A DNA stretch of 64,000 nt from Amycolatopsis alba DSM 44262 (GTDB taxonomy: Bacteria > Actinomycetota > Actinomycetes > Mycobacteriales > Pseudonocardiaceae), in assembly GCF_000384215.1 (NCBI RefSeq), contig NZ_KB913032.1:2993665-3057664 (forward strand), given 5' to 3'. The translations under genes and the position numbers were made by a program. The notes under the pieces are model-generated. The model searched no databases. It was not told the origin of the DNA and saw only the letters and a list, made by a program, of their open reading frames with translations. Positions 1 to 64,000 of this stretch are shown here, piece by piece; position 1 is the stretch's first letter, and every line of letters begins with the position of its first letter.

Positions 1-1
1 A

Positions 2-955
2 CTCGCCCTCGCCGGGACGGCGGCGCTCGCCATGCGGACGGCGTCGAACTCGCTGTCCATCACGATGCACGCGGTGAACTCCCTGTACGAGGAGTCGTTC
101 TACATCGCCTTCTTCCACAAGCTGCTCGTGGAATCCGGGAAACGCGGCCCGCTGAAAGACGGGATCGCCGCCCCGCCGGATCCGGCGGAGATCCGGCTGG
201 AGAACGTCACTTTCACCTATCCAGGGCAGGAAACCCCCGCGTTGCGCGAGGTTTCGCTGACCATCCGGCGCGGCGAGGTGATCGCCCTCGTCGGCGAGAA
301 CGGTTCGGGCAAGACCACGCTGGGCAAGCTGCTCACCGGGCTGTACCCGCCCTCGGAAGGAAAGGTGTACTGGGACGGCGTCGATCTGGCGGGCGCCGAC
401 CACGAATCGGTGCACGCGAACATCGCCGTGATCGCCCAGGATCCCGCCGAATGGCCGATGACCGCGGAGCACAACGTGACCGTCGGCAGGCTCGGCCGGG
501 TGGATCCGGACCGCGCCGCCTGGCTCGACGCGATCACCTCGTCCGGCGCCGACGAGGTGATCGAATCCCTGCCTGCCAAGGAGAAAACGGTGCTGTCCAA
601 GAAGTTCGAGGACGGGCAGGACCTCTCGGGCGGGCAATGGCAGCGGATGGGCATCGCCCGCGGGATCTACCGCGACGCCGCCGTCCTGGTCGCCGACGAA
701 CCGACGGCCGCGCTCGACGCGAAGGCCGAGGCGAGGGTCTTCGCCGGGCTGCGGCACGCGAGCGTTTCCGGGGCGGGCAGGCGCACGACGATCCTGGTGA
801 CCCACCGGCTCGCCAACATCCGTTCCGCGGACCGGATCCTGGTACTGGAGAAAGGACGGCTGATCGAACAGGGCACGCACGCCGAACTCATCGAGGAAGG
901 AGGCCTCTACCACGAGCTTTACGAGATCCAGGCTCGTGCGTATCGCGGTGAGTAG
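2..955 (+). CDS. ABC exporter, ATP-binding C-terminal part (5' end outside window)
   Basis: The reading frame is open from the first bases of the window, so this is the C-terminal part of a longer protein, probably a fused permease-ATPase (type I exporter half-transporter). The visible part begins with what looks like the end of the membrane domain, then a complete nucleotide-binding domain. Walker A is GENGSGKTT (about nt 293-319), the ABC signature is LSGGQ (about nt 623-637), Walker B is VLVADEP (about nt 685-705), and the switch histidine lies in THRLANIR. The domain would hydrolyse ATP to drive export of an unknown substrate. Because the membrane part is missing here, the substrate class and partner cannot be judged. 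The ATG at 32 is an internal methionine, not the start. Confidence 0.9.
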   Translation, partial: LALAGTAALAMRTASNSLSITMHAVNSLYEESFYIAFFHKLLVESGKRGPLKDGIAAPPDPAEIRLENVTFTYPGQETPALREVSLTIRRGEVIALVGENGSGKTTLGKLLTGLYPPSEGKVYWDGVDLAGADHESVHANIAVIAQDPAEWPMTAEHNVTVGRLGRVDPDRAAWLDAITSSGADEVIESLPAKEKTVLSKKFEDGQDLSGGQWQRMGIARGIYRDAAVLVADEPTAALDAKAEARVFAGLRHASVSGAGRRTTILVTHRLANIRSADRILVLEKGRLIEQGTHAELIEEGGLYHELYEIQARAYRGE

Positions 956-990
956 TCACACCGCCGGAACGCCTGAGACGATCGCCGAGG

Positions 991-1749
991 TCACCCGGCG
1001 AGCGTGATCGAGCCCAGATGCGAGAAGTGCGCCGCCACCCGTGAACCGGGGCGTACGTCGACGGCGTCGGTCATCCCGCCGGTGAGCACGATCCAGCCCG
1101 GCTCCAGCGCGAGCCCGCGGGCGCCGAGCGCGTTGGCCGCCAGCGCCAGCGCTTCCGCCGGATGCCCCAGCACCGCCGCTCCGGTGGCGGTGTCGACGAT
1201 GGAACCGTCGACCTCCAGCAGCGCGGCCTCCAGCGAAAGGTCCACTGCAGACGGTTCGACGCCGACGGGGCCCAGTGTGAAGTACGCGGAGAAACCGTTG
1301 TCCGCCACGGCGTCCGGCAGTTCGCAGCGGTAGTCGCGATACCGGCTGTCGATGATCTCGATGCCACCGTGGACCCGGTCCACCGCCGCCATCGCGGTCG
1401 CCGCCGTCACGCCGGGGCCCGCGAGTCGTTCGCCCAGCACGAAAACCAGCTCGGGTTCCGCGCGCGGGTGGATCAACGACGGCACCGGGACACCGGCGGG
1501 CAAGACCATCGCGTCGGTCAGCCACGCGAGCAACGGCGAGTCGACCCCCATGCTCCGCTGCATCGCCCGCGAGGTCATGCCCAGCTTCACACCGACGACG
1601 GTCTCGCCGCGCGCCTGCCTGAGCCGCAACGCCTCGGCCTGGATCTCATACGCGGTTTCGACGTCCAAAGCGGGCCACGAATCCGTCAGCGGATCGCGTT
1701 CTTCCCCGGACAGCAGCGCTTCCGCCGCCTCCCGCACATCGAGGCTCAC
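991..1749 (-). CDS. 2-keto-4-pentenoate hydratase family protein
   Basis: A 252-residue protein of the MhpD/HpcG/fumarylacetoacetate-hydrolase-like family. These enzymes are metal-dependent hydratases or decarboxylases acting on 2-hydroxy-dienoates from meta-cleavage of aromatic compounds. Visible family features are the GVKLGMTSRAMQ stretch, the acidic metal-binding segment EPELVFVLGERL and the later EIIDSRYRDY block. The GTG start at 1749 overlaps the stop codon of the upstream homologue and is preceded by a strong GGAGGAG, so the two genes are translationally coupled. In known pathways such adjacent pairs are a 2-oxopent-4-enoate hydratase and a 4-oxalocrotonate decarboxylase. Which of the two is which cannot be decided by eye. 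Confidence 0.85.
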   Translation of the reverse strand: MSLDVREAAEALLSGEERDPLTDSWPALDVETAYEIQAEALRLRQARGETVVGVKLGMTSRAMQRSMGVDSPLLAWLTDAMVLPAGVPVPSLIHPRAEPELVFVLGERLAGPGVTAATAMAAVDRVHGGIEIIDSRYRDYRCELPDAVADNGFSAYFTLGPVGVEPSAVDLSLEAALLEVDGSIVDTATGAAVLGHPAEALALAANALGARGLALEPGWIVLTGGMTDAVDVRPGSRVAAHFSHLGSITLAG

Positions 1750-2543
1750 GGTCGCTCCTCCCCGGAGAACTTCGCGGTGACACTGCCGAGCCCCGCCATG
1801 GTCGCGACGATGGTGTCGCCAGGGCTCACCGGGATCGCGCGTGTCATCGAACCCGGCAGCACGACATGTCCCGGTTCGAGCGCGACACCGAGCGGGCCGA
1901 CCGTGTTCGCGAGCCAGACCAGCGCGTTCACCGGCGAGCCCAGTACCGCGCCACCGGCACCGGTCGCCGCGATCTGGCCGTTCTGGTGCAGGACACAGCC
2001 GACCAGCCGCAGGTCGATGTCGCCGATCGCGGTCGGCCTGCTGCCGAGGACGACACCGCCCGACGACGCGTTGTCCGCGATGGTGTCGACGATGCTGATC
2101 TTCCAGTCCTGGATCCGGGAGTCGACGATCTCCAGCGCCGGGACGACGAACTCCACCGCCCGCAGCGCGTCCGCCACGGTGACCCCTGGGCCGCGCAGCC
2201 GCGAGCCGAGCACGAACCCGATCTCCGGTTCGATCTTCGGCTGCAGGAAACTTCCGATCGGGATCGGCTGGTGTTCGAGGTGGAACATCGAAGCGGTCAG
2301 ATGGCCGTAGTCGGGCTGGTCGACGCCCATCTGCCGTTGCATGGCGGCGGAGGCGAGGCCGACCTTGTGCCCGCGCACGCCGTCGCCGCGCTCGGCCCAG
2401 TGGCGGACGACCCGCTGCTGGATGCGGTACGCGTCCTCCAGGGTCGCGGCGGGATACGTCTCGATCAGGGGCGCGATCGGTTTACCTGTCTCGTACGCGC
2501 TGAGCAGCGCGGCCGCGGCCTCCTGCAGCATGCTGGCGTCCAT
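1746..2543 (-). CDS. 2-keto-4-pentenoate hydratase / 4-oxalocrotonate decarboxylase family protein
   Basis: A 265-residue paralogue of the following gene, same family and fold, with GHKVGLASAAMQ, the metal-site segment EPEIGFVLGSRL and EIVDSRIQDW. The frame is open further upstream, but ATG 2543 is preferred because GGAAGGAG sits just ahead of it. It is the first gene of a two-gene operon and overlaps the next start by a few bases. No ring-cleavage dioxygenase, dehydrogenase or aldolase of a meta pathway lies in the window, so the pair either completes a pathway encoded elsewhere or serves another 2-keto acid. The distinction between hydratase and decarboxylase activity is inference. Confidence 0.82.
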   Translation of the reverse strand: MDASMLQEAAAALLSAYETGKPIAPLIETYPAATLEDAYRIQQRVVRHWAERGDGVRGHKVGLASAAMQRQMGVDQPDYGHLTASMFHLEHQPIPIGSFLQPKIEPEIGFVLGSRLRGPGVTVADALRAVEFVVPALEIVDSRIQDWKISIVDTIADNASSGGVVLGSRPTAIGDIDLRLVGCVLHQNGQIAATGAGGAVLGSPVNALVWLANTVGPLGVALEPGHVVLPGSMTRAIPVSPGDTIVATMAGLGSVTAKFSGEERP

Positions 2544-2674
2544 GGGCTCCTTCCGACAGCCGAACTCTGCCCCGTCACCCAGGCCCGCACAAGGTGCCCG
2601 TTCCACTGGCCGGTACGGCGAGATTAGGCCGAAAGGGTCTCGCGCCACCCTGGTCATCACCTAGCCTGCTTCCC

Positions 2675-3247
2675 ATGTCCGATTGGACGCTCTCACGGGC
2701 GAAGACCAGGATCGACCGCCGCGAAGAGCTCGACGAGCTCACCGCGCGTATCCGGTACGAGGTACGGGTACACCTCAACGAACCCGCCTCGCACAACGCC
2801 TACGACGAGCTGACCGACATCTTCGCCATCGGGCACGCGGAGTGTTCGGCGCTGCTCAAGCACCGCCGTGTCCTGCCGCTGTGGGAACGGATCCTGCTTC
2901 AGCGCTACACCCGCCGTCTCTACGGCAAGGCGATCGCGGCGACCGTCGGTGACCTTCCCGCCGACGCGGGCCCGGCGCCCGCGACCGCGTTCGGCCCGGA
3001 GATCGCGTCACTGACCCCGGATTCCGGTGACACCGGCGCGAAGTTCGACATGCAGGGCCGCGGCCTGGTCAACGTCTTCCGGATCGCCGCCGGGCGGCAC
3101 GGCGAGAGCTGGCCGGACCGCCACGACGTCGCGACGACGTCCGCGCGCAGCGTCCTGACCTGTTCCGCGGCCTTCCTGCGGCGCCGCGCCTGGCACGTGG
3201 TCTGGCCGGTGTACCGCGTGCGCGGCCTGCGGCTCTGGAAGCTCTAG
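2675..3247 (+). CDS. Hypothetical protein, 190 aa
   Basis: I do not recognise this protein. It is 190 residues, soluble, with no signal peptide or membrane segment. The first 100 residues are charged and probably helical, the middle is rich in Pro, Ala and Asp, and the C-terminus is basic with several Arg and Trp. ATG 2675 was chosen over upstream in-frame starts because the upstream extension covers the promoter region of the divergent hydratase pair. It stands alone, 35 bp ahead of the CoA-binding gene, and may be co-transcribed with it. Confidence 0.6.
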   Translation: MSDWTLSRAKTRIDRREELDELTARIRYEVRVHLNEPASHNAYDELTDIFAIGHAECSALLKHRRVLPLWERILLQRYTRRLYGKAIAATVGDLPADAGPAPATAFGPEIASLTPDSGDTGAKFDMQGRGLVNVFRIAAGRHGESWPDRHDVATTSARSVLTCSAAFLRRRAWHVVWPVYRVRGLRLWKL

Positions 3248-3281
3248 GAATTCGCGGCGGTTCGCCGTGGTTGAACCCGGT

Positions 3282-3689
3282 ATGACCGATCGCGCCACCG
3301 AAATCCTCGCCGGATCGAAGACCATCGCCGTCGTGGGGCTGAGCCGCGATCCGGCCAAATCCTCGCACGGGGTCGCCGCCGTACTCCAGGAACACGGGTT
3401 CCGGATCATCCCCGTCCACCCTTCGGCCGACGAGCTGCTGGGCGAGAAGGTCTACCGCTCGCTCACCGACATCCCGGAGCCCGTCGACCTCGTCGACGTC
3501 TTCCGTCCGGCCGCGGACACTCCGCCGATCGCCGAACAGGCCGTCGCGATCGGCGCGAAGGCGCTCTGGCTTCAGCAGGACATCGTCTCCGCCGAGTCCC
3601 GCCGGATCGCCGAAGAAGGCGGTTTGGCTTACGTCGAAAACCGCTGCACGGCCGTCGTCCGGGCGGTCGCGAATCTCTCGGTCCGTTAG
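3282..3689 (+). CDS. CoA-binding domain protein (YccU-like)
   Basis: A 135-residue single-domain protein of the CoA_binding_2 family, a Rossmann fold resembling the CoA-binding part of succinyl-CoA synthetase. It has the early KTIAVVGLSRDPAKSSHGVA nucleotide-binding strand-loop, the PVHPSADELLG segment, and the conserved LWLQQDIVS and ENRCTAV motifs near the C-terminus, as in E. coli YccU. Function in the family is poorly known; acyl-CoA binding is the usual assumption. ATG 3282 gives the normal family length; a GTG 15 bp upstream is in frame. A good intrinsic terminator follows. Confidence 0.85.
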   Translation: MTDRATEILAGSKTIAVVGLSRDPAKSSHGVAAVLQEHGFRIIPVHPSADELLGEKVYRSLTDIPEPVDLVDVFRPAADTPPIAEQAVAIGAKALWLQQDIVSAESRRIAEEGGLAYVENRCTAVVRAVANLSVR

Positions 3690-3705
3690 AAACGGACTCC
3701 GGGCC

Positions 3706-3740
3706 GAACCCTCGCCGCGATTTCCCGGCGGGGGTTCTTT
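3706..3740 (+). terminator. Intrinsic terminator after CoA-binding gene
   Basis: GAACCCTCGCCG (3706-3717) pairs with CGGCGGGGGTTC (3726-3737) in a 12-bp stem containing one G-T wobble, with an 8-nt loop, and is followed by TTT. It lies 17 bp after the stop codon of the upstream gene. Confidence 0.75.
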
Positions 3741-3969
3741 CATATCCGTGAACAGAAAAATGACCCCTGAAGTCATACGTCGAATCGGACCCGCCGAAAG
3801 GATTGGTCCAAACCGGTGATCTTGACCGGAAGCCTCCGAGCTGGGAAAACTTGTCCGGTCGACAGTTTGTTAAGAAACCTTCCCAAGGGTGGACCGAGCT
3901 GTTAACGTCCGAATCCGCTTAGCGGAAACAGGTGCCGGTCATCGGCACCCCGGTCCAACGGAGGGCGAA

Positions 3970-4752
3970 GTGGGCACACCCCGCGGCCTGGATTCCAGCG
4001 GCACTCTCGAGCGCGGACTAGCGGTTCTCGAGCACGTCGGCCAGAACCAGGAGATTTCCACCAACGCGATCGCCAGGCAACTGGGTCTCTCCCGGAGCGC
4101 CGCCTACCGCATCGTCGGCACCCTCAAGAATCTCGAATACCTCGAAGCCGATCGCGCCACCGGCCGCGTGCGGCTCGGCACCCGGCTGGTCGAACTCGGC
4201 GCCCGCGCGATGGCGGCGACCGACCTCCACCGCTGCGCGCCGCGTTACCTCGCGTCGCTCGCCGAGCGGAGTGGCGAGACGACCTATCTCGCGGTCCCGG
4301 ACAACGACACGATGGTCTACGTCGCCACCGAACGCAGCGCCAACGCCGTCACCCTGGCCTGCCGTCTCGGCACCCGGCGTCCGCAGCACGCGACGTCGCT
4401 GGGCAAGGCGTGGCTCGCGGCACTGCCCGAACAGGACCGCGTCGAACGCATCCGCCGGATGAAACTCGACAGCCTCACCCTCAAGACGATCAACGATCCG
4501 GCCCGGCTGCTCGACGACCTGGCCAGGACGAGCCGTCGCGGCTGGGCCGTCGACGACGTCGAGAACGAACCGGACGTCGGCTGCGTGGCCGCCGCCGTCC
4601 GCGACCACACCGGACGGCCGATCGCCGCGATCAGCATCGCGGGCCCCGCCGGCCGCGTGCTCCGCCGGACCGACGAACTGGGCGCGACGGTGGCCGGGAC
4701 CGCCGCCGCGCTCTCCCTCCGGCTGGGTTACGTCCGCGCGCAAAGGGGCTGA
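3970..4752 (+). CDS. IclR family transcriptional regulator
   Basis: A 260-residue DNA-binding regulator. An N-terminal winged helix-turn-helix (about residues 15-70) contains STNAIARQLGLSRSAAYRIVGTL split over the recognition helix, followed by the IclR effector domain with the typical ATSLGKAWLAAL and DDVENEPDVGCVAAAVR blocks. The GTG at 3970 is preferred over an in-frame ATG 81 bp upstream because GGAGG precedes it and the extra residues would be unlike the family. The stop is one base before the GTG of the lactate-permease-like gene, so it very likely controls uptake of the permease substrate. Two TGTTAA hexamers upstream (3868-3873 and 3900-3905) could belong to its operator; that is speculative. 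Confidence 0.88.
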   Translation: MGTPRGLDSSGTLERGLAVLEHVGQNQEISTNAIARQLGLSRSAAYRIVGTLKNLEYLEADRATGRVRLGTRLVELGARAMAATDLHRCAPRYLASLAERSGETTYLAVPDNDTMVYVATERSANAVTLACRLGTRRPQHATSLGKAWLAALPEQDRVERIRRMKLDSLTLKTINDPARLLDDLARTSRRGWAVDDVENEPDVGCVAAAVRDHTGRPIAAISIAGPAGRVLRRTDELGATVAGTAAALSLRLGYVRAQRG

Positions 4753-4753
4753 A

Positions 4754-6445
4754 GTGGGCTGGATCCAGGACTACCAGCCGGCGGGCGGGCTGTGGCTGTC
4801 CGCAGCGCTCGCCGCGTTGCCGATCATCGTGCTGCTGGTGGCACTGGGCGTCCTGCGCCGGTCGGCGCAGCTCTCTGCCGCCCTGGCACTGATCACCGCG
4901 CTGCTGGTCGCGGTACTGCTGTACCGCATGCCTGCCGGGCTCGCCTTCGATTCCGCGGCGATGGGCCTGGTCTTCGGGGTGTGGTCGGTGGCCTGGATCG
5001 CGTTCCACGCCGTGTACTTCCACAACGTCACCGTCGCGACCGGACGGTTCGACAGCATCAAGGCGGTCCTCGCCGGGTTCAGCGAGGACCGCCGCCTCCA
5101 GGCGCTGCTGATCGCGTTCGGCTTCGGCGCGCTGCTGGAAGGGATCGCGGGCGGTGGCTCGCCGATCGCGATCACCGCGGCGATGATGGCCGCGCTCGGC
5201 TTCCCGCCGGTGAAGGCGGTCGTGCTCGCGTTGCTGGCGAACACCGCGCCGGTCGCGTTCGGCGGCCTCGGCAACCCGCTGATCGTGCTCGGCAGGCTGA
5301 CCGCGCCGATCCTCGGCCTGAAACAGGACCAGGCGACGGACCTGTTCTCGTCGATGGTCGGCCGCCAGCTCCCGTTGCTGGCCCTGATCGTCCCCGGCTT
5401 CCTGATCGTCGTCCTCGCGGGCTGGAAACGGATGGTCGAGGTCTGGCCGGCCGTGCTGACGGCCGGTCTGGCGTTCGCGATCATGCAGTTCGTCACCTCG
5501 AACTTCATCAGCCCGAGCCTCGTCGACGTCGTCGCCGCGCTCGCCGCGATGGCCTCGCTGTGGATACTGACGCGGTTCTGGCAGCCGTCGGCGGTTTGGC
5601 GTTTCGAAGGCGAAGAACCGGCGACGGCCGGTGCGAGTCTCGGCGCGGCGAAGGCCGAACGCGGCGCGCTGTACGCGTGGGCGCCGTACATCGTCCTGAT
5701 CGCGGCGATCTTCCTTTCGCGGATCGGCACGATCTTCAAGAACCTGCCGGACTGGCTGGACCTGACGAAACTGCTGCACAAGGCCGACTGGGTGTTCGCG
5801 TGGCCGGGGCTGCACAAGGAGGTCGTCCAGCACGCGCCGATCACGCCGAAGGACACGCCGTACGCGGCGACGCTGACCGTCGATTTCCTTTATTCGCCGG
5901 GGACCGTGGCCCTGCTCGCGGCAATCGTGGCGGGCTTCGCGATGGGCGCGAAACCCCGGCTGCTGCTGGCCACCTACCGCCGGACGCTGCACCAGATGCG
6001 GTGGGCACTGGCGACGATCTTCATGATCCTCGCGATCGCGTTCGTCATGAACTACTCGGGTGCGACGCAGACCCTCGGCCTCGCGCTGGCGACCACCGGC
6101 GTGCTGTTCCCGTTGTTCTCCGCCTACATCGGCTGGCTCGGCGTCTTCCTCACCGGCTCGGACGCTTCGACGAACAGTCTCTTCGGGCCGATGCAGGTGA
6201 TCTCGGCGCAGCAGCTGCACGTCGATCCGATCCTCGCGGGCGCCACGAACACCTCCGGCGGCGTGATGGGCAAGATGATCTCGCCGCAGAACCTGTCCAT
6301 CGGCGCCACCGCGATCGGGCAGTCCGGGAAGGAGGGCGTGCTGCTGCGGCAGACGTTCCTGTGGTCGGTCGTGCTGACCGCCGTGGTCGGGGTGATCTCG
6401 CTGCTTCAGGCGACCGTGCTGAGTTTCATGATTCCTGGCCCGTGA
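4754..6445 (+). CDS. L-lactate permease family transporter
   Basis: A 563-residue integral membrane protein of the LctP/LldP/GlcA family, with a dozen or more hydrophobic helices along its length. Members import L-lactate, D-lactate or glycolate with protons. Family motifs include the GALLEGIAGGGSPIAI loop and the C-terminal block with SDASTNSLFGPMQ and the run ISPQNLSIG. It is translationally coupled to the IclR gene just upstream, so a carboxylate-induced transport operon is likely. The downstream GNAT gene converges on it and overlaps the last 20 bases. No lactate dehydrogenase lies nearby, so the substrate is inferred from the family only. Confidence 0.9.
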   Translation: MGWIQDYQPAGGLWLSAALAALPIIVLLVALGVLRRSAQLSAALALITALLVAVLLYRMPAGLAFDSAAMGLVFGVWSVAWIAFHAVYFHNVTVATGRFDSIKAVLAGFSEDRRLQALLIAFGFGALLEGIAGGGSPIAITAAMMAALGFPPVKAVVLALLANTAPVAFGGLGNPLIVLGRLTAPILGLKQDQATDLFSSMVGRQLPLLALIVPGFLIVVLAGWKRMVEVWPAVLTAGLAFAIMQFVTSNFISPSLVDVVAALAAMASLWILTRFWQPSAVWRFEGEEPATAGASLGAAKAERGALYAWAPYIVLIAAIFLSRIGTIFKNLPDWLDLTKLLHKADWVFAWPGLHKEVVQHAPITPKDTPYAATLTVDFLYSPGTVALLAAIVAGFAMGAKPRLLLATYRRTLHQMRWALATIFMILAIAFVMNYSGATQTLGLALATTGVLFPLFSAYIGWLGVFLTGSDASTNSLFGPMQVISAQQLHVDPILAGATNTSGGVMGKMISPQNLSIGATAIGQSGKEGVLLRQTFLWSVVLTAVVGVISLLQATVLSFMIPGP

Positions 6446-6836
6446 GCCGGATCAGGCCCGCTTCGGTCGGCCGGAATCCGCAGGCGTCGAAGTAGAACGA
6501 ACGCAGTTCCGGCACGAAGTCGACGTGCAGCCATTCGCAGCCCGCCGCCCGCGCGTGGCTCACGGCCAGCCGGACGACGGCCGTCGCGACGCCCCGGCGC
6601 TGGTATGTCCCGCGGGTCTTCGTGTCGAGCAGGAAGGCGTGGTCCCCGCCGTCCCAGGCGACGTTCACGAAGCCGGCCAGCGTCCCGGCGTTGTCGCGGG
6701 CGGTGACCCAGCCGAGGCTGTACCGCCGGACGCCGTTCCACCAGCCCGGCACGGGTTCCCCGCCGTGCGAACGGACGAGATCGGACATCTCGTCGTCGGT
6801 GACCGGGTCACGCCAGCGATAGGAGAAATCGGTCAT
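6426..6836 (-). CDS. GNAT family N-acetyltransferase
   Basis: A 136-residue single-domain acetyltransferase. The acetyl-CoA-binding motif A is visible as TRGTYQRRGVATAVVRLA (about residues 75-92), following the beta-strand with DHAFLLDT. The C-terminal part ends with YFDACGFRPTEAG, the usual strand-helix of motif B. The substrate cannot be inferred. Start ATG 6836 is used; a GTG 15 bp upstream is also in frame. It converges on the permease gene and overlaps its 3' end by 20 bp. Confidence 0.8.
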   Translation of the reverse strand: MTDFSYRWRDPVTDDEMSDLVRSHGGEPVPGWWNGVRRYSLGWVTARDNAGTLAGFVNVAWDGGDHAFLLDTKTRGTYQRRGVATAVVRLAVSHARAAGCEWLHVDFVPELRSFYFDACGFRPTEAGLIRLTGQES

Positions 6837-6985
6837 CCGGTCAGCATCCACGAAGTGATCATTTCACGCCAATCATTAGAAGATCCCCGAGAATGTCCAC
6901 AGTGGTCATCTGATCTTTACCGGCGACTGCTCTGGATGGATGAACACCTGGTTCGTTCACCGGAATGAGAACTACCGTTGTCCTC

Positions 6986-7858
6986 ATGCCCATGACCCTG
7001 ATCAAAGGTACGTTCCAGCTTGTCGGAGCCTCACCGGACGGCGATTCGGTACGGTTCTATCCCGATGATCCCCAGGCGACCAAGAAGGCGGGCCTGAAGG
7101 TCCGGCTCAATTCGCGGGGCGGGATGCAGTTGCGGCTCGACGCCATCGACGCGCTCGAAACGCATTACCAGGCCAGGGGAACCGGCGGGATGTGGCACCA
7201 GCCCGCGGAATTCGCCGACGCCGCCTCGGCGAACCTGCTGAAAGCCCTCGGCTTCAAAAGCGTCCAGCGCGACGGCCGGGGAACGGTCACTTCGTCGACC
7301 CCGATCAAGGTAGCCGGTCACATACTGACGCGATTCGCCGACAAATACGGACGAGCGGTGGCGTTCGCCTTTGCCGGGCAACGACCGGGCAGGTCGGCGG
7401 ATCTTTCCCAGGTCCATCTCGACGTCAAAACGCTGAAGAACTCCGTGAACTACCGGCAGATCGCGGACGGACTCGTCTACCCGACGTTCTATTCACTGCT
7501 TTACCCCGATCTCCGTGACGCCTTGGCCGAAGCCGCCGTCAAAGCGCGCCAAGACGGGCTCGGGCTGTGGCCGCACGACGTCACGAACTCCGGGTTCAAG
7601 CTCTCCTCTCGACGGCAACTCGCCGACGAGCTGGTGATCCTGCCGAAACTGTTCCGCAGGCTCGTCGACTACCTCGCGCTCGACGAGACCGGCGGGGTAT
7701 CGCTGACCGGTTTCTCCGATTTCCTCGATTCGCGCAACGACCGCCTGTTCACCGTCCCGGACGGGCACGCCACGGAATTCGAAACCCTGGTGAGCGTGAA
7801 GCGGCAGACCGTGAACCTGACGATCGAACCGGAACGGATCGTCTTCATCGAGGCCTGA
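6986..7858 (+). CDS. SNase-like (thermonuclease family) protein
   Basis: A 290-residue protein with a staphylococcal-nuclease-like OB-fold. The N-terminal segment has GDSVRFYPDD and LRLDAIDALETHYQ, matching the strand carrying the catalytic Asp/Arg region, and residues near 195 read DALAEAAVKARQDGLGLW, typical of the last helix of the SNase domain. There is no signal peptide, so it is probably intracellular, unlike most secreted thermonucleases. About 90 C-terminal residues are not part of the standard domain. The exact start is unsure: ATGs at 6965, 6986 and 6992 are all in frame. Catalytic competence was not verified residue by residue. Confidence 0.7.
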   Translation: MPMTLIKGTFQLVGASPDGDSVRFYPDDPQATKKAGLKVRLNSRGGMQLRLDAIDALETHYQARGTGGMWHQPAEFADAASANLLKALGFKSVQRDGRGTVTSSTPIKVAGHILTRFADKYGRAVAFAFAGQRPGRSADLSQVHLDVKTLKNSVNYRQIADGLVYPTFYSLLYPDLRDALAEAAVKARQDGLGLWPHDVTNSGFKLSSRRQLADELVILPKLFRRLVDYLALDETGGVSLTGFSDFLDSRNDRLFTVPDGHATEFETLVSVKRQTVNLTIEPERIVFIEA

Positions 7859-7937
7859 CCCGTGCCCCGTGTGGGCAAAAAGACCGTACCTCCCTCCCCT
7901 CCGGCCGTGCTCATCTGAAAGGTGGGAGAGGGAGCCG

Positions 7938-8378
7938 ATGCAAAGACACGGTTCGCGGCGGTCGGAGGAGGCCGGCGGGCGGATGGAGACAGCTTCGAAA
8001 CTGGTCGACGCCGTCCGCGTCCTCGTCGTGCGCTATTGCCGCGCGCGGATCGGACGCCGGACGGGTACCTACGACACCGCTGACGCGGTCGCGAAGGACA
8101 GTTGCCTCGCGATCCTCGCGGGCGCGGCCGAGGCGCCCGCGCTGCTCACGTTCGCCTACGAGGTCACGCGGGGTCTGGTGGAGGACTTCCACCGGACCGC
8201 CGCCGAACTCCCGAATCCGCTTTCGGGGCTGCCGGGGCAGCAGCGCGAGATCATGGTGCTGCGGTCACTTGTCGGGCTTTCCGCCGACGACACCGCGCTG
8301 GCGCTCGGCTGCTCCGTGCAGGCCGTCCGGCTGGGTCAGCACCGCGCCCTGACCACGCTGCGGCCCGCCCCCGCCTGA
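7938..8378 (+). CDS. Small sigma-70-like (region 4) protein
   Basis: A 146-residue protein resembling a compact ECF sigma factor. The C-terminal half has LPGQQREIMVLRSLVGLSA and the helix-turn-helix DDTALALGCSVQAVRLGQHR (sigma region 4), while the N-terminal half only weakly resembles region 2. ATG 7938 is used because GGGAGAGGGAG precedes it; ATG 7983 is an alternative. No anti-sigma gene is adjacent. It ends six bases before the convergent ECF gene. It could act as an alternative sigma factor or only as a DNA-binding protein; the short region 2 leaves this open. Confidence 0.7.
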   Translation: MQRHGSRRSEEAGGRMETASKLVDAVRVLVVRYCRARIGRRTGTYDTADAVAKDSCLAILAGAAEAPALLTFAYEVTRGLVEDFHRTAAELPNPLSGLPGQQREIMVLRSLVGLSADDTALALGCSVQAVRLGQHRALTTLRPAPA

Positions 8379-8383
8379 CCCGG

Positions 8384-9643
8384 TCAGGGGGTGCACTCGG
8401 CGGCGCGGTTCAGCAGCAGGGTGCGTTCCCTGTCGTTCCCGGTCATCTCCGCCGCGCGCTCGAACTCGGCGCGGGCCTCGTCGAGGCGGCCGAGCTTCGC
8501 CAGGAAGTCGCCGCGCACGCTCGGCAGCAGGTGATACGACTTCAGCGCGGGCTCCGACGTCAGCTTGTCGACCACTTCGAGCCCCGCCTCCGGTCCGACG
8601 GCCATCGACAGCGCCACCGCGCGGTTCAGCTCGATCACCGGCGACGGATTCAGCTTCCCGAGCCCTTCGTAGAGGACCGCGATGCGCCCCCAATCGGTCT
8701 CCTCGCCCGTCCGGGCCCGCGCGTGGCAGGCGGCGATGGCGGCTTGCGCGGCGTAGACGCCGAAAGCGCCGCCGGTGAGCGACTCGGCGAGTTCCAGGGC
8801 GGCGAGGCCGCGCCCGATCAGGAGCCGGTCCCATCTGGCGCGGTCCTGGTCCATCAGCAGGACGGGTTCACCGGTCGGCCCCACCCGCGCGGCGGACCGC
8901 GACGCCTGGATCTCCATCAGCGCGACGAGCCCGTGCACCTCGGGTTCCTTCGGCATGAGCCCGGCCAGGATCCGGCCGAGCCGCAGCGCCTCCTCGCACA
9001 GCGCCGGCCGCATCCAGTCCTCGCCCGCCGTCGCCGAGTATCCCTCGTTGAAGATCAGGTAGATGACTTCGAGCACCGAGGAGAGCCGCGCGACCCTGTC
9101 CGCGCCCTCGGGCACCTCGAACGGGACCTTGGCGTCGCCGAGCGTCTTCTTCGCCCGGACGATCCGCTGCGCGATGGCGGTCTCCTTGGCGAGGAACGCC
9201 CGCGCGATCTCGTGCGTCTGGAGCCCGCCGATCATCTTCAGCGTCAGTGCCACCCTGGCCTCGGTCGACAGCACCGGGTGGCAGGCGGTGAACACCAGCC
9301 GGAGCAGATCGTCCTCGATGTGGTCGTCGAGGCCCTCGGTGAAATCGGGTTCCTCGTCGAACTCCTGCTCGCGGCCGATCTCACCGAGCTTCCGGTCGTA
9401 CCGCTCGTTGCGGCGGAAAGTGTCGACCGCCCGGCGTTTGGCCGTGGTCATGAGCCAGGCGCCCGGATTCCTCGGGACGCCCGACTCGGGCCACTGTTCG
9501 AGCGCGGCGACCAGCGCGTCTTGCGCCAGTTCCTCAGCGAGGCCGACGTCGCGCGTCATCCGCGCGAGGCCGGCGATGAGGCGGGCCGATTCGATCCGCC
9601 ACACCGCGTCGATCGCCGAACGGGGGTCTGCAGTTGCCGTCAC
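8384..9643 (-). CDS. ECF sigma factor with C-terminal extension (ECF42-like)
   Basis: A 419-residue RNA polymerase sigma factor. Region 2 is at about residues 10-80 (with AEELAQDALVAALEQWP and TTAKRRAVDTFRR). Region 4 contains EARVALTLKMIGGLQTHEIA and FLAKETAIAQRIVRAKKT. The remaining 200 residues form a helical, TPR-like domain seen in this ECF group. Such sigma factors lie next to genes for YCII/DGPF proteins, and here a YCII protein sits directly upstream on the same strand. The extension is thought to regulate the sigma factor instead of a classical anti-sigma. GTG 9643 is used; TTG 9652 is possible. Confidence 0.88.
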   Translation of the reverse strand: MTATADPRSAIDAVWRIESARLIAGLARMTRDVGLAEELAQDALVAALEQWPESGVPRNPGAWLMTTAKRRAVDTFRRNERYDRKLGEIGREQEFDEEPDFTEGLDDHIEDDLLRLVFTACHPVLSTEARVALTLKMIGGLQTHEIARAFLAKETAIAQRIVRAKKTLGDAKVPFEVPEGADRVARLSSVLEVIYLIFNEGYSATAGEDWMRPALCEEALRLGRILAGLMPKEPEVHGLVALMEIQASRSAARVGPTGEPVLLMDQDRARWDRLLIGRGLAALELAESLTGGAFGVYAAQAAIAACHARARTGEETDWGRIAVLYEGLGKLNPSPVIELNRAVALSMAVGPEAGLEVVDKLTSEPALKSYHLLPSVRGDFLAKLGRLDEARAEFERAAEMTGNDRERTLLLNRAAECTP

Positions 9644-9682
9644 GCCGACCAATCAACCTCGTCGGCGCGCCGATCGCAACCA

Positions 9683-10105
9683 TCAGGCCTGGTTCGCCTC
9701 GGCCTGCTCCCGCAGCTTCTTCTCGTGCTCGATGATCTCGGGGGTGGCGTCGGAGAACTCTTCGAGCTCGAACACGCGGCGGATCTCGATCTCGCCCTCG
9801 CGGAACGGCGCCCGCTTCATCCATTCGATGACCTCGGCCCTGTCCTTGACCTGCAGGATCCAGTAGCCCGCGATGAGTTCCTTGCTCTCGGCGAAGGGCC
9901 CGTCGACGACCCTGGCCTCGGTGTCGCCGGAGTACTGGATGCGGAAACCCTCGGAGCTGGGGTGCAGTCCTTCACCCGCGAGCATGACGCCGGCCTTCAC
10001 CAGTTCCTCGTTGAACTTCCCCATCTCCTGCAGCTCCTCGGCGCTCGGCTGCGCACCGGCCGCGTCGGTCTTCTCGTCGCTCTTCACGATCACCATGAAC
10101 CGCAT
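9683..10105 (-). CDS. YCII/DGPF-domain protein
   Basis: A 140-residue ferredoxin-like-fold protein of the YCII-related family. MRFMVIVKSDEKTD at the N-terminus, the GVMLAGEGLHPS segment and the diagnostic VVDGPFAESKELIAGYWI (about residues 70-87) identify it. Family members are typically partners of ECF42-type sigma factors, and this gene precedes one by about 40 bp. Its biochemical role is unknown. ATG 10105 with GGAG upstream is preferred over in-frame codons further upstream. Confidence 0.88.
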   Translation of the reverse strand: MRFMVIVKSDEKTDAAGAQPSAEELQEMGKFNEELVKAGVMLAGEGLHPSSEGFRIQYSGDTEARVVDGPFAESKELIAGYWILQVKDRAEVIEWMKRAPFREGEIEIRRVFELEEFSDATPEIIEHEKKLREQAEANQA

Positions 10106-10315
10106 CGCAAGTCTCCGTTCCCGGCGGGGGCTCGTCCCCTGCCTCACCAACGCGTCGATCGGGCACCCCGGCTTTCGACACGGTCCCCGAACTTTTTTCC
10201 GCGAGTATTCGAGCAGCCGGAAAACCCCAGGTCAACCGCCCATGGAAGATGCCACCCCATCCCCACCACCCACCCTTGATGGACGCGCTCCGCGCGACTG
10301 GATCTACTCTTAACC

Positions 10316-11290
10316 GTGTCCGCACTCCCCGAAGCCCTTCGCTCCGCCCTCGATGAAGAGCTGGGCAAGTACCCGCAGAACAGGCTGACCCAGTCCGTCG
10401 AGCGGCTCAGCACGCGCTACCGCGAGAACGCCCCCGCGAGCGCGCCCATCCTGTCCTCCGAGGCCGACATCGCGGCGTACGCGGGCTACCGGATGCCGGC
10501 CACCTACGCGGCCGTACACGCTGTTCTCGCCGAAGCCGCCCTCCGCGCTCCAGGGTTCGCTCCGCGCACGCAGATCGACATCGGCGGCGGGACCGGGGCA
10601 GCGATCTGGGCCGCGGCCGAGGTGTGGCCGTCGCTGGAGGAGAGCACGGTCGTCGAGCAGGTCTCCGGGGCGATCGCGCTGGGACGACGGCTCGCGGGCA
10701 GCGCCATCGCCCAGGCCGTACGGGGCTCGACCTGGCGGCAGGGGCTGATCGACCCGGCCGCTGCGGCCCCGGACGCCGATCTGGTGACCCTTTCCTACGT
10801 CCTCGGCGAGCTGCCCGAGCCCCGCCGGGCCGACGTCGTCCGTTGGCTGTCGGCGAAGGCCGCGATGCTGGTGCTGATCGAACCCGGTACCCCCGCGGGC
10901 TACGAACGCATCGTCGAAGCGCGGGACCAGCTCGTCGAGCTCGGGCTTTCCCTGGTCGCGCCCTGCCCGCACGAGGGCGCCTGCCCGATCCCGCGCGGCA
11001 AGGACTGGTGTCACTTCTCCGCACGGCTCCCGCGCACCGGCCTGCACCGCCAGCTCAAATCCGGGACGCTCGGCTTCGAGGACGAGAAGTTCTCCTACGT
11101 CGTCGCCTCACGCACGGCGCCGGACCGGGCCGAGGGCCGGATCCTGCGGCATCCGGCCAAACGCAAGGGCATGGTCAGCCTGTCCCTGTGCGCCGAAGCC
11201 GGGCTCACCGAAACGATCGTCACCAAACGGCACGGCACGGCCTACCGGGCGGCCCGCGACGCCGAATGGGGCGATGCCTGGCCAATCTAG
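10316..11290 (+). CDS. Small ribosomal subunit Rsm22-type methyltransferase
   Basis: A 324-residue protein of the Rsm22 family, SAM-dependent methyltransferase-like proteins related to a mitochondrial small-subunit assembly factor. The SAM-binding motif is TQIDIGGGTGAAIWAAAEVW (about residues 85-104). Further on are VTLSYVLGELPEP and LVLIEPGTPAGYE, and a cysteine cluster around CPHEGACPIPRGKDWCHFSAR that resembles the Fe-S/zinc motif of the family. The protein probably binds or modifies the 30S ribosome. The GTG at 10316 gives the family N-terminus. It converges with the LysR gene, overlapping it by four bases, and its 3' end contains a copy of the GTCCACWGTGGAC palindrome. Confidence 0.88.
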   Translation: MSALPEALRSALDEELGKYPQNRLTQSVERLSTRYRENAPASAPILSSEADIAAYAGYRMPATYAAVHAVLAEAALRAPGFAPRTQIDIGGGTGAAIWAAAEVWPSLEESTVVEQVSGAIALGRRLAGSAIAQAVRGSTWRQGLIDPAAAAPDADLVTLSYVLGELPEPRRADVVRWLSAKAAMLVLIEPGTPAGYERIVEARDQLVELGLSLVAPCPHEGACPIPRGKDWCHFSARLPRTGLHRQLKSGTLGFEDEKFSYVVASRTAPDRAEGRILRHPAKRKGMVSLSLCAEAGLTETIVTKRHGTAYRAARDAEWGDAWPI

Positions 11291-12201
11291 TCCACTGTGG
11301 ACTGACGGGCGCGCCGCGCGAGATTGCCGATGACGGTGAGCAGCGCGCCGAGCGCCGGATTGTCGTTGCTCCGCCGCCACATCAGTTCGAGTTCCACCGG
11401 ACGGCTCTCGACGCCGTCCACCGGGCGGAGCACGACACCTTCGAACCGCAGCGCGGCGGCCGCGGCCGGCACCAGCGCGACCCCGAGTTCCGCCTTGACC
11501 AGTGCGAGCACGGTATGCGCCTGACTGGCGTATTGCGTGTACTCCGGCAGCACCCGCGCCGTCCGGAACACCGCGACGAGCACGTCGTGGAAATACCGGC
11601 ACTCCGACGGCGAATACATGATGAACGGCTCGCCGTCGAAGTCACGCACGTCGGGATTCTTCTTGCGCCGCGCCAAAGGATGCGCCGACGGCAGCGCCGC
11701 CAGCAGCGGTTCCCGCCACAGCGGCAGGGTCACGATGTCGCCGCCGGTCACCGGCGGGCGGACCATGCCGAGATCGACCCCGCCCGCCAGCAACTCCTCC
11801 ACCTGCGCCGATGTCACCATTTCCCGCAGCACCAGATCGACGCCGGGCGCTTCGGCGTTCGCCGCGGCGAGAACTCGTTCCAGGTACGAATACGCCGCGG
11901 TGGCGGTGAAACCGACCGTGACGACCCCGACCTCGCCCTTCCTCGCCCGGCGGACATACAGCGTCGCCTCTTGCGACGAACGCAGTATTTTCCTTGCTTC
12001 GACGAGAAAAACCCGTCCGGCCGGGGTCAGCCGGACGGTGCGGTGCGTCCGGTCGAAAAGCTCGACCCCCAGTTCCCGCTCCAGCAACTGGATCCGCCTG
12101 CTCAACGGCGGCTGGGTCATCGAGAGCCGCTCCGCCGCCCGGCCGTAGTGCAGTTCCTCGGCCACCGCGACGAAACTCACCAGCTGCTCCAGGGAAAACA
12201 C
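11287..12201 (-). CDS. LysR family transcriptional regulator
   Basis: A 304-residue LysR-type regulator. The N-terminal HTH is at residues 1-60 (LVSFVAVAEELHYGRAAERL, then SMTQPPLSRRIQLLERELG), followed by the linker helix with FDRTHRTVRLTPAG and a periplasmic-binding-like effector domain of about 200 residues. GTG 12201 has no convincing Shine-Dalgarno upstream. LysR genes usually regulate a divergent neighbour, but upstream here lies only a decayed GAF/ANTAR gene on the same strand, so the target is not evident. Confidence 0.88.
   Translation of the reverse strand: MFSLEQLVSFVAVAEELHYGRAAERLSMTQPPLSRRIQLLERELGVELFDRTHRTVRLTPAGRVFLVEARKILRSSQEATLYVRRARKGEVGVVTVGFTATAAYSYLERVLAAANAEAPGVDLVLREMVTSAQVEELLAGGVDLGMVRPPVTGGDIVTLPLWREPLLAALPSAHPLARRKKNPDVRDFDGEPFIMYSPSECRYFHDVLVAVFRTARVLPEYTQYASQAHTVLALVKAELGVALVPAAAAALRFEGVVLRPVDGVESRPVELELMWRRSNDNPALGALLTVIGNLARRARQSTVD
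11290..11302. repeat. GTCCACWGTGGAC palindrome, copy 1
   Basis: GTCCACTGTGGAC, in the last codons of the LysR gene and at the stop of the Rsm22 gene. It is flanked by A and T, extending the palindrome to 15 bases. Confidence 0.8.
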
Positions 12202-12253
12202 CCATCAATCTTAGGTATCGCCGAAGCGCGGACAAGCGCCGAATCGGTATCGT

Positions 12254-12695
12254 TCAGCGCGGGATTTCCACTGTGCGGTCGATGATCCCGGTCGCCACGG
12301 CGAGCATCTTGAGATTGTTGCTCCGCGCGTGGGCGCGCATTACGCCGAACGCTTCGTCCACCGGAAAACCGGAGACCCAGCCGCAACCCGTCGTCGTCGA
12401 GCAAGGCGGCTCACGAGAACTTCGGCCATCTTCCGCGCGCACGCACCAGATCCGGGCAGAACACCGGCTCGGCGTTCCGGTAGCAGTCCAGGCACGGGCC
12501 CTCGGAGTTCTGCAGCTGGAACAATTCGAGCAGCCGGGTCTGTTCATCGGACGCGGCCACCATGGTCAGCGTGCCGCGCGCGTCGCCGCATCGGAACACG
12601 AGCAGATCGAGGAACTCGATGAGATCGAAGTCATCGACAAGGGTGTCCGCCAACTCCACGAAGGTTTCCCGTAAGACGGTCGCCGGGTCGGTCAT
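12254..12695 (-). pseudogene. Decayed GAF-ANTAR regulator
   Basis: The remnant of a GAF-plus-ANTAR antitermination-type regulator. The first 94 codons (from ATG 12695) encode a recognisable GAF start: ELADTLVDDFDLIEFLDLL, later SDEQTRLLELFQLQNSEGPC, ending at a stop near 12411. Compared with intact relatives, about a dozen residues after FLDLLVFRC seem to be missing in frame. The stop follows WPKFS, where a normal protein continues. A piece of the ANTAR domain (DEAFGVMRAHARSN, then LKMLAVATGIID) survives in another frame and ends at 12254. The middle of the gene, roughly 100 residues, is gone. The intact GAF-ANTAR gene directly upstream suggests an old tandem arrangement, one copy of which is decaying. 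Confidence 0.75.
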
Positions 12696-12722
12696 CGTTC
12701 TGGTGTCTCCTTGGGCACACGC

Positions 12723-13451
12723 TCAGGACGACTCGGGCCGGAACGTCAACCGTCGCAGCACCACGTCTTTGGCGACATCATTGAGCTTTCTGTCGCCCGC
12801 GTAGGCGTGGGCGCGCAGGCGGGCGAGCGCGTCCGGTAGCCCGATGTCGAGCTGGACCGACACGATGCCGGTGGCCTGATGCACCTGGGCACGGTGCTCT
12901 GTGAATTCGAGATCGATCACTTCGGCGAGGCCGGGCCTGCCGATGTCGGCATCGGCGACGACGAGGTCGATCGCCGCCTCGACGCAGACGAGAGCCTCCG
13001 CCTGCCCTTCCCGCGAAGGGAATCCGGCGAGCTCTCGATAACAGTCGACAACACCCACTTTGATCGCACCGACCTGAATCGGCACCGCGATGATCGATTT
13101 CACGCCTCTGTCGATCGCCTCGGGCGCGAACACCGGCCAGCGGAGTGCCGCCTCTGAACTGGTCACATCGGTTACGACGATGAGCATACCTTCGCAGAGC
13201 ACTTCCAGCGCCGGTCCTTCACCAAGCGTGAACTGCAGATCTTCCAATTCGCGGCTGCGTTCGTCGGTGGCGAAGACCGGCTCGGCGAGCCCTTCCCCCG
13301 CCACCAGGGTGAGCCCGACTCCGGCGGCTTCGAGAACATCTCCGCAGACAACACAGGCATGTTCCACTGTCACCGTCGAATCGGTCTCCGAAGCGAGAAA
13401 ACGCAACTTCGCCCAGACACGGGCTGTGCGATCAGGCCGTTGGGGCCTCAT
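12723..13451 (-). CDS. GAF and ANTAR domain regulator
   Basis: A 242-residue protein with an N-terminal GAF domain (about residues 20-165) and a C-terminal ANTAR RNA-binding domain (about 175-235, with HQATGIVSVQLDIGLPDALARLRAHAY split over its helices). ANTAR proteins bind paired hairpins in nascent RNA to prevent transcription termination; the GAF domain senses a ligand or redox signal. ATG 13451, preceded by GAAAGG, is preferred over the longer in-frame extension, which would run through low-complexity Arg/Pro sequence. Target RNAs are not visible. Confidence 0.82.
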   Translation of the reverse strand: MRPQRPDRTARVWAKLRFLASETDSTVTVEHACVVCGDVLEAAGVGLTLVAGEGLAEPVFATDERSRELEDLQFTLGEGPALEVLCEGMLIVVTDVTSSEAALRWPVFAPEAIDRGVKSIIAVPIQVGAIKVGVVDCYRELAGFPSREGQAEALVCVEAAIDLVVADADIGRPGLAEVIDLEFTEHRAQVHQATGIVSVQLDIGLPDALARLRAHAYAGDRKLNDVAKDVVLRRLTFRPESS

Positions 13452-13744
13452 AGTGTGCCTTTCGGCATTGTCCGGTATCGGACGGGCTCGCCAGGGCCAA
13501 GGGCGAACAGCGCGGCCATCTCGGCCGGGCCAAGGGTCATTGTGGCACTTTTTCGTCTCTTTGCCGCCCCACGGCGACTTCTCAGGCACCAATGCAGTAG
13601 CCCGAAGAGCCGAATGCCCGGCCCGTGCGGGCCTCAATCGGCCGTTCAGCCGGTTCCGGTCCCGCTGTCCGCGCCTAGGGTGGACCCGCGACCGCTTGTC
13701 CTGGTCCTCGGCAACGGCGCTCATCAGTGAGCTCTGGAGGGGCC

Positions 13745-13837
13745 ATGTGCGTTCGCATTCTCGAGATCAGGGCCAAGCGGGAGAATCCACTTCTCCGGCT
13801 GCTGATCCGTATTCAGCTCAAGGCGTCCTGGCGCTGA
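13745..13837 (+). CDS. Possible 30-aa small protein
   Basis: A 31-codon frame starting ATG at 13745 with a near-perfect GGAGGGG five bases upstream, ending at TGA 13837. The peptide starts MCVRILEIRAKRENP and is basic and amphipathic. It overlaps the 3' end of the convergent sigma factor gene by about 25 bases. The only evidence is the strong ribosome-binding site and the position; no homologue is known to me. Confidence 0.22.
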   Translation: MCVRILEIRAKRENPLLRLLIRIQLKASWR

Positions 13838-14436
13838 GCGCAGGCACGCAGCCTGCTGATCGCCCGGTGCTTGGTCACCCGCACACGTGATGACGTCGTG
13901 CCGAGTGCGGCCGCGGTCTCGTTCGACGTCAGCTCGCCGATCACCCGCATTCCCAGCACTTCGCGATGCGAGACCGGGAGCATCCGCAGCAGCCTGCCGA
14001 GCCGGACCCCGAGGTCGGTCCGCAGGGCGCGCTGCTCCGGTTCGTCCGCGGCGCCCGCCGGCCGCTCGGGCAGTTCACCGGTCAGCACCTGTCTGCTCCG
14101 CGCGGCCTTCCGGAAGACGTCGGCGACCTTGTTCGCCGCGATGGCGCGCATGAGGAACAGGAAGGAGCCGCCGCGCAGGCCATAGCCGGGAACCGCGATG
14201 AAGACCGCCAGGCAGATCTCCTGCGCGACGTCTGCGGGTTCCAGATAGGTCAGGTCCCGGCCGCCGAGCCGGGTCTCGGCGTACTGCCGCGCCCACGGCA
14301 CGAGAGCGGCCATGAGGAAGTCCATTCCGTGCGGTTCGCCGCCCGCCGCCGCCTTGGCCAGATCGTCCCAGCAGGCAGGCGAAATCCACGTCTCACCGCC
14401 ACCGGTTCTTCGCACCGGAAACTCGTCGCCGTCCAT
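13813..14436 (-). CDS. RNA polymerase sigma factor (ECF/ShbA-like)
   Basis: A 207-residue sigma-70 family protein. Region 2 is at about residues 38-110 (LEPADVAQEICLAVFIAVP and FLMRAIAANKVADVFRKAAR, the -10 recognition helix). Region 4 is at about residues 145-195 (LPVSHREVLGMRVIGELTSN followed by the recognition helix ending RVTKHRAISRLR). Length and the AIAANKVADVFR motif resemble the ShbA-type factors of actinobacteria. No anti-sigma gene follows. The stop lies inside the overlapping small plus-strand frame at 13745. Confidence 0.8.
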   Translation of the reverse strand: MDGDEFPVRRTGGGETWISPACWDDLAKAAAGGEPHGMDFLMAALVPWARQYAETRLGGRDLTYLEPADVAQEICLAVFIAVPGYGLRGGSFLFLMRAIAANKVADVFRKAARSRQVLTGELPERPAGAADEPEQRALRTDLGVRLGRLLRMLPVSHREVLGMRVIGELTSNETAAALGTTSSRVRVTKHRAISRLRACAQRQDALS

Positions 14437-14740
14437 GCCCCGCTCCCCACGGATGAGAAAACCCGGCCGCCGGGGTCCAGGACGGAACGCGGACCACGGT
14501 AGTCGAGATATCCGGCCACCTCAAACGACGAAGGTCCGCGAGAAAGTGTCCGTCCGGGCAGAAAACCGGACAGATTCCCACCAGTGGTCTGGACACGTTG
14601 TCGCACGGGACGTAACTTCCCGTGCTGAGACCCCTCGCCAAGGTCACGCCAAGGCCGGTGAACGCGCCCCCGGCCGACATCCGCAAGCACCGCCGCGGCG
14701 CGTTCGCGTTCCGCGGCGGGATTCCGCCGAGGAGTGAACT
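14437..14740. other. Divergent intergenic region, sigma factor / GH64
   Basis: About 300 bp without a credible gene, holding the promoters of the two divergent genes. Short inverted repeats are visible: GTCCG (14547-14551) with CGGAC further on (about 14566), and ACCAGTGGT (about 14580). The end carries GAGGAG just before the GTG of the glucanase. No clear -35/-10 pair was recognised. Confidence 0.4.
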
Positions 14741-15919
14741 GTGCGCATCCGCAAGAAGATCCGGCGCGTCTTGACCGCGTTGGCGGTCACCCTCCCCCTG
14801 GTCACGGTGCTTTCGGCGCCTGCCGCGGTCGCCGCCGGTCCCGATCCGCTGCCGCTGACCGTCACCAACAATTCGAACCGCTCCGACGCGGTCTACCTCT
14901 ACGTGCTCGGCACGAACCTCAACACCGGCAAACTCGGCTACGTCAACGCCGGCGGCGCCTTCACCCCGTGGCCGCCGGGCGCGAACCCGCCGAGCCCCGC
15001 GCCGGACGTCGCCATCGCGGGCCCCGGCAACGGCGGCTCGACCACGGTGCGGATCCCGCGGATGCTCTCGGGCCGCGTCTACATGTCGTTCGGGCAGAAG
15101 ATCAAGTTCTTCCTGACCCCGGACGGGCTGGTGCAGCCCGCACCGTGGGCCGACGCCGACCCGAACCGGGACATCCTGTTCGACTGGAGCGAGTTCACCT
15201 ACGACAACGGCGGGCTGTTCATCAACAGCTCGCAGGTGGACATGTTCAGCGTGCCGCACGCTGTCGGGCTGACCAACGGCGCCGGCGCGAACAAGGAGGC
15301 CGGGCGCCTCAAGCCGGGCGGCCGCGCGAACATCTTCAACGGGGTCAAGGGACAGTCCGGTTTCTCGAACCTGGTGTACAACAACCTGCGGGTCCTCGCG
15401 CCCGGCAAGGGTCTCGACACCGGCAAGTTCAGCGGAAGCTACCTCGACGGCTACGTCACGAGCGCCTGGAACACCTACAAGTCGACGCCGTTGACGGTGG
15501 TCCCGTTCGAGGCCGAGCCCGGCAAGAAGTTCACCGGCAAGACCGGCGGGGACGACGTCATGCGCTTCACGAACACTTCAGGCGCGACGGTGGCTTCGTT
15601 CAGCAAGCCGAGCACCCGCGACGTCTTCAACTGCGATGGACGGCTGCAGGCGCCGAACGATCAGGTCGTCGGCCCGATCGCGCGGACGCTGTGCGCGGCG
15701 CTGCACCGGTCGACCCTCGGTTCCCTGCACACGCAGCCGACCTATGACGCGGGCCCGTTCTACAAGCAGTCCGTGACCGACCATTACTCGCGGATCGTGC
15801 ACGAGCAGATGGTCGACGGCAAGGCGTACGGATTCGCCTTCGACGACGTCGGGCACTTCGAGTCGCTGGTGCACGACGGGGACCCGCGTACCGCGCGGAT
15901 CACCCTGACGGCCTTCTGA
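14741..15919 (+). CDS. Secreted GH64 beta-1,3-glucanase
   Basis: A 392-residue secreted enzyme of glycoside hydrolase family 64, which cleaves beta-1,3-glucans to release laminari-oligosaccharides and is often used against fungal walls. A signal peptide occupies residues 1-30 (basic start, hydrophobic core LTALAVTLPLVTVLSAP, cleavage near AVAAG). The mature protein starts with the thaumatin-like LPLTVTNNSNRSDAVYLYV. It contains the FDWSEFTYDNGGLFINSSQ block that carries the family's catalytic carboxylates, and ends with the GFAFDDVGHFESLVHDGDPR motif. There is no added carbohydrate-binding domain. GTG 14741 follows GAGGAG. Two strong hairpins follow the gene. Confidence 0.92.
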   Translation: MRIRKKIRRVLTALAVTLPLVTVLSAPAAVAAGPDPLPLTVTNNSNRSDAVYLYVLGTNLNTGKLGYVNAGGAFTPWPPGANPPSPAPDVAIAGPGNGGSTTVRIPRMLSGRVYMSFGQKIKFFLTPDGLVQPAPWADADPNRDILFDWSEFTYDNGGLFINSSQVDMFSVPHAVGLTNGAGANKEAGRLKPGGRANIFNGVKGQSGFSNLVYNNLRVLAPGKGLDTGKFSGSYLDGYVTSAWNTYKSTPLTVVPFEAEPGKKFTGKTGGDDVMRFTNTSGATVASFSKPSTRDVFNCDGRLQAPNDQVVGPIARTLCAALHRSTLGSLHTQPTYDAGPFYKQSVTDHYSRIVHEQMVDGKAYGFAFDDVGHFESLVHDGDPRTARITLTAF

Positions 15920-15927
15920 GACTGAGT

Positions 15928-15966
15928 GTGTGGATTTCGGTGCGTTGGACGCGCAGAAATCCACAC
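15928..15966 (+). terminator. Hairpin after GH64 gene
   Basis: GTGTGGATTTC (15928-15938) pairs perfectly with GAAATCCACAC (15956-15966), an 11-bp stem, and the loop contains a second small GTGCG/CGCGC pairing. It lies 9 bp after the glucanase stop codon. There is no T-run, as is common for actinobacterial terminators. Confidence 0.65.
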
Positions 15967-15994
15967 GGTCCCGCGTGACAGGTCTTGTCATGAC

Positions 15995-16041
15995 GGGTGT
16001 GTGGAGACAGGGACGTTCACCGTCCCTGTCTCCACACACCC
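15995..16041. terminator. 21-bp perfect hairpin between convergent genes
   Basis: The left arm 15995-16015 (starts GGGTGTGTGGAGACAG) and right arm 16021-16041 are perfect complements over 21 bp, with the 5-nt loop TTCAC. The hairpin ends one base before the stop codon of the terpene synthase gene, so it most likely terminates both converging transcripts. Confidence 0.8.
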
Positions 16042-16042
16042 C

Positions 16043-19035
<2,993 letters not shown>

Positions 19036-19075
19036 ACGCGGATCCTGCCTGATCGCGCGGGCCGCGTCGACCTGG

Positions 19076-19867
19076 TTACGCGGGCTCTGGCAGCGGCTCA
19101 CCGGTTTCGAGCAGCGTCTTGAGGCTCGACAGGATCGACGGCCAGCCGCCCTTGACCATCTCCAGCGCGGTGCTGCCCTGGTCGAATCCGTCGTGCACGA
19201 CGGTCAGCTTCACCGTGTCGCCGACCGGTTCGAGGTCGAAGGTCACTTTCGACCTCGACTCGGACTGGAGCTTCGCCGACACGTCGTCGTCGAGGCCGAC
19301 CGACTTGCCGAACTCCGGGGTGAAGGTGTGCCACGTGTAGGACAGCCGCCGGTACGGATCCGATTCCAGTACGACCTGTTCGGCGTCTTCCAGTCGCACG
19401 CCGAGCTGGTCCCAGGCCATCGTGGACCCCGGCTTCCAGTCCGAAGTGAACTCGCATCCCCAGTACCGCTTGGTGAAGACCGGATCGGTCAGCGCCTGCC
19501 AAAGCCGCTCCGGTGTCGTCTTGATGTAGCTGGTGTAGACGAATTCGTCGGTACCCATGGGTTCCTGCTCCAATGCCTTCTTGAGGTCGGTGAGCGCCTC
19601 GACCCGGCCCTGGTGGTACCGGTCGATCCAGCGCTCGGCGATCGCGTTGATCGGCTCCGCGTTCACGTAGTGCAGCTTTTCGCGACCACGCCACACCGTG
19701 GTCACCAGATTGGCCGCCTCCAGCACGGCCAGATGCTTGCTGACCGACTGCCGCGCCATGTCCAGCCCCGCGCACAGTTCACGCAGGGTCTGGCCGTTGC
19801 GGGCGTTCAGATCGTCGAGCAACCGGCGGCGGCTGGCGTCCGCCAGCGCCTTGAACACCTCGTCCAT
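19076..19867 (-). CDS. ArsR family regulator fused to SRPBCC (AHSA1-like) domain
   Basis: A 263-residue two-domain protein. Residues 1-95 form an ArsR-type winged helix (MDEVFKALADASRRRLLDDL, then LDMARQSVSKHLAVLEAANL as recognition helix). Residues about 115-255 form an SRPBCC/AHSA1-like START fold (IKTTPERLWQALTDP near its start, later VKLTVVHDGFD and GGWPSILSSLKTLLETG). The SRPBCC cavity may bind the effector. This fusion is common in actinobacteria and its ligands are unknown. An inverted-repeat operator directly upstream suggests autoregulation. It is followed 40 bp later by the DUF3800 gene. Confidence 0.88.
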   Translation of the reverse strand: MDEVFKALADASRRRLLDDLNARNGQTLRELCAGLDMARQSVSKHLAVLEAANLVTTVWRGREKLHYVNAEPINAIAERWIDRYHQGRVEALTDLKKALEQEPMGTDEFVYTSYIKTTPERLWQALTDPVFTKRYWGCEFTSDWKPGSTMAWDQLGVRLEDAEQVVLESDPYRRLSYTWHTFTPEFGKSVGLDDDVSAKLQSESRSKVTFDLEPVGDTVKLTVVHDGFDQGSTALEMVKGGWPSILSSLKTLLETGEPLPEPA

Positions 19868-19881
19868 GTCGCTCTCCCCGA

Positions 19882-19930
19882 TATGCAGCCTTCCAGCTGC
19901 CTTTCACTTTAGGCAGCCTTGTGGCTGCAT
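19882..19930 (-). promoter_or_regulatory. Probable ArsR operator/promoter region
   Basis: Upstream of the ArsR start codon lie nested inverted repeats of the core GCAGCC/GGCTGC. ATGCAGCC (19882-19889) is complementary to GGCTGCAT (19923-19930). Within the right half GCAGCC-TTGT-GGCTGC (19913-19928) is a perfect palindrome, and the left half has GCAGCC-TTCCA-GCTGCC. This pattern fits dimer binding sites for the adjacent regulator. The assignment is inferred from position. Confidence 0.6.
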
Positions 19931-19936
19931 GTCAAC

Positions 19937-21712
19937 TCAGGCATCGCCGAGTTCGAGCCCCCACCCGGCTTCGTGCGGGATCCCGCCGCGGGCGGCGGCC
20001 TGTTCGGCCAGTCCCGCCACCCGGCCCACCGGAACCGGGATCGCGACGGGCACGGCCGTCTGGAGCGCCGTCGACGGCTGCCACCGGCACGACCAGGCAT
20101 CGGCCCGCGGCTTCTCGCAAACCGACTGCGGGTAGTACAGCTCGTCCGCCTTGAGGAAGGCGAACACCTGGTACCCGGCGGGTACGGTGCCGGCGACGGA
20201 TCTGGTGACCGGCGGCACCGCCACCACGAGCCCGGCGGGCGGCGACGGGACCGGCGGAGCGGCCGCCTGCGGAGCGGCCGGTGAACCGCCGACGAGGACG
20301 CCGAGCAGGAACACCGCCGTCAGCACCGCGATGGCGGCGACCGCGAGGATCAGGGGCAGGTGCCGGACTCGTTTCGCCCGCTGAGCCAGCCGCGAGGGGG
20401 TCTGGGCCCGGTTCGGGTCTTCGTTCACCCACCGGTCGAACACGGCACCGAGGGCGTCCATCGGGTTGCGTTTCTCCACGTCCCGCGCCAACAGCCGGGA
20501 GAACCGCCCCGACCGGCCCTGAGCGATGTACGCCTTCGCGTGTTTCAGCGCCACCGCGTCTTCGAGATCCGAAAAGGACTTCCCGTACATGATCTCGAGC
20601 AGCCGGGATTCGAGGTCCCGGACGAGGTCGTTTTCGACGAGCGCCGTCAGTGTGTCCACCGTGCGCACATCCAGTTCGTTCCGCACCTCCTGCCGGATGT
20701 GCTGCAGCTGGCACGGTGCGCTCAGCCGGTCCAGCTCGGCGCCGAATTCCGCGAGCGACCTGGCCCGCAGCAGCCCGGCGGTTTTTCCGGCCGAGGGTTC
20801 CTGGCGGCGGCGCGCGGGTTGAGCAGACGGCCGCGGCTCGGGACCTGTGCTTTCGATTCTCTTCCACGGCACCGGCTTGTCACTCTCCCGGACGGCCATC
20901 ACCTGTTCGGGTGGCGGCTGTGTCTTGATAAACCTGTCGAGGATCAGGCGCGCTTCGTCCGCGTATACCCCCTCGCCGTCGTCCCGCACCAGATCGACGA
21001 CGACCCGCTCGACGGTCCCGAGGCCCGAAGGCCGCTTGCTGAGGAAGACCAGATCGGGAAGGCCCACGACGCTCGTGTCGTGGCTGTGTTCGTAGGTCGA
21101 GAAGGAACCGAACGGCAGGATCCCGCGGCGGTCGAGACGCTGATCTTCCACGATGGCCCGCAAAGTGGCGATCATCATGAGCCGGAACTCGTCCGGGCAG
21201 CCGATGACGCTCAGCGGATCTCCGGGTTTCTCCAGGACACGCGCGAGCACGGTGACGAAGGCGTCCCACCATTCCTGCGCTTTGTCGCGGAGATAACCAC
21301 GATGGATCCCATAGGATTCCGCCTCGACGAGGAGGTGCGCGTGGCAGGACGCCGAAAGCTCGCCCCCGGACGAACGGTGTTTCCACGCGAAACCCAGCGC
21401 GACGGACGCGGTGAGCGCATCCGCGCTGCCGATCAGCGCCTGCGAATCGTTGCGGCCGCTGGAATGCCCGGCTCTCAGGCGATGCAGGAGAGCCGCCGTG
21501 CCGTCGTCGAACCGGAAATAGGACCAGGCCGTGTCCGGTACGTCGGCGGTGCCGATCGGGACGATGCGGACGTGGTCGATCAGCCGCGTCTCCCACATCC
21601 GCGCTTCGGCATCGGACGCGAACGAATTGTCGCGCATCCGCAACGCGTTCTTCTCCTGCGAGAAGCCGAAACCGGCTTGGTCGACCGAGAACTGGGACCG
21701 TGCGCTGGTCAT
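19937..21712 (-). CDS. Tail-anchored protein of the GTPase/tubulin operon (unknown)
   Basis: A 591-residue protein, the last gene of the eight-gene operon. The N-terminal 250 residues (FSVDQAGFGFSQEKNALRM, then IGSADALTASVALGFAWKH) form a domain I cannot assign. It is reminiscent of the N-terminal domains of proteins encoded beside P-loop GTPases in predicted conflict systems (GAP1-type). A helical middle (about residues 310-420) follows. One membrane helix lies at about 455-480 (LPLILAVAAIAVLTAVFLLG), and an approximately 100-residue Pro/Ala-rich C-terminal part would lie outside. The ATG overlaps the stop of the GTPase gene (ATGA), so the two are translationally coupled. No catalytic motif is evident. 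Confidence 0.75.
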   Translation of the reverse strand: MTSARSQFSVDQAGFGFSQEKNALRMRDNSFASDAEARMWETRLIDHVRIVPIGTADVPDTAWSYFRFDDGTAALLHRLRAGHSSGRNDSQALIGSADALTASVALGFAWKHRSSGGELSASCHAHLLVEAESYGIHRGYLRDKAQEWWDAFVTVLARVLEKPGDPLSVIGCPDEFRLMMIATLRAIVEDQRLDRRGILPFGSFSTYEHSHDTSVVGLPDLVFLSKRPSGLGTVERVVVDLVRDDGEGVYADEARLILDRFIKTQPPPEQVMAVRESDKPVPWKRIESTGPEPRPSAQPARRRQEPSAGKTAGLLRARSLAEFGAELDRLSAPCQLQHIRQEVRNELDVRTVDTLTALVENDLVRDLESRLLEIMYGKSFSDLEDAVALKHAKAYIAQGRSGRFSRLLARDVEKRNPMDALGAVFDRWVNEDPNRAQTPSRLAQRAKRVRHLPLILAVAAIAVLTAVFLLGVLVGGSPAAPQAAAPPVPSPPAGLVVAVPPVTRSVAGTVPAGYQVFAFLKADELYYPQSVCEKPRADAWSCRWQPSTALQTAVPVAIPVPVGRVAGLAEQAAARGGIPHEAGWGLELGDA

Positions 21713-22782
21713 GGCCGACCCACCATTTCCGCCTCCGAACCGGGAATGACCCCGGTCATCGCCAAGATCGAGATCAAGGGTTCGAGGACCCTGACCGGCC
21801 GGACGCCCCGAGGGAAGCGTCGTGTCAGGTCATCGCCGACGACGACGTCACCGCCACTCGCCGACACGAAATGCAGTGTGCTGCGCGCGAACGACTCGAA
21901 CGGCCGAAGCGACGCTCCGGCGCCGACGTGGTGCAGATACGCGTAGACGTCGCGGCTCTCGGCGCGGATCCTCTCCGCGTTCAGCACCTGCTCGTCTCCC
22001 CGCCGCAGCCATCGGTCGACGGGTGGCTGGTAACGCAGCCGGTCCGCTTTGGTCACCGCGATCGTCGCGGGCAGCGCACGGGCCCCTTCGATGCCCTGCA
22101 GCCGTTCGATGGCCAGGTCGAACGACTTGTTCTCGCTTTCCGCGACCTGGCGCTTGGTGTCCAGCGGGTCTTCGGACGCGTGCACGAAGATCACGGCGTC
22201 GGCCCCCACCAAGAACCGCGAAGCCCGGTTGCGGGCTTCGGGGCTTTCGAGGTCTTCGCCCGCCACGTCGAAGAAAGTCACCGGACGCTCTCCGCCCGGC
22301 CCCCGGAGCAGCAGGATGTCCGCCGCCTCGATGATGCCGGTATGCGTTCCCGGCAACGCCCCGCCACGTTCGAAGGGTTCGATGTAGGTCTCGCGGAAAT
22401 GGGCGTGCCTTCGGAAATCCAGCGCCGCGGCGGTGATCCGGTAGGGCCGCAGTCCGCCGGTGTAGGCCTGCCGGATCATCGCGGTGAGGAGATGCGTCTT
22501 ACCGGACGTCGGAGCCCCGATCAGGCCCACCACCAGCGGATCCGAATAGTCGGCGTAGGTGGCGGGCAGGTAGTGGGGAGTGGTGTCGCCGGAAGGATTC
22601 GGGCACGCGCGATAGCCCCGGCGGGTCAGGTCGGCCTGTTTGGCGGCGGGCAACGCCGAGATGTCGACCAGGTCGTAGCGGGCGTGTTCCGCGTCGTACA
22701 GGGAGACGACCGGCTCGTCCGGCCAGGCGAACTCGTCCGCGCAGATCGGGCACCGCACCGGCCGGGAATGTTGCTCTGTCAC
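21709..22782 (-). CDS. Zinc-finger P-loop GTPase
   Basis: A 357-residue protein. A short Cys motif (Cys11, Cys14, with Cys60 further on) suggests an N-terminal metal-binding finger. A GTPase domain follows: Walker A/G1 GAPTSGKT at residues 89-96, G3 DVAG at 172-175 and G4 TKAD at 244-247. This is a full set of guanine-nucleotide motifs. The domain resembles the GTPases described as double-GTPase type in predicted NTP-dependent conflict systems; that comparison is from memory. It overlaps by four bases with both its upstream neighbour (pseudokinase) and its downstream neighbour, indicating stoichiometric production. It is the only clearly soluble member of the operon besides the tubulin homologue. 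Confidence 0.82.
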   Translation of the reverse strand: MTEQHSRPVRCPICADEFAWPDEPVVSLYDAEHARYDLVDISALPAAKQADLTRRGYRACPNPSGDTTPHYLPATYADYSDPLVVGLIGAPTSGKTHLLTAMIRQAYTGGLRPYRITAAALDFRRHAHFRETYIEPFERGGALPGTHTGIIEAADILLLRGPGGERPVTFFDVAGEDLESPEARNRASRFLVGADAVIFVHASEDPLDTKRQVAESENKSFDLAIERLQGIEGARALPATIAVTKADRLRYQPPVDRWLRRGDEQVLNAERIRAESRDVYAYLHHVGAGASLRPFESFARSTLHFVSASGGDVVVGDDLTRRFPRGVRPVRVLEPLISILAMTGVIPGSEAEMVGRP

Positions 22783-23750
22783 AGAAGTACCACCAATCCG
22801 GTGATCACGCAGACGACGACGGCGAGAACGGCCAGCATCAGCAACGCGGACTTCGGCCGGGGAGCGGCCGAAATCGTCGAGGGTCTTCCGGGGGTCCTCC
22901 GGCGGTCCGCGCTGATCCGGTCGAAGAGCGACCGCCCCTCCCGCAAGGCGTCGTCAGGGTTCGTGACCGGCGGCGAAGACACGGGGGCGTGCAGCTTCTG
23001 CAGCAGATCCGCCGCGTGCGGACGGTGTTCGAGCGGGTTGTCGAAGACGTCGCCCAGCAACACGCGGAGCCGCTCCGGATCGCGGCTGCGGTCCTGGGGC
23101 GCGGCGGAGTAGAGCGCGCGGATCAGCCCGCCCGCGGCCCAGAGGTCGTCCCGGACGTCGGCGACGCCCTCGCCCGCGATCTGCTCCGGCGACCGGACCG
23201 GCGCCGTGCTCGCGTCCGCCCGCGGTTCCCCTGCCCGCTCGGCCGATTCGAAGTCGACGAGCTGCACCTGGCCTTCGGACCAGCGCACCGCGTCGAGGCT
23301 CACCGCGCCGTGCACGACCCCCGCCACCCCGGTGAGGTGCAGGGCACGGAGCACGCCGATCTGGAACTGACGGCGTTCGGCGTCGTCGAACCGCTTGACG
23401 GCGGCCGCCGCCGGGTCGCCGAGATAGGCGCGCAGGAGCACGAAGGGTTCGTCCGTGTCCATGTTGTAGGCGACCAGCCGCGCCAGTTCGGCCGGGTAAC
23501 GGTCGGCGAAGACCTGGGCGAGCCGGGTGCCGGCGCGTACTTCGTTGTCGAGCAACCGATAGAGCCGGGGATGACGGCCGCCGTCGCTCTTCGAGACGAA
23601 CTTCCGGACGTACAACTGTTCGTTCGCCTTCACGAGCTGCTGGCTCAGCACCGATCCCGGCGAGACGAAGTCACTGCCGTACGACAGGCGGATCTCCCGC
23701 AGCCGCCCGCTGACGTCACGGCAGCGGACCGTTTCCTCACTTCTGTCCAC
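22779..23750 (-). CDS. Tail-anchored protein pseudokinase
   Basis: A 323-residue protein with a protein-kinase-like fold and a C-terminal membrane helix (last about 22 residues). Kinase landmarks are present but altered. A Lys in YVRKF (residue 50) may be the ATP lysine and Glu70 the helix-C glutamate. The catalytic loop reads HGAVSLDAV (147-155), so the HRD aspartate and the loop asparagine are both alanine, and the DFG motif is DFE (166-168). It therefore very probably lacks phosphotransfer activity and acts as a scaffold or nucleotide sensor. The C-terminal tail before the membrane helix is basic. It directly abuts the upstream gene and overlaps the GTPase gene by four bases. Confidence 0.82.
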   Translation of the reverse strand: MDRSEETVRCRDVSGRLREIRLSYGSDFVSPGSVLSQQLVKANEQLYVRKFVSKSDGGRHPRLYRLLDNEVRAGTRLAQVFADRYPAELARLVAYNMDTDEPFVLLRAYLGDPAAAAVKRFDDAERRQFQIGVLRALHLTGVAGVVHGAVSLDAVRWSEGQVQLVDFESAERAGEPRADASTAPVRSPEQIAGEGVADVRDDLWAAGGLIRALYSAAPQDRSRDPERLRVLLGDVFDNPLEHRPHAADLLQKLHAPVSSPPVTNPDDALREGRSLFDRISADRRRTPGRPSTISAAPRPKSALLMLAVLAVVVCVITGLVVLL

Positions 23751-25928
23751 TCAGGACACCCCTCCCCATGACTTCCGGACGGACTCGGGCCGCAGCGGTG
23801 ACAGGCGGAGCGCGCCCACCACCTCGCCGCTTTCGCTCCAGGTGATCCGGGGATCCGCGGTCACCGGACGGGCGGTCCCCTGTTCCGCGAGCACCCGGCG
23901 CACTTGAGCCGGCGCGAAGCGGATCAGTTCCGGCTCGTTCACCGTGCGGAGGAACCGGAGCTGGGAGCTGCGGCACAACTGCGTCAGGTCCGCGTCCGCC
24001 GCCATCCGCAGCACCGCCGGGGAATCCGCCGATTCCGCCCAGACCCGTGCGGTGAGCGCGTCCCGCGCGCGACGGTCACGGCCGAACTCCGGCGGAGCGA
24101 GCAGACCGCGGCGCCGGACATGCGTGTCGTAGCGGTGCAGCAGCCGGTCGAACCCTTTCGACAGCACCCCCGGAGTGACGTCACGCCCGCTTTCCGTGGC
24201 GGGCCAAACCGGTTCCAGGGCGGCCATGACCAGGTCGGCGACGTCGCCACGGACGACGTCGTACACCTCGGGCGGCACCGAATGCCGCGGTTCGCGGCCG
24301 GGACCGTCCGACGGCCCGGAGAAGAGCAGCTCACCGGACCGTTCCAGTTCCCTGCCGATCTCTTCGAGGCTCGAAGCCACCTCCGTCGCGGCCACGGCGA
24401 TCGCGGCGTGCCGTCGCATCGGCACCCATTCCCGGCCGACGGCGTTCTCGGCCAGCCCGGTCAGCCGCGCGATCGTCTCCAGCAGGACCGCCGAATCCAC
24501 CGCCGCCTGCCAGCGTCGTACCGCCGACCGCCAGCCGAAGACGACCACGCACGCGCTGATGGCGACGACGGCGACGCTCAGCGACTGCGCGGCCAAAGGG
24601 GAGATGAGCGAGGAAAGGAGAACGGTTTCCGGCGAGAACCGGGTGAACACGCCTGCCACGGCCGCGATCGCGTAAGCCAGCAATGCAGGTGGGAGCGTCG
24701 CGTCGAATCCTCGCTCGCCCTCGGGGGTGGGACTGCGGCTCAGCAGCAGCCAGCCCGCCCCGAACCAGGCGGCGGCCAGCAGGCCGCCCGCCACCCAGCC
24801 GCCGAGGCCGGGACCGAGCAGCACGGTCAGGGCGAAACAGCTGAAGAAGATCCAGGGAATCGCCGCCAAGGACAACGGCCACCGGCTGAACCGCGGCATG
24901 ACCAGTACCGGCGCTGGATGTTCGCGGATCTTCTGCAAGGTCGCCGCGCAACCCTGCGGTGCCGCCGACGCGGCGGCCATCCGCAGCTCCCTCGCCAGCC
25001 CCGGAAGCGAAACCCCGGCTTCGACACGCCGGTCGACGTGGTCCCGCAAGTCCGTCACGAGTTGCCGCCGGTCCACCTCGACCGGCGCGGGGACGCCCAG
25101 ATCGAGGACATCGTCGAGCAACGGATACCCGCTCTCGAGATGGCCGTCGACGCGATCGAGTACCTCGACGAGGAACAGGCGGTGGTTCTCGGCCGCCTCG
25201 CTCGCCCACGCGAAGTGCTCGCCCAGCCGGGCCGTCGGGCGACGGCTCCCGAAGACCGCCTGTGCCGTGCCCAGCTGAGCGACCAGCGAGCCGGTCAGGC
25301 GTACTCGCCGGGCGGCTTCGGCCCCCGCGGCGCGGACCGGATCGGCCAGCTCGGCCCGGTCCGGCGGGCGCTCGCCGCCGATGCTCCGGAGGTCCTTCAG
25401 CCCGGCGGGCGACACCGCCGCCTCGCCGGAACCCAGCCGTCGCACCACGGCGTCGCGGGCTTCCGCGAGCTCCTGCGCGTCGGGCCCCACCGGGACCACC
25501 CGGACCCCTGGGCTGGTCGCGGGGCCGGTCCGCTCGGCGGCGGCGAGCACCTGGTCGAAGACCTCGGGGACACACAGGGCGGCGATCAGGCTGTCGAGCG
25601 AATCCGTCCCGGTGGCCGGTCGCGGTGCCTTGCTGCCGGGCGCCCACTCGACACCACGGGTGTCCCCGGCCCAGAGGATCGCGGCGTACGTCAGCGCCGC
25701 CGGGATCTCGAGGACGGCGCCGTCGTGCGGCCCCTCGGCGTTCACGCTCTCGCCGACGGCCACGCAGACGACCCCGGTCACCATTTCCTCACCGGTGAGG
25801 GCCAGATAGCTTTCCGCGTGCTCGACGAGCGAGTCCGCGTCGTCGAGCACCACGACCCGCCCCGAGGGTTCGGGTGGGCAGCCGCCCGTGCGCAGGTCGA
25901 CCAAGGCCACTTCCGTCGTGTTCACCAC
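23751..25928 (-). CDS. Multi-pass membrane protein of the tubulin operon
   Basis: A 725-residue protein of unknown family. The N-terminal 330 residues are hydrophilic: an alpha/beta part with VVLDDADSLVEHAESYLALT, then a helical part. Four or so membrane helices occupy about residues 345-475 in two pairs (WPLSLAAIPWIFFSCFALTV, then a second, then LLAYAIAAVAGVF and a long hydrophobic stretch before VVVFGWRSAVRRW). The C-terminal 250 residues are hydrophilic again, ending with a Leu/Arg-rich globular segment. No Walker or catalytic motif was recognised. It lies seven bases after the tubulin-like gene and abuts the pseudokinase gene, so it probably provides the membrane platform of the complex. 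Confidence 0.75.
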   Translation of the reverse strand: MVNTTEVALVDLRTGGCPPEPSGRVVVLDDADSLVEHAESYLALTGEEMVTGVVCVAVGESVNAEGPHDGAVLEIPAALTYAAILWAGDTRGVEWAPGSKAPRPATGTDSLDSLIAALCVPEVFDQVLAAAERTGPATSPGVRVVPVGPDAQELAEARDAVVRRLGSGEAAVSPAGLKDLRSIGGERPPDRAELADPVRAAGAEAARRVRLTGSLVAQLGTAQAVFGSRRPTARLGEHFAWASEAAENHRLFLVEVLDRVDGHLESGYPLLDDVLDLGVPAPVEVDRRQLVTDLRDHVDRRVEAGVSLPGLARELRMAAASAAPQGCAATLQKIREHPAPVLVMPRFSRWPLSLAAIPWIFFSCFALTVLLGPGLGGWVAGGLLAAAWFGAGWLLLSRSPTPEGERGFDATLPPALLAYAIAAVAGVFTRFSPETVLLSSLISPLAAQSLSVAVVAISACVVVFGWRSAVRRWQAAVDSAVLLETIARLTGLAENAVGREWVPMRRHAAIAVAATEVASSLEEIGRELERSGELLFSGPSDGPGREPRHSVPPEVYDVVRGDVADLVMAALEPVWPATESGRDVTPGVLSKGFDRLLHRYDTHVRRRGLLAPPEFGRDRRARDALTARVWAESADSPAVLRMAADADLTQLCRSSQLRFLRTVNEPELIRFAPAQVRRVLAEQGTARPVTADPRITWSESGEVVGALRLSPLRPESVRKSWGGVS

Positions 25929-25935
25929 CGGCCCC

Positions 25936-28900
25936 TCATTCCCCGAGTCCGGTGGTGATCTCGACCTGCTCGCGCAGATCCACCAGGTTCTTCGTCGTCG
26001 CCCCGACCCGCAGTCCCAAGGCGTCGGGCAGGGAACGGGTCCAGAACCGCTGGACGACGGCCAATTGCGGATCGCGCTGGAGCACCCGGTTCTGCTCCGC
26101 CTGCTTGACCTTCAGCGATTCGGACTCGGCGAGGTCCACCAGGGTGGTGAACTCCGCCGCCGGTGGCATCGGCGCCCGGCCCGCGTCGTCGGGGACGGAG
26201 GACATCAGGCGGGCGGCCAGGCTCCGGCGGGTCGGGTTGTCGTCGGCCAGGATCCAGTTCTCGTACGCCTGCAGGACACTGGCCCACGACGAAAGCGCGC
26301 CCAAGGCGCTCAGTTCCAGCTTCATGGCCACGGACTCCCGGCTGCCCAGCTCGACCGTGATGGACGTCGGGCTGGCGGGATCACCGGCCACGACGACCTT
26401 CCCGTTCCAGGCCGCGCACAACAGGCGGTGCAGCACATGGGCGCGGTCGTGCTCGCCGATCAGCAGGTAACCCTGGTCCTGGCTCAGGCGGCGACGCCAC
26501 GGAAGGGTGTCCTGCGGATGCGGCCGGTGCTGGGCCTCCGCCCACAATTTGACGACACGGCGCAGCTCGGGAACCTCCGTGACCCCCATGGAGCTGCGGT
26601 TCAGCACGACGATGATGGCGTCCGCCTGGACGGCCCGGAACTCGGGTTCGCCGATCATGTCGGCCGGCAGCGACACCTCCCGGCCCAGGAACCGCTCGAT
26701 GTCGTCGTTCTCCTGCGCCGCGGGATAGGTGAACAGCGCCTTGAGCGGGGCGTTCCCGTCCGGGGCGAAGCCACCCGGCACCAGTTCGGCCAGCTTCTGC
26801 CGGAACCGGTCGAGGTCGGCCTCGGTGAGGCTGTCGTCCCGCCGTCGCACGGCGTTGGCGAGCAGATCCTCCATCCGCGGTACGAGGGCGGGGCGGGTCC
26901 GGTCCGACGGCCTCAGCTGTTCGGAAACCACTTCCTTGATCCGCTGCCGGACGTGCGCGACAGCGCCTTCGGGGTCCTGACGGCCCTGGGCGTAGGCCGC
27001 GGCCCAGCCGTCCTGGCCGAGCATGAGGTTCAGCAGGTCACCCTCGTGCGCGTTCGGGCCGAGATGCTCGCCGTACTCCTCCTTGAGCCGGTCGAGCACG
27101 GACTGGTAGAAGCCCTCCAGACCGTGGTCCTCGGGCGGCAGGAGATACGCGACGCCGACCCTGGGCTTGTAGAGGTCCTTGGACCGCTGGTCGAACGAGC
27201 GCGGCTCGCTGCGCGCGTACGTCACGAATCTCTCGTGGACGGCGTCGAACTCCTCGACGAACGCCTGCCACGGCCGGGTCCACATGCGACGGCTGTCGTT
27301 CCACGCCGCGTTCCAGATCCGCCGCGTCTGCCACGAGTACCACAGGTCCTGCTGCCGGATGACGGCCTGCACCGGTTCGTCGGCGATCCGCAGCCGCTGG
27401 GTCAGCTTCCGCGGCAGGTTCTGCGGCAGGGGCGGAGCGGCGGCGTTGAGCCCTGGTGGCGCCGGGGGCGGTGAGCACCAGTTCTCCAGCAGGAAACGGA
27501 ATCCGCTGCGGTCGAGCGGGTCGGTCAGGTCGCGGTGGCCGAACACGGTCCGCCGGAGCCGGAACAGGTCCATCTCGCGCAACAGGACCTCGACGGCCTT
27601 GGCTGGCATGAAGTTCTGGGCCACCGTCGCGACCGGACCGGCGAGCGTGTCCGGGCCACGCTCGATGTTGCCGCTCATCGCGTTCGCGCGTTCGGTCAGC
27701 GCGGCCAGCACCGGCCCGTAACCCACCGGGCTGCCCTGCGGCGGGATGCGCGCCGGGCCGGCGTCGAGGATCCGGTCGAGCCCCGAGGCCGTGACGAACC
27801 GGCGGATGTGGGTCCGGTTCGACTCGGCGGCACCGGGCGGGACCAGCAGTTCGTTGACCGCGTTCGCCAGCAGGTGCGCGCTGACGGCTTCGGTGAGTTC
27901 CAGCAGCGGAGTGGTGAGCGCGGCGACGGCGCTGGTCGTCACGCCGCGCCTGCCGACCCCGGTCTCCGCGGTGGCGTGGCGGTCCACCTTGCTGTTGATG
28001 AACCCGTCGGCGAAGCTCTGGTACGGCCGGTTGGCGCCCTCGTCCTCACCGGCCTGATCCGTCGGGCCCGCCCCGATCAGGGACGTCATCAGCGAGACCA
28101 TCGACCGGTTGAGGTCGTCGCGGCGGACCCCGCCGACCGGGCGGCCGAAGAGGAACGCGGTCTGGATCGTGTTCGGCAGCAGCTGGACCTGTTCCAGCCG
28201 CGGGTACCGGACGGAGACGGCCCCGTGTGTCCCGTGCGCGTCCAGTTCGTCGGGCGATCCCTGCGCGTTCTGGTCGTCGATCAGCCGGAACAGGTCCACC
28301 AGCGCGGATCCGGCGTTCAGATCGGCCGGGCGGCCACCGCCCTGTCCGTCGTCGAACGCCGACGGCATGAGGACGAGCGGGTAGATCTCGGCCTGCTTTC
28401 CCCCGCGCTGCATCAGATCGCCGATCAGATGGAGGTAGTCGTAGTAGATCCCGCTGCCGGTACCGCCTGCGACCGAGAACACGACGAACACGGTGACGGT
28501 GTCCACCCGCTGCGTGCGCTTGCCGCTCACGACGAACAGCTCCCCGGCCGATTCGTTGATGTCGGCCAGCGCCTGCTTGATGCCGAGCAGGGCGGTGTCC
28601 GGGTTGCGGCGGATCGTCTCGAACAGCACCCCGCGGCCGACCGCGGGCAGCTGACCGGCGCCGCGGACCAGCGGGCCGATCCGCGGGTCGCTTTCCTTGG
28701 CTGGCAACCAGCCGATGGTCTCCTCGTCCGTGTTGATCCGCAGGCTCTGCGCCACGTCGGCGGAGTTCCCGAGGCGCGGCGGCACGAGGTCGGTGATGAG
28801 GTGCATGGTCTTCTGCGCGGCGGCGTCGTGCTCACGGCCCGGCACGACCTCCCGGCGCACCCGCTGCAGTTCGTTGGTGCTCAGGTCGGCGTAAACGAAC

Positions 28901-29067
28901 TGGAGGCACGAGGGCAGCTGGTACGGCAGGGCGTTCGGGAGGTCGGCGAGCAGTCGTGTGCCGTCCGGACCGCACAGTTCCTCGCGCAATCTCTTCTCGA
29001 GCTCCGCGCCGACCTTGCAGCCGGTCCCGCCGAGCCCGACGAACATCATGGGCTGGTAGATCTTCAT
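25936..29067 (-). CDS. Tubulin/FtsZ-like GTPase (Tubulin_2-type)
   Basis: A 1043-residue protein with an N-terminal tubulin-superfamily GTPase domain. The first nucleotide-binding loop is VGLGGTGCKVG at residues 10-20, and the tubulin signature loop is AGGTGSG at about residues 200-206, in a FSVAGGTGSGIYYDYLHL context. This is the arrangement of the large bacterial tubulin-like family (Pfam Tubulin_2). The C-terminal 600 residues are largely helical with no recognised domain. ATG 29067 places the GTP-binding strand at the N-terminus as expected; the frame is open for another 330 bases without similarity. It is expected to bind GTP and perhaps polymerise; membrane proteins encoded on both sides suggest recruitment to the membrane. 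Confidence 0.85.
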   Translation of the reverse strand: MKIYQPMMFVGLGGTGCKVGAELEKRLREELCGPDGTRLLADLPNALPYQLPSCLQFVYADLSTNELQRVRREVVPGREHDAAAQKTMHLITDLVPPRLGNSADVAQSLRINTDEETIGWLPAKESDPRIGPLVRGAGQLPAVGRGVLFETIRRNPDTALLGIKQALADINESAGELFVVSGKRTQRVDTVTVFVVFSVAGGTGSGIYYDYLHLIGDLMQRGGKQAEIYPLVLMPSAFDDGQGGGRPADLNAGSALVDLFRLIDDQNAQGSPDELDAHGTHGAVSVRYPRLEQVQLLPNTIQTAFLFGRPVGGVRRDDLNRSMVSLMTSLIGAGPTDQAGEDEGANRPYQSFADGFINSKVDRHATAETGVGRRGVTTSAVAALTTPLLELTEAVSAHLLANAVNELLVPPGAAESNRTHIRRFVTASGLDRILDAGPARIPPQGSPVGYGPVLAALTERANAMSGNIERGPDTLAGPVATVAQNFMPAKAVEVLLREMDLFRLRRTVFGHRDLTDPLDRSGFRFLLENWCSPPPAPPGLNAAAPPLPQNLPRKLTQRLRIADEPVQAVIRQQDLWYSWQTRRIWNAAWNDSRRMWTRPWQAFVEEFDAVHERFVTYARSEPRSFDQRSKDLYKPRVGVAYLLPPEDHGLEGFYQSVLDRLKEEYGEHLGPNAHEGDLLNLMLGQDGWAAAYAQGRQDPEGAVAHVRQRIKEVVSEQLRPSDRTRPALVPRMEDLLANAVRRRDDSLTEADLDRFRQKLAELVPGGFAPDGNAPLKALFTYPAAQENDDIERFLGREVSLPADMIGEPEFRAVQADAIIVVLNRSSMGVTEVPELRRVVKLWAEAQHRPHPQDTLPWRRRLSQDQGYLLIGEHDRAHVLHRLLCAAWNGKVVVAGDPASPTSITVELGSRESVAMKLELSALGALSSWASVLQAYENWILADDNPTRRSLAARLMSSVPDDAGRAPMPPAAEFTTLVDLAESESLKVKQAEQNRVLQRDPQLAVVQRFWTRSLPDALGLRVGATTKNLVDLREQVEITTGLGE

Positions 29068-29119
29068 CGCGTGTTCCCCTGTCCAACGGGCCGGCATGAC
29101 CGGCGAAGGTCGGTTCTGT

Positions 29120-30169
29120 TCATGGATTCGCCTCCGGCGGTTTTCCCTCGTCGCGGACGCGCCGCAACAGCTGGTCGACCTTGGCCAGGGCGTCCACCGC
29201 GGCCATGAGGTCTTCGTAGAGGCCGGGATCGCTGCCGTTCGCGCGGTCCGACGTCGCCGCGAACGCCCGCATCCCCAATGCCCTGTGCAGTTCGAGCCCT
29301 TTGTCGCCGAGCGACGTGGTGTAGCCCTTGAGCGTTCGCATCGCGATGGCGAGTTCTCCCGCCCATTGCGCGGCAGCGCGGTGCTTCGACGATTCACGCA
29401 TCAGATACGCGGCCAAGGCGGCCAGCGGGATCGTCGCGGACAGCCGGAGGAGTTCGGTGCCCACCGTGAAGTCGATGCTGAGGAAGTTGAGCACGATGAA
29501 GCCCGCGGCGACGGTGGTCAGGAGCGCGACGACGGCCGCACGCAGCCGATCCGCGATCCTCGCTTCCTTTTCTGCGTGCTCGAGGTAGTACTGCCCCACG
29601 CCCTTGGCACCGGCGACTCCGGCCGCGTCCTCCGCGGCGGCCTGGGCCTGGCGCGCGCCGTCCAGCGTCCGCTCGGTCTGGTCCAAGAGCCATCTCGCCC
29701 GGAGCTGCCGCCGGATCTCGGCCACGGCTTCCGTCGCCGCCGCGCGCTTCGCCGGCTTCTCGTCCTCTCCGACGACCGGGTCGTCCAGCACCGCGGCGAA
29801 ATGGTCCACAGTGGACTCCGCCCGCTCGCGCAGGTTCCTCGCGTGCTCGTCCAGCTGGGCCACCAGGACGCTTTCCCGCTCCGTCCCCGCTTTTCCGACC
29901 GCCAGCAGGCAGCTTCGGAAGTCCTCGAACGACCGTCGCATCGCCGTGATCGAGTCCACGAAGGCCTGGCTCGACCGGACCCGCTCCTCGATCACCTCGC
30001 CGACGTCGTCCTTCAGCACGTAGCCGACCACGAATTCGGCGATCAGCCGGGCGTCCTCGATCGCCAGCTGCACGGTCTTGTCCGCGGGCCGGTCCCACTC
30101 CGTGTTCACCGAACCGTGGAGTCGCTCGACCTCGGCTCTCAGCTCACGGAACGCGTGTTCGGGCGTCAT
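29120..30169 (-). CDS. Membrane protein of the tubulin operon (unknown)
   Basis: A 349-residue protein. Residues 1-205 are strongly helical and charged, likely coiled coil (FRELRAEVERLHGSVN at the start). Two membrane helices follow at about residues 210-265 (VVALLTTVAAGFIVLNFLS and LLRLSATIPLAALAAYLM), then a helical C-terminal part of about 80 residues. It does not match a family I can name. It overlaps the DUF4407 stop by four bases and precedes the tubulin-like gene by about 50 bp. A copy of the GTCCACAGTGGAC palindrome lies inside it (29804-29816). Confidence 0.75.
   Translation of the reverse strand: MTPEHAFRELRAEVERLHGSVNTEWDRPADKTVQLAIEDARLIAEFVVGYVLKDDVGEVIEERVRSSQAFVDSITAMRRSFEDFRSCLLAVGKAGTERESVLVAQLDEHARNLRERAESTVDHFAAVLDDPVVGEDEKPAKRAAATEAVAEIRRQLRARWLLDQTERTLDGARQAQAAAEDAAGVAGAKGVGQYYLEHAEKEARIADRLRAAVVALLTTVAAGFIVLNFLSIDFTVGTELLRLSATIPLAALAAYLMRESSKHRAAAQWAGELAIAMRTLKGYTTSLGDKGLELHRALGMRAFAATSDRANGSDPGLYEDLMAAVDALAKVDQLLRRVRDEGKPPEANP
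29804..29816. repeat. GTCCACWGTGGAC palindrome, copy 2
   Basis: GTCCACAGTGGAC, inside the membrane-protein gene upstream of the tubulin homologue. Confidence 0.8.
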
Positions 30170-31194
30170 CGCGCCTCACCGTCCGGTTCGGCCGAGGAAC
30201 CGTTGCGGCCCTTGACGTACCGGTGCCAGGGAATGCCCGTCTCGCCGTCCGGTTTCCGGACGCCCAGCTTCCACGGCTCGTCGCGCCGACGGCCGAGGCG
30301 TACGAGGAACGCCAGCAGAAGCCAATCGACGACGAAGAAACTGAAGAAGGCGCCGAGATAGATCACCAGGAACGAAGTCCCGCGTTCCCGCAGGAACGAG
30401 TCCAACGTCGCGCTGGTGGGCTGTTCGTTTCGCGGCGCCGCCGCGGCCAGCGTCCGGTCGATCACGAGAAGCCGTACTCCGGCGGCGTCCTGAGCGGAAC
30501 GCAGCCGCCCAGCCTCCCCGGTCAGCTCGGTCTTCCTGGCCTCCAGCTGGATCGAAACACCGTCGAAGTCCCTCCTCACGGCGTCCCGGTACTCGACTTT
30601 CATGTAGTAGGCGAGACCACGGCCCCGCACCCCGGTTCCGCAAGTGCCGTCGAGTTCGCAAAGCACCTGCTGTTCGGCACGCCGGAGTTCGTCCGAAGTC
30701 TCCGTCACCTGTCGCGTGAGCCGCACGGCCTCGGCGTCCGCCTCGGGGTTCGGGGGCTTCTGTTCGAGAAGGGCTTTCAGCTCCGCACGCTCTTCCCGCA
30801 ACTCGGGTCCGGTGACCGCCGCGGCCTCGGCGGGCGTCCAGGTTCCGCCCGCGATGAACCAGAGCGTCGACGCGGTCGCGACGACGAGACCTTCGATCAG
30901 TGAGAGCGCCATCCGCCTGCCGGGGAGCCGTCTCCTGGCCGGGTCCCCGGACGCGGCGATGGCCCACGAGTTGAGGGCGCTCTTGCCCACCATCCAGCCG
31001 ACCAGGAGAGGCAGGCTCAGGAAGGACGGCAGCCGGAAGCCGTAGAAGACCGTCACCGACGCGGCGGCCGACACGACCAAGGCGAGCACGGATCCGGACG
31101 CGGTCAACCAGAACGGGCACGCTTCGCGGTCATTACGCACCTTTCCCGTGGTGTTCGCCCGGCTCGTGGTGAAGGCGTCCCGCAGACTTGCCAT
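30166..31194 (-). CDS. DUF4407-like membrane protein
   Basis: A 342-residue protein with the layout of DUF4407. Two membrane helices lie near the N-terminus (about residues 28-48 and 53-75, with TASGSVLALVVSAAASVTVF), and a third at about 95-117 (ALSLIEGLVVATASTLWFIA). A coiled-coil region follows (about 130-240, GPELREERAELKALLEQK at its start). A last membrane helix lies at about 273-297 (FLVIYLGAFFSFFVVDWLLL), with a short basic cytoplasmic tail. The coiled coil would be extracytoplasmic if the topology is even-numbered. The ATG is 12 bases after the vWA gene and the stop overlaps the next start. Confidence 0.75.
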   Translation of the reverse strand: MASLRDAFTTSRANTTGKVRNDREACPFWLTASGSVLALVVSAAASVTVFYGFRLPSFLSLPLLVGWMVGKSALNSWAIAASGDPARRRLPGRRMALSLIEGLVVATASTLWFIAGGTWTPAEAAAVTGPELREERAELKALLEQKPPNPEADAEAVRLTRQVTETSDELRRAEQQVLCELDGTCGTGVRGRGLAYYMKVEYRDAVRRDFDGVSIQLEARKTELTGEAGRLRSAQDAAGVRLLVIDRTLAAAAPRNEQPTSATLDSFLRERGTSFLVIYLGAFFSFFVVDWLLLAFLVRLGRRRDEPWKLGVRKPDGETGIPWHRYVKGRNGSSAEPDGEAR

Positions 31195-31206
31195 TGCTTC
31201 GCGCTC

Positions 31207-33582
31207 CTAGTCGGTCGCGAACGGGTTGCCGGGATCCCGGTACGAGCCGCCCGGAGGCTCGTCGGAGAACGGATCCCCGGCGGAGAAGGGATCTTCACGG
31301 CCGGAGCCACCCGCCGCGGACGGAACGGACGTGGGGACACCCGGCGACGGCCGGTCACCGAACGGGTCGGCGTAGGCGCCGTCGTCCCCGCTCGCCGGAC
31401 GCTCCCCGGCGAAGGGGCTGAAACCGCCGCCCACGGGGGAATTTCCCGCCATCCCCGTCATCCGCTGGTCCACCAGCACGAGCGCGTGCCGGTCACCGAG
31501 TTCGTGCCGGTCGCCGGGAGCCAGCGCGACCGGTTCCCCCAGCGGCGGCGTCAACCGGAACTCCGGACCGGCCCGCCGGACGCGGTAGACCTCGGCGTCA
31601 CCCGGACCGGCCGGTTGCAGCCGTCGCCCCGTGAACTCCTGGTACACCACGAAACCGAACTCCGGCACGTCGCCGTCCGGCGGTTCCAGCGCCGAGATCT
31701 CCTCGTCCCCCTTCAGCAACCGCACCTGCAGGCCGCTGACGTGCGCGGCCGAACGCCGGGCACGGAACTTGCCGAAGCCGAAGAGCAGCAGGCCCACCGC
31801 CGCGATCCCGAGCACGACCCACAGCCAGAAGAACTTCTCGAGAACGCCGGGCTCCGGCTCGACCTCGATCGCGAACAGCCGCTCGGCGACGGGCGCCCCG
31901 CCGGTCAGCACCCGCAGGGTCGCGCCGTTCGGCCCCTCCGGCGTGTCCGGACCGAACCGCAAGGTGAACGGGACCGTCGTGACCCCGACCGGCGCAACCG
32001 ACGAACCGGGCTCCACGCTGATGGAGGCGCCCTCGGTCGGCGACGCGACCTCCAGTCGCATGGGCACGGGGGCGGCGGAATTGTTGGTCATCGAGACCGT
32101 GCCGGTGATCGACCCGCCGGGAGTCACGGTGGCGGTGTTGGAGTCGAACAGGATCTGCGCCCGCACCGGGGCGGCGCCGTTCTGGACACTCGTGGCGAGG
32201 ACACGGGTGTCACCGCCGATGCCCACCCCGGTCACCGTGCCGGTGAAGGTCAGCGCGCCCGTGGCGTCGGCGGGCACACCGAACTGGCCGCCGAAGGTTC
32301 CGTCCCGGTCCGGATCGGACAGCGTGAGCTCGCCGAGCGGCGCGCCGGAAGCACCGGTCACCACCGTTTTGAAGGTGAGCCCCTGCACCGTGGCGGGGTC
32401 GGTGACCGCGCGATTCCTGGCCCACACCTGCATGCTGACGTTCACCGGCTGACCGGCGGCGGGCTGCGGCGGATCGACCGTGAGATAGGCCTTGACCACC
32501 GCCTGGTACGCCACCGTCGCGGCCACTTCCTGGGCGGGCACGTCGGCGGAGGAAAGCCGGACCGTCCACCGGCCTGGCTCGGGATCCGTGATGCGCAGCG
32601 CCTCGGTTTCGGTGTTCTGCCCGGCGAATTCGAAGTGGGAACCACCCGCCGCGGGCGCCGGCGTGGTCTTGCCCGGCGGCAGGTATTCCACCTGCACCCG
32701 CGGGTCGCGTTTGTAGACCAGAATCGACGCGTCGCTCGCCACGCCGGGGATTTCGACGTTCAGTTCGACGGACCCGCCCTTCGGCACATTCCCGGTGTCG
32801 AGGGGCCCGTATTTCACGCAGCTCGCCGAGCTGAACGCCTCTTGGACCGCGGCCCTCAGTTCGACCGAACTGGGGGTCACCTGTTCGTGGGGATCCGCGA
32901 CACTCGGCGTGCAGCTTTTTCCCTTGGCGAAGCCCTTCAACGCCGCGCTGTCGACCTTGCCGAATCCCAGCGGCCACACCTGCGCGCCGGCGCGATCGAG
33001 TTCTTCCAGAGTCTCCTGGGCTTTCGCCGCTGCAGCACCGTTCCGCCGCGCCGGGGTATCCCCCCAAGCCGGACTGTCAGAAACGTCGAGCTTGCCGTCG
33101 GTCAGCAAAAAGACGAGTTTCTTCTCCGTTTTCTCCATCCCCACGAAGCCAAGGGCCTGCTGCAACGCCGCGGCGTGGTCGGTGCCATCGCCTTCACCTG
33201 GCGCCCGGCGATGGAGCCCGCCGATGCAGCCCGCGAGCGAATCACGTTGCTGCGCGGTGTCGAGTGTCGTGGGTGGACAGGCCACCCGCACGGCGCTCTG
33301 ACCAGGCCCATTCGAACTCCCGAAACCGACAACCGAAATGATCGAACCCGGCGCGAGCGCGCTGTACACAATCGTGCGAGCCGCTTCTTTTTCCCGCGCC
33401 ACATCGGCTTCAGCAAGGCTCCCGGACTCGTCGACGAGCACCACCACCTTGAGCGCGGGCAGCGCCGAATTCCGCTCCTGACCGGCCGCATTTCCGGGCG
33501 CCGAGAGACATGACAACGGCAAGAACACAGCCACGGCCAGAAGACACACCCATCGGCGCAATCCGGCTCCCCGCTCCCGCAT
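31207..33582 (-). CDS. Secreted/TM von Willebrand factor A protein, first gene of the operon
   Basis: A 791-residue protein. A signal peptide is at about residues 1-33 (basic start, core WVCLLAVAVFLPLSCLS). An extracytoplasmic vWA domain follows, with a full MIDAS: DESGS at 51-55, DGTDH further on and the LLTDGKLDVSD aspartate. Next come several Ig/CARDB-like beta domains rich in Thr, Val and Pro, then one membrane helix at about 580-603 (WLWVVLGIAAVGLLLFG) and a cytoplasmic tail of about 190 residues that is Gly/Pro/Asp-rich at the end. It could bind a divalent-metal-dependent ligand outside and signal inwards to the GTPases. ATG 33582 was chosen over an upstream in-frame start because it begins the signal peptide. 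Confidence 0.85.
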   Translation of the reverse strand: MRERGAGLRRWVCLLAVAVFLPLSCLSAPGNAAGQERNSALPALKVVVLVDESGSLAEADVAREKEAARTIVYSALAPGSIISVVGFGSSNGPGQSAVRVACPPTTLDTAQQRDSLAGCIGGLHRRAPGEGDGTDHAAALQQALGFVGMEKTEKKLVFLLTDGKLDVSDSPAWGDTPARRNGAAAAKAQETLEELDRAGAQVWPLGFGKVDSAALKGFAKGKSCTPSVADPHEQVTPSSVELRAAVQEAFSSASCVKYGPLDTGNVPKGGSVELNVEIPGVASDASILVYKRDPRVQVEYLPPGKTTPAPAAGGSHFEFAGQNTETEALRITDPEPGRWTVRLSSADVPAQEVAATVAYQAVVKAYLTVDPPQPAAGQPVNVSMQVWARNRAVTDPATVQGLTFKTVVTGASGAPLGELTLSDPDRDGTFGGQFGVPADATGALTFTGTVTGVGIGGDTRVLATSVQNGAAPVRAQILFDSNTATVTPGGSITGTVSMTNNSAAPVPMRLEVASPTEGASISVEPGSSVAPVGVTTVPFTLRFGPDTPEGPNGATLRVLTGGAPVAERLFAIEVEPEPGVLEKFFWLWVVLGIAAVGLLLFGFGKFRARRSAAHVSGLQVRLLKGDEEISALEPPDGDVPEFGFVVYQEFTGRRLQPAGPGDAEVYRVRRAGPEFRLTPPLGEPVALAPGDRHELGDRHALVLVDQRMTGMAGNSPVGGGFSPFAGERPASGDDGAYADPFGDRPSPGVPTSVPSAAGGSGREDPFSAGDPFSDEPPGGSYRDPGNPFATD

Positions 33583-34131
33583 ATCCCACTCCGATTCACA
33601 CATCCGTGCCACGGTCAACCCCTGAGCAGTGCTGAAGTCGCTCGTCTGCCGGAGCCTGTTACGCCAAATGGTCACGGTCGCGTCTCACTGAGACGGCAAC
33701 ACCGATGACCGCACGGAAATCGTCGAATGTTTGTCAGATAACGGAAAATAGAACGCGAGGACGGCGCGGAGGTCGCGAATGTCGGACGGCGACGTGTCCA
33801 CACCGGAGGGTTTAGTCCATTATGGACGGACAGCTGTCGACTTCGGACGAGTGGACCGGAGATCAAAAGCGGGATTTTCGACAAACATCGAGAAATATCG
33901 AATTGCGACAATCCACGCAGGCCGAACATCCCCATCGCCTGGTCAGGCCAGGTGCTCGCCACCACTCCCTGCCAACGCCACCCGCGTCGTCAGGACATGG
34001 CCGGAGTCCACATCGAGCTTTCGGTAACGTCGATCAAGGGCGCAGCGTCAGCCCGCAGGTGCTCATGGTTCGAGGCATCGCTGCCAGCAACAAGGCCTTG
34101 AATGTGGCGCAGCCCGCCACGGGGTCAGGAT
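33583..34131. other. 550-bp spacer upstream of the vWA-tubulin operon
   Basis: No credible gene. This must contain the operon promoter, and it is more AT-rich than its surroundings. A variant palindrome GTCCATTATGGAC lies at 33815-33827, and CCTGG/CCAGG arms at about 33939-33953. Short frames here lack ribosome-binding sites and GC-codon bias. I cannot point to a convincing -35/-10 pair. Confidence 0.4.
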
Positions 34132-34491
34132 CTAAGCGTCCTGTTCGATACGTTCGAAAATATCGATGTCGGTGGCCTTCTGCCACTCGGGCAGAGTGTC
34201 CCAGTCCGCGACGTAGGACGGTTTCGGGTCAGGGAAGTGTTTGAAGATCTGACCGATCCAGCACAGCGCGACGAAGCGGCCCTTCTGTTCCAGGGTGAGC
34301 TTGGCGGCGGCTCCGTTCGTGGCAGTGAGGAACGACAACACTTGGTCATAAACGGCCGTGGCAGCGTCGCGTTCCCAGTCCGGTGTCTCGTCCCAGGGCG
34401 TGATGTAGCCGGGTTTCGGTTCACCGGGGTAGTGCTTGATGACTCCGGCGATCCATGCTTCGCGGAACACGCGGCCACGGTCGTTGAGCAT
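34132..34491 (-). CDS. Small protein with two tandem repeats
   Basis: A 119-residue soluble protein made of two copies of one module of about 45 residues. Copy 1 has VIKHYPGEPKPGYITPWDET; copy 2 has IFKHFPDPKPSYVADWDTLP. Each ends in an acidic helix (AVYDQV and DIFERI). The shared pattern is Trp-Ile-X3-(I/V)-(F/I)-K-H-(Y/F)-P, then P-K-P-X-Y, then W-D-X3-(P)-(D/E)-W. ATG 34491 is preferred because GGAGGAA lies eight bases upstream; an in-frame GTG at 34506 overlaps the stop of the HTH gene. The tight coupling implies joint function with the regulator. I do not recognise the family. Confidence 0.7.
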   Translation of the reverse strand: MLNDRGRVFREAWIAGVIKHYPGEPKPGYITPWDETPDWERDAATAVYDQVLSFLTATNGAAAKLTLEQKGRFVALCWIGQIFKHFPDPKPSYVADWDTLPEWQKATDIDIFERIEQDA

Positions 34492-34505
34492 GCTGTCTTC
34501 CTCCA

Positions 34506-35780
34506 CTATGCGGTGTGGCCACTGGCGAGCTCGGTGATCTCGGCGTCGAGTCGCTGGATGTTCTTGTCGGCGAGCAGGGGTGCCAGGTGTGGCTGGAGGC
34601 CTCGTAGTTTGCGAGCGACCACACCGGACCTGGTCTGGCGAGCGGTGGCCAGGACTGCCTCGGCGTAGTTGATGACCTGGTCGGGATCGGCGCGGTGAAC
34701 GCCGATCATGGCCAGGTCGGTCAGGACACCGGCTTTCCGTCGGGTGGTGAGCGCGCTGTTCAGAGCTTCAGCGAGGGCCGCTTCGGCCTGATCGAGGCGG
34801 CCGAGAGTGACAAAGCAGGTGCCGCGTTCTTCGGCCAAACGGGAGCCGTCGAAGCGGAGCCAGCCGCCGTTGTGCACTTGCCCCTCCAGATGCCGGACTT
34901 CTGCCGCGGTGTCGAGTGCGCGTTGACAGCCGTCGAGGTCGCCGAGGCCCGCGAAGGCTTCCGCTCGAACGGCAGCTACCCAGTACCGGGTCGACAGGTC
35001 GGCGTCACCACGGGATGCCAGATTGGCGGCCAGGTCGAGCAAGGGAATGGCGTGAGTGAACTTGCGTTCATAGACGGCGATGAAGGCGTGCCGAGTCAAG
35101 GCACAGGCCCACAGGTCCGGCGCTCCGGCTTCCTTGCCTGCGGCTGCGGCCAGGGTGTAGCAATGAGCCGCGTCGGTGTAGCGGTCGCCGTCGAAGTAGA
35201 TCTCGCCTGCCAGCTGGAACAGATCGGCAGCCAGTCGGCAGAGCCGCTGCCGGATCGCCGGTGTCTGCGACTGGCGCAGTGCCTCGGTGAGCACATCGAG
35301 CTGGGTTCGCACGAGCGGCAGCAAATGGCTCTTGCTCGACGCCATCCCGTAGACCCGCCACAGATGACCGGCAAACACGGCTAATTCGTCCGCCCCAGCA
35401 GCATCGACGGCACCACCACTTGCCGCCGCAGCGGCCCTGTCGGCATCCCCGAGCGCTAGCAGTGCCCCTGTCACGCTGAACAAGCGCAGCAGGTCGCGAC
35501 GATTCATGTCGTCGGCCTCCGCAAGATCGAGTGGCGTCACGGCAACGGTCGCCGGGCATCGCGCCGGAGCCGGTGCCCTCTCCAGCAACCTACCTAGTTC
35601 TTGCAGCGTGACGCCGAGCGCCTTCGCGATCCGGGTCCTGCGGAACGGCTGCGGGGTCACCTCGCCCCGTTCCCAGCGACCCACGGTGGAGAACTCGACA
35701 TTCAGCTCCGCCGCGAAGGTTTCTTGTGTGTAGCCCATCGCCTCCCGCCGCGCAGCGAAAGCGCCTCGCCGGTCACCCAT
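34506..35780 (-). CDS. Helix-turn-helix (XRE) regulator with TPR-like domain
   Basis: A 424-residue regulator. An N-terminal XRE-type HTH lies at about residues 5-60 (GYTQETFAAELNVEFSTVGR, then WERGEVTPQPFRR), followed by a linker with an odd twin-arginine-like stretch NRRDLLRLFSVTGALLALG at about 95-113, then a helical repeat domain of about 300 residues. This architecture is widespread in actinobacteria, where such proteins regulate neighbouring natural-product or unknown loci. It is divergent from the putative RiPP operon 290 bp away and is therefore its likely regulator. ATG 35780 begins the HTH domain; an in-frame upstream start would add 21 residues. Confidence 0.82.
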   Translation of the reverse strand: MGDRRGAFAARREAMGYTQETFAAELNVEFSTVGRWERGEVTPQPFRRTRIAKALGVTLQELGRLLERAPAPARCPATVAVTPLDLAEADDMNRRDLLRLFSVTGALLALGDADRAAAAASGGAVDAAGADELAVFAGHLWRVYGMASSKSHLLPLVRTQLDVLTEALRQSQTPAIRQRLCRLAADLFQLAGEIYFDGDRYTDAAHCYTLAAAAGKEAGAPDLWACALTRHAFIAVYERKFTHAIPLLDLAANLASRGDADLSTRYWVAAVRAEAFAGLGDLDGCQRALDTAAEVRHLEGQVHNGGWLRFDGSRLAEERGTCFVTLGRLDQAEAALAEALNSALTTRRKAGVLTDLAMIGVHRADPDQVINYAEAVLATARQTRSGVVARKLRGLQPHLAPLLADKNIQRLDAEITELASGHTA

Positions 35781-35877
35781 GAACACCACCCGCCCCGTTT
35801 GGTCACCGGTCACGATAACCAGCAATTGGCCAAGGCCGATCACCTCTCAGCGAGCTGCACCCGTTCGGACTACCACC

Positions 35878-35893
35878 TATAAATGAGGCATTT
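35878..35893. promoter_or_regulatory. Possible operator/promoter between HTH gene and peptide operon
   Basis: AAATG-AGG-CATTT (35881-35893) is a perfect 5+5 palindrome in an unusually AT-rich spot of the divergent spacer. On the minus strand it includes TTTATAG, a possible -10 for the HTH gene. Proposed as a regulator site from position only. Confidence 0.3.
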
Positions 35894-36068
35894 ACGCAGG
35901 TCAGAGGCAACGATGCCGAATTGGCGCCTGGTCGCCGCCAAGTTAGTGCTCTGGCTTCCACGAGGCGGCGAAACGTTGACTGGACTCGTAACAGCCCGAG
36001 CACTCGCCCAGACGTCGGAATGCCGTCGCGGGCGCCATGTGCAAGCGAACTGACGAGGAGAAGTCGAT

Positions 36069-36194
36069 ATGGACGTTGACGCGATGTTCACCGGAGACCT
36101 GGTGCTCAGTGTGCCCTCGACGGAGGGGCTCTACGCCCCGAAGATGCCCGGCGACGCCGACGGCAACGACAAGGGCGACCACTGCGCCGGCTGA
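36069..36194 (+). CDS. Putative RiPP precursor peptide, 41 aa
   Basis: A 41-codon gene with ATG 36069, GAGGAG about ten bases upstream and TGA at 36192. The N-terminal half looks like a leader (MDVDAMFTGDLVLSV) and the C-terminal half like a polar core (PSTEGLYAPKMPGD, then DGNDKGDHCAG), rich in Gly and Asp with one Cys. It lies 75 bp ahead of an asparagine synthetase homologue of the lasso-cyclase type and a methyltransferase, which suggests a ribosomally made, modified peptide. A Thr two residues before Gly20 resembles the lasso leader rule, but Asp29 would then be ring position 10, outside the known 7-9 range. No leader-binding or protease gene is adjacent. The function is inference; the ORF itself is well supported. 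Confidence 0.65.
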   Translation: MDVDAMFTGDLVLSVPSTEGLYAPKMPGDADGNDKGDHCAG

Positions 36195-36269
36195 CCGGTA
36201 GCCACACCCATCGCGGCTCGGGCAATGTGCAGTGCCCGAGCCGCACCGCGGAAAGGGACCTGATCCATC

Positions 36270-37817
36270 ATGCTCTCGTTTCGCCTGGCGCTGAACACCC
36301 GCACCCATGCGACGTGGCACTGGGACACCGACCGTTGGTGCCGTGATGACAGCTGGATACGTCCGGTCGTACATCCGGTGCTTCGTCACGACATCGGCCA
36401 CCACTCTGGAGTCACCACACTCCTGGTCCGTGACACCGCAGCCTCACCGACTCCACCGGAGGTGACGCTTCACAATCGCTGCGATGAGAGTGCGGCGGAC
36501 GCCGTACGGGGAGACGCGCTGCTACTCCGCATACAAACGGGACGGATCACCCTCACCGCGGGCGCCGGCACAGTCCCGCTCTACCTGGCCGCGGACGGAG
36601 ACCTTCTGCATGGAACCTGGGATCTCCCCTCGATCCGCCACCTCACTCGGCGGTCCGGCCTTCTCGATCGCGCCGTGACACGCGCCCTCACCAGACGGCA
36701 TCGCTACAGCAGCGACACCTTGTTCACCGACGTGACGATGCTGACCGAGCGCGCGACCGCGACGTTCACCGAATCCGGTCTGAACGCCACGTACCCGGCC
36801 CCGGCCAAGCACGTGATGCGAGCACGGGCTCTACGTCCCGGCGTGGACGCCACGGCCACACTTGCTCATCTGCTCGCCGACGCTGTGCGCCCCTGGCACG
36901 AATGCGACGTCACCTTGGGCCTCGAGTTGTCCGGCGGCCTGGACTCCGCCACCATCGCCGTCGCCGCGCGGATGACCGCCTCGACTCCGCTGCACACCTT
37001 CGGCCTCATCGTCAACGGTGCTCTCGGCGCGGAGCAGCATCGCCGCCGCGTGACGATCACCAGGCAAGTCGCTGCGGTCGACGAAATCTTGCGCGCACAC
37101 GACCATGCCCCGTTCTGCGAGAATGGCATCCGCATCAGCGGCGCGGCACACGATCCCCGCGGCGAGTTCTACCGCGAGGCGTTCGAAGCCCTCGCCGACA
37201 GCGCAGCCCGCAGCGGTGTCCGCATCATGCTGACCGGCAACGGCGGCGACGAGATCATGGCGCCCCGCATCGACGAAGTACCCCCGCCTCCACCTCAAGC
37301 CCTGACCGAACTGTCCTGGCTGGGACCACGCGCCCTTGACGCCGTCACCGCGATCGACGACAACCTCGCGCCCTCCGCCGTGTTGCCGACACCGACACTG
37401 ATGGGGTTCGCCATCCACCACCCCGCCTACCTGAGGGCCGGAATATGGCCGGTCGCCCCGTTCACACACCGGCCCCTGATCCGGTTCGCCGAGCAACTCC
37501 CGATCGAACTCCGCCTGGGCAAAAAGCTCTACCGCGACTTCCTCACCCAGGCCGGCATGCCGCCCCTGGTCACCCACCCGCGGCGAACCGAGCACTTCCG
37601 GGACCTGATGCAACACGGCCTGCGACACAACGGACTCCGTCTGGCCGAGCGCCTGCTTGCCGACGGCATGATCCTCGCCGAACAAGGCTTCATCGACCCC
37701 GACGCACTCCGACGAACCGTGCGACGCGCCCACCAGAGCGCTACCGTGCCGTCCGTGCTGTGCGACACCCTCGTCCTCGAAATCGGCCTCCGGTCACTAC
37801 AGGCCTCGACCGCATGA
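36270..37817 (+). CDS. Asparagine synthetase homologue (lasso-cyclase-like)
   Basis: A 515-residue ATP-dependent amide-forming enzyme homologue. The C-terminal synthetase domain has the PP-loop ELSGGLDSATIA at about residues 217-228 and TGNGGDE at about residue 320. The N-terminal glutaminase-like part lacks the catalytic Cys at position 2 (the protein starts MLSFRLAL), as in lasso-peptide cyclases. It would activate a carboxyl side chain as an adenylate and form an amide or lactam. It lies between the 41-residue peptide gene and a methyltransferase gene with which it overlaps by four bases. A true asparagine synthetase is unlikely given the missing Cys and the context. Confidence 0.8.
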   Translation: MLSFRLALNTRTHATWHWDTDRWCRDDSWIRPVVHPVLRHDIGHHSGVTTLLVRDTAASPTPPEVTLHNRCDESAADAVRGDALLLRIQTGRITLTAGAGTVPLYLAADGDLLHGTWDLPSIRHLTRRSGLLDRAVTRALTRRHRYSSDTLFTDVTMLTERATATFTESGLNATYPAPAKHVMRARALRPGVDATATLAHLLADAVRPWHECDVTLGLELSGGLDSATIAVAARMTASTPLHTFGLIVNGALGAEQHRRRVTITRQVAAVDEILRAHDHAPFCENGIRISGAAHDPRGEFYREAFEALADSAARSGVRIMLTGNGGDEIMAPRIDEVPPPPPQALTELSWLGPRALDAVTAIDDNLAPSAVLPTPTLMGFAIHHPAYLRAGIWPVAPFTHRPLIRFAEQLPIELRLGKKLYRDFLTQAGMPPLVTHPRRTEHFRDLMQHGLRHNGLRLAERLLADGMILAEQGFIDPDALRRTVRRAHQSATVPSVLCDTLVLEIGLRSLQASTA

Positions 37818-38632
37818 ACCTGGCCGCCAACAACATCGCCTACCGGCGACCCGACCTCTACGACGCCCTCACCCGCGACAGCACCGCCGCCGCGACCTGC
37901 CGGCACCTCATCGACCAGTACGGCACCTCGCCCGCCGGAAGCGTCCTCGACCTCGGCTGCGGCACCGCCCGCGATCTCGCCCGGCTCGCCACCACCACCC
38001 GTCGCTGCGTGGGCGTCGACCTCCAACCCGCACTCATCGAGCACGCACGCCGGCGATATCCCGGCCTCGACCTCCGCGTCGGGGACCTTCGCACCGTGCG
38101 GCTGGCCAACACCTTCGACACGATCACATGTCTCGGCAACTCCCTCGCCTACCTGCACCACAACAGCGACATCCGAGCCGCATTCGCCACCTTCGCCGCC
38201 CACGCGCACGCCGGTACCCTGCTGATCATCAGCACCCAGATCGCCCCCACCGTCACAACCGCGTCAACCCACGGCCGTATCGCCGCGGCCGGACTCGGCG
38301 CCGAGGTCACGACCGAGCACAGCTGGGACCCCCGCACGCAGATCGCCACGGTTCGCCGCACCTGGCGGCTCGAAAATGGCACCACGGAACGAGATCTCCT
38401 CGAACGCCGTGTCCTCTTTCCCCGTGAACTCGAGCTCTACGCCGGCCTCGCCGGATTCAAGGCCCTGGCGCTGTTCACCGATCTGGAAGACAACACCGGC
38501 CCGCTCATCGGGTCCACCGCATACTTCGTCGCCGGCTACAACCATGAGCCATTCTCGGCCCTTGGCCGGAACGCCGAACTTCGGACAACTTCCGAGGACG
38601 CAACGGCACATCTACACGAGCGTTCTTCCTGA
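37814..38632 (+). CDS. Class I SAM-dependent methyltransferase
   Basis: A 272-residue methyltransferase. Motif I is SVLDLGCGTARDLARLA (about residues 43-59), the acidic residue after strand 2 is in CVGVDLQPALIEHARRR, and motif II/III is in FDTITCLGNSLAYL. The ATG overlaps the stop of the synthetase homologue (ATGA), so the two are translationally coupled and the enzyme probably tailors the same product. Whether it methylates N, O or C is unknown. It is not related to the protein-isoaspartate methyltransferases seen in some lasso clusters. The frame is open upstream through the previous gene, which is a shadow. Confidence 0.82.
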   Translation: MNLAANNIAYRRPDLYDALTRDSTAAATCRHLIDQYGTSPAGSVLDLGCGTARDLARLATTTRRCVGVDLQPALIEHARRRYPGLDLRVGDLRTVRLANTFDTITCLGNSLAYLHHNSDIRAAFATFAAHAHAGTLLIISTQIAPTVTTASTHGRIAAAGLGAEVTTEHSWDPRTQIATVRRTWRLENGTTERDLLERRVLFPRELELYAGLAGFKALALFTDLEDNTGPLIGSTAYFVAGYNHEPFSALGRNAELRTTSEDATAHLHERSS

Positions 38633-38697
38633 GGCAACCAGCAACAATCGAAGACGGAAACACCAGGTAGATGGACTTTTCGACAGGAAGTGAAGGG

Positions 38698-38770
38698 AGC
38701 CGCCAAGGGGGCTCGAACCCCTGACCTTCTGTTTACAAGACAGATGCTCTACCAGCTGAGCTATAGCGGC
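38698..38770 (-). tRNA. tRNA-Thr (anticodon TGT)
   Basis: Read on the minus strand, 73 bases fold as a complete tRNA. Acceptor GCCGCTA pairs with TGGCGGC (one G-T), with D-arm AGCTCAGCTGGTAGAGC, anticodon stem TCTGT/ACAGA enclosing loop CTTGTAA (anticodon TGT), and T-arm with GGTTCGAGCC. CCA is not encoded. The gene borders the putative RiPP block, and tRNA genes are frequent integration sites, but no flanking repeat was found. Confidence 0.95.
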
Positions 38771-38813
38771 CTGCCCAGGACACCCCAGGCAAGCCCAGTA
38801 TATCGGCGTCCCC

Positions 38814-40385
38814 TCAGCCGCCCGCAGGCCGCACCCAGGGTTCCCCCGCCACCGTCCGGAAGGCGTGCGCGAACGTCACCGCGGTCGCCGGGTCGCGGCG
38901 GTCGGCGACGTAGTGCCAGTCCATCCGGACGGCGTCCGGCGTCACTTCGAGGACGCACAGGCCGTGCGAGTCGAGTTCCACGAAGCGCACGTGCGGGTTC
39001 AGCGCGCGGATCGCGGCCTCGACCTTGAGCGAGCCGGTCCGCGGCGGGACGCCGAGCTGCTCGTCGATGTTGTCCGAGGTGACCGACGGGCAGACGAACT
39101 CCACCGCGACGCTCGTCCCGTCTTGGGGCACGTCGTTCGCCCAGGACGAGTGGACGTCGCCGGTCAGGAACACGGTGTTGCCCCGCCCCTGCGCGGCGAT
39201 GGTGTCCAGGACCCGGCGGCGGTCGGCGGTGTAGCCGTCCCATTGGTCGGTGTTCACCGTGGTCGGCTGGCCGTCGAGCAGCCCGTCGAGCGCGAGCCGT
39301 TCGCGGGTGGGCAGCGCGGGGATCTTGAGCGGCGTGACCATCACCGAGTTCCCGATCAGGTTCCACGACGCCGTCCCGCGGGCGAGGCCCTCCAGGAACC
39401 ATCGCCGCTGCTCGTCACCCAGGATCGTGCCGTCCGCCGTCTCCCCTGGCGCGGGCTGCTGGGTCCGGTAGGTCCGCAGGTCCAGCATGGTGAGGTCGGC
39501 CAGTTTCCCGAACTTCAGCCGCCGGTACAGCCGGTCGCCGCGATGCCGCACCGGCATCCATTCGAAGTACGCCTGATGCGCCGCCCGCATCCGGTCGAGC
39601 CAGCTGCCCTCGGTCGCCGGATCGTGCGACGGCGACCCGCCTGACCACGCGTTGTCCGCGGCCTCGTGGTCGTCCCAGGTGGCGATGACCGGGTGGCGCG
39701 CGTGCAGCCGCCGGAGGTGTTCGTCGGTCTTGTACATCGCGTGGCGTTGCCGGTAGTCCGCCAGGGTGATCAACTCGTTGGGCGGTACCGAGGGCCGGAG
39801 ATCGCCAGCAGGGTTGGGATTTCCCTCGTAGAGATAGTCACCCAGGTGGATGAAGGCGTCCAGATCGTCGCGACCGGCCAGATAGCCGTAGGGGGCGAAG
39901 TGACCGACAGCCCAGTTCGCACAAGAGACCACACCGAACCGCAGTCTCGCGACGTCGTCGTCGTGCGAAGGCGCGGTGCGTGTCCGCCCGACCGGCGAGA
40001 CCTTCCCCTGGGCCGTGAACCGATACCAGTATGTGGTCGACGCGCACAGCCCACCGGCCGTCACTTTCACCGTGTGGTCGCGGTCCGGCCCGGTCCGATG
40101 GTGACCACGAGCGACGACGTCCGTGAATCCGGCGTCGCCCGCCACTTCCCACCGGACGTCCACGACCACCCCTTTTCCGGATCCCGGAACGGCATCGGCC
40201 GACGGCGTGACCCGTGTCCAGAGGAGTACCGAATCGGGCATCGGGTCGCCGGAGGCCACCCCGTGCGCGAAAACCGGGGCCTCCGTTCCGCTGGATTCCC
40301 CCGAAAGGGTGAATGTCACCGCTGTTCCGGCCGCGGTGACACCGGCCGCGCGAAGGACGGAACGCCTGCTCACAGAGGACGTCAT
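38814..40385 (-). CDS. PhoD-type alkaline phosphatase, Tat-exported
   Basis: A 523-residue phosphodiesterase/alkaline phosphatase D. A twin-arginine signal peptide leads (SRRSVLRAAGVTAAGTAVTF), followed by the PhoD N-terminal beta domain (FAHGVASGDPMPDSVLLWTR) and the metallophosphatase domain with RFGVVSCANW, FIHLGDYLYEG, a WDDHEAADNAW motif at the metal site and later FLTGDVHSSWAND. It would hydrolyse phosphate mono- and diesters outside the cell, using calcium and iron as in characterised PhoD. No Pho box was recognised in the short upstream region. Confidence 0.92.
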   Translation of the reverse strand: MTSSVSRRSVLRAAGVTAAGTAVTFTLSGESSGTEAPVFAHGVASGDPMPDSVLLWTRVTPSADAVPGSGKGVVVDVRWEVAGDAGFTDVVARGHHRTGPDRDHTVKVTAGGLCASTTYWYRFTAQGKVSPVGRTRTAPSHDDDVARLRFGVVSCANWAVGHFAPYGYLAGRDDLDAFIHLGDYLYEGNPNPAGDLRPSVPPNELITLADYRQRHAMYKTDEHLRRLHARHPVIATWDDHEAADNAWSGGSPSHDPATEGSWLDRMRAAHQAYFEWMPVRHRGDRLYRRLKFGKLADLTMLDLRTYRTQQPAPGETADGTILGDEQRRWFLEGLARGTASWNLIGNSVMVTPLKIPALPTRERLALDGLLDGQPTTVNTDQWDGYTADRRRVLDTIAAQGRGNTVFLTGDVHSSWANDVPQDGTSVAVEFVCPSVTSDNIDEQLGVPPRTGSLKVEAAIRALNPHVRFVELDSHGLCVLEVTPDAVRMDWHYVADRRDPATAVTFAHAFRTVAGEPWVRPAGG

Positions 40386-40534
40386 GCCATGCAGTGTGCC
40401 GCAGATCGACGACGCCGCGTGGATCTTCCCCGGACGTGGTGGACGCCACTTCGGGTTTCCTGCAACGGTCGGGGCACCGGCCCCGATGGTCCTCGGGAAA
40501 GTCCCTATGAGACGAGTGAGGAGGTGGATCGATC

Positions 40535-42100
40535 ATGAAGATCAACGAGCACACCAAGGGGGCCCAGCGCGGCCGACGCGGTGTCGGAAAGAACCAGGAC
40601 GAAACACCCGAACGTGGCGAATGGCTGCTGGAAGCACCGCGCCAACGTGACGGAGAGCGATCGATCCACCAGGCTCGCTCGCACCGGCCGAATCTGCTGC
40701 GCCGCCGCGCCTGGCAGATCCTCGAAGCCCCGACGGCCGAGCAGCCCGCCGTCGACGGCGACGAGACGATGGGCCCGAAGCCGCCCGACGACACGACGGT
40801 CAACTTCGTCCTGGATCTCGTCCTGCGGATCGGCGAGGTCCAGATGTCGAGTGGCGCCGGCGCCTCCGACGTCACCGCGACGATCATCGCGCTGACCTCC
40901 GCGCTCGGCCTCCCGCACTGCGAGGTCGACGTGATCTTCACGTCGATCACGGTGACCTGCCACCGCGGCACCGACATGGCACCCGTGACGGCGCTGCGGG
41001 TGGTCCGCTCGCGCAGCCTCGACTACACGCGGCTCACCCAGACGGAGACCCTGGTCCGCCGGATCGTCCGCGGGAACATCGGCGCCGAAGAGGCCCAGCA
41101 GGAACTCCAGCGCATCACCACCGCGCCGCACCCGTACCCGCGCTGGGTGGCCACGGCCGCCTGGGGCGGGCTGGCCGCGTTCATCACCCTGATCCTCGGC
41201 GGCAGCATCGACGTCGCGCTGGTCGCGATGGTGATCAGCGCCGTGATCGACCGGCTCGGGCGCTTCCTGAACCGCTATGCGCTGCCGTTCTTCTTCCAGC
41301 AGGTGATCGGCGGTCTGGTCGCGACCCTGTCCGCGATGGCGATAGTCAGCAGCGGTCTGCTCACCACGGACAAACCCACGCTGGTCGTCGCGGCGGCCGT
41401 CACCGTGCTGCTGTCCGGTCTTTCGACGGTTTCGGCCGTGCAGGACGCCATCACCGGCTACTACGTCACAGCGGCCGGGCGCACGATGGAAACCGCGCTG
41501 ATGAGTGCCGGGCTGATTGCCGGAGTGGTGCTCGCCCTGAAGATCGCGAAGCTGATCCAGATGCCGCTCACTCCGCTGCCCGAGGTCGTCTCCTCGACGC
41601 CTCAGGACCTGCCGATCATCATCATCGGCAGCATCGGCGCCTCGGCCTGCTTCGCGTTCGCCTCGTATTCGACGATGCGCGCGATGATCGTCGCGGGAGC
41701 GGCGGGCGCGGTCGGCGGCGCGGTCTACGGCGCCTTGATGGTGACCGGCTTCGAAGGCGTGAGCTCGTCGGCCATCGCCGCCACGCTGGTCGGATTCTGC
41801 GGCGGCGTGCTCGCCCGGCGGCTCAAGGTGACGCCGCTCGTGGTGGCTGTGTCCGGCATCACGCCCCTTCTCCCCGGTCTCTCCACCTATCGTGGTCTAT
41901 ACCAATTGGGCGTCGAGCCCGGCGGCAACATCTCGACGCTCATGACCGCTGTCGCGATCGGGCTTGCCCTGGCCGCGGGTGTGGTACTCGGCGAATACCT
42001 CGCGCAGCCGGTGCGCACGGGGCTCGGCAGGCTGGAACGCAAATTCGCCGGGCCGCGGATGGCGGGTCCGATGGAACCCGCCGAACGACGCTTGGAGTGA
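40535..42100 (+). CDS. Threonine/serine exporter family protein (ThrE-like)
   Basis: A 521-residue membrane protein of the ThrE/YjjP-YjjB superfamily. A hydrophilic N-terminal stretch of about 90 residues comes first, then the cytoplasmic domain with VQMSSGAGASDVTATIIALT and a conserved tyrosine-rich region, then about ten membrane helices in two blocks (DUF1212-like from about residue 205, DUF3815-like from about residue 350). In Corynebacterium ThrE exports threonine and serine. Start ATG 40535 follows AGGAGGTG. Substrate is inferred from the family. It is transcribed divergently from the phosphatase and precedes otsA by about 80 bp. Confidence 0.85.
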   Translation: MKINEHTKGAQRGRRGVGKNQDETPERGEWLLEAPRQRDGERSIHQARSHRPNLLRRRAWQILEAPTAEQPAVDGDETMGPKPPDDTTVNFVLDLVLRIGEVQMSSGAGASDVTATIIALTSALGLPHCEVDVIFTSITVTCHRGTDMAPVTALRVVRSRSLDYTRLTQTETLVRRIVRGNIGAEEAQQELQRITTAPHPYPRWVATAAWGGLAAFITLILGGSIDVALVAMVISAVIDRLGRFLNRYALPFFFQQVIGGLVATLSAMAIVSSGLLTTDKPTLVVAAAVTVLLSGLSTVSAVQDAITGYYVTAAGRTMETALMSAGLIAGVVLALKIAKLIQMPLTPLPEVVSSTPQDLPIIIIGSIGASACFAFASYSTMRAMIVAGAAGAVGGAVYGALMVTGFEGVSSSAIAATLVGFCGGVLARRLKVTPLVVAVSGITPLLPGLSTYRGLYQLGVEPGGNISTLMTAVAIGLALAAGVVLGEYLAQPVRTGLGRLERKFAGPRMAGPMEPAERRLE

Positions 42101-42182
42101 TCGCTCGGCCACCGGCCGCGACCTCCTCGCGCGATAGGGTTTCCCCTTAGGGCAGCGACCCGCGAGTTTGAGGGAGCGGCTG

Positions 42183-43634
42183 GTGGACGAAGTGATGGCC
42201 GAGAAGAGCCGGACGGCCTCCGCGGATTTCGTGGTGGTGGCGAACCGCCTCCCGGTGGACCTCGAACGGACCGCCGACGGGAGCAGGCGCTGGACGGCGA
42301 GCCCTGGCGGGCTGGTGTCGGCGCTCGAACCCTTCCTGCGATCCCGCAAGGGCGCCTGGGTCGGCTGGCCGGGCGTACCCGACGTCGAGGTCGAGGAATT
42401 CGACGACGACGGCCTGGTCCTGCACCCCGTCTCCCTGACCTCGGACGACGTCCGCGACTACTACGAGGGCTTCTCCAACGCGACGCTCTGGCCGCTGTAC
42501 CACGACGTGGTGGCGCGGCCGGTGTTCGACCGGAGCTGGTGGGAGTCCTACGTCCGGGTGAATCGCCGCTTCGCCGAGGCGAGCGCGAAGGTCGCGGCCG
42601 AGGGCGCGACCGTGTGGATCCAGGACTACCAGCTGCAACTGGTCCCGGCGATGCTCCGCGAGCTGCGACCCGACCTCCGGATCGGGTTCTTCCTGCACAT
42701 CCCGTTTCCCCCGGTCGAGTTGTTCATGCAGATGCCGTGGCGGACCGAGATCGTCCGCGGCCTGGTCGGCGCCGACCTCGTCGGTTTCCACCGGCCGGGT
42801 GGCGCGCAGAACTTCCTCTGGCTGGCGCGGCAGCTGGCCGGTCTCGAATCCAGCCGCGGCGCGGTCGGCATCCGCACCCGCCCCGGCCTGATGCAGGTCG
42901 GCGACCGCACGGTGCGGGTCGGCGCGTTCCCGATCTCCATCGACGCCATCGGCCTCGACAAACTCGCCAAGACCAAGGGCGTCGCCGAACGCGCCGCCCA
43001 GCTGCGGCGTGACCTCGGCAATCCGAAGAAGGTCCTGCTCGGCGTCGACAGGCTCGACTACACCAAGGGCATCGACCTGCGGCTGCAGGCACTGCACGAG
43101 CTGCTGCACGAAGGCCGCGTCCGCCCGGAGGACGTCACGTTCGTCCAGCTGGCCACGCCGAGCCGGGAACGCGTCGAGCACTACCAGCGGATGCGCGGCG
43201 ACATCGAGCAGATGGTCGGGAGGATCAACGGCGAATTCGCCCGCGTGGGTCACCCGGTCGTGCATTATCTGCACCAGTCCGTGAACCGGACTGAACTGGC
43301 CGCGTTCTTTTCCGCGGCCGATGTCATGGTGGTGACCCCCTTGCGTGACGGGATGAACCTCGTCTGCAAGGAGTACGTCGCCTGCCGCCACGACCTGGGC
43401 GGCTCGCTCGTGCTTTCGGAGTTCGCCGGCGCCGCGGCGGAGCTGACCAGTGCGCTACTGGTCAACCCGCATGACCTGGACGGGGTGAAGAACGCCTTGG
43501 AGACTGCCATTACGCTCGACCCTGCAGAGGGCCGCCGCCGTATGCGCGCCATGCGCCGTCAGGTCCTCACGCACGATGTCGACCGCTGGGCACGCTCGTT
43601 CCTCCAGGCGCTCGGTGCCGAACCGGCCGACTAG
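42183..43634 (+). CDS. otsA: Alpha,alpha-trehalose-phosphate synthase (OtsA)
   Basis: A 483-residue GT20 enzyme making trehalose 6-phosphate from a nucleotide glucose and glucose 6-phosphate. Motifs in order are [14 protein letters not shown] near the N-terminus, [47 protein letters not shown] (donor-binding Arg/Lys) and [18 protein letters not shown]. The GTG at 42183, five bases after AGGGAG, is preferred over the TTG 15 bases upstream. It is followed 41 bp later by the fused otsB gene, giving a complete two-step trehalose operon. Confidence 0.95.
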
Positions 43635-43675
43635 AGACTTCCCCCATACCCCGCATAGTTCCCGAGGAGAAATCG

Positions 43676-46204
43676 TTGACCGCCGAGGCACTGCCCGCCG
43701 AGCTCCGGCGCGCGATTGTCCAGGTCGCGCGGACCCCGCGGCTGCTGGTCGCCTGCGACTACGACGGCACGCTGGCCCCGATCACGGCCAACCCTGACGA
43801 AGCCCGGCCGCTGCCCGAATCGGTAGGCGCGCTCAGGTCGCTGGCAGGCCTGCACGAGACGACCACCGCGGTCATCTCCGGCCGCGCGTTGCGCGATCTC
43901 GCCACCCTGTCCCGGCTCCCGGCCGAGGTGAACCTGGTCGGCAGTCACGGGTCCGAGTTCGACATCGGCTTCATCCACGCGCTCGACGAAAAGGCCCGCG
44001 AGCTCCACAGACGGCTCGAAGCCGAGCTGGAGAACCTGGTGCTCGACGTGCCGGGCGTCTCGCTCGAGGTCAAGCCCGCGAGCATCGCGGTGCACGTCCG
44101 CCGCGCCGAGCACGAGGCAGGCCGCCGCGTCCTTCGCGATGTCCACAATGGACCTTCGAAATGGGAGGGCGTGTCGACGACCGACGGCAAGGAGGTCGTC
44201 GAGCTCGCGGTCGTCCAGACGGACAAGGGCCGGGCGCTCGACACCCTGCGCCACCAGGTCGGCGCGACGGCGGCGATCTTCCTCGGCGACGACGTCACCG
44301 ACGAGAAGGCGTTCGCCCGGATCTCCGGCCCGGACCTCGGCGTGAAGGTCGGCGAAGGCGAAAGCCTCGCGCAATACCGGGTTCCGGACACCGTCGACGT
44401 CGCGATGGCGCTCGCCTTCCTGCTCGAAGAGCGGCGCAACTGGCTCTACGGCGAGCAGGCGCCGCCGATCGAACGGCTTTCCCTGCTGGCCAACGAACGT
44501 TCGGTCGCGCTCGTCACGCCGGACGCCCGGCTGACCTGGCTGTGCCACCCCGGCCCCGACGCGCCCGCGATCTTCGCGGACCTGCTCGGCGGCACCGGCG
44601 CGGGCCACTTCTCGATCAAGCCGCACCGCAACGGCCTGCCGCTCGGGCAGCGCTACCTGCCGAACACGATGACGGTCGAGACCCGCTGGTCCCGGCTGCT
44701 CGTCACCGACTACCTCGAGCCGGAGAGCCCCGCGCACCGCACGGACCTCGTCCGGGTGATCTCGGGCGAGACCTCGGCGGAGATCGTGTTCGCGCCGCGG
44801 CCCGAATTCGGTGGCGTGCCGGTGAAACTGGTCGCCCATGGCGACGGGATCCTGGTGCAGGGCACCTCGGAACCGTTCGCGCTGCGCTCGCCGGGTGTGA
44901 AGTGGGAAATCACCTCCGACGGCATGAACGACACCGCGTCGGCGCTCGTCACGCCCTCACCGGAGAACCCGGTGGTGCTCGAACTCCGTTGCGGCACCTC
45001 GGATCTCGGCGCGCACGAACTGTCCGAAGTGGAGCGCCGGTCCCGCGCGGGCGACTACTGGAGCACCTGGGCGCAGACGCTCAAACTGCCCAGCGTCCAG
45101 ACCGATCTCGTCGGCCGCTCGGCGCTGACGCTGCGCGGGCTGGTCAACACCGACACCGGCGGCGTGCTCGCGGCGGCGACATCTTCGCTGCCGGAAGAGA
45201 TCGGCGGCGTCCGCAACTGGGACTACCGCTACTGCTGGATCCGCGACGCGGCCATGACCGTGCGCGAGCTGGTCCACCTCGGCTCGACCGAAGAGGCCGA
45301 AGGCTACCTGCGCTGGCTGCACGGTGTGCTGTCCACTTTGGCCGGTCCGGAACGGCTGCACCCGCTGTACACCTTGGCCGGCAGCGTGATCGGCGCCGAA
45401 GCGGTCATCGAGTCGCTGCCGGGGTACGCCGGTTCGCGGCCGGTCCGCGTCGGCAACCTGGCGAACCACCAGGTGCAGCTGGACGTCTTCGGCCCCGTCG
45501 TCGAACTCGTCAAGACGCTGGCCGAGGCGCGTGGCGAACTGCGCGACGAAGACTGGCAGCTGGTGCGCGCGATGGCCGAGGCCGTCACGCGGCGCTGGAA
45601 CGAGCCGGACCACGGCATCTGGGAGGAGCGGCACGTGCCGCGCCACCGGGTGTACTCGCGGGTGATGTGCTGGGTGACCATCGACAGGGCGATCAAGCTG
45701 GGCGACGTCTACGGCCGCGAGGTGCCGGGCGCGTGGCCGTCGCTGCGTGACGAGATCTCCGCGGACGTGCTGGAGAAGGGCTGGAACGAAGAGGTCCAGG
45801 CCTTCACCACCGCCTACGACGGAACGGACCTCGACGCCGCGTCGCTGTTCGTCGGGCTGACCGGGCTGATCGATCCGGCCGACCCGCGCTTCCAGTCCAC
45901 GGTGACCGCGATTGAGGCGGAACTGCGCAGCGGGTCCACCGTGTACCGGTACCGCCGCGACGACGGCCTTCCCGGCGGCGAGGGTGGTTTCCACATCTGC
46001 GCGGCCTGGCTCATCGAGGCGTACCTGCTCACCGGGCGGCGTACCGAGGCCGAGGAGCTGTTCACGCAGATCGTCGACGCCGCGGGCCCGACCGGGCTGC
46101 TGCCCGAGCAGTTCGACCCGATCGCGGAACGCTCGCTGGGCAACCACCCGCAGGCGTACTCGCACATCGGGCTGATCCGCTGCGCGAACCTGCTTTCCCA
46201 GTAG
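43676..46204 (+). CDS. otsB: Trehalose-6-phosphate phosphatase fused to a GH15 domain
   Basis: An 842-residue bifunctional protein. The N-terminal part (about residues 1-250) is a HAD-type trehalose-phosphatase: LLVACDYDGTLAPI carries the nucleophile Asp, and IFLGDDVTDEKAF the metal site. Residues from about 255 form a GH15-like (glucoamylase/actinobacterial trehalase) protein, with an N-terminal beta domain (RLTWLCHPGPDAPAIFADLL) and an (alpha/alpha)6 barrel containing VRNWDYRYCWIRDAAM and a Glu-rich GIWEERHVPR segment. The enzyme could both make trehalose and hydrolyse it or another glucoside. The TTG start follows GAGGAG. It is the second gene of the otsA operon. Confidence 0.9.
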   Translation: MTAEALPAELRRAIVQVARTPRLLVACDYDGTLAPITANPDEARPLPESVGALRSLAGLHETTTAVISGRALRDLATLSRLPAEVNLVGSHGSEFDIGFIHALDEKARELHRRLEAELENLVLDVPGVSLEVKPASIAVHVRRAEHEAGRRVLRDVHNGPSKWEGVSTTDGKEVVELAVVQTDKGRALDTLRHQVGATAAIFLGDDVTDEKAFARISGPDLGVKVGEGESLAQYRVPDTVDVAMALAFLLEERRNWLYGEQAPPIERLSLLANERSVALVTPDARLTWLCHPGPDAPAIFADLLGGTGAGHFSIKPHRNGLPLGQRYLPNTMTVETRWSRLLVTDYLEPESPAHRTDLVRVISGETSAEIVFAPRPEFGGVPVKLVAHGDGILVQGTSEPFALRSPGVKWEITSDGMNDTASALVTPSPENPVVLELRCGTSDLGAHELSEVERRSRAGDYWSTWAQTLKLPSVQTDLVGRSALTLRGLVNTDTGGVLAAATSSLPEEIGGVRNWDYRYCWIRDAAMTVRELVHLGSTEEAEGYLRWLHGVLSTLAGPERLHPLYTLAGSVIGAEAVIESLPGYAGSRPVRVGNLANHQVQLDVFGPVVELVKTLAEARGELRDEDWQLVRAMAEAVTRRWNEPDHGIWEERHVPRHRVYSRVMCWVTIDRAIKLGDVYGREVPGAWPSLRDEISADVLEKGWNEEVQAFTTAYDGTDLDAASLFVGLTGLIDPADPRFQSTVTAIEAELRSGSTVYRYRRDDGLPGGEGGFHICAAWLIEAYLLTGRRTEAEELFTQIVDAAGPTGLLPEQFDPIAERSLGNHPQAYSHIGLIRCANLLSQ

Positions 46205-46625
46205 AGGCTGAAGGGGACTTTCCCCGCATCAGACGCCACGAAGGGGCCCTTCACCGCATGAGACGCGGCGAAGGGCCCCTTTCGCAACGCGCTCCGGAGG
46301 CCCTCTTGGCGCAGGAACTCGGCGGCCGGCTCCTACCCCGCCAGACCGCTCCGTGAAGGCCTCCTTGCCTACCTTGAGGGTAGGGAAGGAGGCCTTCACG
46401 GATACCCGACCGGCACCTGGCCACGGAAGGTCGTGAGTGGCAGGTGTCCGCGCTAACCCGCCTTACCACTCACGAGGCCGGACCAGGCGCGACCGCACGC
46501 CACGAAGGGCCCCTTCGCAACGGTGGAGTCGTCGCGCCGGCTGCAGTCCAAGGGGTCGTGGCCTTCGCCTTCTCGGGAGAACGAAGGTCACAGACGAACA
46601 GCCGGCGCGACGGGCTTCGGGGAGG
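46205..46625. repeat. Gene-free spacer packed with inverted repeats
   Basis: About 420 bp with no gene and at least five inverted-repeat units. (1) AAGGGGACTTTCCCC at 46211-46225. (2) CGAAGGGGCCCTTC (46239-46252) facing GAAGGGCCCCTTTCG (46270-46284). (3) CCGTGAAGGCCTCCTT (46351-46366) pairs with AAGGAGGCCTTCACGG (46386-46401), with inner CCTACC/GGTAGG extending the stem. (4) CGTGAGTGG (46432-46440) with CCACTCACG (46467-46475). (5) CGAAGGGCCCCTTCG at 46503-46517. The CTTCA/GAAGG theme also appears in the hairpin at 51687. They may act as terminators for otsB and for the convergent GH6 gene, but their number exceeds that need. Confidence 0.8.
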
Positions 46626-47582
46626 TCAGGTCCCGCTGATCAGGCGCAGGGCCAGATCGGAGCTGAACTGACCGGCTTCGACGTTCGGCGCGATCCCGCA
46701 TTTGCCGTCGGAGTCACCGGGCACCTTGACCCAGAGCAGCATCTCGGCGCCGCCGCCGACCTGCGAAGGCGTCCCGAGCTTGCGACCGGCCGGGTTGCAC
46801 CACTCGGAACCCTTGGGGCCGTTGCCGTTGCGGCTCGTGTCGATGACGAACGGCTTGGTGTAGCCGTACTTGCTCGACAGCGCGGCACTGACGGCCTTGC
46901 CGTAGTTCGCCGAGTCGGTGGTGGTCTTGTAGTTCGACACGTTGATCACCAGACCGCGGATCGACTTCACCCCGACCGCGTTGAGCCGGTCGGCCATGGT
47001 CGCGGCGGGGATCCAGGTCGAGTTGCCGCCGTCCATGTAGGCCCAGGTGTTCGGGGCCTTGGCGGCGAACTGCTCGGCGGCGTACTTGAGCAGGTCGAGG
47101 CGGGTCTGGCGCTCACCGGCCGGCAGGCAGTCGACCTGCGCGAGCGCGTCCGGCTCGATGACGACGACCGCGGGCTTGCCGCCGATGCCGTCGGCGAAGT
47201 TCGAGATCCAGGTCTTGTACGCCTCCGGGCTGCCCGCGCCGCCACCGGAGTGACCGCCGCAGTCGCGGCCGGGGATGTTGTAGGCGACCAGGATCGGCAG
47301 CTTGTCCGCCACGTCGGCGGCGTAGGTGTAGCCGTCGACGGCCTTCTTGACGTCGCCGCTCCAGTTGCCGAACCAGCGTGCGCCCGCCTTGGTGGAGATG
47401 GCGGCCTTGATCTTGTCGGCGGTGCTGCCGGGGTGGTCCTTCACCCAGACCGCGGGGTTGGAGTTCGGGTCGACATAGAAGCCGTTGGTCTTCTCAAGGG
47501 GGTTGCCGTCGGCGGCCTGAGCCGGCGCGGCGATAAGGGCCAGCATTGAGGCGGCCAGCAGACCGAGCGTCTTGATGCGCAT
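46626..47582 (-). CDS. Secreted GH6 endoglucanase/cellobiohydrolase
   Basis: A 318-residue secreted cellulase of glycoside hydrolase family 6. A signal peptide leads (MRIKTLGLLAASMLALIAAP, cleavage near AQAAD). The catalytic domain contains VAYNIPGRDCGG (with the family Asp), VVVIEPDALAQVDC, MDGGNSTWI and the later LLWVKVPGDSDGKC. No cellulose-binding module is present, so it is a single-domain enzyme. ATG 47582 is used because it starts the signal peptide. An in-frame ATG at 47630 exists, but its ribosome-binding site lies inside the terminator hairpin of the upstream gene. Confidence 0.9.
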   Translation of the reverse strand: MRIKTLGLLAASMLALIAAPAQAADGNPLEKTNGFYVDPNSNPAVWVKDHPGSTADKIKAAISTKAGARWFGNWSGDVKKAVDGYTYAADVADKLPILVAYNIPGRDCGGHSGGGAGSPEAYKTWISNFADGIGGKPAVVVIEPDALAQVDCLPAGERQTRLDLLKYAAEQFAAKAPNTWAYMDGGNSTWIPAATMADRLNAVGVKSIRGLVINVSNYKTTTDSANYGKAVSAALSSKYGYTKPFVIDTSRNGNGPKGSEWCNPAGRKLGTPSQVGGGAEMLLWVKVPGDSDGKCGIAPNVEAGQFSSDLALRLISGT

Positions 47583-47630
47583 GCCCACCAGCTTCTCGAT
47601 CTTCTGTACAAGATTCGTACAACCCGACAT

Positions 47631-47669
47631 TTCGGCACCTACTCGCGGTGTCCGCGAGTAGGTGCCGAA
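47631..47669 (-). terminator. 18-bp hairpin after C39 protease gene
   Basis: TTCGGCACCTACTCGCGG (47631-47648) pairs perfectly with CCGCGAGTAGGTGCCGAA (47652-47669), with a three-base loop TGT. It starts seven bases after the C39 protease stop codon and precedes the GH6 gene on the same strand. Confidence 0.8.
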
Positions 47670-47675
47670 TGGCGA

Positions 47676-48335
47676 TCAGGCCGAGTAGCCCTTCGGCGGG
47701 ATCAGGGTGGCGAGCTGGTTGAAGGTGAGCCAGTAGATCTGGTTGCCGCCGAAGTTGGCCGGGTCGGCGATCTTCACCGTCATGTTGTCGCTGTTGTAGC
47801 CGATGATCGTGAAGTAGTGGTAGATCGTGTAGTTCGGGTAGCCCGGCGGGTGGTTGTTCGCCGGGGCGACGATGTTCGCGACGAGCGCGTAGCCCTTGTC
47901 GACGTCCAGCACGATGTCGCGCCACAGGAGGTCGCGCTGTGCCTGGGTCGGCGGGTCGTTCGGCATCTCCTTGGTCTCGTACCAGCCGCCGCCGATGTGG
48001 GCGTTGAGGACGCGGGTGACCTGCCCGATCCAGTCGGTGCCGTTGGTGCTGGTCGGGAGCTCGTTCGCGAGCTGCTGCTGGCTCGGCGGGTTGCCGTTCT
48101 TGGCCGAGATGGCGATCCGGGTGGCGGCCGGGCCGCACCAGTACCCGGTCTCCTGGATCTGGTACTGGATGTCGAGTTCGGCGGTCGCCCTGACCCCTTC
48201 GACCTTGGCGGGCGGCGCCATCGAGTTCACGAAGCCGGGATCTGCATACTTCTCTTGAGCGACGGCCACCGCCGGAGCGGTGATCAGTGCGGACACCGCG
48301 AGCGCGGCGACGACCGCGGTCCTGAGTCGACGCAT
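47676..48335 (-). CDS. Secreted C39-family cysteine peptidase-like protein
   Basis: A 219-residue secreted protein of the Peptidase_C39_2 family. A signal peptide is at residues 1-26 (basic start, LAVSALITAPAVAVAQ). The papain-like catalytic Cys is in GYWCGPAATRIAI (Cys67), and the His in NYTIYHYFTIIGYN, followed by an Asp/Asn in IADPANFGGNQ. The substrate is unknown. Relatives are common in actinobacteria as exported proteins without known function. It is followed by a strong hairpin and then the GH6 gene; both encode exported products but probably have separate transcripts. Confidence 0.85.
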   Translation of the reverse strand: MRRLRTAVVAALAVSALITAPAVAVAQEKYADPGFVNSMAPPAKVEGVRATAELDIQYQIQETGYWCGPAATRIAISAKNGNPPSQQQLANELPTSTNGTDWIGQVTRVLNAHIGGGWYETKEMPNDPPTQAQRDLLWRDIVLDVDKGYALVANIVAPANNHPPGYPNYTIYHYFTIIGYNSDNMTVKIADPANFGGNQIYWLTFNQLATLIPPKGYSA

Positions 48336-48502
48336 GGTAATCCTTCCCCAGTTTCACTTTTCAATGGTGAATAGTGAACAGAATTGCCCGTCCGGCGGCT
48401 TTTGTCTTGATCTCGACCAGCGCTTTCCCTGATCGGCGCACGACGAAAGTAGGATCGAACAAACGCTCAGGGGGCCTTCGGGCAATAGCGATCGTGCAGG
48501 TG

Positions 48503-49123
48503 ATGAAAAACGATCACGAGCAGGCGGGCTCGCGCGGACCGGACAGGCCGGATCTCGGCGGTCCCGACCCCGCGCCCGTCTTCGGCATGCTCTTCGACGC
48601 CCACGCGGCCCCGATGCAGCGCTACCTCGCGCGCCGCGTCGGCACCGAGACCGCGCACGACCTCGTCGCCGAGACGTTCCTCGTGGCACTCCGGCGGCGG
48701 GAGACGTACCGCCCGGAGGCCGGGACGGCGAGGGCGTGGCTCTACGGCATCGCGACCAACCTGCTCCGGCACCACGTCCGCACGGAGACCCGCGCGCTCA
48801 ACGCGACGGCCCGGCTCGCGGCCGCCGACCAGGTGGTCTCGGCCGGGCACGACGGCCGCGTCGCCGAGCGAGTCGACGCGCAGTCCCGCGCGGCCTTGCT
48901 GGCGGGCGCGCTGGCGGAACTGAGCGTCGCGGACCGCGACACCCTGCTGCTGGTCTCCTGGGCGGGCCTGGATCCCGGCGAGGTGGCCGAGGCGCTGGGG
49001 ATCCCCGCCGGGACGGTCAGATCACGGCTGCACCGGATCCGAAGATGGCTGCGTGCCAACGCACCAGAGTCCACAAAGGACGCATCGAGCACGAAGGAGG
49101 AGGGCGAAAGTGCACGGCGATAG
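48503..49123 (+). CDS. ECF sigma factor
   Basis: A 206-residue sigma factor of the ECF type. Region 2 contains AHDLVAETFLVALRRRETYR and TARAWLYGIATNLLRHHVR. Region 4 contains LSVADRDTLLLVSWAGL and the helix-turn-helix GEVAEALGIPAGTVRSRLHR. ATG 48503 is chosen; the frame is open for 130 bases upstream, but that extension lacks similarity. The next gene overlaps it by 14 bases and encodes a membrane-anchored partner of the CU044_5270 type, a pairing frequent in actinobacteria and likely a sigma/anti-sigma-like couple. Confidence 0.9.
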   Translation: MKNDHEQAGSRGPDRPDLGGPDPAPVFGMLFDAHAAPMQRYLARRVGTETAHDLVAETFLVALRRRETYRPEAGTARAWLYGIATNLLRHHVRTETRALNATARLAAADQVVSAGHDGRVAERVDAQSRAALLAGALAELSVADRDTLLLVSWAGLDPGEVAEALGIPAGTVRSRLHRIRRWLRANAPESTKDASSTKEEGESARR

Positions 49124-50279
49124 CATCCGGAAGGTGTGGTCCGAGGCCGAACTCGACGAGGCGCTGGCCGAACTCCACGCCGAGCCGGAGACCCGGCAGG
49201 ACGAACTGTCCCGCGCCAGGGCCTCGCTTCTGCGCGCCGCCGGCGAGGCCGAGGGCGAGATCCTCCCCGTGACAGCGCCGCCCCCGGCAAAAAAACGCCA
49301 GGGCGCGTGGCGATGGATCGCGGCCGCGGCCGCCGCGGCGCTGGTGTCCGGCGGCGGGATCGTGGCGACGAACGTCTTCACCGGCACCGGCGGCCAGGAC
49401 CCCGCGGCCCCCGCGACCGCCGCCACGGGCGATGACGTGCTCAAGGACCTTCGCGGCGCCGATCTCCCCCTGGCGGGCAACCAGTACTGGCTCTCCACCG
49501 AGTCGACCTGGACGACGCGGATCGGCAGCAAGAGCGGGGTGATCTACCAGACACACGAGATCCAGGAGCGGTGGCTGCCCTCGGACTGGTCCGTCCGGCA
49601 CCGGACGCGGCTCGCCAGGACCGGCGAGGTCCGCTGGATCAAGGGCGACCAGGAGGCGGCCAGGTCGGCGGGCGACATGATCCCCGGCAGGACGGTCGAC
49701 ACCGGCTGGGAAGGCCCACCGCCTCCGACGGGTGGACCTGTTTCCGGCGAGCACACCACCTCGGCCCCGATGGCCCCGCCCCGGTCGGCGACCACGACGA
49801 GTGAGCCTCCGGAGGCACCCGTCTCGACCCAAGGGCCCAAGCCTCCGCGGATCAGCTGGACGACTCCGACGAAGGAACTCCTCGACTCGCTTCCCACGGA
49901 CCCGGCGAAGCTGCTCGAACGGCTGCGCGGCGACAACGGGGACGATGAGGCGGAGACGGCGCCCAAGATGTTCGACAAGGTCTACAGCATCATGCGTTCG
50001 TCTCACGGCTACGGCGAGCTTCGAGTGGCGCTGTGCAAGGCGCTCGCGACGACTCCGGGGATCACGCTCGAGACGAACGTGACCACCTCCGACCGCCGTC
50101 CGGCCATCTCGTTCTCGGTCCGGAAGAAAGACCTGATCGAGACGTTCGTCGTGGACCTGGGCACAGCGCACATCACGAGCCACGGCGCCGCCCGGAACCG
50201 GTCCGACCCGGACTTCCCTGGGCTGGTGCTGTACGACACGACGGTGACGACGCAGGTCACCGACCGGGCGGGTCCCTAA
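49110..50279 (+). CDS. CU044_5270-type membrane protein, partner of the sigma factor
   Basis: A 389-residue protein. The N-terminal 75 residues are cytoplasmic and acidic, with WSEAELDEALAELH and repeated Leu/Arg heptads that could bind the sigma factor. One membrane helix is at about residues 70-92 (WIAAAAAAALVSGGGIVAT), and the 290-residue exterior has a Pro/Thr-rich linker in the middle and GYGELRVALCKALAT near residue 310. The GTG at 49110 follows GGAGGAGGG and overlaps the sigma gene, indicating translational coupling. This family is often paired with ECF sigma factors; anti-sigma function is inferred. It converges on radA with a four-base overlap. Confidence 0.82.
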   Translation: MHGDSIRKVWSEAELDEALAELHAEPETRQDELSRARASLLRAAGEAEGEILPVTAPPPAKKRQGAWRWIAAAAAAALVSGGGIVATNVFTGTGGQDPAAPATAATGDDVLKDLRGADLPLAGNQYWLSTESTWTTRIGSKSGVIYQTHEIQERWLPSDWSVRHRTRLARTGEVRWIKGDQEAARSAGDMIPGRTVDTGWEGPPPPTGGPVSGEHTTSAPMAPPRSATTTSEPPEAPVSTQGPKPPRISWTTPTKELLDSLPTDPAKLLERLRGDNGDDEAETAPKMFDKVYSIMRSSHGYGELRVALCKALATTPGITLETNVTTSDRRPAISFSVRKKDLIETFVVDLGTAHITSHGAARNRSDPDFPGLVLYDTTVTTQVTDRAGP

Positions 50280-51634
50280 CGCGCGTGCTTGGCGGCGTTG
50301 AGGGCGCTTCCGACGTCGGCGACCTCCAGCACCCGGATGCCCGGCGGGATCTTGCCGGAGTCGGGCGGCACCAGCGCGTAGGTGAAGCCGAGCCGGGCGG
50401 CCTCCGCGAGCCGCCGCCCGACGCTCGGCACCCGCCGGACCTCACCCGACAACCCGACCTCGCCCATCGCGACCAGCTTGGGCGAGAGCGGGGTGTCCCG
50501 CGCCGACGAGATCAGGGCCAGCACCACCGCGAGGTCGATGCCGGGCTCGGTGATCTTCATGCCGCCGACGGTCGCCACGTAGACGTCCTTGTCGCCGACC
50601 TTGATGTTCGCCCGCTTCTCGACCACGGCCAGCACCATCGCGACCCGTGCCGAATCGAGACCGCTCACCGCGCGCCGTGGCTGCGGTGACTGAGTCGCCG
50701 AAACGAGCGCCTGGACCTCGCCCAGCAGCGGCCGCTTGCCCTCCATGGTCACCGTGACGGCGGTGCCCGCGACCGGCTCGGTCGTGTGACTCAAGAACAG
50801 TCCCGACGGGTCGGGGACGCCGACGATGCCCTCCTCGACCAGTTCGAAGCAGCCGATCTCGTCGGCGGCGCCGAAGCGGTTCTTGATCCCGCGCAGCATC
50901 CGCAGCGTCGAATGCTTGTCGCCCTCGAACTGCAGGACGACGTCGACCAGATGCTCCAGCACGCGGGGACCGGCGACCGAACCGTCCTTCGTGACGTGCC
51001 CGACCAGCACGATCGGCAGTCCGCGTTCCTTGGCCAGCGCGACCAGCCCGGAGGTGACCGCGCGGACCTGGGTGACCCCGCCCGGCGCGCCCTCCACCTG
51101 GGGCGAGGCCATGGTCTGGACCGAGTCGACGATCAGCACCCCCGGCTTGACGGCGTCGACGTGGCCGAGGATCGCGGAGAGATCGCTCTCGGCCGCGAGG
51201 AACATCTCGCCGTGGACGTTGCCGGTGCGTTCGGCGCGCAGGCGTACCTGCCCCGCCGACTCCTCGCCGGTGACGTACAGCGCGCGGCCCGCGGTGGCCG
51301 CCCACTGGTAGGCGACCTCCAGCAGGAGGGTCGACTTGCCGACTCCTGGCTCACCGGCGAGCAGGATGACCGCACCCGGCACGAACCCGCCGCCGAGCAC
51401 ACGGTCCAGTTCGGAGACGCCGGTGGGCTTGGCCCGCGCCGTCTCGACGTCGACCTCGCCGATCGGGCGCGCCGGGGCACTGGGCGCCCCGGCTGCGACC
51501 CTGGCTATCGCGGGACGGGCGTCGCCGCGTTCCTCCAGGGTTCCCCACGCCTGACATTCGGGGCAGCGCCCGACCCACTTCGGCGCTTCGTACCCGCATT
51601 CACCGCAGCGGTAGGTGCTGCCTTTCTTGACCAC
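50276..51634 (-). CDS. radA: DNA repair protein RadA
   Basis: A 452-residue RadA/Sms, a RecA-related helicase promoting branch migration in recombination and repair. An N-terminal four-Cys zinc finger is at about residues 8-27 (CGECGYEAPKWVGRCPEC). Walker A is GEPGVGKST at about 93-101, the RadA-specific motif IKNRFGAADE is at about residue 250, and a Lon-protease-like C-terminal domain follows, with LALISSARDTPLSPKLVAMG. All expected motifs are intact. Its promoter lies in the spacer following the 27-bp hairpin. Confidence 0.96.
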   Translation of the reverse strand: MVKKGSTYRCGECGYEAPKWVGRCPECQAWGTLEERGDARPAIARVAAGAPSAPARPIGEVDVETARAKPTGVSELDRVLGGGFVPGAVILLAGEPGVGKSTLLLEVAYQWAATAGRALYVTGEESAGQVRLRAERTGNVHGEMFLAAESDLSAILGHVDAVKPGVLIVDSVQTMASPQVEGAPGGVTQVRAVTSGLVALAKERGLPIVLVGHVTKDGSVAGPRVLEHLVDVVLQFEGDKHSTLRMLRGIKNRFGAADEIGCFELVEEGIVGVPDPSGLFLSHTTEPVAGTAVTVTMEGKRPLLGEVQALVSATQSPQPRRAVSGLDSARVAMVLAVVEKRANIKVGDKDVYVATVGGMKITEPGIDLAVVLALISSARDTPLSPKLVAMGEVGLSGEVRRVPSVGRRLAEAARLGFTYALVPPDSGKIPPGIRVLEVADVGSALNAAKHAR

Positions 51635-51686
51635 TCCGCGAGGCTAGCGGCCGCCACCGACAATCCCCGGCAGCGACGGACCCGCA

Positions 51687-51745
51687 AAGTACGTGAAGGC
51701 CCCCTTCACTGCGTCTAGCGCAGTGAAGGGGGCCTTCACGTACTT
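51687..51745. terminator. 27-bp perfect hairpin between lipoprotein gene and radA
   Basis: The left arm 51687-51713 (AAGTACGTGAAGGCCCCCTT then CACTGCG) and right arm 51719-51745 are perfect complements over 27 bp, with loop TCTAG. It begins nine bases after the lipoprotein stop codon (minus strand) and shares its GTGAAGGCCCCCTTCAC core with the repeats in the 46.2-46.6 kb spacer. Confidence 0.85.
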
Positions 51746-51754
51746 CTGGAGGAC

Positions 51755-52477
51755 TTAGTGCCCGCCCTTGGCTTCCTTCTTCGGCGCGGGCTCCCGGCTG
51801 CCGGGGTGCGACGGCGCGGCGACCGGCAGGTCCAGCGTGATCGAACCGGAGTTCTTGAAGACGAAGGTGACCTTGATCGTCTGCCCCGCCCACAGCGGCT
51901 GCTTCAGACCCTGGAGCACGACCGTGGCCTTGCCCACCTCGCCCGGCGCGGCGGACGACTCGGGGCCCGCGGACGGCGTGATCGTCCCGGCGACCTCCGA
52001 CGGCGGGGCGCCGGACGCGCTGCTCGAAGGAGCCCCCGAGGACGACGGCGCGCCTGAAGACGACGGCGCCGAGGAGGGGGCACTCGTCGGAGCGACCTCC
52101 TTGGTCGACTCGACCGCGTCCGACGGGCCGATCACGAGCGCGTGGCTCGAGACGATGGCCTTGGCGCCGGAGATCTTGGCGTCACCGGTGGTGGCTTCGG
52201 AGGAGACCGAGACGAGCTCGTCGTCCTGCTTGCCCTGGTTCACGATGGTCACCGTCAGCGGCACGGCGGCACCGGCCGGGTACGCCTGGCCCTCGGTGGG
52301 GAACTGGAGCGCGGCGTTCCGCAGCACCAGGTCCTTCGCCTGCGCGTACGTCCCGTTCACCGCGGGCTGCTGCGAGTCGGTCTGGGTGATCTGACCAGCA
52401 CCGCAGCCGGCGAGCACGAGCGCGGCGCCGAGCGCCAGCACACCTGCGCCGAACACGCGACGATTCTGCAGCCTCAC
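51755..52477 (-). CDS. Lipoprotein, possible PCu(A)C-like
   Basis: A 240-residue exported lipoprotein. A signal sequence leads, ending in lipobox LVLAGC (Cys about residue 24). An Ig-like beta domain with VPLTVTIVNQGKQDDELVSV follows, then a Ser/Ala/Pro-rich low-complexity linker of about 50 residues, and a C-terminal segment with TVVLQGLKQPLWAGQTIKVT. The overall layout resembles actinobacterial copper-chaperone PCu(A)C-like proteins, but a Met/His metal-binding motif is not evident, so metal binding is uncertain. GTG 52477 with GGAAGGA upstream fits the lipoprotein signal better than the in-frame ATG 21 bases upstream. Confidence 0.75.
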   Translation of the reverse strand: MRLQNRRVFGAGVLALGAALVLAGCGAGQITQTDSQQPAVNGTYAQAKDLVLRNAALQFPTEGQAYPAGAAVPLTVTIVNQGKQDDELVSVSSEATTGDAKISGAKAIVSSHALVIGPSDAVESTKEVAPTSAPSSAPSSSGAPSSSGAPSSSASGAPPSEVAGTITPSAGPESSAAPGEVGKATVVLQGLKQPLWAGQTIKVTFVFKNSGSITLDLPVAAPSHPGSREPAPKKEAKGGH

Positions 52478-52774
52478 GTCGGAGTCCTTCCATCTCACGG
52501 CCTCTTCACCGCGAAGACTAGCCGGGCGGCTTCACGGGCGGAGAACCCGGTGCGTGTTGACACGCCACCAATGCGGTGACGTACCCAAGATCAACCGTCC
52601 ACAAAGGATTTGGAAATCGTTCGCTTCTCACCTGCATGAGCACGGGCGAATTGGGTTTGTCAACCCCCCGGCGGACCACTGTCAGGCCGCTGACCTGCGA
52701 CGACGATCGCGGGCCACTAGGTGGGCCTCGTCGGCACGTGCTAAGATGAATTCAGCGAAAGGGGCAGAGGACAC

Positions 52775-53266
52775 ATGGTTTTCAAGGTCGGAGAGACCGT
52801 CGTCTACCCGCACCACGGTGCCGCACTCATCGAAGCCATCGAGACCCGCGTGATCAAGGGCGAGGAGAAGAAGTACCTCGTCCTCAAAGTCGCGCAAGGG
52901 GATCTTACGGTTCGCGTGCCCGCTGACAACGCCGAGATCGTCGGCGTTCGTGATGTCGTCGGGCAAGAAGGACTGGACAAGGTTTTCGACGTTCTGCGTG
53001 CTCCGCACACCGAAGAGCCCACCAACTGGTCTCGTCGGTACAAGGCCAACCTCGAGAAGCTCGCCTCCGGCGATGTGAACAAGGTGGCCGAAGTGGTGCG
53101 CGACCTCTGGCGGCGAGAGAAGGACCGCGGACTTTCAGCCGGCGAGAAGCGCATGCTGGCGAAGGCGCGGCAAATTCTGGTCAGCGAGCTCGCGCTCGCG
53201 GAGGGCACCGACGAGGACAAGGCTGAAGTCCTCCTCGACGAAGTTCTGGAAACCGCGGCAGTCTGA
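52775..53266 (+). CDS. carD: CarD family RNA polymerase-binding regulator
   Basis: A 163-residue CarD, which binds the RNA polymerase beta subunit and stabilises open promoter complexes at rRNA and housekeeping promoters. The N-terminal Tudor-like interaction domain begins [20 protein letters not shown], and the C-terminal helical DNA-binding domain includes [17 protein letters not shown] and [19 protein letters not shown]. Length and sequence closely match mycobacterial CarD. Upstream, TAAGAT (52742-52747) could be a -10 element. It leads the conserved carD-ispD-ispF order. Confidence 0.96.
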
Positions 53267-53325
53267 ACCGGCGGATGTCCCACGCCAGGTGAGGCTGCGG
53301 GGGATACCACTACGATCGCGCACAT

Positions 53326-53988
53326 ATGAGCACCGTCCATATGAGCACAATCGTGTTCGTCACTGTCGTTCGACACCATGCCTCCGACGCGGAGCTCGCT
53401 CTCGCGCCGGTCAATGGTGAGGCTCTACTGACGCACACTGTGCGGGGGCTGCTGGCTCTGCCGGATCTCGATCTGGTGGTCGTGGCGGCCCCCGAGCGGT
53501 GTGCTCATTTGTTTTCAGCCGCCCTCGACGGCTTGGAAGACAGTGGCTTCGACAAGCGTTGCCGGATAGTACCCGGACAATCACTCAGGCACGCATTCGA
53601 CACCGTCGCGGCGGAAATCGCCGGAGATCCGGTCCTCCTCGTGCACGACGCCTTGCGCGCTTTCACTCCCGCGGACACGGTCCGTACCGTCGCGGACGCG
53701 GTCCGTGCGGGTTCCCGTTTCGTGGCACCCGTACTACCGATGGCCGACACCGTGAAGGTGACTGACGCGGCGAAGGTGATTACGGGAACCGAAGACCGCG
53801 CATACCTGCGTACGGCGCAAACACCTCTCGGCTTCACTCGTGAGACTTTTCTCTCGTATGCCGATAAACCGTCTCTCGATGGCGCACACACCGTCCCCGG
53901 ACATCCCGATGCGATGCGCGTCACCAATTCGTTCGAACTGAAGCTGGCCGAAGCGATCGCGGTGGCCGGAAAAGAGGATGTGCTGTGA
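53326..53988 (+). CDS. ispD: IspD-like cytidylyltransferase with degenerate N-terminus
   Basis: A 220-residue protein in the position and with the C-terminal two thirds of 2-C-methyl-D-erythritol 4-phosphate cytidylyltransferase ([16 protein letters not shown] and [17 protein letters not shown] correspond to conserved IspD segments). The N-terminal CTP-binding motif that normally reads PAAGxGxRxGxxxPKxF is not recognisable; [20 protein letters not shown] stands there instead. Other core residues also deviate (DALRA for DAARA, QTPLGF for QTPQGF). It overlaps ispF. It could be a divergent but active enzyme, or a decayed copy replaced by another ispD elsewhere. ATG 53341 is an alternative start. 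Confidence 0.7.
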
Positions 53989-54455
53989 GGATCGGCAACG
54001 GCGTCGACGTCCATCCGATCGAAGCGGGCCGCGAATGCTGGATCGCCGGTCTCCTCTGGCCCGGCGTCGACGGTTGCGCGGGACATTCCGACGGTGACGT
54101 CGCGGCGCACGCGCTGTGCGACGCGCTGCTGTCCGCGGCCGGGCTCGGCGATCTCGGCGCGGTGTTCGGCACCGGCGACCCGCGGTGGGCGGGCAAGCAC
54201 GGCGTCGAGTTCCTCGCGGAGGCGCGGCGGCTGGTCGAGGCGGGCGGCTGGACCGTCGGGAACGCGACCGTCCAGATCGTCGGCAACGCGCCGCGCGTCG
54301 GGAAGCGCCGCGAAGAGGCGCAGCAGGTGCTGAGCGAGGCCGTCGGCGGGCCGGTGAGCGTCTCCGGGACGACGACCGACGGGCTCGGCCTCACCGGACG
54401 CGGCGAAGGCATCGCGGCGTTCGCGACGGCGTTGCTGCTGCCCTCGCAGGAATAG
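53985..54455 (+). CDS. ispF: 2-C-methyl-D-erythritol 2,4-cyclodiphosphate synthase
   Basis: A 156-residue IspF, catalysing cyclisation in the MEP isoprenoid pathway. The metal-binding Asp/His are in [14 protein letters not shown], the helix is [18 protein letters not shown], and the C-terminal motif [18 protein letters not shown] is intact. It matches mycobacterial IspF in length and spacing. GTG 53985 overlaps the stop of the IspD-like gene by four bases. Unlike its partner, it shows no degeneration. Confidence 0.94.
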
Positions 54456-54483
54456 CCCGCGCCGGGGGCCGGTTCGGACTGTC

Positions 54484-54879
54484 ATGGCAGTCACACTTCC
54501 CGAACCGGTCCGCGAACTGGTGGACGGCAAGAACTTCGCGACCGTGGCCACGCTGGACGCCGACGGCGGCCCGCAGACCTCGGTCATCTGGGTGGGCATC
54601 GACGACGGCGATCTGGTCTTCAGCGCCACCGAAGACAGGCTGAAGGTGCGAAACCTGCGTCGCGATCCTCGCGCGAGCGTGTCGATCACCGACGCCGCGG
54701 ACCCGTACCGGCACACCCAGCTGCGCGGCACGGTCACGATCACCCCGGATCCGGACAAGACGTTGCCGAAGACGCTCAGCCACAAGTACCTCGGCAAGGA
54801 CTACCCGCCGGAAGGCCCGGAAGTCGAACGGGTGATCGTCCGCCTGCGCGTCGATCGAATCGCCGGGAACGTCCGGTGA
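54484..54879 (+). CDS. PPOX-class F420/FMN-dependent oxidoreductase
   Basis: A 131-residue split-beta-barrel flavin- or F420-binding protein of the pyridoxamine-phosphate-oxidase-like superfamily (TIGR03618 type). Motifs are NFATVATLDADGGPQTSVIW near the N-terminus, then LKVRNLRRDPRASVSITDAA and YLGKDYPPEG. Substrate unknown. It is followed 22 bases later by a paralogue of identical length, so the two likely arose by tandem duplication and may form homo- or heterodimers. Confidence 0.88.
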   Translation: MAVTLPEPVRELVDGKNFATVATLDADGGPQTSVIWVGIDDGDLVFSATEDRLKVRNLRRDPRASVSITDAADPYRHTQLRGTVTITPDPDKTLPKTLSHKYLGKDYPPEGPEVERVIVRLRVDRIAGNVR

Positions 54880-54901
54880 TCAGGCTGATTAGGATTCGGA
54901 C

Positions 54902-55297
54902 ATGGGTGTGACTTTCAACGACGCGACCAAGAAACTCCTCGACGGCAACAACTTCCCGGTCCTCGCGACGCTCAACGCCGACGGCTCCGCGCAGACGTCC
55001 GTGCTGTGGGCGAAGCGGGACGGCGACACGATCGTCTTCGCGACCGTCCGCGGCCGTCTCAAGGAGCGGAACATGGCCAGGGACCCGCGGGTGTCCGTCT
55101 CGGTCTTCGAGCAGGAGAACCCGTACAACTACGTCGAGATCCGCGGGACCGTGGAGATGACCGACGAGGGCGGGCGCGAGCTGATCAACGAGCTTTCGCA
55201 CAAGTACCTCGGCAAGGACTACCCGGACGAGCCGGCGGAGGTCGTCCGGGTGCTGGTCCGGATCACGCCCACCAAGATCACCGGCAACGCGGCCTGA
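54902..55297 (+). CDS. PPOX-class F420/FMN-dependent oxidoreductase, tandem paralogue
   Basis: A 131-residue paralogue of the preceding gene, aligned over its whole length: NFPVLATLNADGSAQTSVLW, LKERNMARDPRVSVSVFEQ and YLGKDYPDEP. The central strand differs (ENPYNYVEIRG instead of DPYRHTQLRG), in the substrate-facing part of the barrel, so specificity has probably diverged. A 15-bp hairpin terminator follows, suggesting the two genes form one transcript, possibly continuing from carD-ispD-ispF. Confidence 0.88.
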   Translation: MGVTFNDATKKLLDGNNFPVLATLNADGSAQTSVLWAKRDGDTIVFATVRGRLKERNMARDPRVSVSVFEQENPYNYVEIRGTVEMTDEGGRELINELSHKYLGKDYPDEPAEVVRVLVRITPTKITGNAA

Positions 55298-55306
55298 CGA
55301 GCGTCG

Positions 55307-55341
55307 TGAACGGCCCGTTCCCGCCAGGAACGGGCCGTTCA
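55307..55341 (+). terminator. Intrinsic terminator after PPOX pair
   Basis: TGAACGGCCCGTTCC (55307-55321) pairs perfectly with GGAACGGGCCGTTCA (55327-55341), a 15-bp stem with a five-base loop, ten bases after the stop codon. Confidence 0.85.
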
Positions 55342-55376
55342 TCTCACACGCGAGGAGAGGCAAGGACCCCACGATC

Positions 55377-56081
55377 GTGGCTAATGTGGACCACGTGACC
55401 TTTCGCGCTGTGTTGTTCGACTTCTCCGGCACGATCTTCCGGCTCGAGCAGGACGAGACCTGGCTCGCCGACCTCACCGGCCACGACGGCGAAAGCCTCG
55501 ACCTCGAAGCCCAGACCGAACTGATGCGCCGGATGACCGCGCCGGTCGGCCAGGTCGTCGATCTCGACGAGGAGCACCTGCACGCCTGGCACAACCGCGA
55601 CCGCGACCCGGTGCTGCACCGCAAGGTGTATCTCGAGGTCCTCAAGCAGTCCGGGGTGCCGCATGCCGATCAGGCCCTCGCGCTCTACACCCGGCTGATC
55701 GATCCCACCCAGTGGACGCCGTACCCGGACACCGAAGCCGTCCTCAAGGGCGTCTCCGGCAAGGGCGTCCAGGTCGGGGTGCTGAGCAACATCGCCTTCG
55801 ACATCCGGCCCGCCTTCAGCCGCCGCGGCTGGGACGCCTACGTCGACGAGTTCACCCTGTCGTTCGAGGTCGGAGCGGTGAAGCCGGAGCCGGAGATCTT
55901 CCGCACGGCGATCGAGCGGCTCGGCGTCGCCCCGGCGGAAACGCTCATGGTCGGCGACAGCGAGGAGGCCGACGGGGCCGCACGCGAGATCGGCTGCGCG
56001 TTCGCGCTGGTAGAGCCGCTGCCGACGACCGAGCGGCCGGACGCTCTGCTCAGCGCCCTGCGCACCCATAACGTGCTGTAA
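55377..56081 (+). CDS. HAD-superfamily hydrolase
   Basis: A 234-residue phosphatase-like protein. The nucleophile motif is [13 protein letters not shown] (DxS/D), which has Ser instead of the second Asp, as in some phosphonatase-like relatives. The [15 protein letters not shown] segment carries motif II Ser, Lys is in [13 protein letters not shown], and the acidic motif is [13 protein letters not shown]. The cap domain is of the helical type. Missing the second Asp (the usual acid/base) makes classical phosphatase activity less certain. GTG 55377 is used; an in-frame GTG at 55395 is possible. Confidence 0.82.
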
Positions 56082-56127
56082 TACGGTCACTGCGACATCC
56101 CTCACGCCGACCCCGTACCCTTTTAGG

Positions 56128-57519
56128 GTGGCACTACACCTCTATGACACCGCGACCCGGAGCGTGCGGGAATTCCACCCCGCCCGTAGCGGAACGGCGT
56201 CCATGTACGTGTGTGGTGCCACCGTGCAGGGCATCCCGCATATCGGCCACGTCCGCGGCGCGCTGAACTACGACGTCCTGCGCCGCTGGCTCGTCCACAG
56301 TGGACTCGACGTGCTGCTGGTCCGCAACGTCACCGACATCGACGACAAGATCCTCACCAAGGCCGCCGCGGCGGATCGTCCCTGGTGGGAGTGGGCGGCC
56401 ACGCACGAGCGCGCCTTCGAGTCGGCGTACGAGTCGCTGGGCTGCCTGCCGCCTTCGATCGCCCCTCGGGCGACAGGGCACGTCACGCAGATGGTCGAGC
56501 TGATGCAGCGGCTGATCGACGGCGGGCACGCGTACGCCTCGGGCGGCGACGTGTACTTCTCGGTCAAGGCGTTCGACGGTTACGGCGAACTGTCCGGCCA
56601 GAAGCTCGACGAGGTCCAGCAGGGCGAAAGCCTCGGCGAGGGCAAACGCGACCCGCGCGACTTCACGCTGTGGAAGAGCGCGAAGCCGGGCGAGCCGTCG
56701 TGGCCGACGCCTTGGGGCTCCGGTCGTCCCGGCTGGCACCTCGAATGCTCGGCGATGGCGACGACGTACCTCGGCGCGGAGTTCGACATCCACGGCGGCG
56801 GCGTCGACCTGGTGTTCCCGCACCACGAGAACGAACGCGCCCAGTCCAACGCGGCAGGCGATGAGTTCGCGCGGTACTGGCTGCACAACGCCTGGGTGAC
56901 CATGTCCGGCGAGAAGATGTCGAAATCGCTGGGCAACACCGTGTCGATCCCGGAGATGCTCAAGAACTACCGCGCCCCCGAACTGCGGTACTACCTGGTC
57001 CAGCCGCACTACCGGTCGACGATCGAGTACTCCGACGGAGCACTCGGTGAAGCCGCGCAGGGCTACCGGAGGATCGAACAGTTCCTTCGCCGCACCGCGG
57101 GCATCGTCGGCGGCGTCCACATCGGCGAAGTCCCGAACGAGTTCGCCGCCGCGCTCGACGACGATCTGGCCACTCCGCAGGCGTTCGCAGTGCTGCACAA
57201 CACGGTCCGCGACGGTAACGCCGCCCTCGACGCGGCCGACAATTCCAAGGCACTCGAAATCGCCGCCTCCGTGCGCGCGATGACCGACGTGCTCGGCCTC
57301 GACCCGCTCTCCGCGCGCTGGTCCGAGGCGGGCGGCAACGAAACGCCCACCCGGCAGGCGCTGTCCGATCTCGTGGAAGGGCTGCTCACCGAACGGCAGC
57401 AGGCCCGCGCCGAGAAGGACTTCGCCCGTGCGGACGCCGCGCGTGACCGCCTCCAGCAGGCGGGCATCGTGGTGGAAGACACCCCTAACGGTCCACAGTG
57501 GACCGTCAAGGACGTCTGA
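56128..57519 (+). CDS. cysS: Cysteine-tRNA ligase family protein
   Basis: A 463-residue class I aminoacyl-tRNA synthetase specific for cysteine. The zinc Cys is in [10 protein letters not shown], the HIGH motif in [13 protein letters not shown], zinc His residues in [18 protein letters not shown], and the KMSKS loop in [10 protein letters not shown], with an anticodon-binding helical C-terminus. MshC, the mycothiol ligase paralogue, is the main alternative for this fold, but length and the full C-terminal domain favour CysS. Two copies of the GTCCACAGTGGAC palindrome lie inside it (56293 and 57491), the second in the last codons. Confidence 0.93.
56293..56305. repeat. GTCCACWGTGGAC palindrome, copy 3
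   Basis: GTCCACAGTGGAC, inside cysS near its 5' end, in a different codon phase from copies 1 and 2. Confidence 0.8.
57488..57506. repeat. GTCCACWGTGGAC palindrome, copy 4
   Basis: GTCCACAGTGGAC flanked by ACG and CGT, making a 19-base palindrome, in the last codons of cysS. Confidence 0.8.
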
Positions 57520-57554
57520 CACTTACTCGGTTTCTAGCTCAAGGATTCTCACTC

Positions 57555-58511
57555 ATGGCAGGCAACTCCCGGCGCCAGGGCGCTATTCGCAAGCCCGGCA
57601 CGAAGAAGGGTCAGGTCGTCGGTTCCGGCGGCCAGCGCCGGAAGGGCCTCGAAGGCAAGGGCCCGACCCCCAAGGCCGAGGACCGGCCTGGGCACAAGGC
57701 GTACCGCATGTCCAACGCGCGTGACCGCAAGGAACAGGCCCGGCAGAAGAAGGCCGACAAGCCCGAACTGATCGCCGGCCGCAACCCGGTGGTCGAGGCG
57801 CTGCGCGCCGACGTCCCGGCCACCGCGCTGTATGTCGCGATCAACATCGAGATCGACGACCGCGTCAACGAGGCCGTCCGGCTCGCGGGCGACAAGGGCA
57901 TCTCGATCCTGGAGATCCCGCGCGAGGAGCTCGACCGCAAGACCAACCGGGCCATGCACCAGGGCCTTGGCCTGCAGGTCCCGCCGTTCGTGTACGCCGA
58001 CCCGCGCGACCTGATGGCGGTGGCGAAGGACTCGGGCCAGACCCCGCTGTTCGTCGCGCTCGACGGCGTCACCGACCCCCGCAACCTCGGCGCGGTGATC
58101 CGTTCGGCCGCCGCGTTCGGCGCGCAGGGTGTCCTGCTGCCGGAGCGGCGCAGCGCGGGCATGACCGCGGTCGCGTGGCGGACGTCGGCAGGCACCGCCG
58201 CCAAGCTGCCGATCGCCGTCGCGACCAACCTGACCCGTCAGCTGAAGGCGTGGAAGGACGAGGGCCTGATGGTCGTCGGCCTCGACGCGGACGGCTCGGT
58301 CGACATCGACGAGCTGGACCTCGCGGCGGATCCGCTGGTCATCGTGCTCGGCTCGGAAGGCCGCGGCCTCTCCCGGCTCGTGCGCGAGACCTGCGACGCG
58401 ACCGTGTCGATCCCGATGTCCGCCGGTGTCGAGTCGCTCAACGCGTCGGTCGCGGCCGGGGTGCTGCTGGCCGAGGTGGCGCGCCGCCGCCGCCTCACGG
58501 GACGTGTCTGA
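57555..58511 (+). CDS. rlmB: 23S rRNA 2'-O-methyltransferase RlmB/TrmH-type
   Basis: A 318-residue SPOUT methyltransferase of the TrmH/RlmB family, which methylates the ribose of a 23S rRNA guanosine. A basic N-terminal tail (about 1-75) precedes the substrate-binding domain that starts [20 protein letters not shown]. The catalytic knot has [19 protein letters not shown] (motif 1), [17 protein letters not shown] (motif 2) and [20 protein letters not shown] (motif 3). ATG 57555 is preferred over upstream in-frame codons inside cysS. The cysS-rlmB order is conserved in actinobacteria. Confidence 0.95.
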
Positions 58512-58540
58512 CCCCGCACTTCGTCGACACGGTGCGGGGT
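58511..58540 (+). terminator. Hairpin at the end of rlmB
   Basis: ACCCCGCAC (58511-58519) pairs with GTGCGGGGT (58532-58540), a 9-bp GC-rich stem right at the rlmB stop codon. There is no T-run. The 230 bp between here and the acyltransferase gene contain no gene I can support. Confidence 0.55.
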
Positions 58541-58772
58541 GCAGTGTCTATTGGTGAACCCGCATCCGCCATCGACGTCGGCAGGGCGCGGCCTGGTCCT
58601 CCACCTCACTGGCGGTGACAAGGGCGCCCTGCCACCGCGATAGCGGGGCCTCCGGCCGTGGCGGGTTCATGCGTGGAGTCACTTTTCCGGGGTCATCTCA
58701 GCTCCGCCACCTGGCGCGCAGGCTAAGGTCACCAGCGGATAACGCGTAACCGCCCTGGGGGACCCCGCACCG

Positions 58773-60206
58773 ATGTCGTTCATTTCGCCGCTGTTCCTGT
58801 GGTACTTCATGCCGGCGGTACTGCTCGCCGTGCTGCTGTGCCCGCGCAGCTGGCGCAACGGCATCGTCGCGGTCGGCAGCCTGATCTTCTACGCCACCGG
58901 CGCCGGGCCGTACACGCTGGTCCTGCTCGGCTGCATGGTGGTCAACTTCCTGGCCGGGCCCGCGCTGGAACCGAACGCGTGGGATCTGCAGAACAAGCGG
59001 CGCAAACGGCTGCTGCTCGGGGTCATCGGCCTCAACGTCGGCATGCTGCTGATCTGGAAGTACGCCGGGTTCGCGACACAGCAGATCGCGGCCGTGACGC
59101 ACTGGTTCGGCGGCGGCTTCCCGGTGGCCGACCTGGTCATCCCGATCGGCATCTCGTTCTACACGTTCCACCACATCTCGTACGTGGTGGACATCTATCG
59201 CGGTGAACGCCGCGCGCTGCGCAACCCGGTGTCGTTCGCCGCGTACATCGCGATGTTCCCGCAGCTGGTGGCCGGGCCGATCGTGCGGTACCGCGAGATC
59301 GCCGACCAGCTGCCGCAGCAGCGGTCGCACCGCCTCGACGACGTCGCCGCCGGTTTCCCGCGGTTCGCGCTCGGGCTGTGCAAGAAGACGATCATCGCGG
59401 ACTCGCTCAGCCCGATGGTGGACGCCTGCTTCAACACGCCACCGGACCAGATGACCTTCGCGATCGCCTGGCTCGGCGCGATCGGCTACACGCTTCAGCT
59501 GTTCTTCGACTTCTCCGGGTACTCCGACATGGCGATCGGGCTCGGGAGGATGCTCGGCTTCCGGCTCCCGGAGAACTTCGCCCGGCCGTACTCGTCGGTG
59601 ACCATCACCGAGTTCTGGCGGCGCTGGCACATGTCGCTGTCGCGCTGGTTCCGCGACTACGTCTACATCCCGCTGGGCGGCAACCGCGCCGGCGCGGGGC
59701 ATACGTACCGGAACCTGTGCATCGTGTTCGTGCTGACCGGGTTCTGGCACGGCGCGCAGTGGACGTTCCTGATCTGGGGCATCTACCACGGCGCGCTGCT
59801 GATCGTGGAACGCGCTTTCGGCTACGACGTCACCCCGAAGACCCAGGCCGCCCGCATCGGCCGCCGCGTGCTGACGCTCGTGCTCGTGGTCTTCGGCTGG
59901 GTGTTCTTCCGCGCCAAGGATCTGCCGCACGCGCTCGGCATGATCGGGCACATGGTGCTGCCGGACTTCACCGGCCTCACCGACGTCGTCGAAAGCGCGG
60001 TGACCAACCAGCGGCTACTCATCCTGCTGTGCGCGCTGGCGATCGTGTTCCTGCCCGCGCATCCGGTGACCGGCCCGCTGCTGGAGTCCTCACGCAGCCG
60101 CCCGGCCACGGCGCTGCGGATCGGCGTGATGACCGTCGGGCTGGTGTACGCGGCCATCCTGATCGCGACCGGCACGTTCAGCCCGTTCCTCTACTACCAG
60201 TTCTGA
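58773..60206 (+). CDS. MBOAT family O-acyltransferase (AlgI-like)
   Basis: A 477-residue membrane-bound O-acyltransferase with about ten membrane helices. Family landmarks are IPIGISFYTFHHISYVVD, PQLVAGPIVRYREI, FFDFSGYSDMAIGLGRMLGF, the asparagine/arginine block ITEFWRRWHMSLSRWFRDY, and TGFWHGAQWTFLIWGIYHG with the catalytic His. AlgI-type members acetylate extracellular polysaccharides, usually with an SGNH/AlgJ partner, which is missing here; instead a 116-residue unknown protein follows 13 bases later. The acceptor is therefore unknown. Confidence 0.92.
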   Translation: MSFISPLFLWYFMPAVLLAVLLCPRSWRNGIVAVGSLIFYATGAGPYTLVLLGCMVVNFLAGPALEPNAWDLQNKRRKRLLLGVIGLNVGMLLIWKYAGFATQQIAAVTHWFGGGFPVADLVIPIGISFYTFHHISYVVDIYRGERRALRNPVSFAAYIAMFPQLVAGPIVRYREIADQLPQQRSHRLDDVAAGFPRFALGLCKKTIIADSLSPMVDACFNTPPDQMTFAIAWLGAIGYTLQLFFDFSGYSDMAIGLGRMLGFRLPENFARPYSSVTITEFWRRWHMSLSRWFRDYVYIPLGGNRAGAGHTYRNLCIVFVLTGFWHGAQWTFLIWGIYHGALLIVERAFGYDVTPKTQAARIGRRVLTLVLVVFGWVFFRAKDLPHALGMIGHMVLPDFTGLTDVVESAVTNQRLLILLCALAIVFLPAHPVTGPLLESSRSRPATALRIGVMTVGLVYAAILIATGTFSPFLYYQF

Positions 60207-60218
60207 GGGAGCCCGCGA

Positions 60219-60569
60219 ATGAGCGACCTGGCCAGTCAGCCCGGTGTGATCCCCTACGTCGACAACCACGACGGTCCGCGACGGCTGCTCACCATCGACA
60301 TCCCGCCCAGCAGCGGCAACGCGGTGCGGTACTACGCGCCTTTCGCGAGCATCGACGGCAGGCAGTACGTGGTGTCGTGGGGTTCGGTCACGTTCGAGAA
60401 CCCCGCCGACCGGAACGTGCACGTCAGCGTGCACCTGCTGACGAACTACGGCTCAGGGGTGACCTCGACGCCGTTCGCGTCGATCGTCCTGGCCCCGCAT
60501 CCCGGTCCGGTCCGGCTGTTCGCGAACTTCAACAACAACGCCGAAGGCGCGCTGCTGCCGGTCGGCTAG
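60219..60569 (+). CDS. Hypothetical protein, 116 aa, co-transcribed with MBOAT
   Basis: A 116-residue protein of unknown family, 13 bases after the MBOAT gene with GAGGGAG before the ATG. Predicted mostly beta: YYAPFASIDGRQYVVSWGSV, then NVHVSVHLLTNYGSGV and SIVLAPHPGPVRLFANFNNN. There is no signal peptide or membrane helix. It probably belongs to the acyltransferase function, but I cannot say how. A strong terminator follows. Confidence 0.6.
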   Translation: MSDLASQPGVIPYVDNHDGPRRLLTIDIPPSSGNAVRYYAPFASIDGRQYVVSWGSVTFENPADRNVHVSVHLLTNYGSGVTSTPFASIVLAPHPGPVRLFANFNNNAEGALLPVG

Positions 60570-60577
60570 ATCGCGGT

Positions 60578-60610
60578 AGTGCCCTGGCGCCAGGAGGGCG
60601 CCAGGGCACT
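60578..60610. terminator. Hairpin between convergent genes
   Basis: AGTGCCCTGGCGCC (60578-60591) pairs with GGCGCCAGGGCACT (60597-60610) over 14 bp, with loop AGGAG. It lies between the stop codons of the small hypothetical gene and the convergent alpha/beta hydrolase and can serve both. Confidence 0.85.
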
Positions 60611-60613
60611 GGC

Positions 60614-61477
60614 TCAGCCGAGAGTGGTCAGCAGGTCGGCGAAGACCCTTGGCCTGCTGAAGTAGCCGACGTGCGACGAGGCCAGGTTGTGCACCTCGAA
60701 CGGGTTGTGCGGAGTCAGCTCGTCGGCCTTGCGGATCATGTAGTCCTGGACCGCCGGGGTGATGCTGCGATCCGAGGCGAGGCGGACGTAGGTGTGCGGG
60801 ACGCGCCCCCATCCGTCAGCCCGAACCAACGCCCCCGGTTCGAGCACCGTGTAGTTCTCGTCCGGATCCAGGGAGTCCAGCAGCAGCCGGAACTGGTGGT
60901 CGGTGGAGTCGGCCATGATGGCGGTCTTCAACTCGGCGAACAACTCCAGGTCGCCGTAGGCACTACGCCAATTCAGCCGGGCCACACCGGGTTCGGCCAC
61001 GTCCGGCACGGTGATCCGCGCCGCCAGCGCGTCCAGCAGATTGTCGTCGACCACGTCCCACGGTTCGGTGAGCATGGCCGGGTCACTGAGACAGAGCGCG
61101 GAGAGGTAGACGACACGGTCGAGCAGTTCTGGCGCGGCATTGGCGACGGCGCTGACCGTCAGCCCTCCGAGACTGTTGCCCACCAGGACGAGCGGTCCCT
61201 CGCCGGCAAGCCGTCGCAGGGTGTCCACCACGTGCTTCACGTTGTCCTGCAACGAAACTCCGCGCAGCGGAGAAGGGGCGGCCGCCAGTGCCACGAGATC
61301 CTGGGGCTGCCGGTAGTAGGCGGCCGGGCTGTCCGCACGGTCACCGTGACCGGGCAGGTCCACGGCGTGCGAGCGGTACCCGAGCAAAGCCAGTTCGTTC
61401 TGCAAGGGGCCCCAGGCCCGTGCGTTACTGGAACCGCCGTGAACGAAGACGAAAACGGGGCGCGAATGTGCGCGCAT
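60614..61477 (-). CDS. Alpha/beta hydrolase
   Basis: A 287-residue alpha/beta-hydrolase-fold protein. The oxyanion loop HGGSSNARAWG is near the start, then VDLPGHGDRADSP, the nucleophile elbow VLVGNSLGGLTVSAVA (Ser of GNSLG), the acid region around LLDSLDPDE and a late His in ASSHVGYFSRP. The active site appears complete. The substrate is unknown; such genes in actinobacteria act on esters or quinone-related compounds. It is downstream of a second hydrolase gene on the same strand, 134 bp apart. Confidence 0.82.
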   Translation of the reverse strand: MRAHSRPVFVFVHGGSSNARAWGPLQNELALLGYRSHAVDLPGHGDRADSPAAYYRQPQDLVALAAAPSPLRGVSLQDNVKHVVDTLRRLAGEGPLVLVGNSLGGLTVSAVANAAPELLDRVVYLSALCLSDPAMLTEPWDVVDDNLLDALAARITVPDVAEPGVARLNWRSAYGDLELFAELKTAIMADSTDHQFRLLLDSLDPDENYTVLEPGALVRADGWGRVPHTYVRLASDRSITPAVQDYMIRKADELTPHNPFEVHNLASSHVGYFSRPRVFADLLTTLG

Positions 61478-61611
61478 GAAAGATCCTTGTCATCCCTTGA
61501 CGAATGGTGGACGTGGACCTTGGCGTCGGCGAGGGCCTGCACCAGGGTCAGCGCGCCGACCGGATGCGAATGGCGTGCCGGTTGTGGATGACGGAACACA
61601 TGATCATCACC

Positions 61612-62346
61612 TTAACCAGGGCCGCGGCCGAACGCTCCCGATTTACCGGGCACCCGGACGGCGATCGACAGGCTGCGGGCCGCGTCGAGCACCAGCTGAG
61701 CGAATTCCTTGCCGCGCGCCATCGGCAGGTAATGCCCCGCCTTGGGGACGTTGATCAGCCTGCCGTCGGCGCAGGCGTCGAGAAAGCGGTGTTCGTGGCG
61801 GCGGAAGTGGTCGCGTGAGCCGTTGATCAGCCAGGTCGGGCCAGGGTAGGTGCCGAGTTCCGCGAGTACGTCGAAGGCGTCGATTGCTTTGGCGACGTCC
61901 GGGATCACCTCGGTCGCGATGCCGCCGCCGATCACGGCCTCGGCGAGCTTCGGCGGCAGCGCGGTCCGGAACTGCCGACGGCTGAGCCCTTCTCCGCGGT
62001 CCGGGAGTCGAATGAGAAGACGGTGCGCGAGGCGGAAGGGCGTCTCCAGCGTCCTGCCGGGCAGGAAGGTCGAGCCGGCGACGACGAGCCCGGCCACCTT
62101 TTCCGGATGCCGCGCGGCCGCGGCGATCGCGACGTAGCCGCCAAGCGAGTGCCCGACGACCAGGGCGGGCTCGTCGACGGCCCCGGCAACGGCGTCCACC
62201 GCGCCATCCAGGGTGAAGCGTTCGCCCCGGCGGCTGCCGTGGCCGGGGAGATCGACCGCTTTCGCGGGATGGCCCAGTACTTCGAGTTGCTCGGACCAGG
62301 CGGCACGGCTGAGCCGGATGCCGTGAACGAAGACGACGGGGACCAC
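61612..62346 (-). CDS. Alpha/beta hydrolase, controlled by the adjacent TetR
   Basis: A 244-residue alpha/beta hydrolase: VPVVFVHGIRLSRAAW (oxyanion), VDLPGHGSRRGERF, ALVVGHSLGGYVAIAAAARH (Ser in GHSLG) and a late His in VPKAGHYLPMARG complete the triad. GTG 62346 is well supported by AGGAGG five bases upstream; the in-frame ORF upstream runs through the operators and is not coding. It is divergent from a TetR gene, with two operator copies in between, so it is almost certainly its regulated target. The inducer is probably its substrate. Confidence 0.88.
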   Translation of the reverse strand: MVPVVFVHGIRLSRAAWSEQLEVLGHPAKAVDLPGHGSRRGERFTLDGAVDAVAGAVDEPALVVGHSLGGYVAIAAAARHPEKVAGLVVAGSTFLPGRTLETPFRLAHRLLIRLPDRGEGLSRRQFRTALPPKLAEAVIGGGIATEVIPDVAKAIDAFDVLAELGTYPGPTWLINGSRDHFRRHEHRFLDACADGRLINVPKAGHYLPMARGKEFAQLVLDAARSLSIAVRVPGKSGAFGRGPG

Positions 62347-62360
62347 GGAGACCTCCTGAA

Positions 62361-62420
62361 TGCAACGCACCGTTGCGTTGCAAAGTACCCGCGACTTCGA
62401 CGCAACGCAACGGTGCGTTG
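62361..62420. promoter_or_regulatory. Two TetR operators in inverted orientation
   Basis: Operator 1 (62361-62382): TGCAACGCA-CCGT-TGCGTTGCA with perfect 9-base arms. Operator 2 (62403-62420): CAACGCA-ACGG-TGCGTTG, which is the same 18-mer CAACGCACCGTTGCGTTG read on the opposite strand. They lie between the hydrolase start codon (62346) and the TetR start codon (62433), close enough to overlap both promoters. Repression of both directions is inferred. Confidence 0.85.
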
Positions 62421-62432
62421 TATTCTCCGGTC

Positions 62433-62993
62433 GTGAGCACGCAGAACGGTCCACGCAAGGCGGAGGCGATCTTCGCGGCCACCCTCGAACTACTGGCCGA
62501 GCACGGCTACGACAGGCTCGCCATCGAGGCCGTCGCAGCCCGGTCCGGTGTCAACAAGACGACGCTGTACCGGTGGTGGCCGTCGAAGGACGCGCTCCTG
62601 GCGGCGGCGCTGCGCGATTCGGGGCTGTTCGCCCTCGACGTACCGGACACCGGCAGCCTGCGCGGCGACCTCCTCGCCGTCGCGGCACACATCCTCCGGC
62701 TGCTGACCTCGGAGCGCACCTCACCCGCTGTCATCGCGACGCTCGCCGCGGGGCCTCACCGCCCGGAACTGGGCGAGGTCGCGCGGAGTTTCTTCGCCGA
62801 CCGCATGGCACGCGAGCAGCCGATCTTCGAACGCGCGGCCGCGAGGGGCGAACTTCGCGACGGCGTCGACCCGGTCGTGCTGATGGATCTGCTCGCGGGG
62901 GCGATCTGGTTCCGGATACTGCTGCGCGGAGGCGAGGCCGATCCGAAATTCCTCGAAGAAGCCGTCGACACCGTACTGGGCGGTGCCGCGTGA
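62433..62993 (+). CDS. TetR family transcriptional regulator
   Basis: A 186-residue TetR repressor. The N-terminal HTH has AEAIFAATLELLAEHGYDRL and VAARSGVNKTTLYRWWPSKD (recognition helix with TTLYRWW). The ligand-binding domain is helical and matches the TetR C-terminal type with LRGDLLAVAAHILRLL. GTG 62433 was chosen because the second operator ends 12 bases upstream; the ORF is open further back. It shares the operators with the divergent hydrolase and its stop overlaps the next gene's GTG. Confidence 0.9.
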   Translation: MSTQNGPRKAEAIFAATLELLAEHGYDRLAIEAVAARSGVNKTTLYRWWPSKDALLAAALRDSGLFALDVPDTGSLRGDLLAVAAHILRLLTSERTSPAVIATLAAGPHRPELGEVARSFFADRMAREQPIFERAAARGELRDGVDPVVLMDLLAGAIWFRILLRGGEADPKFLEEAVDTVLGGAA

Positions 62994-63577
62994 AAGTCCC
63001 GTTGAAGATCGAATCCGAACGGCTCGAAGATTATCTCGCCGCCGACGCGGTCATCGATCACGATCATCCGCTGATCCGCGAAACGGCTGACGGACTGTCA
63101 CCGACCGGCGGCACCGAAGTCGACGTGATTCGTTCGATGTTTCACTTCGTGCGCGACGAGATCGCCCATACGGTGGACGCCGCCGATTCACGGGTCACCC
63201 TTATGGCCTCCGAGGTTCTGCGCGAGCGGGTCGGTCTCTGCTACGCGAAGGCTCATCTGCTGGCCGCTTTGCTGCGCAGCCAAGGCATCCCGGCCGGGTT
63301 CTGCTATCAGCGGATCGGCGTTCTGCACGGGCTCAACGGCGTGTATCTCGCCGGTCCGGACCGGTGGATCCGACTCGACCCGAGGGGCAACAAAAACGGT
63401 GCGGACGCTCATTTTTGCCTGGAAGGTGAGCGGCTCGCGTGGACTCTGGACCCCGCCAAGGGCGAGATCGACTTCCCCACGGTGTACACCACTCCTTCAT
63501 CGGCCGTTGTCGAAACGCTGTCGTCGGCGAAGCCCGGTCCCGCGTGGTACGAAGGAATCCTTCCGCACTCTCCGTAA
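62990..63577 (+). CDS. Transglutaminase-like protein
   Basis: A 195-residue protein with a transglutaminase/protease-like fold. The likely catalytic Cys is in RVGLCYAKAHLLAALL (Cys84), the His in VLHGLNGVYL (His113) and the Asp in RWIRLDPRGN (Asp130), in the usual order. Such proteins cut or cross-link amide bonds; many bacterial ones are proteases. The start GTG 62990 overlaps the TetR stop codon, so it belongs to the regulator's transcript and is likely controlled by the same inducer. Substrate unknown. Confidence 0.85.
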   Translation: MKVPLKIESERLEDYLAADAVIDHDHPLIRETADGLSPTGGTEVDVIRSMFHFVRDEIAHTVDAADSRVTLMASEVLRERVGLCYAKAHLLAALLRSQGIPAGFCYQRIGVLHGLNGVYLAGPDRWIRLDPRGNKNGADAHFCLEGERLAWTLDPAKGEIDFPTVYTTPSSAVVETLSSAKPGPAWYEGILPHSP

Positions 63578-63768
63578 GCGGTTTTCCCGCGTTCCGGGGA
63601 AACCTCGGCAGCGAATAAGGTATAGCCGTGCGTCACGTTCGCTGTTGGTACCTTTCCCCCGAATTTCTTATTTCGACATTGTCACGATGCGCGTAGAGTA
63701 ACTCCCCGCACTCGAACAGATACGCAATGCGTTCGTCCGTTCGGGTGCGGATCAAGGAGGTGACCCCC

Positions 63769-64000
63769 GTGCCCGCGGAAGCCGACCGGCTCCGCCGTAG
63801 CCCATTGCAAGAGATCTTCTGGACCAGGACAAGCCTGCTGCTGACCGTACTGGTCGTCGTCGCGGGCCTCAGCCTGTGGATCTCCAGCATGATGGATCCC
63901 GGTGCCGGCAAGACATTGCTCACGTCCCTGGGCACCGGCACCCTGATCTCCGCCGTGGTCGGCTTCGGCCAGACCCTGCTCACAGCCACCGCGTCGCAGC
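63769..64000 (+). CDS. Membrane protein, 5' part (cut by window end)
   Basis: The start of a membrane protein whose 3' end lies beyond the window. GTG 63769 is preceded by AAGGAGGTGA, an almost ideal ribosome-binding site. The visible 77 residues begin with a polar segment (PAEADRLRRSPLQEIFWTR), then two likely membrane helices (SLLLTVLVVVAGLSLWIS, then LISAVVGFGQTLL). Family not recognised. Confidence 0.6.
   Translation, partial: MPAEADRLRRSPLQEIFWTRTSLLLTVLVVVAGLSLWISSMMDPGAGKTLLTSLGTGTLISAVVGFGQTLLTATASQ

Follow-up and report, generated by a model that had tools for sequence, protein, structure and literature searches.

Operons that combine a vWA protein, an FtsZ-like 1 (FtsZl1; Tubulin_2) protein, a kinase and a GTPase were described in 2010, the protein kinase gene being frequent but not universal among them (PMC2875224). 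Systems of a DO-GTPase, GAP1 and a tubulin relative were described by Kaur et al. in 2020 and predicted there to act in conflicts; the place given for GAP1 is directly downstream of the GTPase, and the FNIII repeats of the GAP1-N2 tubulin systems are characterized as rapidly evolving (PMC7159879). In Synechocystis, a Tubulin_2 mutant has a motility and photosynthesis phenotype, and putative interactions of the sll0445 protein with pilus and photosystem proteins have been described (PMC9880817). The cassette analysed here lies within a stretch of 64,000 nucleotides from Amycolatopsis alba DSM 44262 (hereafter the window) and represents, to judge from its sequences, a divergent form of a bacterial machine that has been predicted to remodel membranes or to serve defence.

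Eight open reading frames, A to H, all lie on the minus strand in the order originally predicted (Table 1). A gap of 12 bp separates A from B, B and C overlap by 4 bp, 52 bp lie between C and D (whose start is at 29067) and 7 bp between D and E; E directly adjoins F, and the F-G and G-H pairs each overlap by 4 bp. The eight are real genes and resemble a single operon. A hydropathy scan found no membrane segment in D and G but detected them in each of the other six proteins (A, B, C, E, F, H), in agreement with the six of eight that had been claimed. In Pfam searches, no family was assigned to E, F or H at a meaningful E-value, PP2C had no match in A-H, and neither OmpA nor fn3 matched any of the eight proteins at E <= 1, A having a long ectodomain without family assignment; a whole-system PADLOC match was likewise absent among the eight.

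Table 1. Positions in the window of the cassette genes and of the island that carries them
Feature	Position	Strand	Evidence
A: secreted/TM vWA protein	31207..33582, open frame to 33675	-	Pfam, MIDAS motif, hydropathy
B: DUF4407-like membrane protein, clade-specific insertion	30166..31194	-	Pfam, hydropathy, family search
C: helical protein with membrane segment(s), clade-specific insertion	29120..30169	-	hydropathy, alignment, family search
D: Tubulin_2 (FtsZ-like 1) protein, 1043 aa	25936..29067	-	Pfam, structure model
E: membrane protein, about four TM	23751..25928	-	hydropathy, structure prediction
F: tail-anchored pseudokinase	22779..23750	-	PADLOC kinase model, motif loss, hydropathy
G: zinc-ribbon DO-GTPase-like TRAFAC GTPase	21709..22782	-	Pfam, motifs
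H: divergent GAP1 (N2 + M regions) with TM	19937..21712	-	hhalign, controls, hydropathy
Accessory island between AHSA1-like gene and tRNA-Thr 3' end	19936..38696	.	blastn
tRNA-Thr(TGT) at island edge	38695..38771	-	ARAGORN

The vWA domain of protein A spans residues ~77-254 of its longest frame and is followed by an ectodomain, a TM segment and a cytoplasmic tail; in the 822-aa frame, hydrophobic segments lie at 39-57 and 615-633. The protein matches Pfam VWA_2 (E 2.7e-8), and D-x-S-x-S is present in 86 of the 87 A rows with letters at the site (94 rows in total), bearing out the claim of an intact MIDAS. Protein B resembles DUF4407 (E 3.2e-6; 27.1 bits, under the cut-off of 31.3). Among 104 loci searched, the B family was found in 10 and the C family in 11, both counts including duplicates of two genomes. 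Only 7 of the named loci, 80 in all, contain B and/or C, and one of these, L037, has C without B; two of the seven are the same genomes as Amycolatopsis loci L027 and L028. The two genes are, as their distribution indicates, an insertion limited to one clade, and the recurring unit therefore consists of six genes, not eight.

The tubulin fold predicted for D is confirmed by the Tubulin_2 profile (E 9e-53 and 7.3e-53) and by its structure model, which matches CetZ/FtsZ/tubulin; the G-G-T-G loops are conserved. The match of the model to polymerising relatives extends past residue 800 and thus reaches beyond the GTPase lobe. Both lobes of the tubulin core are found in the predicted fold, with what is probably a long helical insertion in the second. 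In the tubulin/FtsZ fold, the T7 loop acids serve GTP hydrolysis at the interface. In the putative T7 loop of the D family, placed by sequence pattern, the first acid is replaced by S/T in 89 of the 89 rows listed, and the second is D/E in 42 of these rows and another residue in 47. Protein E has a predicted N-terminal alpha/beta part and a helical stalk, and its predicted structure matched no known fold.

F matches the PADLOC kinase model PD-T4-6 (E 1.4e-6). None of the 17 aligned F rows has an intact HRD together with a D-x-G motif, all 17 being degenerate, as expected of the dead kinase originally proposed. Of two tail anchors claimed in the operon, that of F stands (hydrophobic segment 303-321 of 323 residues), whereas the TM of H (454-472) is followed by about 119 residues, so that H is not strictly tail-anchored. 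The best Pfam family for G is DO-GTPase2 (E 2e-5; 24.8 bits, under the cut-off of 27). Walker A, DxxGE and K-x-D motifs were followed over 79 rows of the G family (25 commonest forms of each), the sequences in G being GAPTSGKTH, FFDVAGED and AVTKAD, and the alignment further contains the Glu in Walker B (GE) and N-terminal zinc-ribbon Cys motifs; the assignment of G as a zinc-finger GTPase holds, with a family match under cut-off. In 33 of 73 loci F and G form a single fused frame, a label that changes three times on a quick tubulin tree, and the pseudokinase, often fused to the GTPase, is likely the control point of the cassette.

Kinship of H with GAP1 had been overlooked when H was taken for another tail-anchored protein. 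Aligned by hhalign with full-length GAP1, H reaches a probability of 94.4-94.6 (E 6.4e-8 at 94.6; 218-220 columns, score 72-73); as controls, GAP1 against seven other families scored at most 18.4, H against the same seven at most 25.4, and 30 column shuffles at most 13.6. The match to the GAP1-N2 part alone is weaker (probability 67, E 5e-5, 101 columns). The Pfam GAP1-N2 model found no match in H or in four relatives scanned, and a genome search with it at E <= 10 gave matches elsewhere in the genome and none at this locus. H also lies directly downstream of GTPase G, as stated for GAP1 (PMC7159879). At the level of sequence profiles, H is a GAP1 homologue undetected by the standard Pfam model, and this ties the operon to the DO-GTPase/GAP1/tubulin systems as described in that source.

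The order A-D-E-F-G-H is kept on one strand in 64 of the 65 named loci (out of 80) that include 3 kb ahead of the tubulin gene and 7 kb behind it. The predicted recurrence of all eight genes thus stands for these six but not for B and C. For the six proteins, tree distances compared pairwise across 73 loci show correlations of 0.89-0.97, values inflated by shared phylogeny. Tubulin_2 is patchy: within the genus, 9 of 80 genomes have it, as do 43 of 295 in the genus of G185 (domain presence counted, in any operon type). On the tubulin tree, Amycolatopsis forms three separate lineages and Rhodococcus rhodnii adjoins Kibdelosporangium aridum. Streptomyces is among the cassette hosts.

Alignments made by blastn with 10 relatives stop at window positions 19935-19940 and start again at 38692-38697, delimiting the island. 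The tRNA-Thr is kept in all 10 relatives examined, and in all 10 its spot carries other inserts, some with candidate defence proteins. These inserts combine defence-like and metabolic genes, so that the neighbourhood at most hints at defence. Phage records gave no match, and the sole matching record in the plasmid collection is chromosome-sized. Co-inheritance, fixed order and island location are seen in the sequences themselves; the six-gene cassette probably moves horizontally among filamentous soil bacteria, as the tubulin tree suggests.

We give about even chances to the reading that A, D, E, F, G and H, with B and C as options, form a horizontally moved machine in which a GTP switch controls a tubulin-like polymer, with a predicted role in conflict. 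The extracellular vWA ectodomain of A would respond, dependent on a divalent metal, to a ligand or to a disturbance of the envelope, and signal via its TM to the cytoplasmic face. F, as scaffold or allosteric regulator, would constitute with G and the GAP1-like partner H a membrane-anchored GTP switch deciding polymer assembly by D, which E may hold at the membrane. The polymer could deform or seal the membrane or block an invader, its output most likely being an anti-phage or inter-bacterial conflict response, and in one clade B and C may extend the output at the membrane. An unlikely elaboration is a receptor-triggered one-shot switch of inflammasome-like logic directed against phages or rivals, in which the extracellular vWA receptor would release a pseudokinase-GTPase-GAP1 lock at the membrane and the tubulin relative, its hydrolysis loop eroded, would assemble there essentially irreversibly.

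It is possible, if somewhat doubtful, that the cassette instead acts on the cell envelope or remodels membranes for the host's own use (vesicles, hyphal envelope, secretion), with no conflict role. Such a machine would suit the membrane segments of six of the eight proteins, the membrane remodelling and vesicle biogenesis proposed for FtsZl1 operons by Makarova & Koonin in 2010 (PMC2875224) and the impaired phototaxis of the Synechocystis Tubulin_2 mutant sll0445, which concerns a different operon (PMC9880817); patchy presence, horizontal acquisition and island location, however, fit an accessory role, and H links the cassette to GAP1/DO-GTPase systems. Quite improbable is a surface signalling or adhesion relay, from vWA receptor to GTPase to an unrelated output, with D a monomeric GTP sensor and not a polymer. 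The substitutions in the putative T7 loop would agree with it, and the 2010 authors left it possible, as 'less likely', that FtsZl1 forms no filaments (PMC2875224); against it, the D model matches polymerising relatives beyond the GTPase lobe, and the cassette has no evident output gene besides membrane proteins. Chance adjacency of independent genes, for which no support was found, is refuted by the order counts (64 of 65 loci) and the shared F/G frame (33 of 73).

The cassette can now be set against the described systems. Like the FtsZl1 operons, as presented in PMC2875224, the cassette has a Tubulin_2 protein (about 1050 aa) that contains a long helical part, a vWA protein that has signal/TM and whose MIDAS is intact, a divergent P-loop GTPase (Walker A/B, TxKD) fused to a cysteine-rich region, and a kinase-family protein accompanied by membrane proteins of unknown function. 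Unlike them, its kinase is degenerate and partly fused to the GTPase, its last gene is a GAP1 relative, B and C are added, and OmpA, found in several genomes and optional there, is absent. The predicted fold of D reaches the second tubulin-core lobe, for which no alignment could be obtained in 2010.

With the actinobacterial tubulin theme of the GAP1-N2 systems, as described in PMC7159879, the cassette shares a zinc-ribbon GTPase that is DO-GTPase2-like and carries a Glu behind its DxxG, a GAP1 relative encoded downstream of this GTPase, a single tubulin that has a helical domain, and a membrane vWA protein. It differs in that H lies under Pfam GAP1-N2 detection and aligns with the N and M parts only, in that an FNIII/HRDC protein was not detected, and in its pseudokinase and protein E. 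Comparator locus L146 comes from the taxonomic order to which the host belongs. There the tubulin is followed by a protein of 976 aa, a frame called on the plus strand, GAP1-N2/GAP1-M and the GTPase. This GTPase, whose neighbouring GAP1 is recognised by Pfam, scores 23.9 bits for DO-GTPase2, against 24.8 for G; the A, E, F and H models had no match in L146 at E <= 1. A third GAP1-N2 theme likewise brings a DO-GTPase together with a vWA protein and a kinase-family protein, but with an active kinase and PP2C, whereas here the kinase is degenerate, PP2C is absent and a tubulin is present (PMC7159879). Synechocystis sll0445-0447 similarly combines a Tubulin_2 gene with cytoskeleton- or division-like partners, these being FtsA-domain and DivIC-domain proteins, unlike the cassette, and linked to a phototaxis phenotype (PMC9880817).

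The link to membrane-remodelling and conflict systems made by the original prediction matches the descriptions in PMC2875224 and PMC7159879, and its 'undescribed variant' becomes a divergent variant, set apart by these text descriptions, of a kind described in 2010 and 2020. The cassette offers a sharply bounded, widely shared six-gene unit for testing the membrane-remodelling prediction of 2010 for Tubulin_2 proteins (PMC2875224), and suits equally the prediction of 2020 that DO-GTPase/GAP1/tubulin sets are conflict systems (PMC7159879); the two are joined by the GAP1 relative that the standard model missed.

The eight-gene minus-strand run of the original prediction was recovered in the claimed order (see table) in a genome assembled as a single contig of 9.8 Mb. 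It encodes a vWA membrane protein (A), a DUF4407-like membrane protein (B), a helical membrane protein (C), a 1043-aa Tubulin_2 (FtsZ-like 1) protein (D), a multi-pass membrane protein (E), a tail-anchored pseudokinase (F), a zinc-ribbon DO-GTPase-like GTPase (G) and a GAP1 relative with a transmembrane segment (H). Pfam recognised vWA and Tubulin_2, with DUF4407 and DO-GTPase2 appearing only below the cut-offs; a PADLOC kinase model identified F as a relative of kinases, and a hydropathy scan found membrane segments in every protein except D and G. The vWA D-x-S-x-S motif of A is present in 86 of the 87 rows with letters at the site (7 of 94 rows are gapped there). Among 17 aligned rows of F, HRD is intact in one (L054) and D-x-G in a different one (L076), and no row carries both; for the wider 80-row set the 25 commonest forms of the motifs were considered. 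G retains a zinc-ribbon-like Cys motif, Walker A, DxxGE and K-x-D, among the 25 commonest forms of each.

Coordinates of features in the window and in compared loci
Feature	Position	Strand	Remarks
Eight-gene operon (A to H)	33582 to 19937	-	
Island	19936..38696		between AHSA1-like gene and tRNA-Thr
tRNA-Thr(TGT)	38695..38771	-	
DUF3800 match (3.3e-6)	18265-19101	-	between, and slightly overlapping, an 828-aa terpene synthase gene and the AHSA1-like gene
445-aa HTH protein and 124-aa frame without family	34132-35843	-	immediately upstream of operon; possible regulator pair
Asn-synthase-like gene, 515 aa (Asn_synthase 5.3e-19), and overlapping 395-aa frame	36270-38632		same island
Second F-like (kinase-family) match	L031:21977-22438		downstream of cassette
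Expanded cassette, Pseudonocardia lacus	L037:1-20063		two genes each for vWA and GTPase; three H-like regions
L109	G000:C1:589851-590252		separate Pfam-recognised GAP1-N2 protein (E 4.6e-37) ~2.4 Mb off, i.e. a second GAP1-type locus in this genome

Six of the eight genes form a conserved cassette. An iterated profile search (E < 1e-5) was run on the window, 23 loci from the genome sample and 80 tubulin-relative loci (104 in all). The last set holds the 80 top-ranking of 145 relatives of D and hence leans to close kin; four of its members (L029, L030, L039 and L040) repeat loci of the genome sample. Family D was found in 103 loci, A in 94, E in 87, F in 80, G in 79 and H in 78, against 11 for C and 10 for B. 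The order A-D-E-F-G-H on a single strand holds in 64 of the 65 tubulin-relative loci whose sequence extends 3 kb or more before and 7 kb or more beyond the tubulin gene, the sole exception being an Actinoplanes locus (L057) in which H was not detected. F and G share a single reading frame in 33 of the 73 loci with all six families (34 of 69 with both genes within the tubulin-relative set, duplicates counted), and the fused or separate state changes three times along a quick tubulin tree. At the more distant Tubulin_2 loci L011 to L023, A and/or D alone match the profiles, with E added at the contig end in L017; these are therefore either other FtsZl1 operon types or loci too short for a decision.

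B and/or C occur in 7 of the 80 tubulin-relative loci. With duplicates removed, the nine B- or C-bearing rows of the D tree, one titled Nocardia and the others Pseudonocardiaceae, all fall within a fully supported 11-row clade whose two remaining rows (L033 and L036) lack both; B and C are therefore an insertion, located between A and D, that is specific to this clade.

Pfam GAP1 models did not match H, its scanned relatives or the locus in the genome search. We compared the H alignment (78 loci) with a profile of 25 GAP1 proteins found with PF20013, excluding L110 and L131 as sub-threshold or partial. H aligned with the full GAP1 profile over 220 columns spanning the N2 and M parts (prob 94.6, E 6.4e-8) and with GAP1-N2 alone over 101 columns (prob 67, E 5e-5). 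Against a score of 72 for this pair, full GAP1 reached at most 18.4 with seven other families, H at most 25.4 with the same families, and shuffling the columns of the GAP1 profile 30 times gave scores no higher than 13.6. On this profile evidence, H is a GAP1. Pfam GAP1-N2 is found in 3 of 25 Tubulin_2-bearing genomes, far from the tubulin gene in two of them. G441 has, inside ~13 kb, a GAP1-N2/GAP1-M gene that Pfam recognises, a Tubulin_2 gene and a DO-GTPase2-like gene, whose product scores 23.9 bits against DO-GTPase2, as weak as G of the window.

The operon lies in an island ending at a tRNA-Thr gene. Among 80 genomes of the genus, the AHSA1-like flanking gene was matched in 73 (at least 87% identity in 21), and the PhoD gene of the other flank has a counterpart with at least 82% identity in 18 genomes, in two of which it is in pieces. 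Close copies of both lie within ~100 kb on one contig in 14 relatives, of which the ten with spacing up to ~21 kb were compared. In all ten, homology ends at 19935-19940 and restarts at 38692-38697, the end of the tRNA gene. Their inserts measure 1.7 to 18.2 kb and together hold 75 called frames. They share with the window one 185 bp match only, to the L144 island, and encode, among the matches listed (the best 25 of 29 and 25 of 60 families), candidate defence families PDC-M41B, PDC-M30B, QatA/PifA-type, GajB-like and PDC-S20 as well as metabolic ones. MADS-, Gabija- and KAP-type candidate defence proteins were seen among the differing inserts of this interval in L136-L145, and two of the ten relatives (G006, G015) carry another cassette type elsewhere in the genome. 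No end repeats were found at the island, and no integrase family matched the eight cassette proteins or three other island proteins scanned.

Tubulin_2 carriers make up 9 of 80 genomes of the host genus; the corresponding figures are 17 of 396 for the phylum sample and 43 of 295 for the genus to which G185 belongs (Streptomyces by tree position). Among loci retrieved from the phylum-sample carriers, the whole cassette occurs in the window and G185 only. In the D tree, which uses 87 of 103 rows (L012, L016, the four duplicates and every row not longer than 800 aa were excluded), Amycolatopsis appears in three separate places and Rhodococcus rhodnii adjoins Kibdelosporangium aridum. A tblastn search of a phage collection gave no match, and the plasmid collection (PLSDB) one record, the 11.85 Mb NZ_LT559118.1 of Nonomuraea (tubulin 41.5% identical), which looks like a chromosome rather than a plasmid. 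Two close cassette relatives (L028/L029 and L030) have a tRNA-Ala and a tRNA-Lys nearby; insertion beside tRNA genes may have been repeated in their clade.

The anatomy of the system, that is, its parts, order, co-inheritance, fusion, homology, fold and island location, is solid, and we propose its function with moderate confidence. A would perform sensing, F, G and H would act as a lock, and D might form a polymer on E, the whole having a putative role in conflict.

Related systems have been predicted as FtsZl1 operons in 2010 (PMC2875224) and DO-GTPase/GAP1/tubulin systems in 2020 (Kaur et al., PMC7159879); a 2023 phylogeny paper and a Synechocystis mutant study (PMC9880817) also turned up, and the literature searched contained no experimental study of any DO-GTPase/tubulin system. 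The word "pseudokinase" is absent from the main text of PMC7159879, whose single "inactive kinase" passage concerns effectors of another system class. The expanded L037 locus, in which one GTPase shares a frame with the preceding H-like part and the C gene lies upstream on the opposite strand, has two GTPases that echo the name DO-GTPase ("double-GTPase"). Since Pfam's GAP1-N2 model does not recognise H, and no FNIII protein such as belongs to the Kaur et al. tubulin theme was detected in this locus, we do not class it as a strict member. The GAP1 homology of H and the GAP1/DO-GTPase2-like/Tubulin_2 cluster of G441 nevertheless make it a diverged relative of that theme, and it is, as far as sequence comparison indicates, a new version of an already predicted kind of system.
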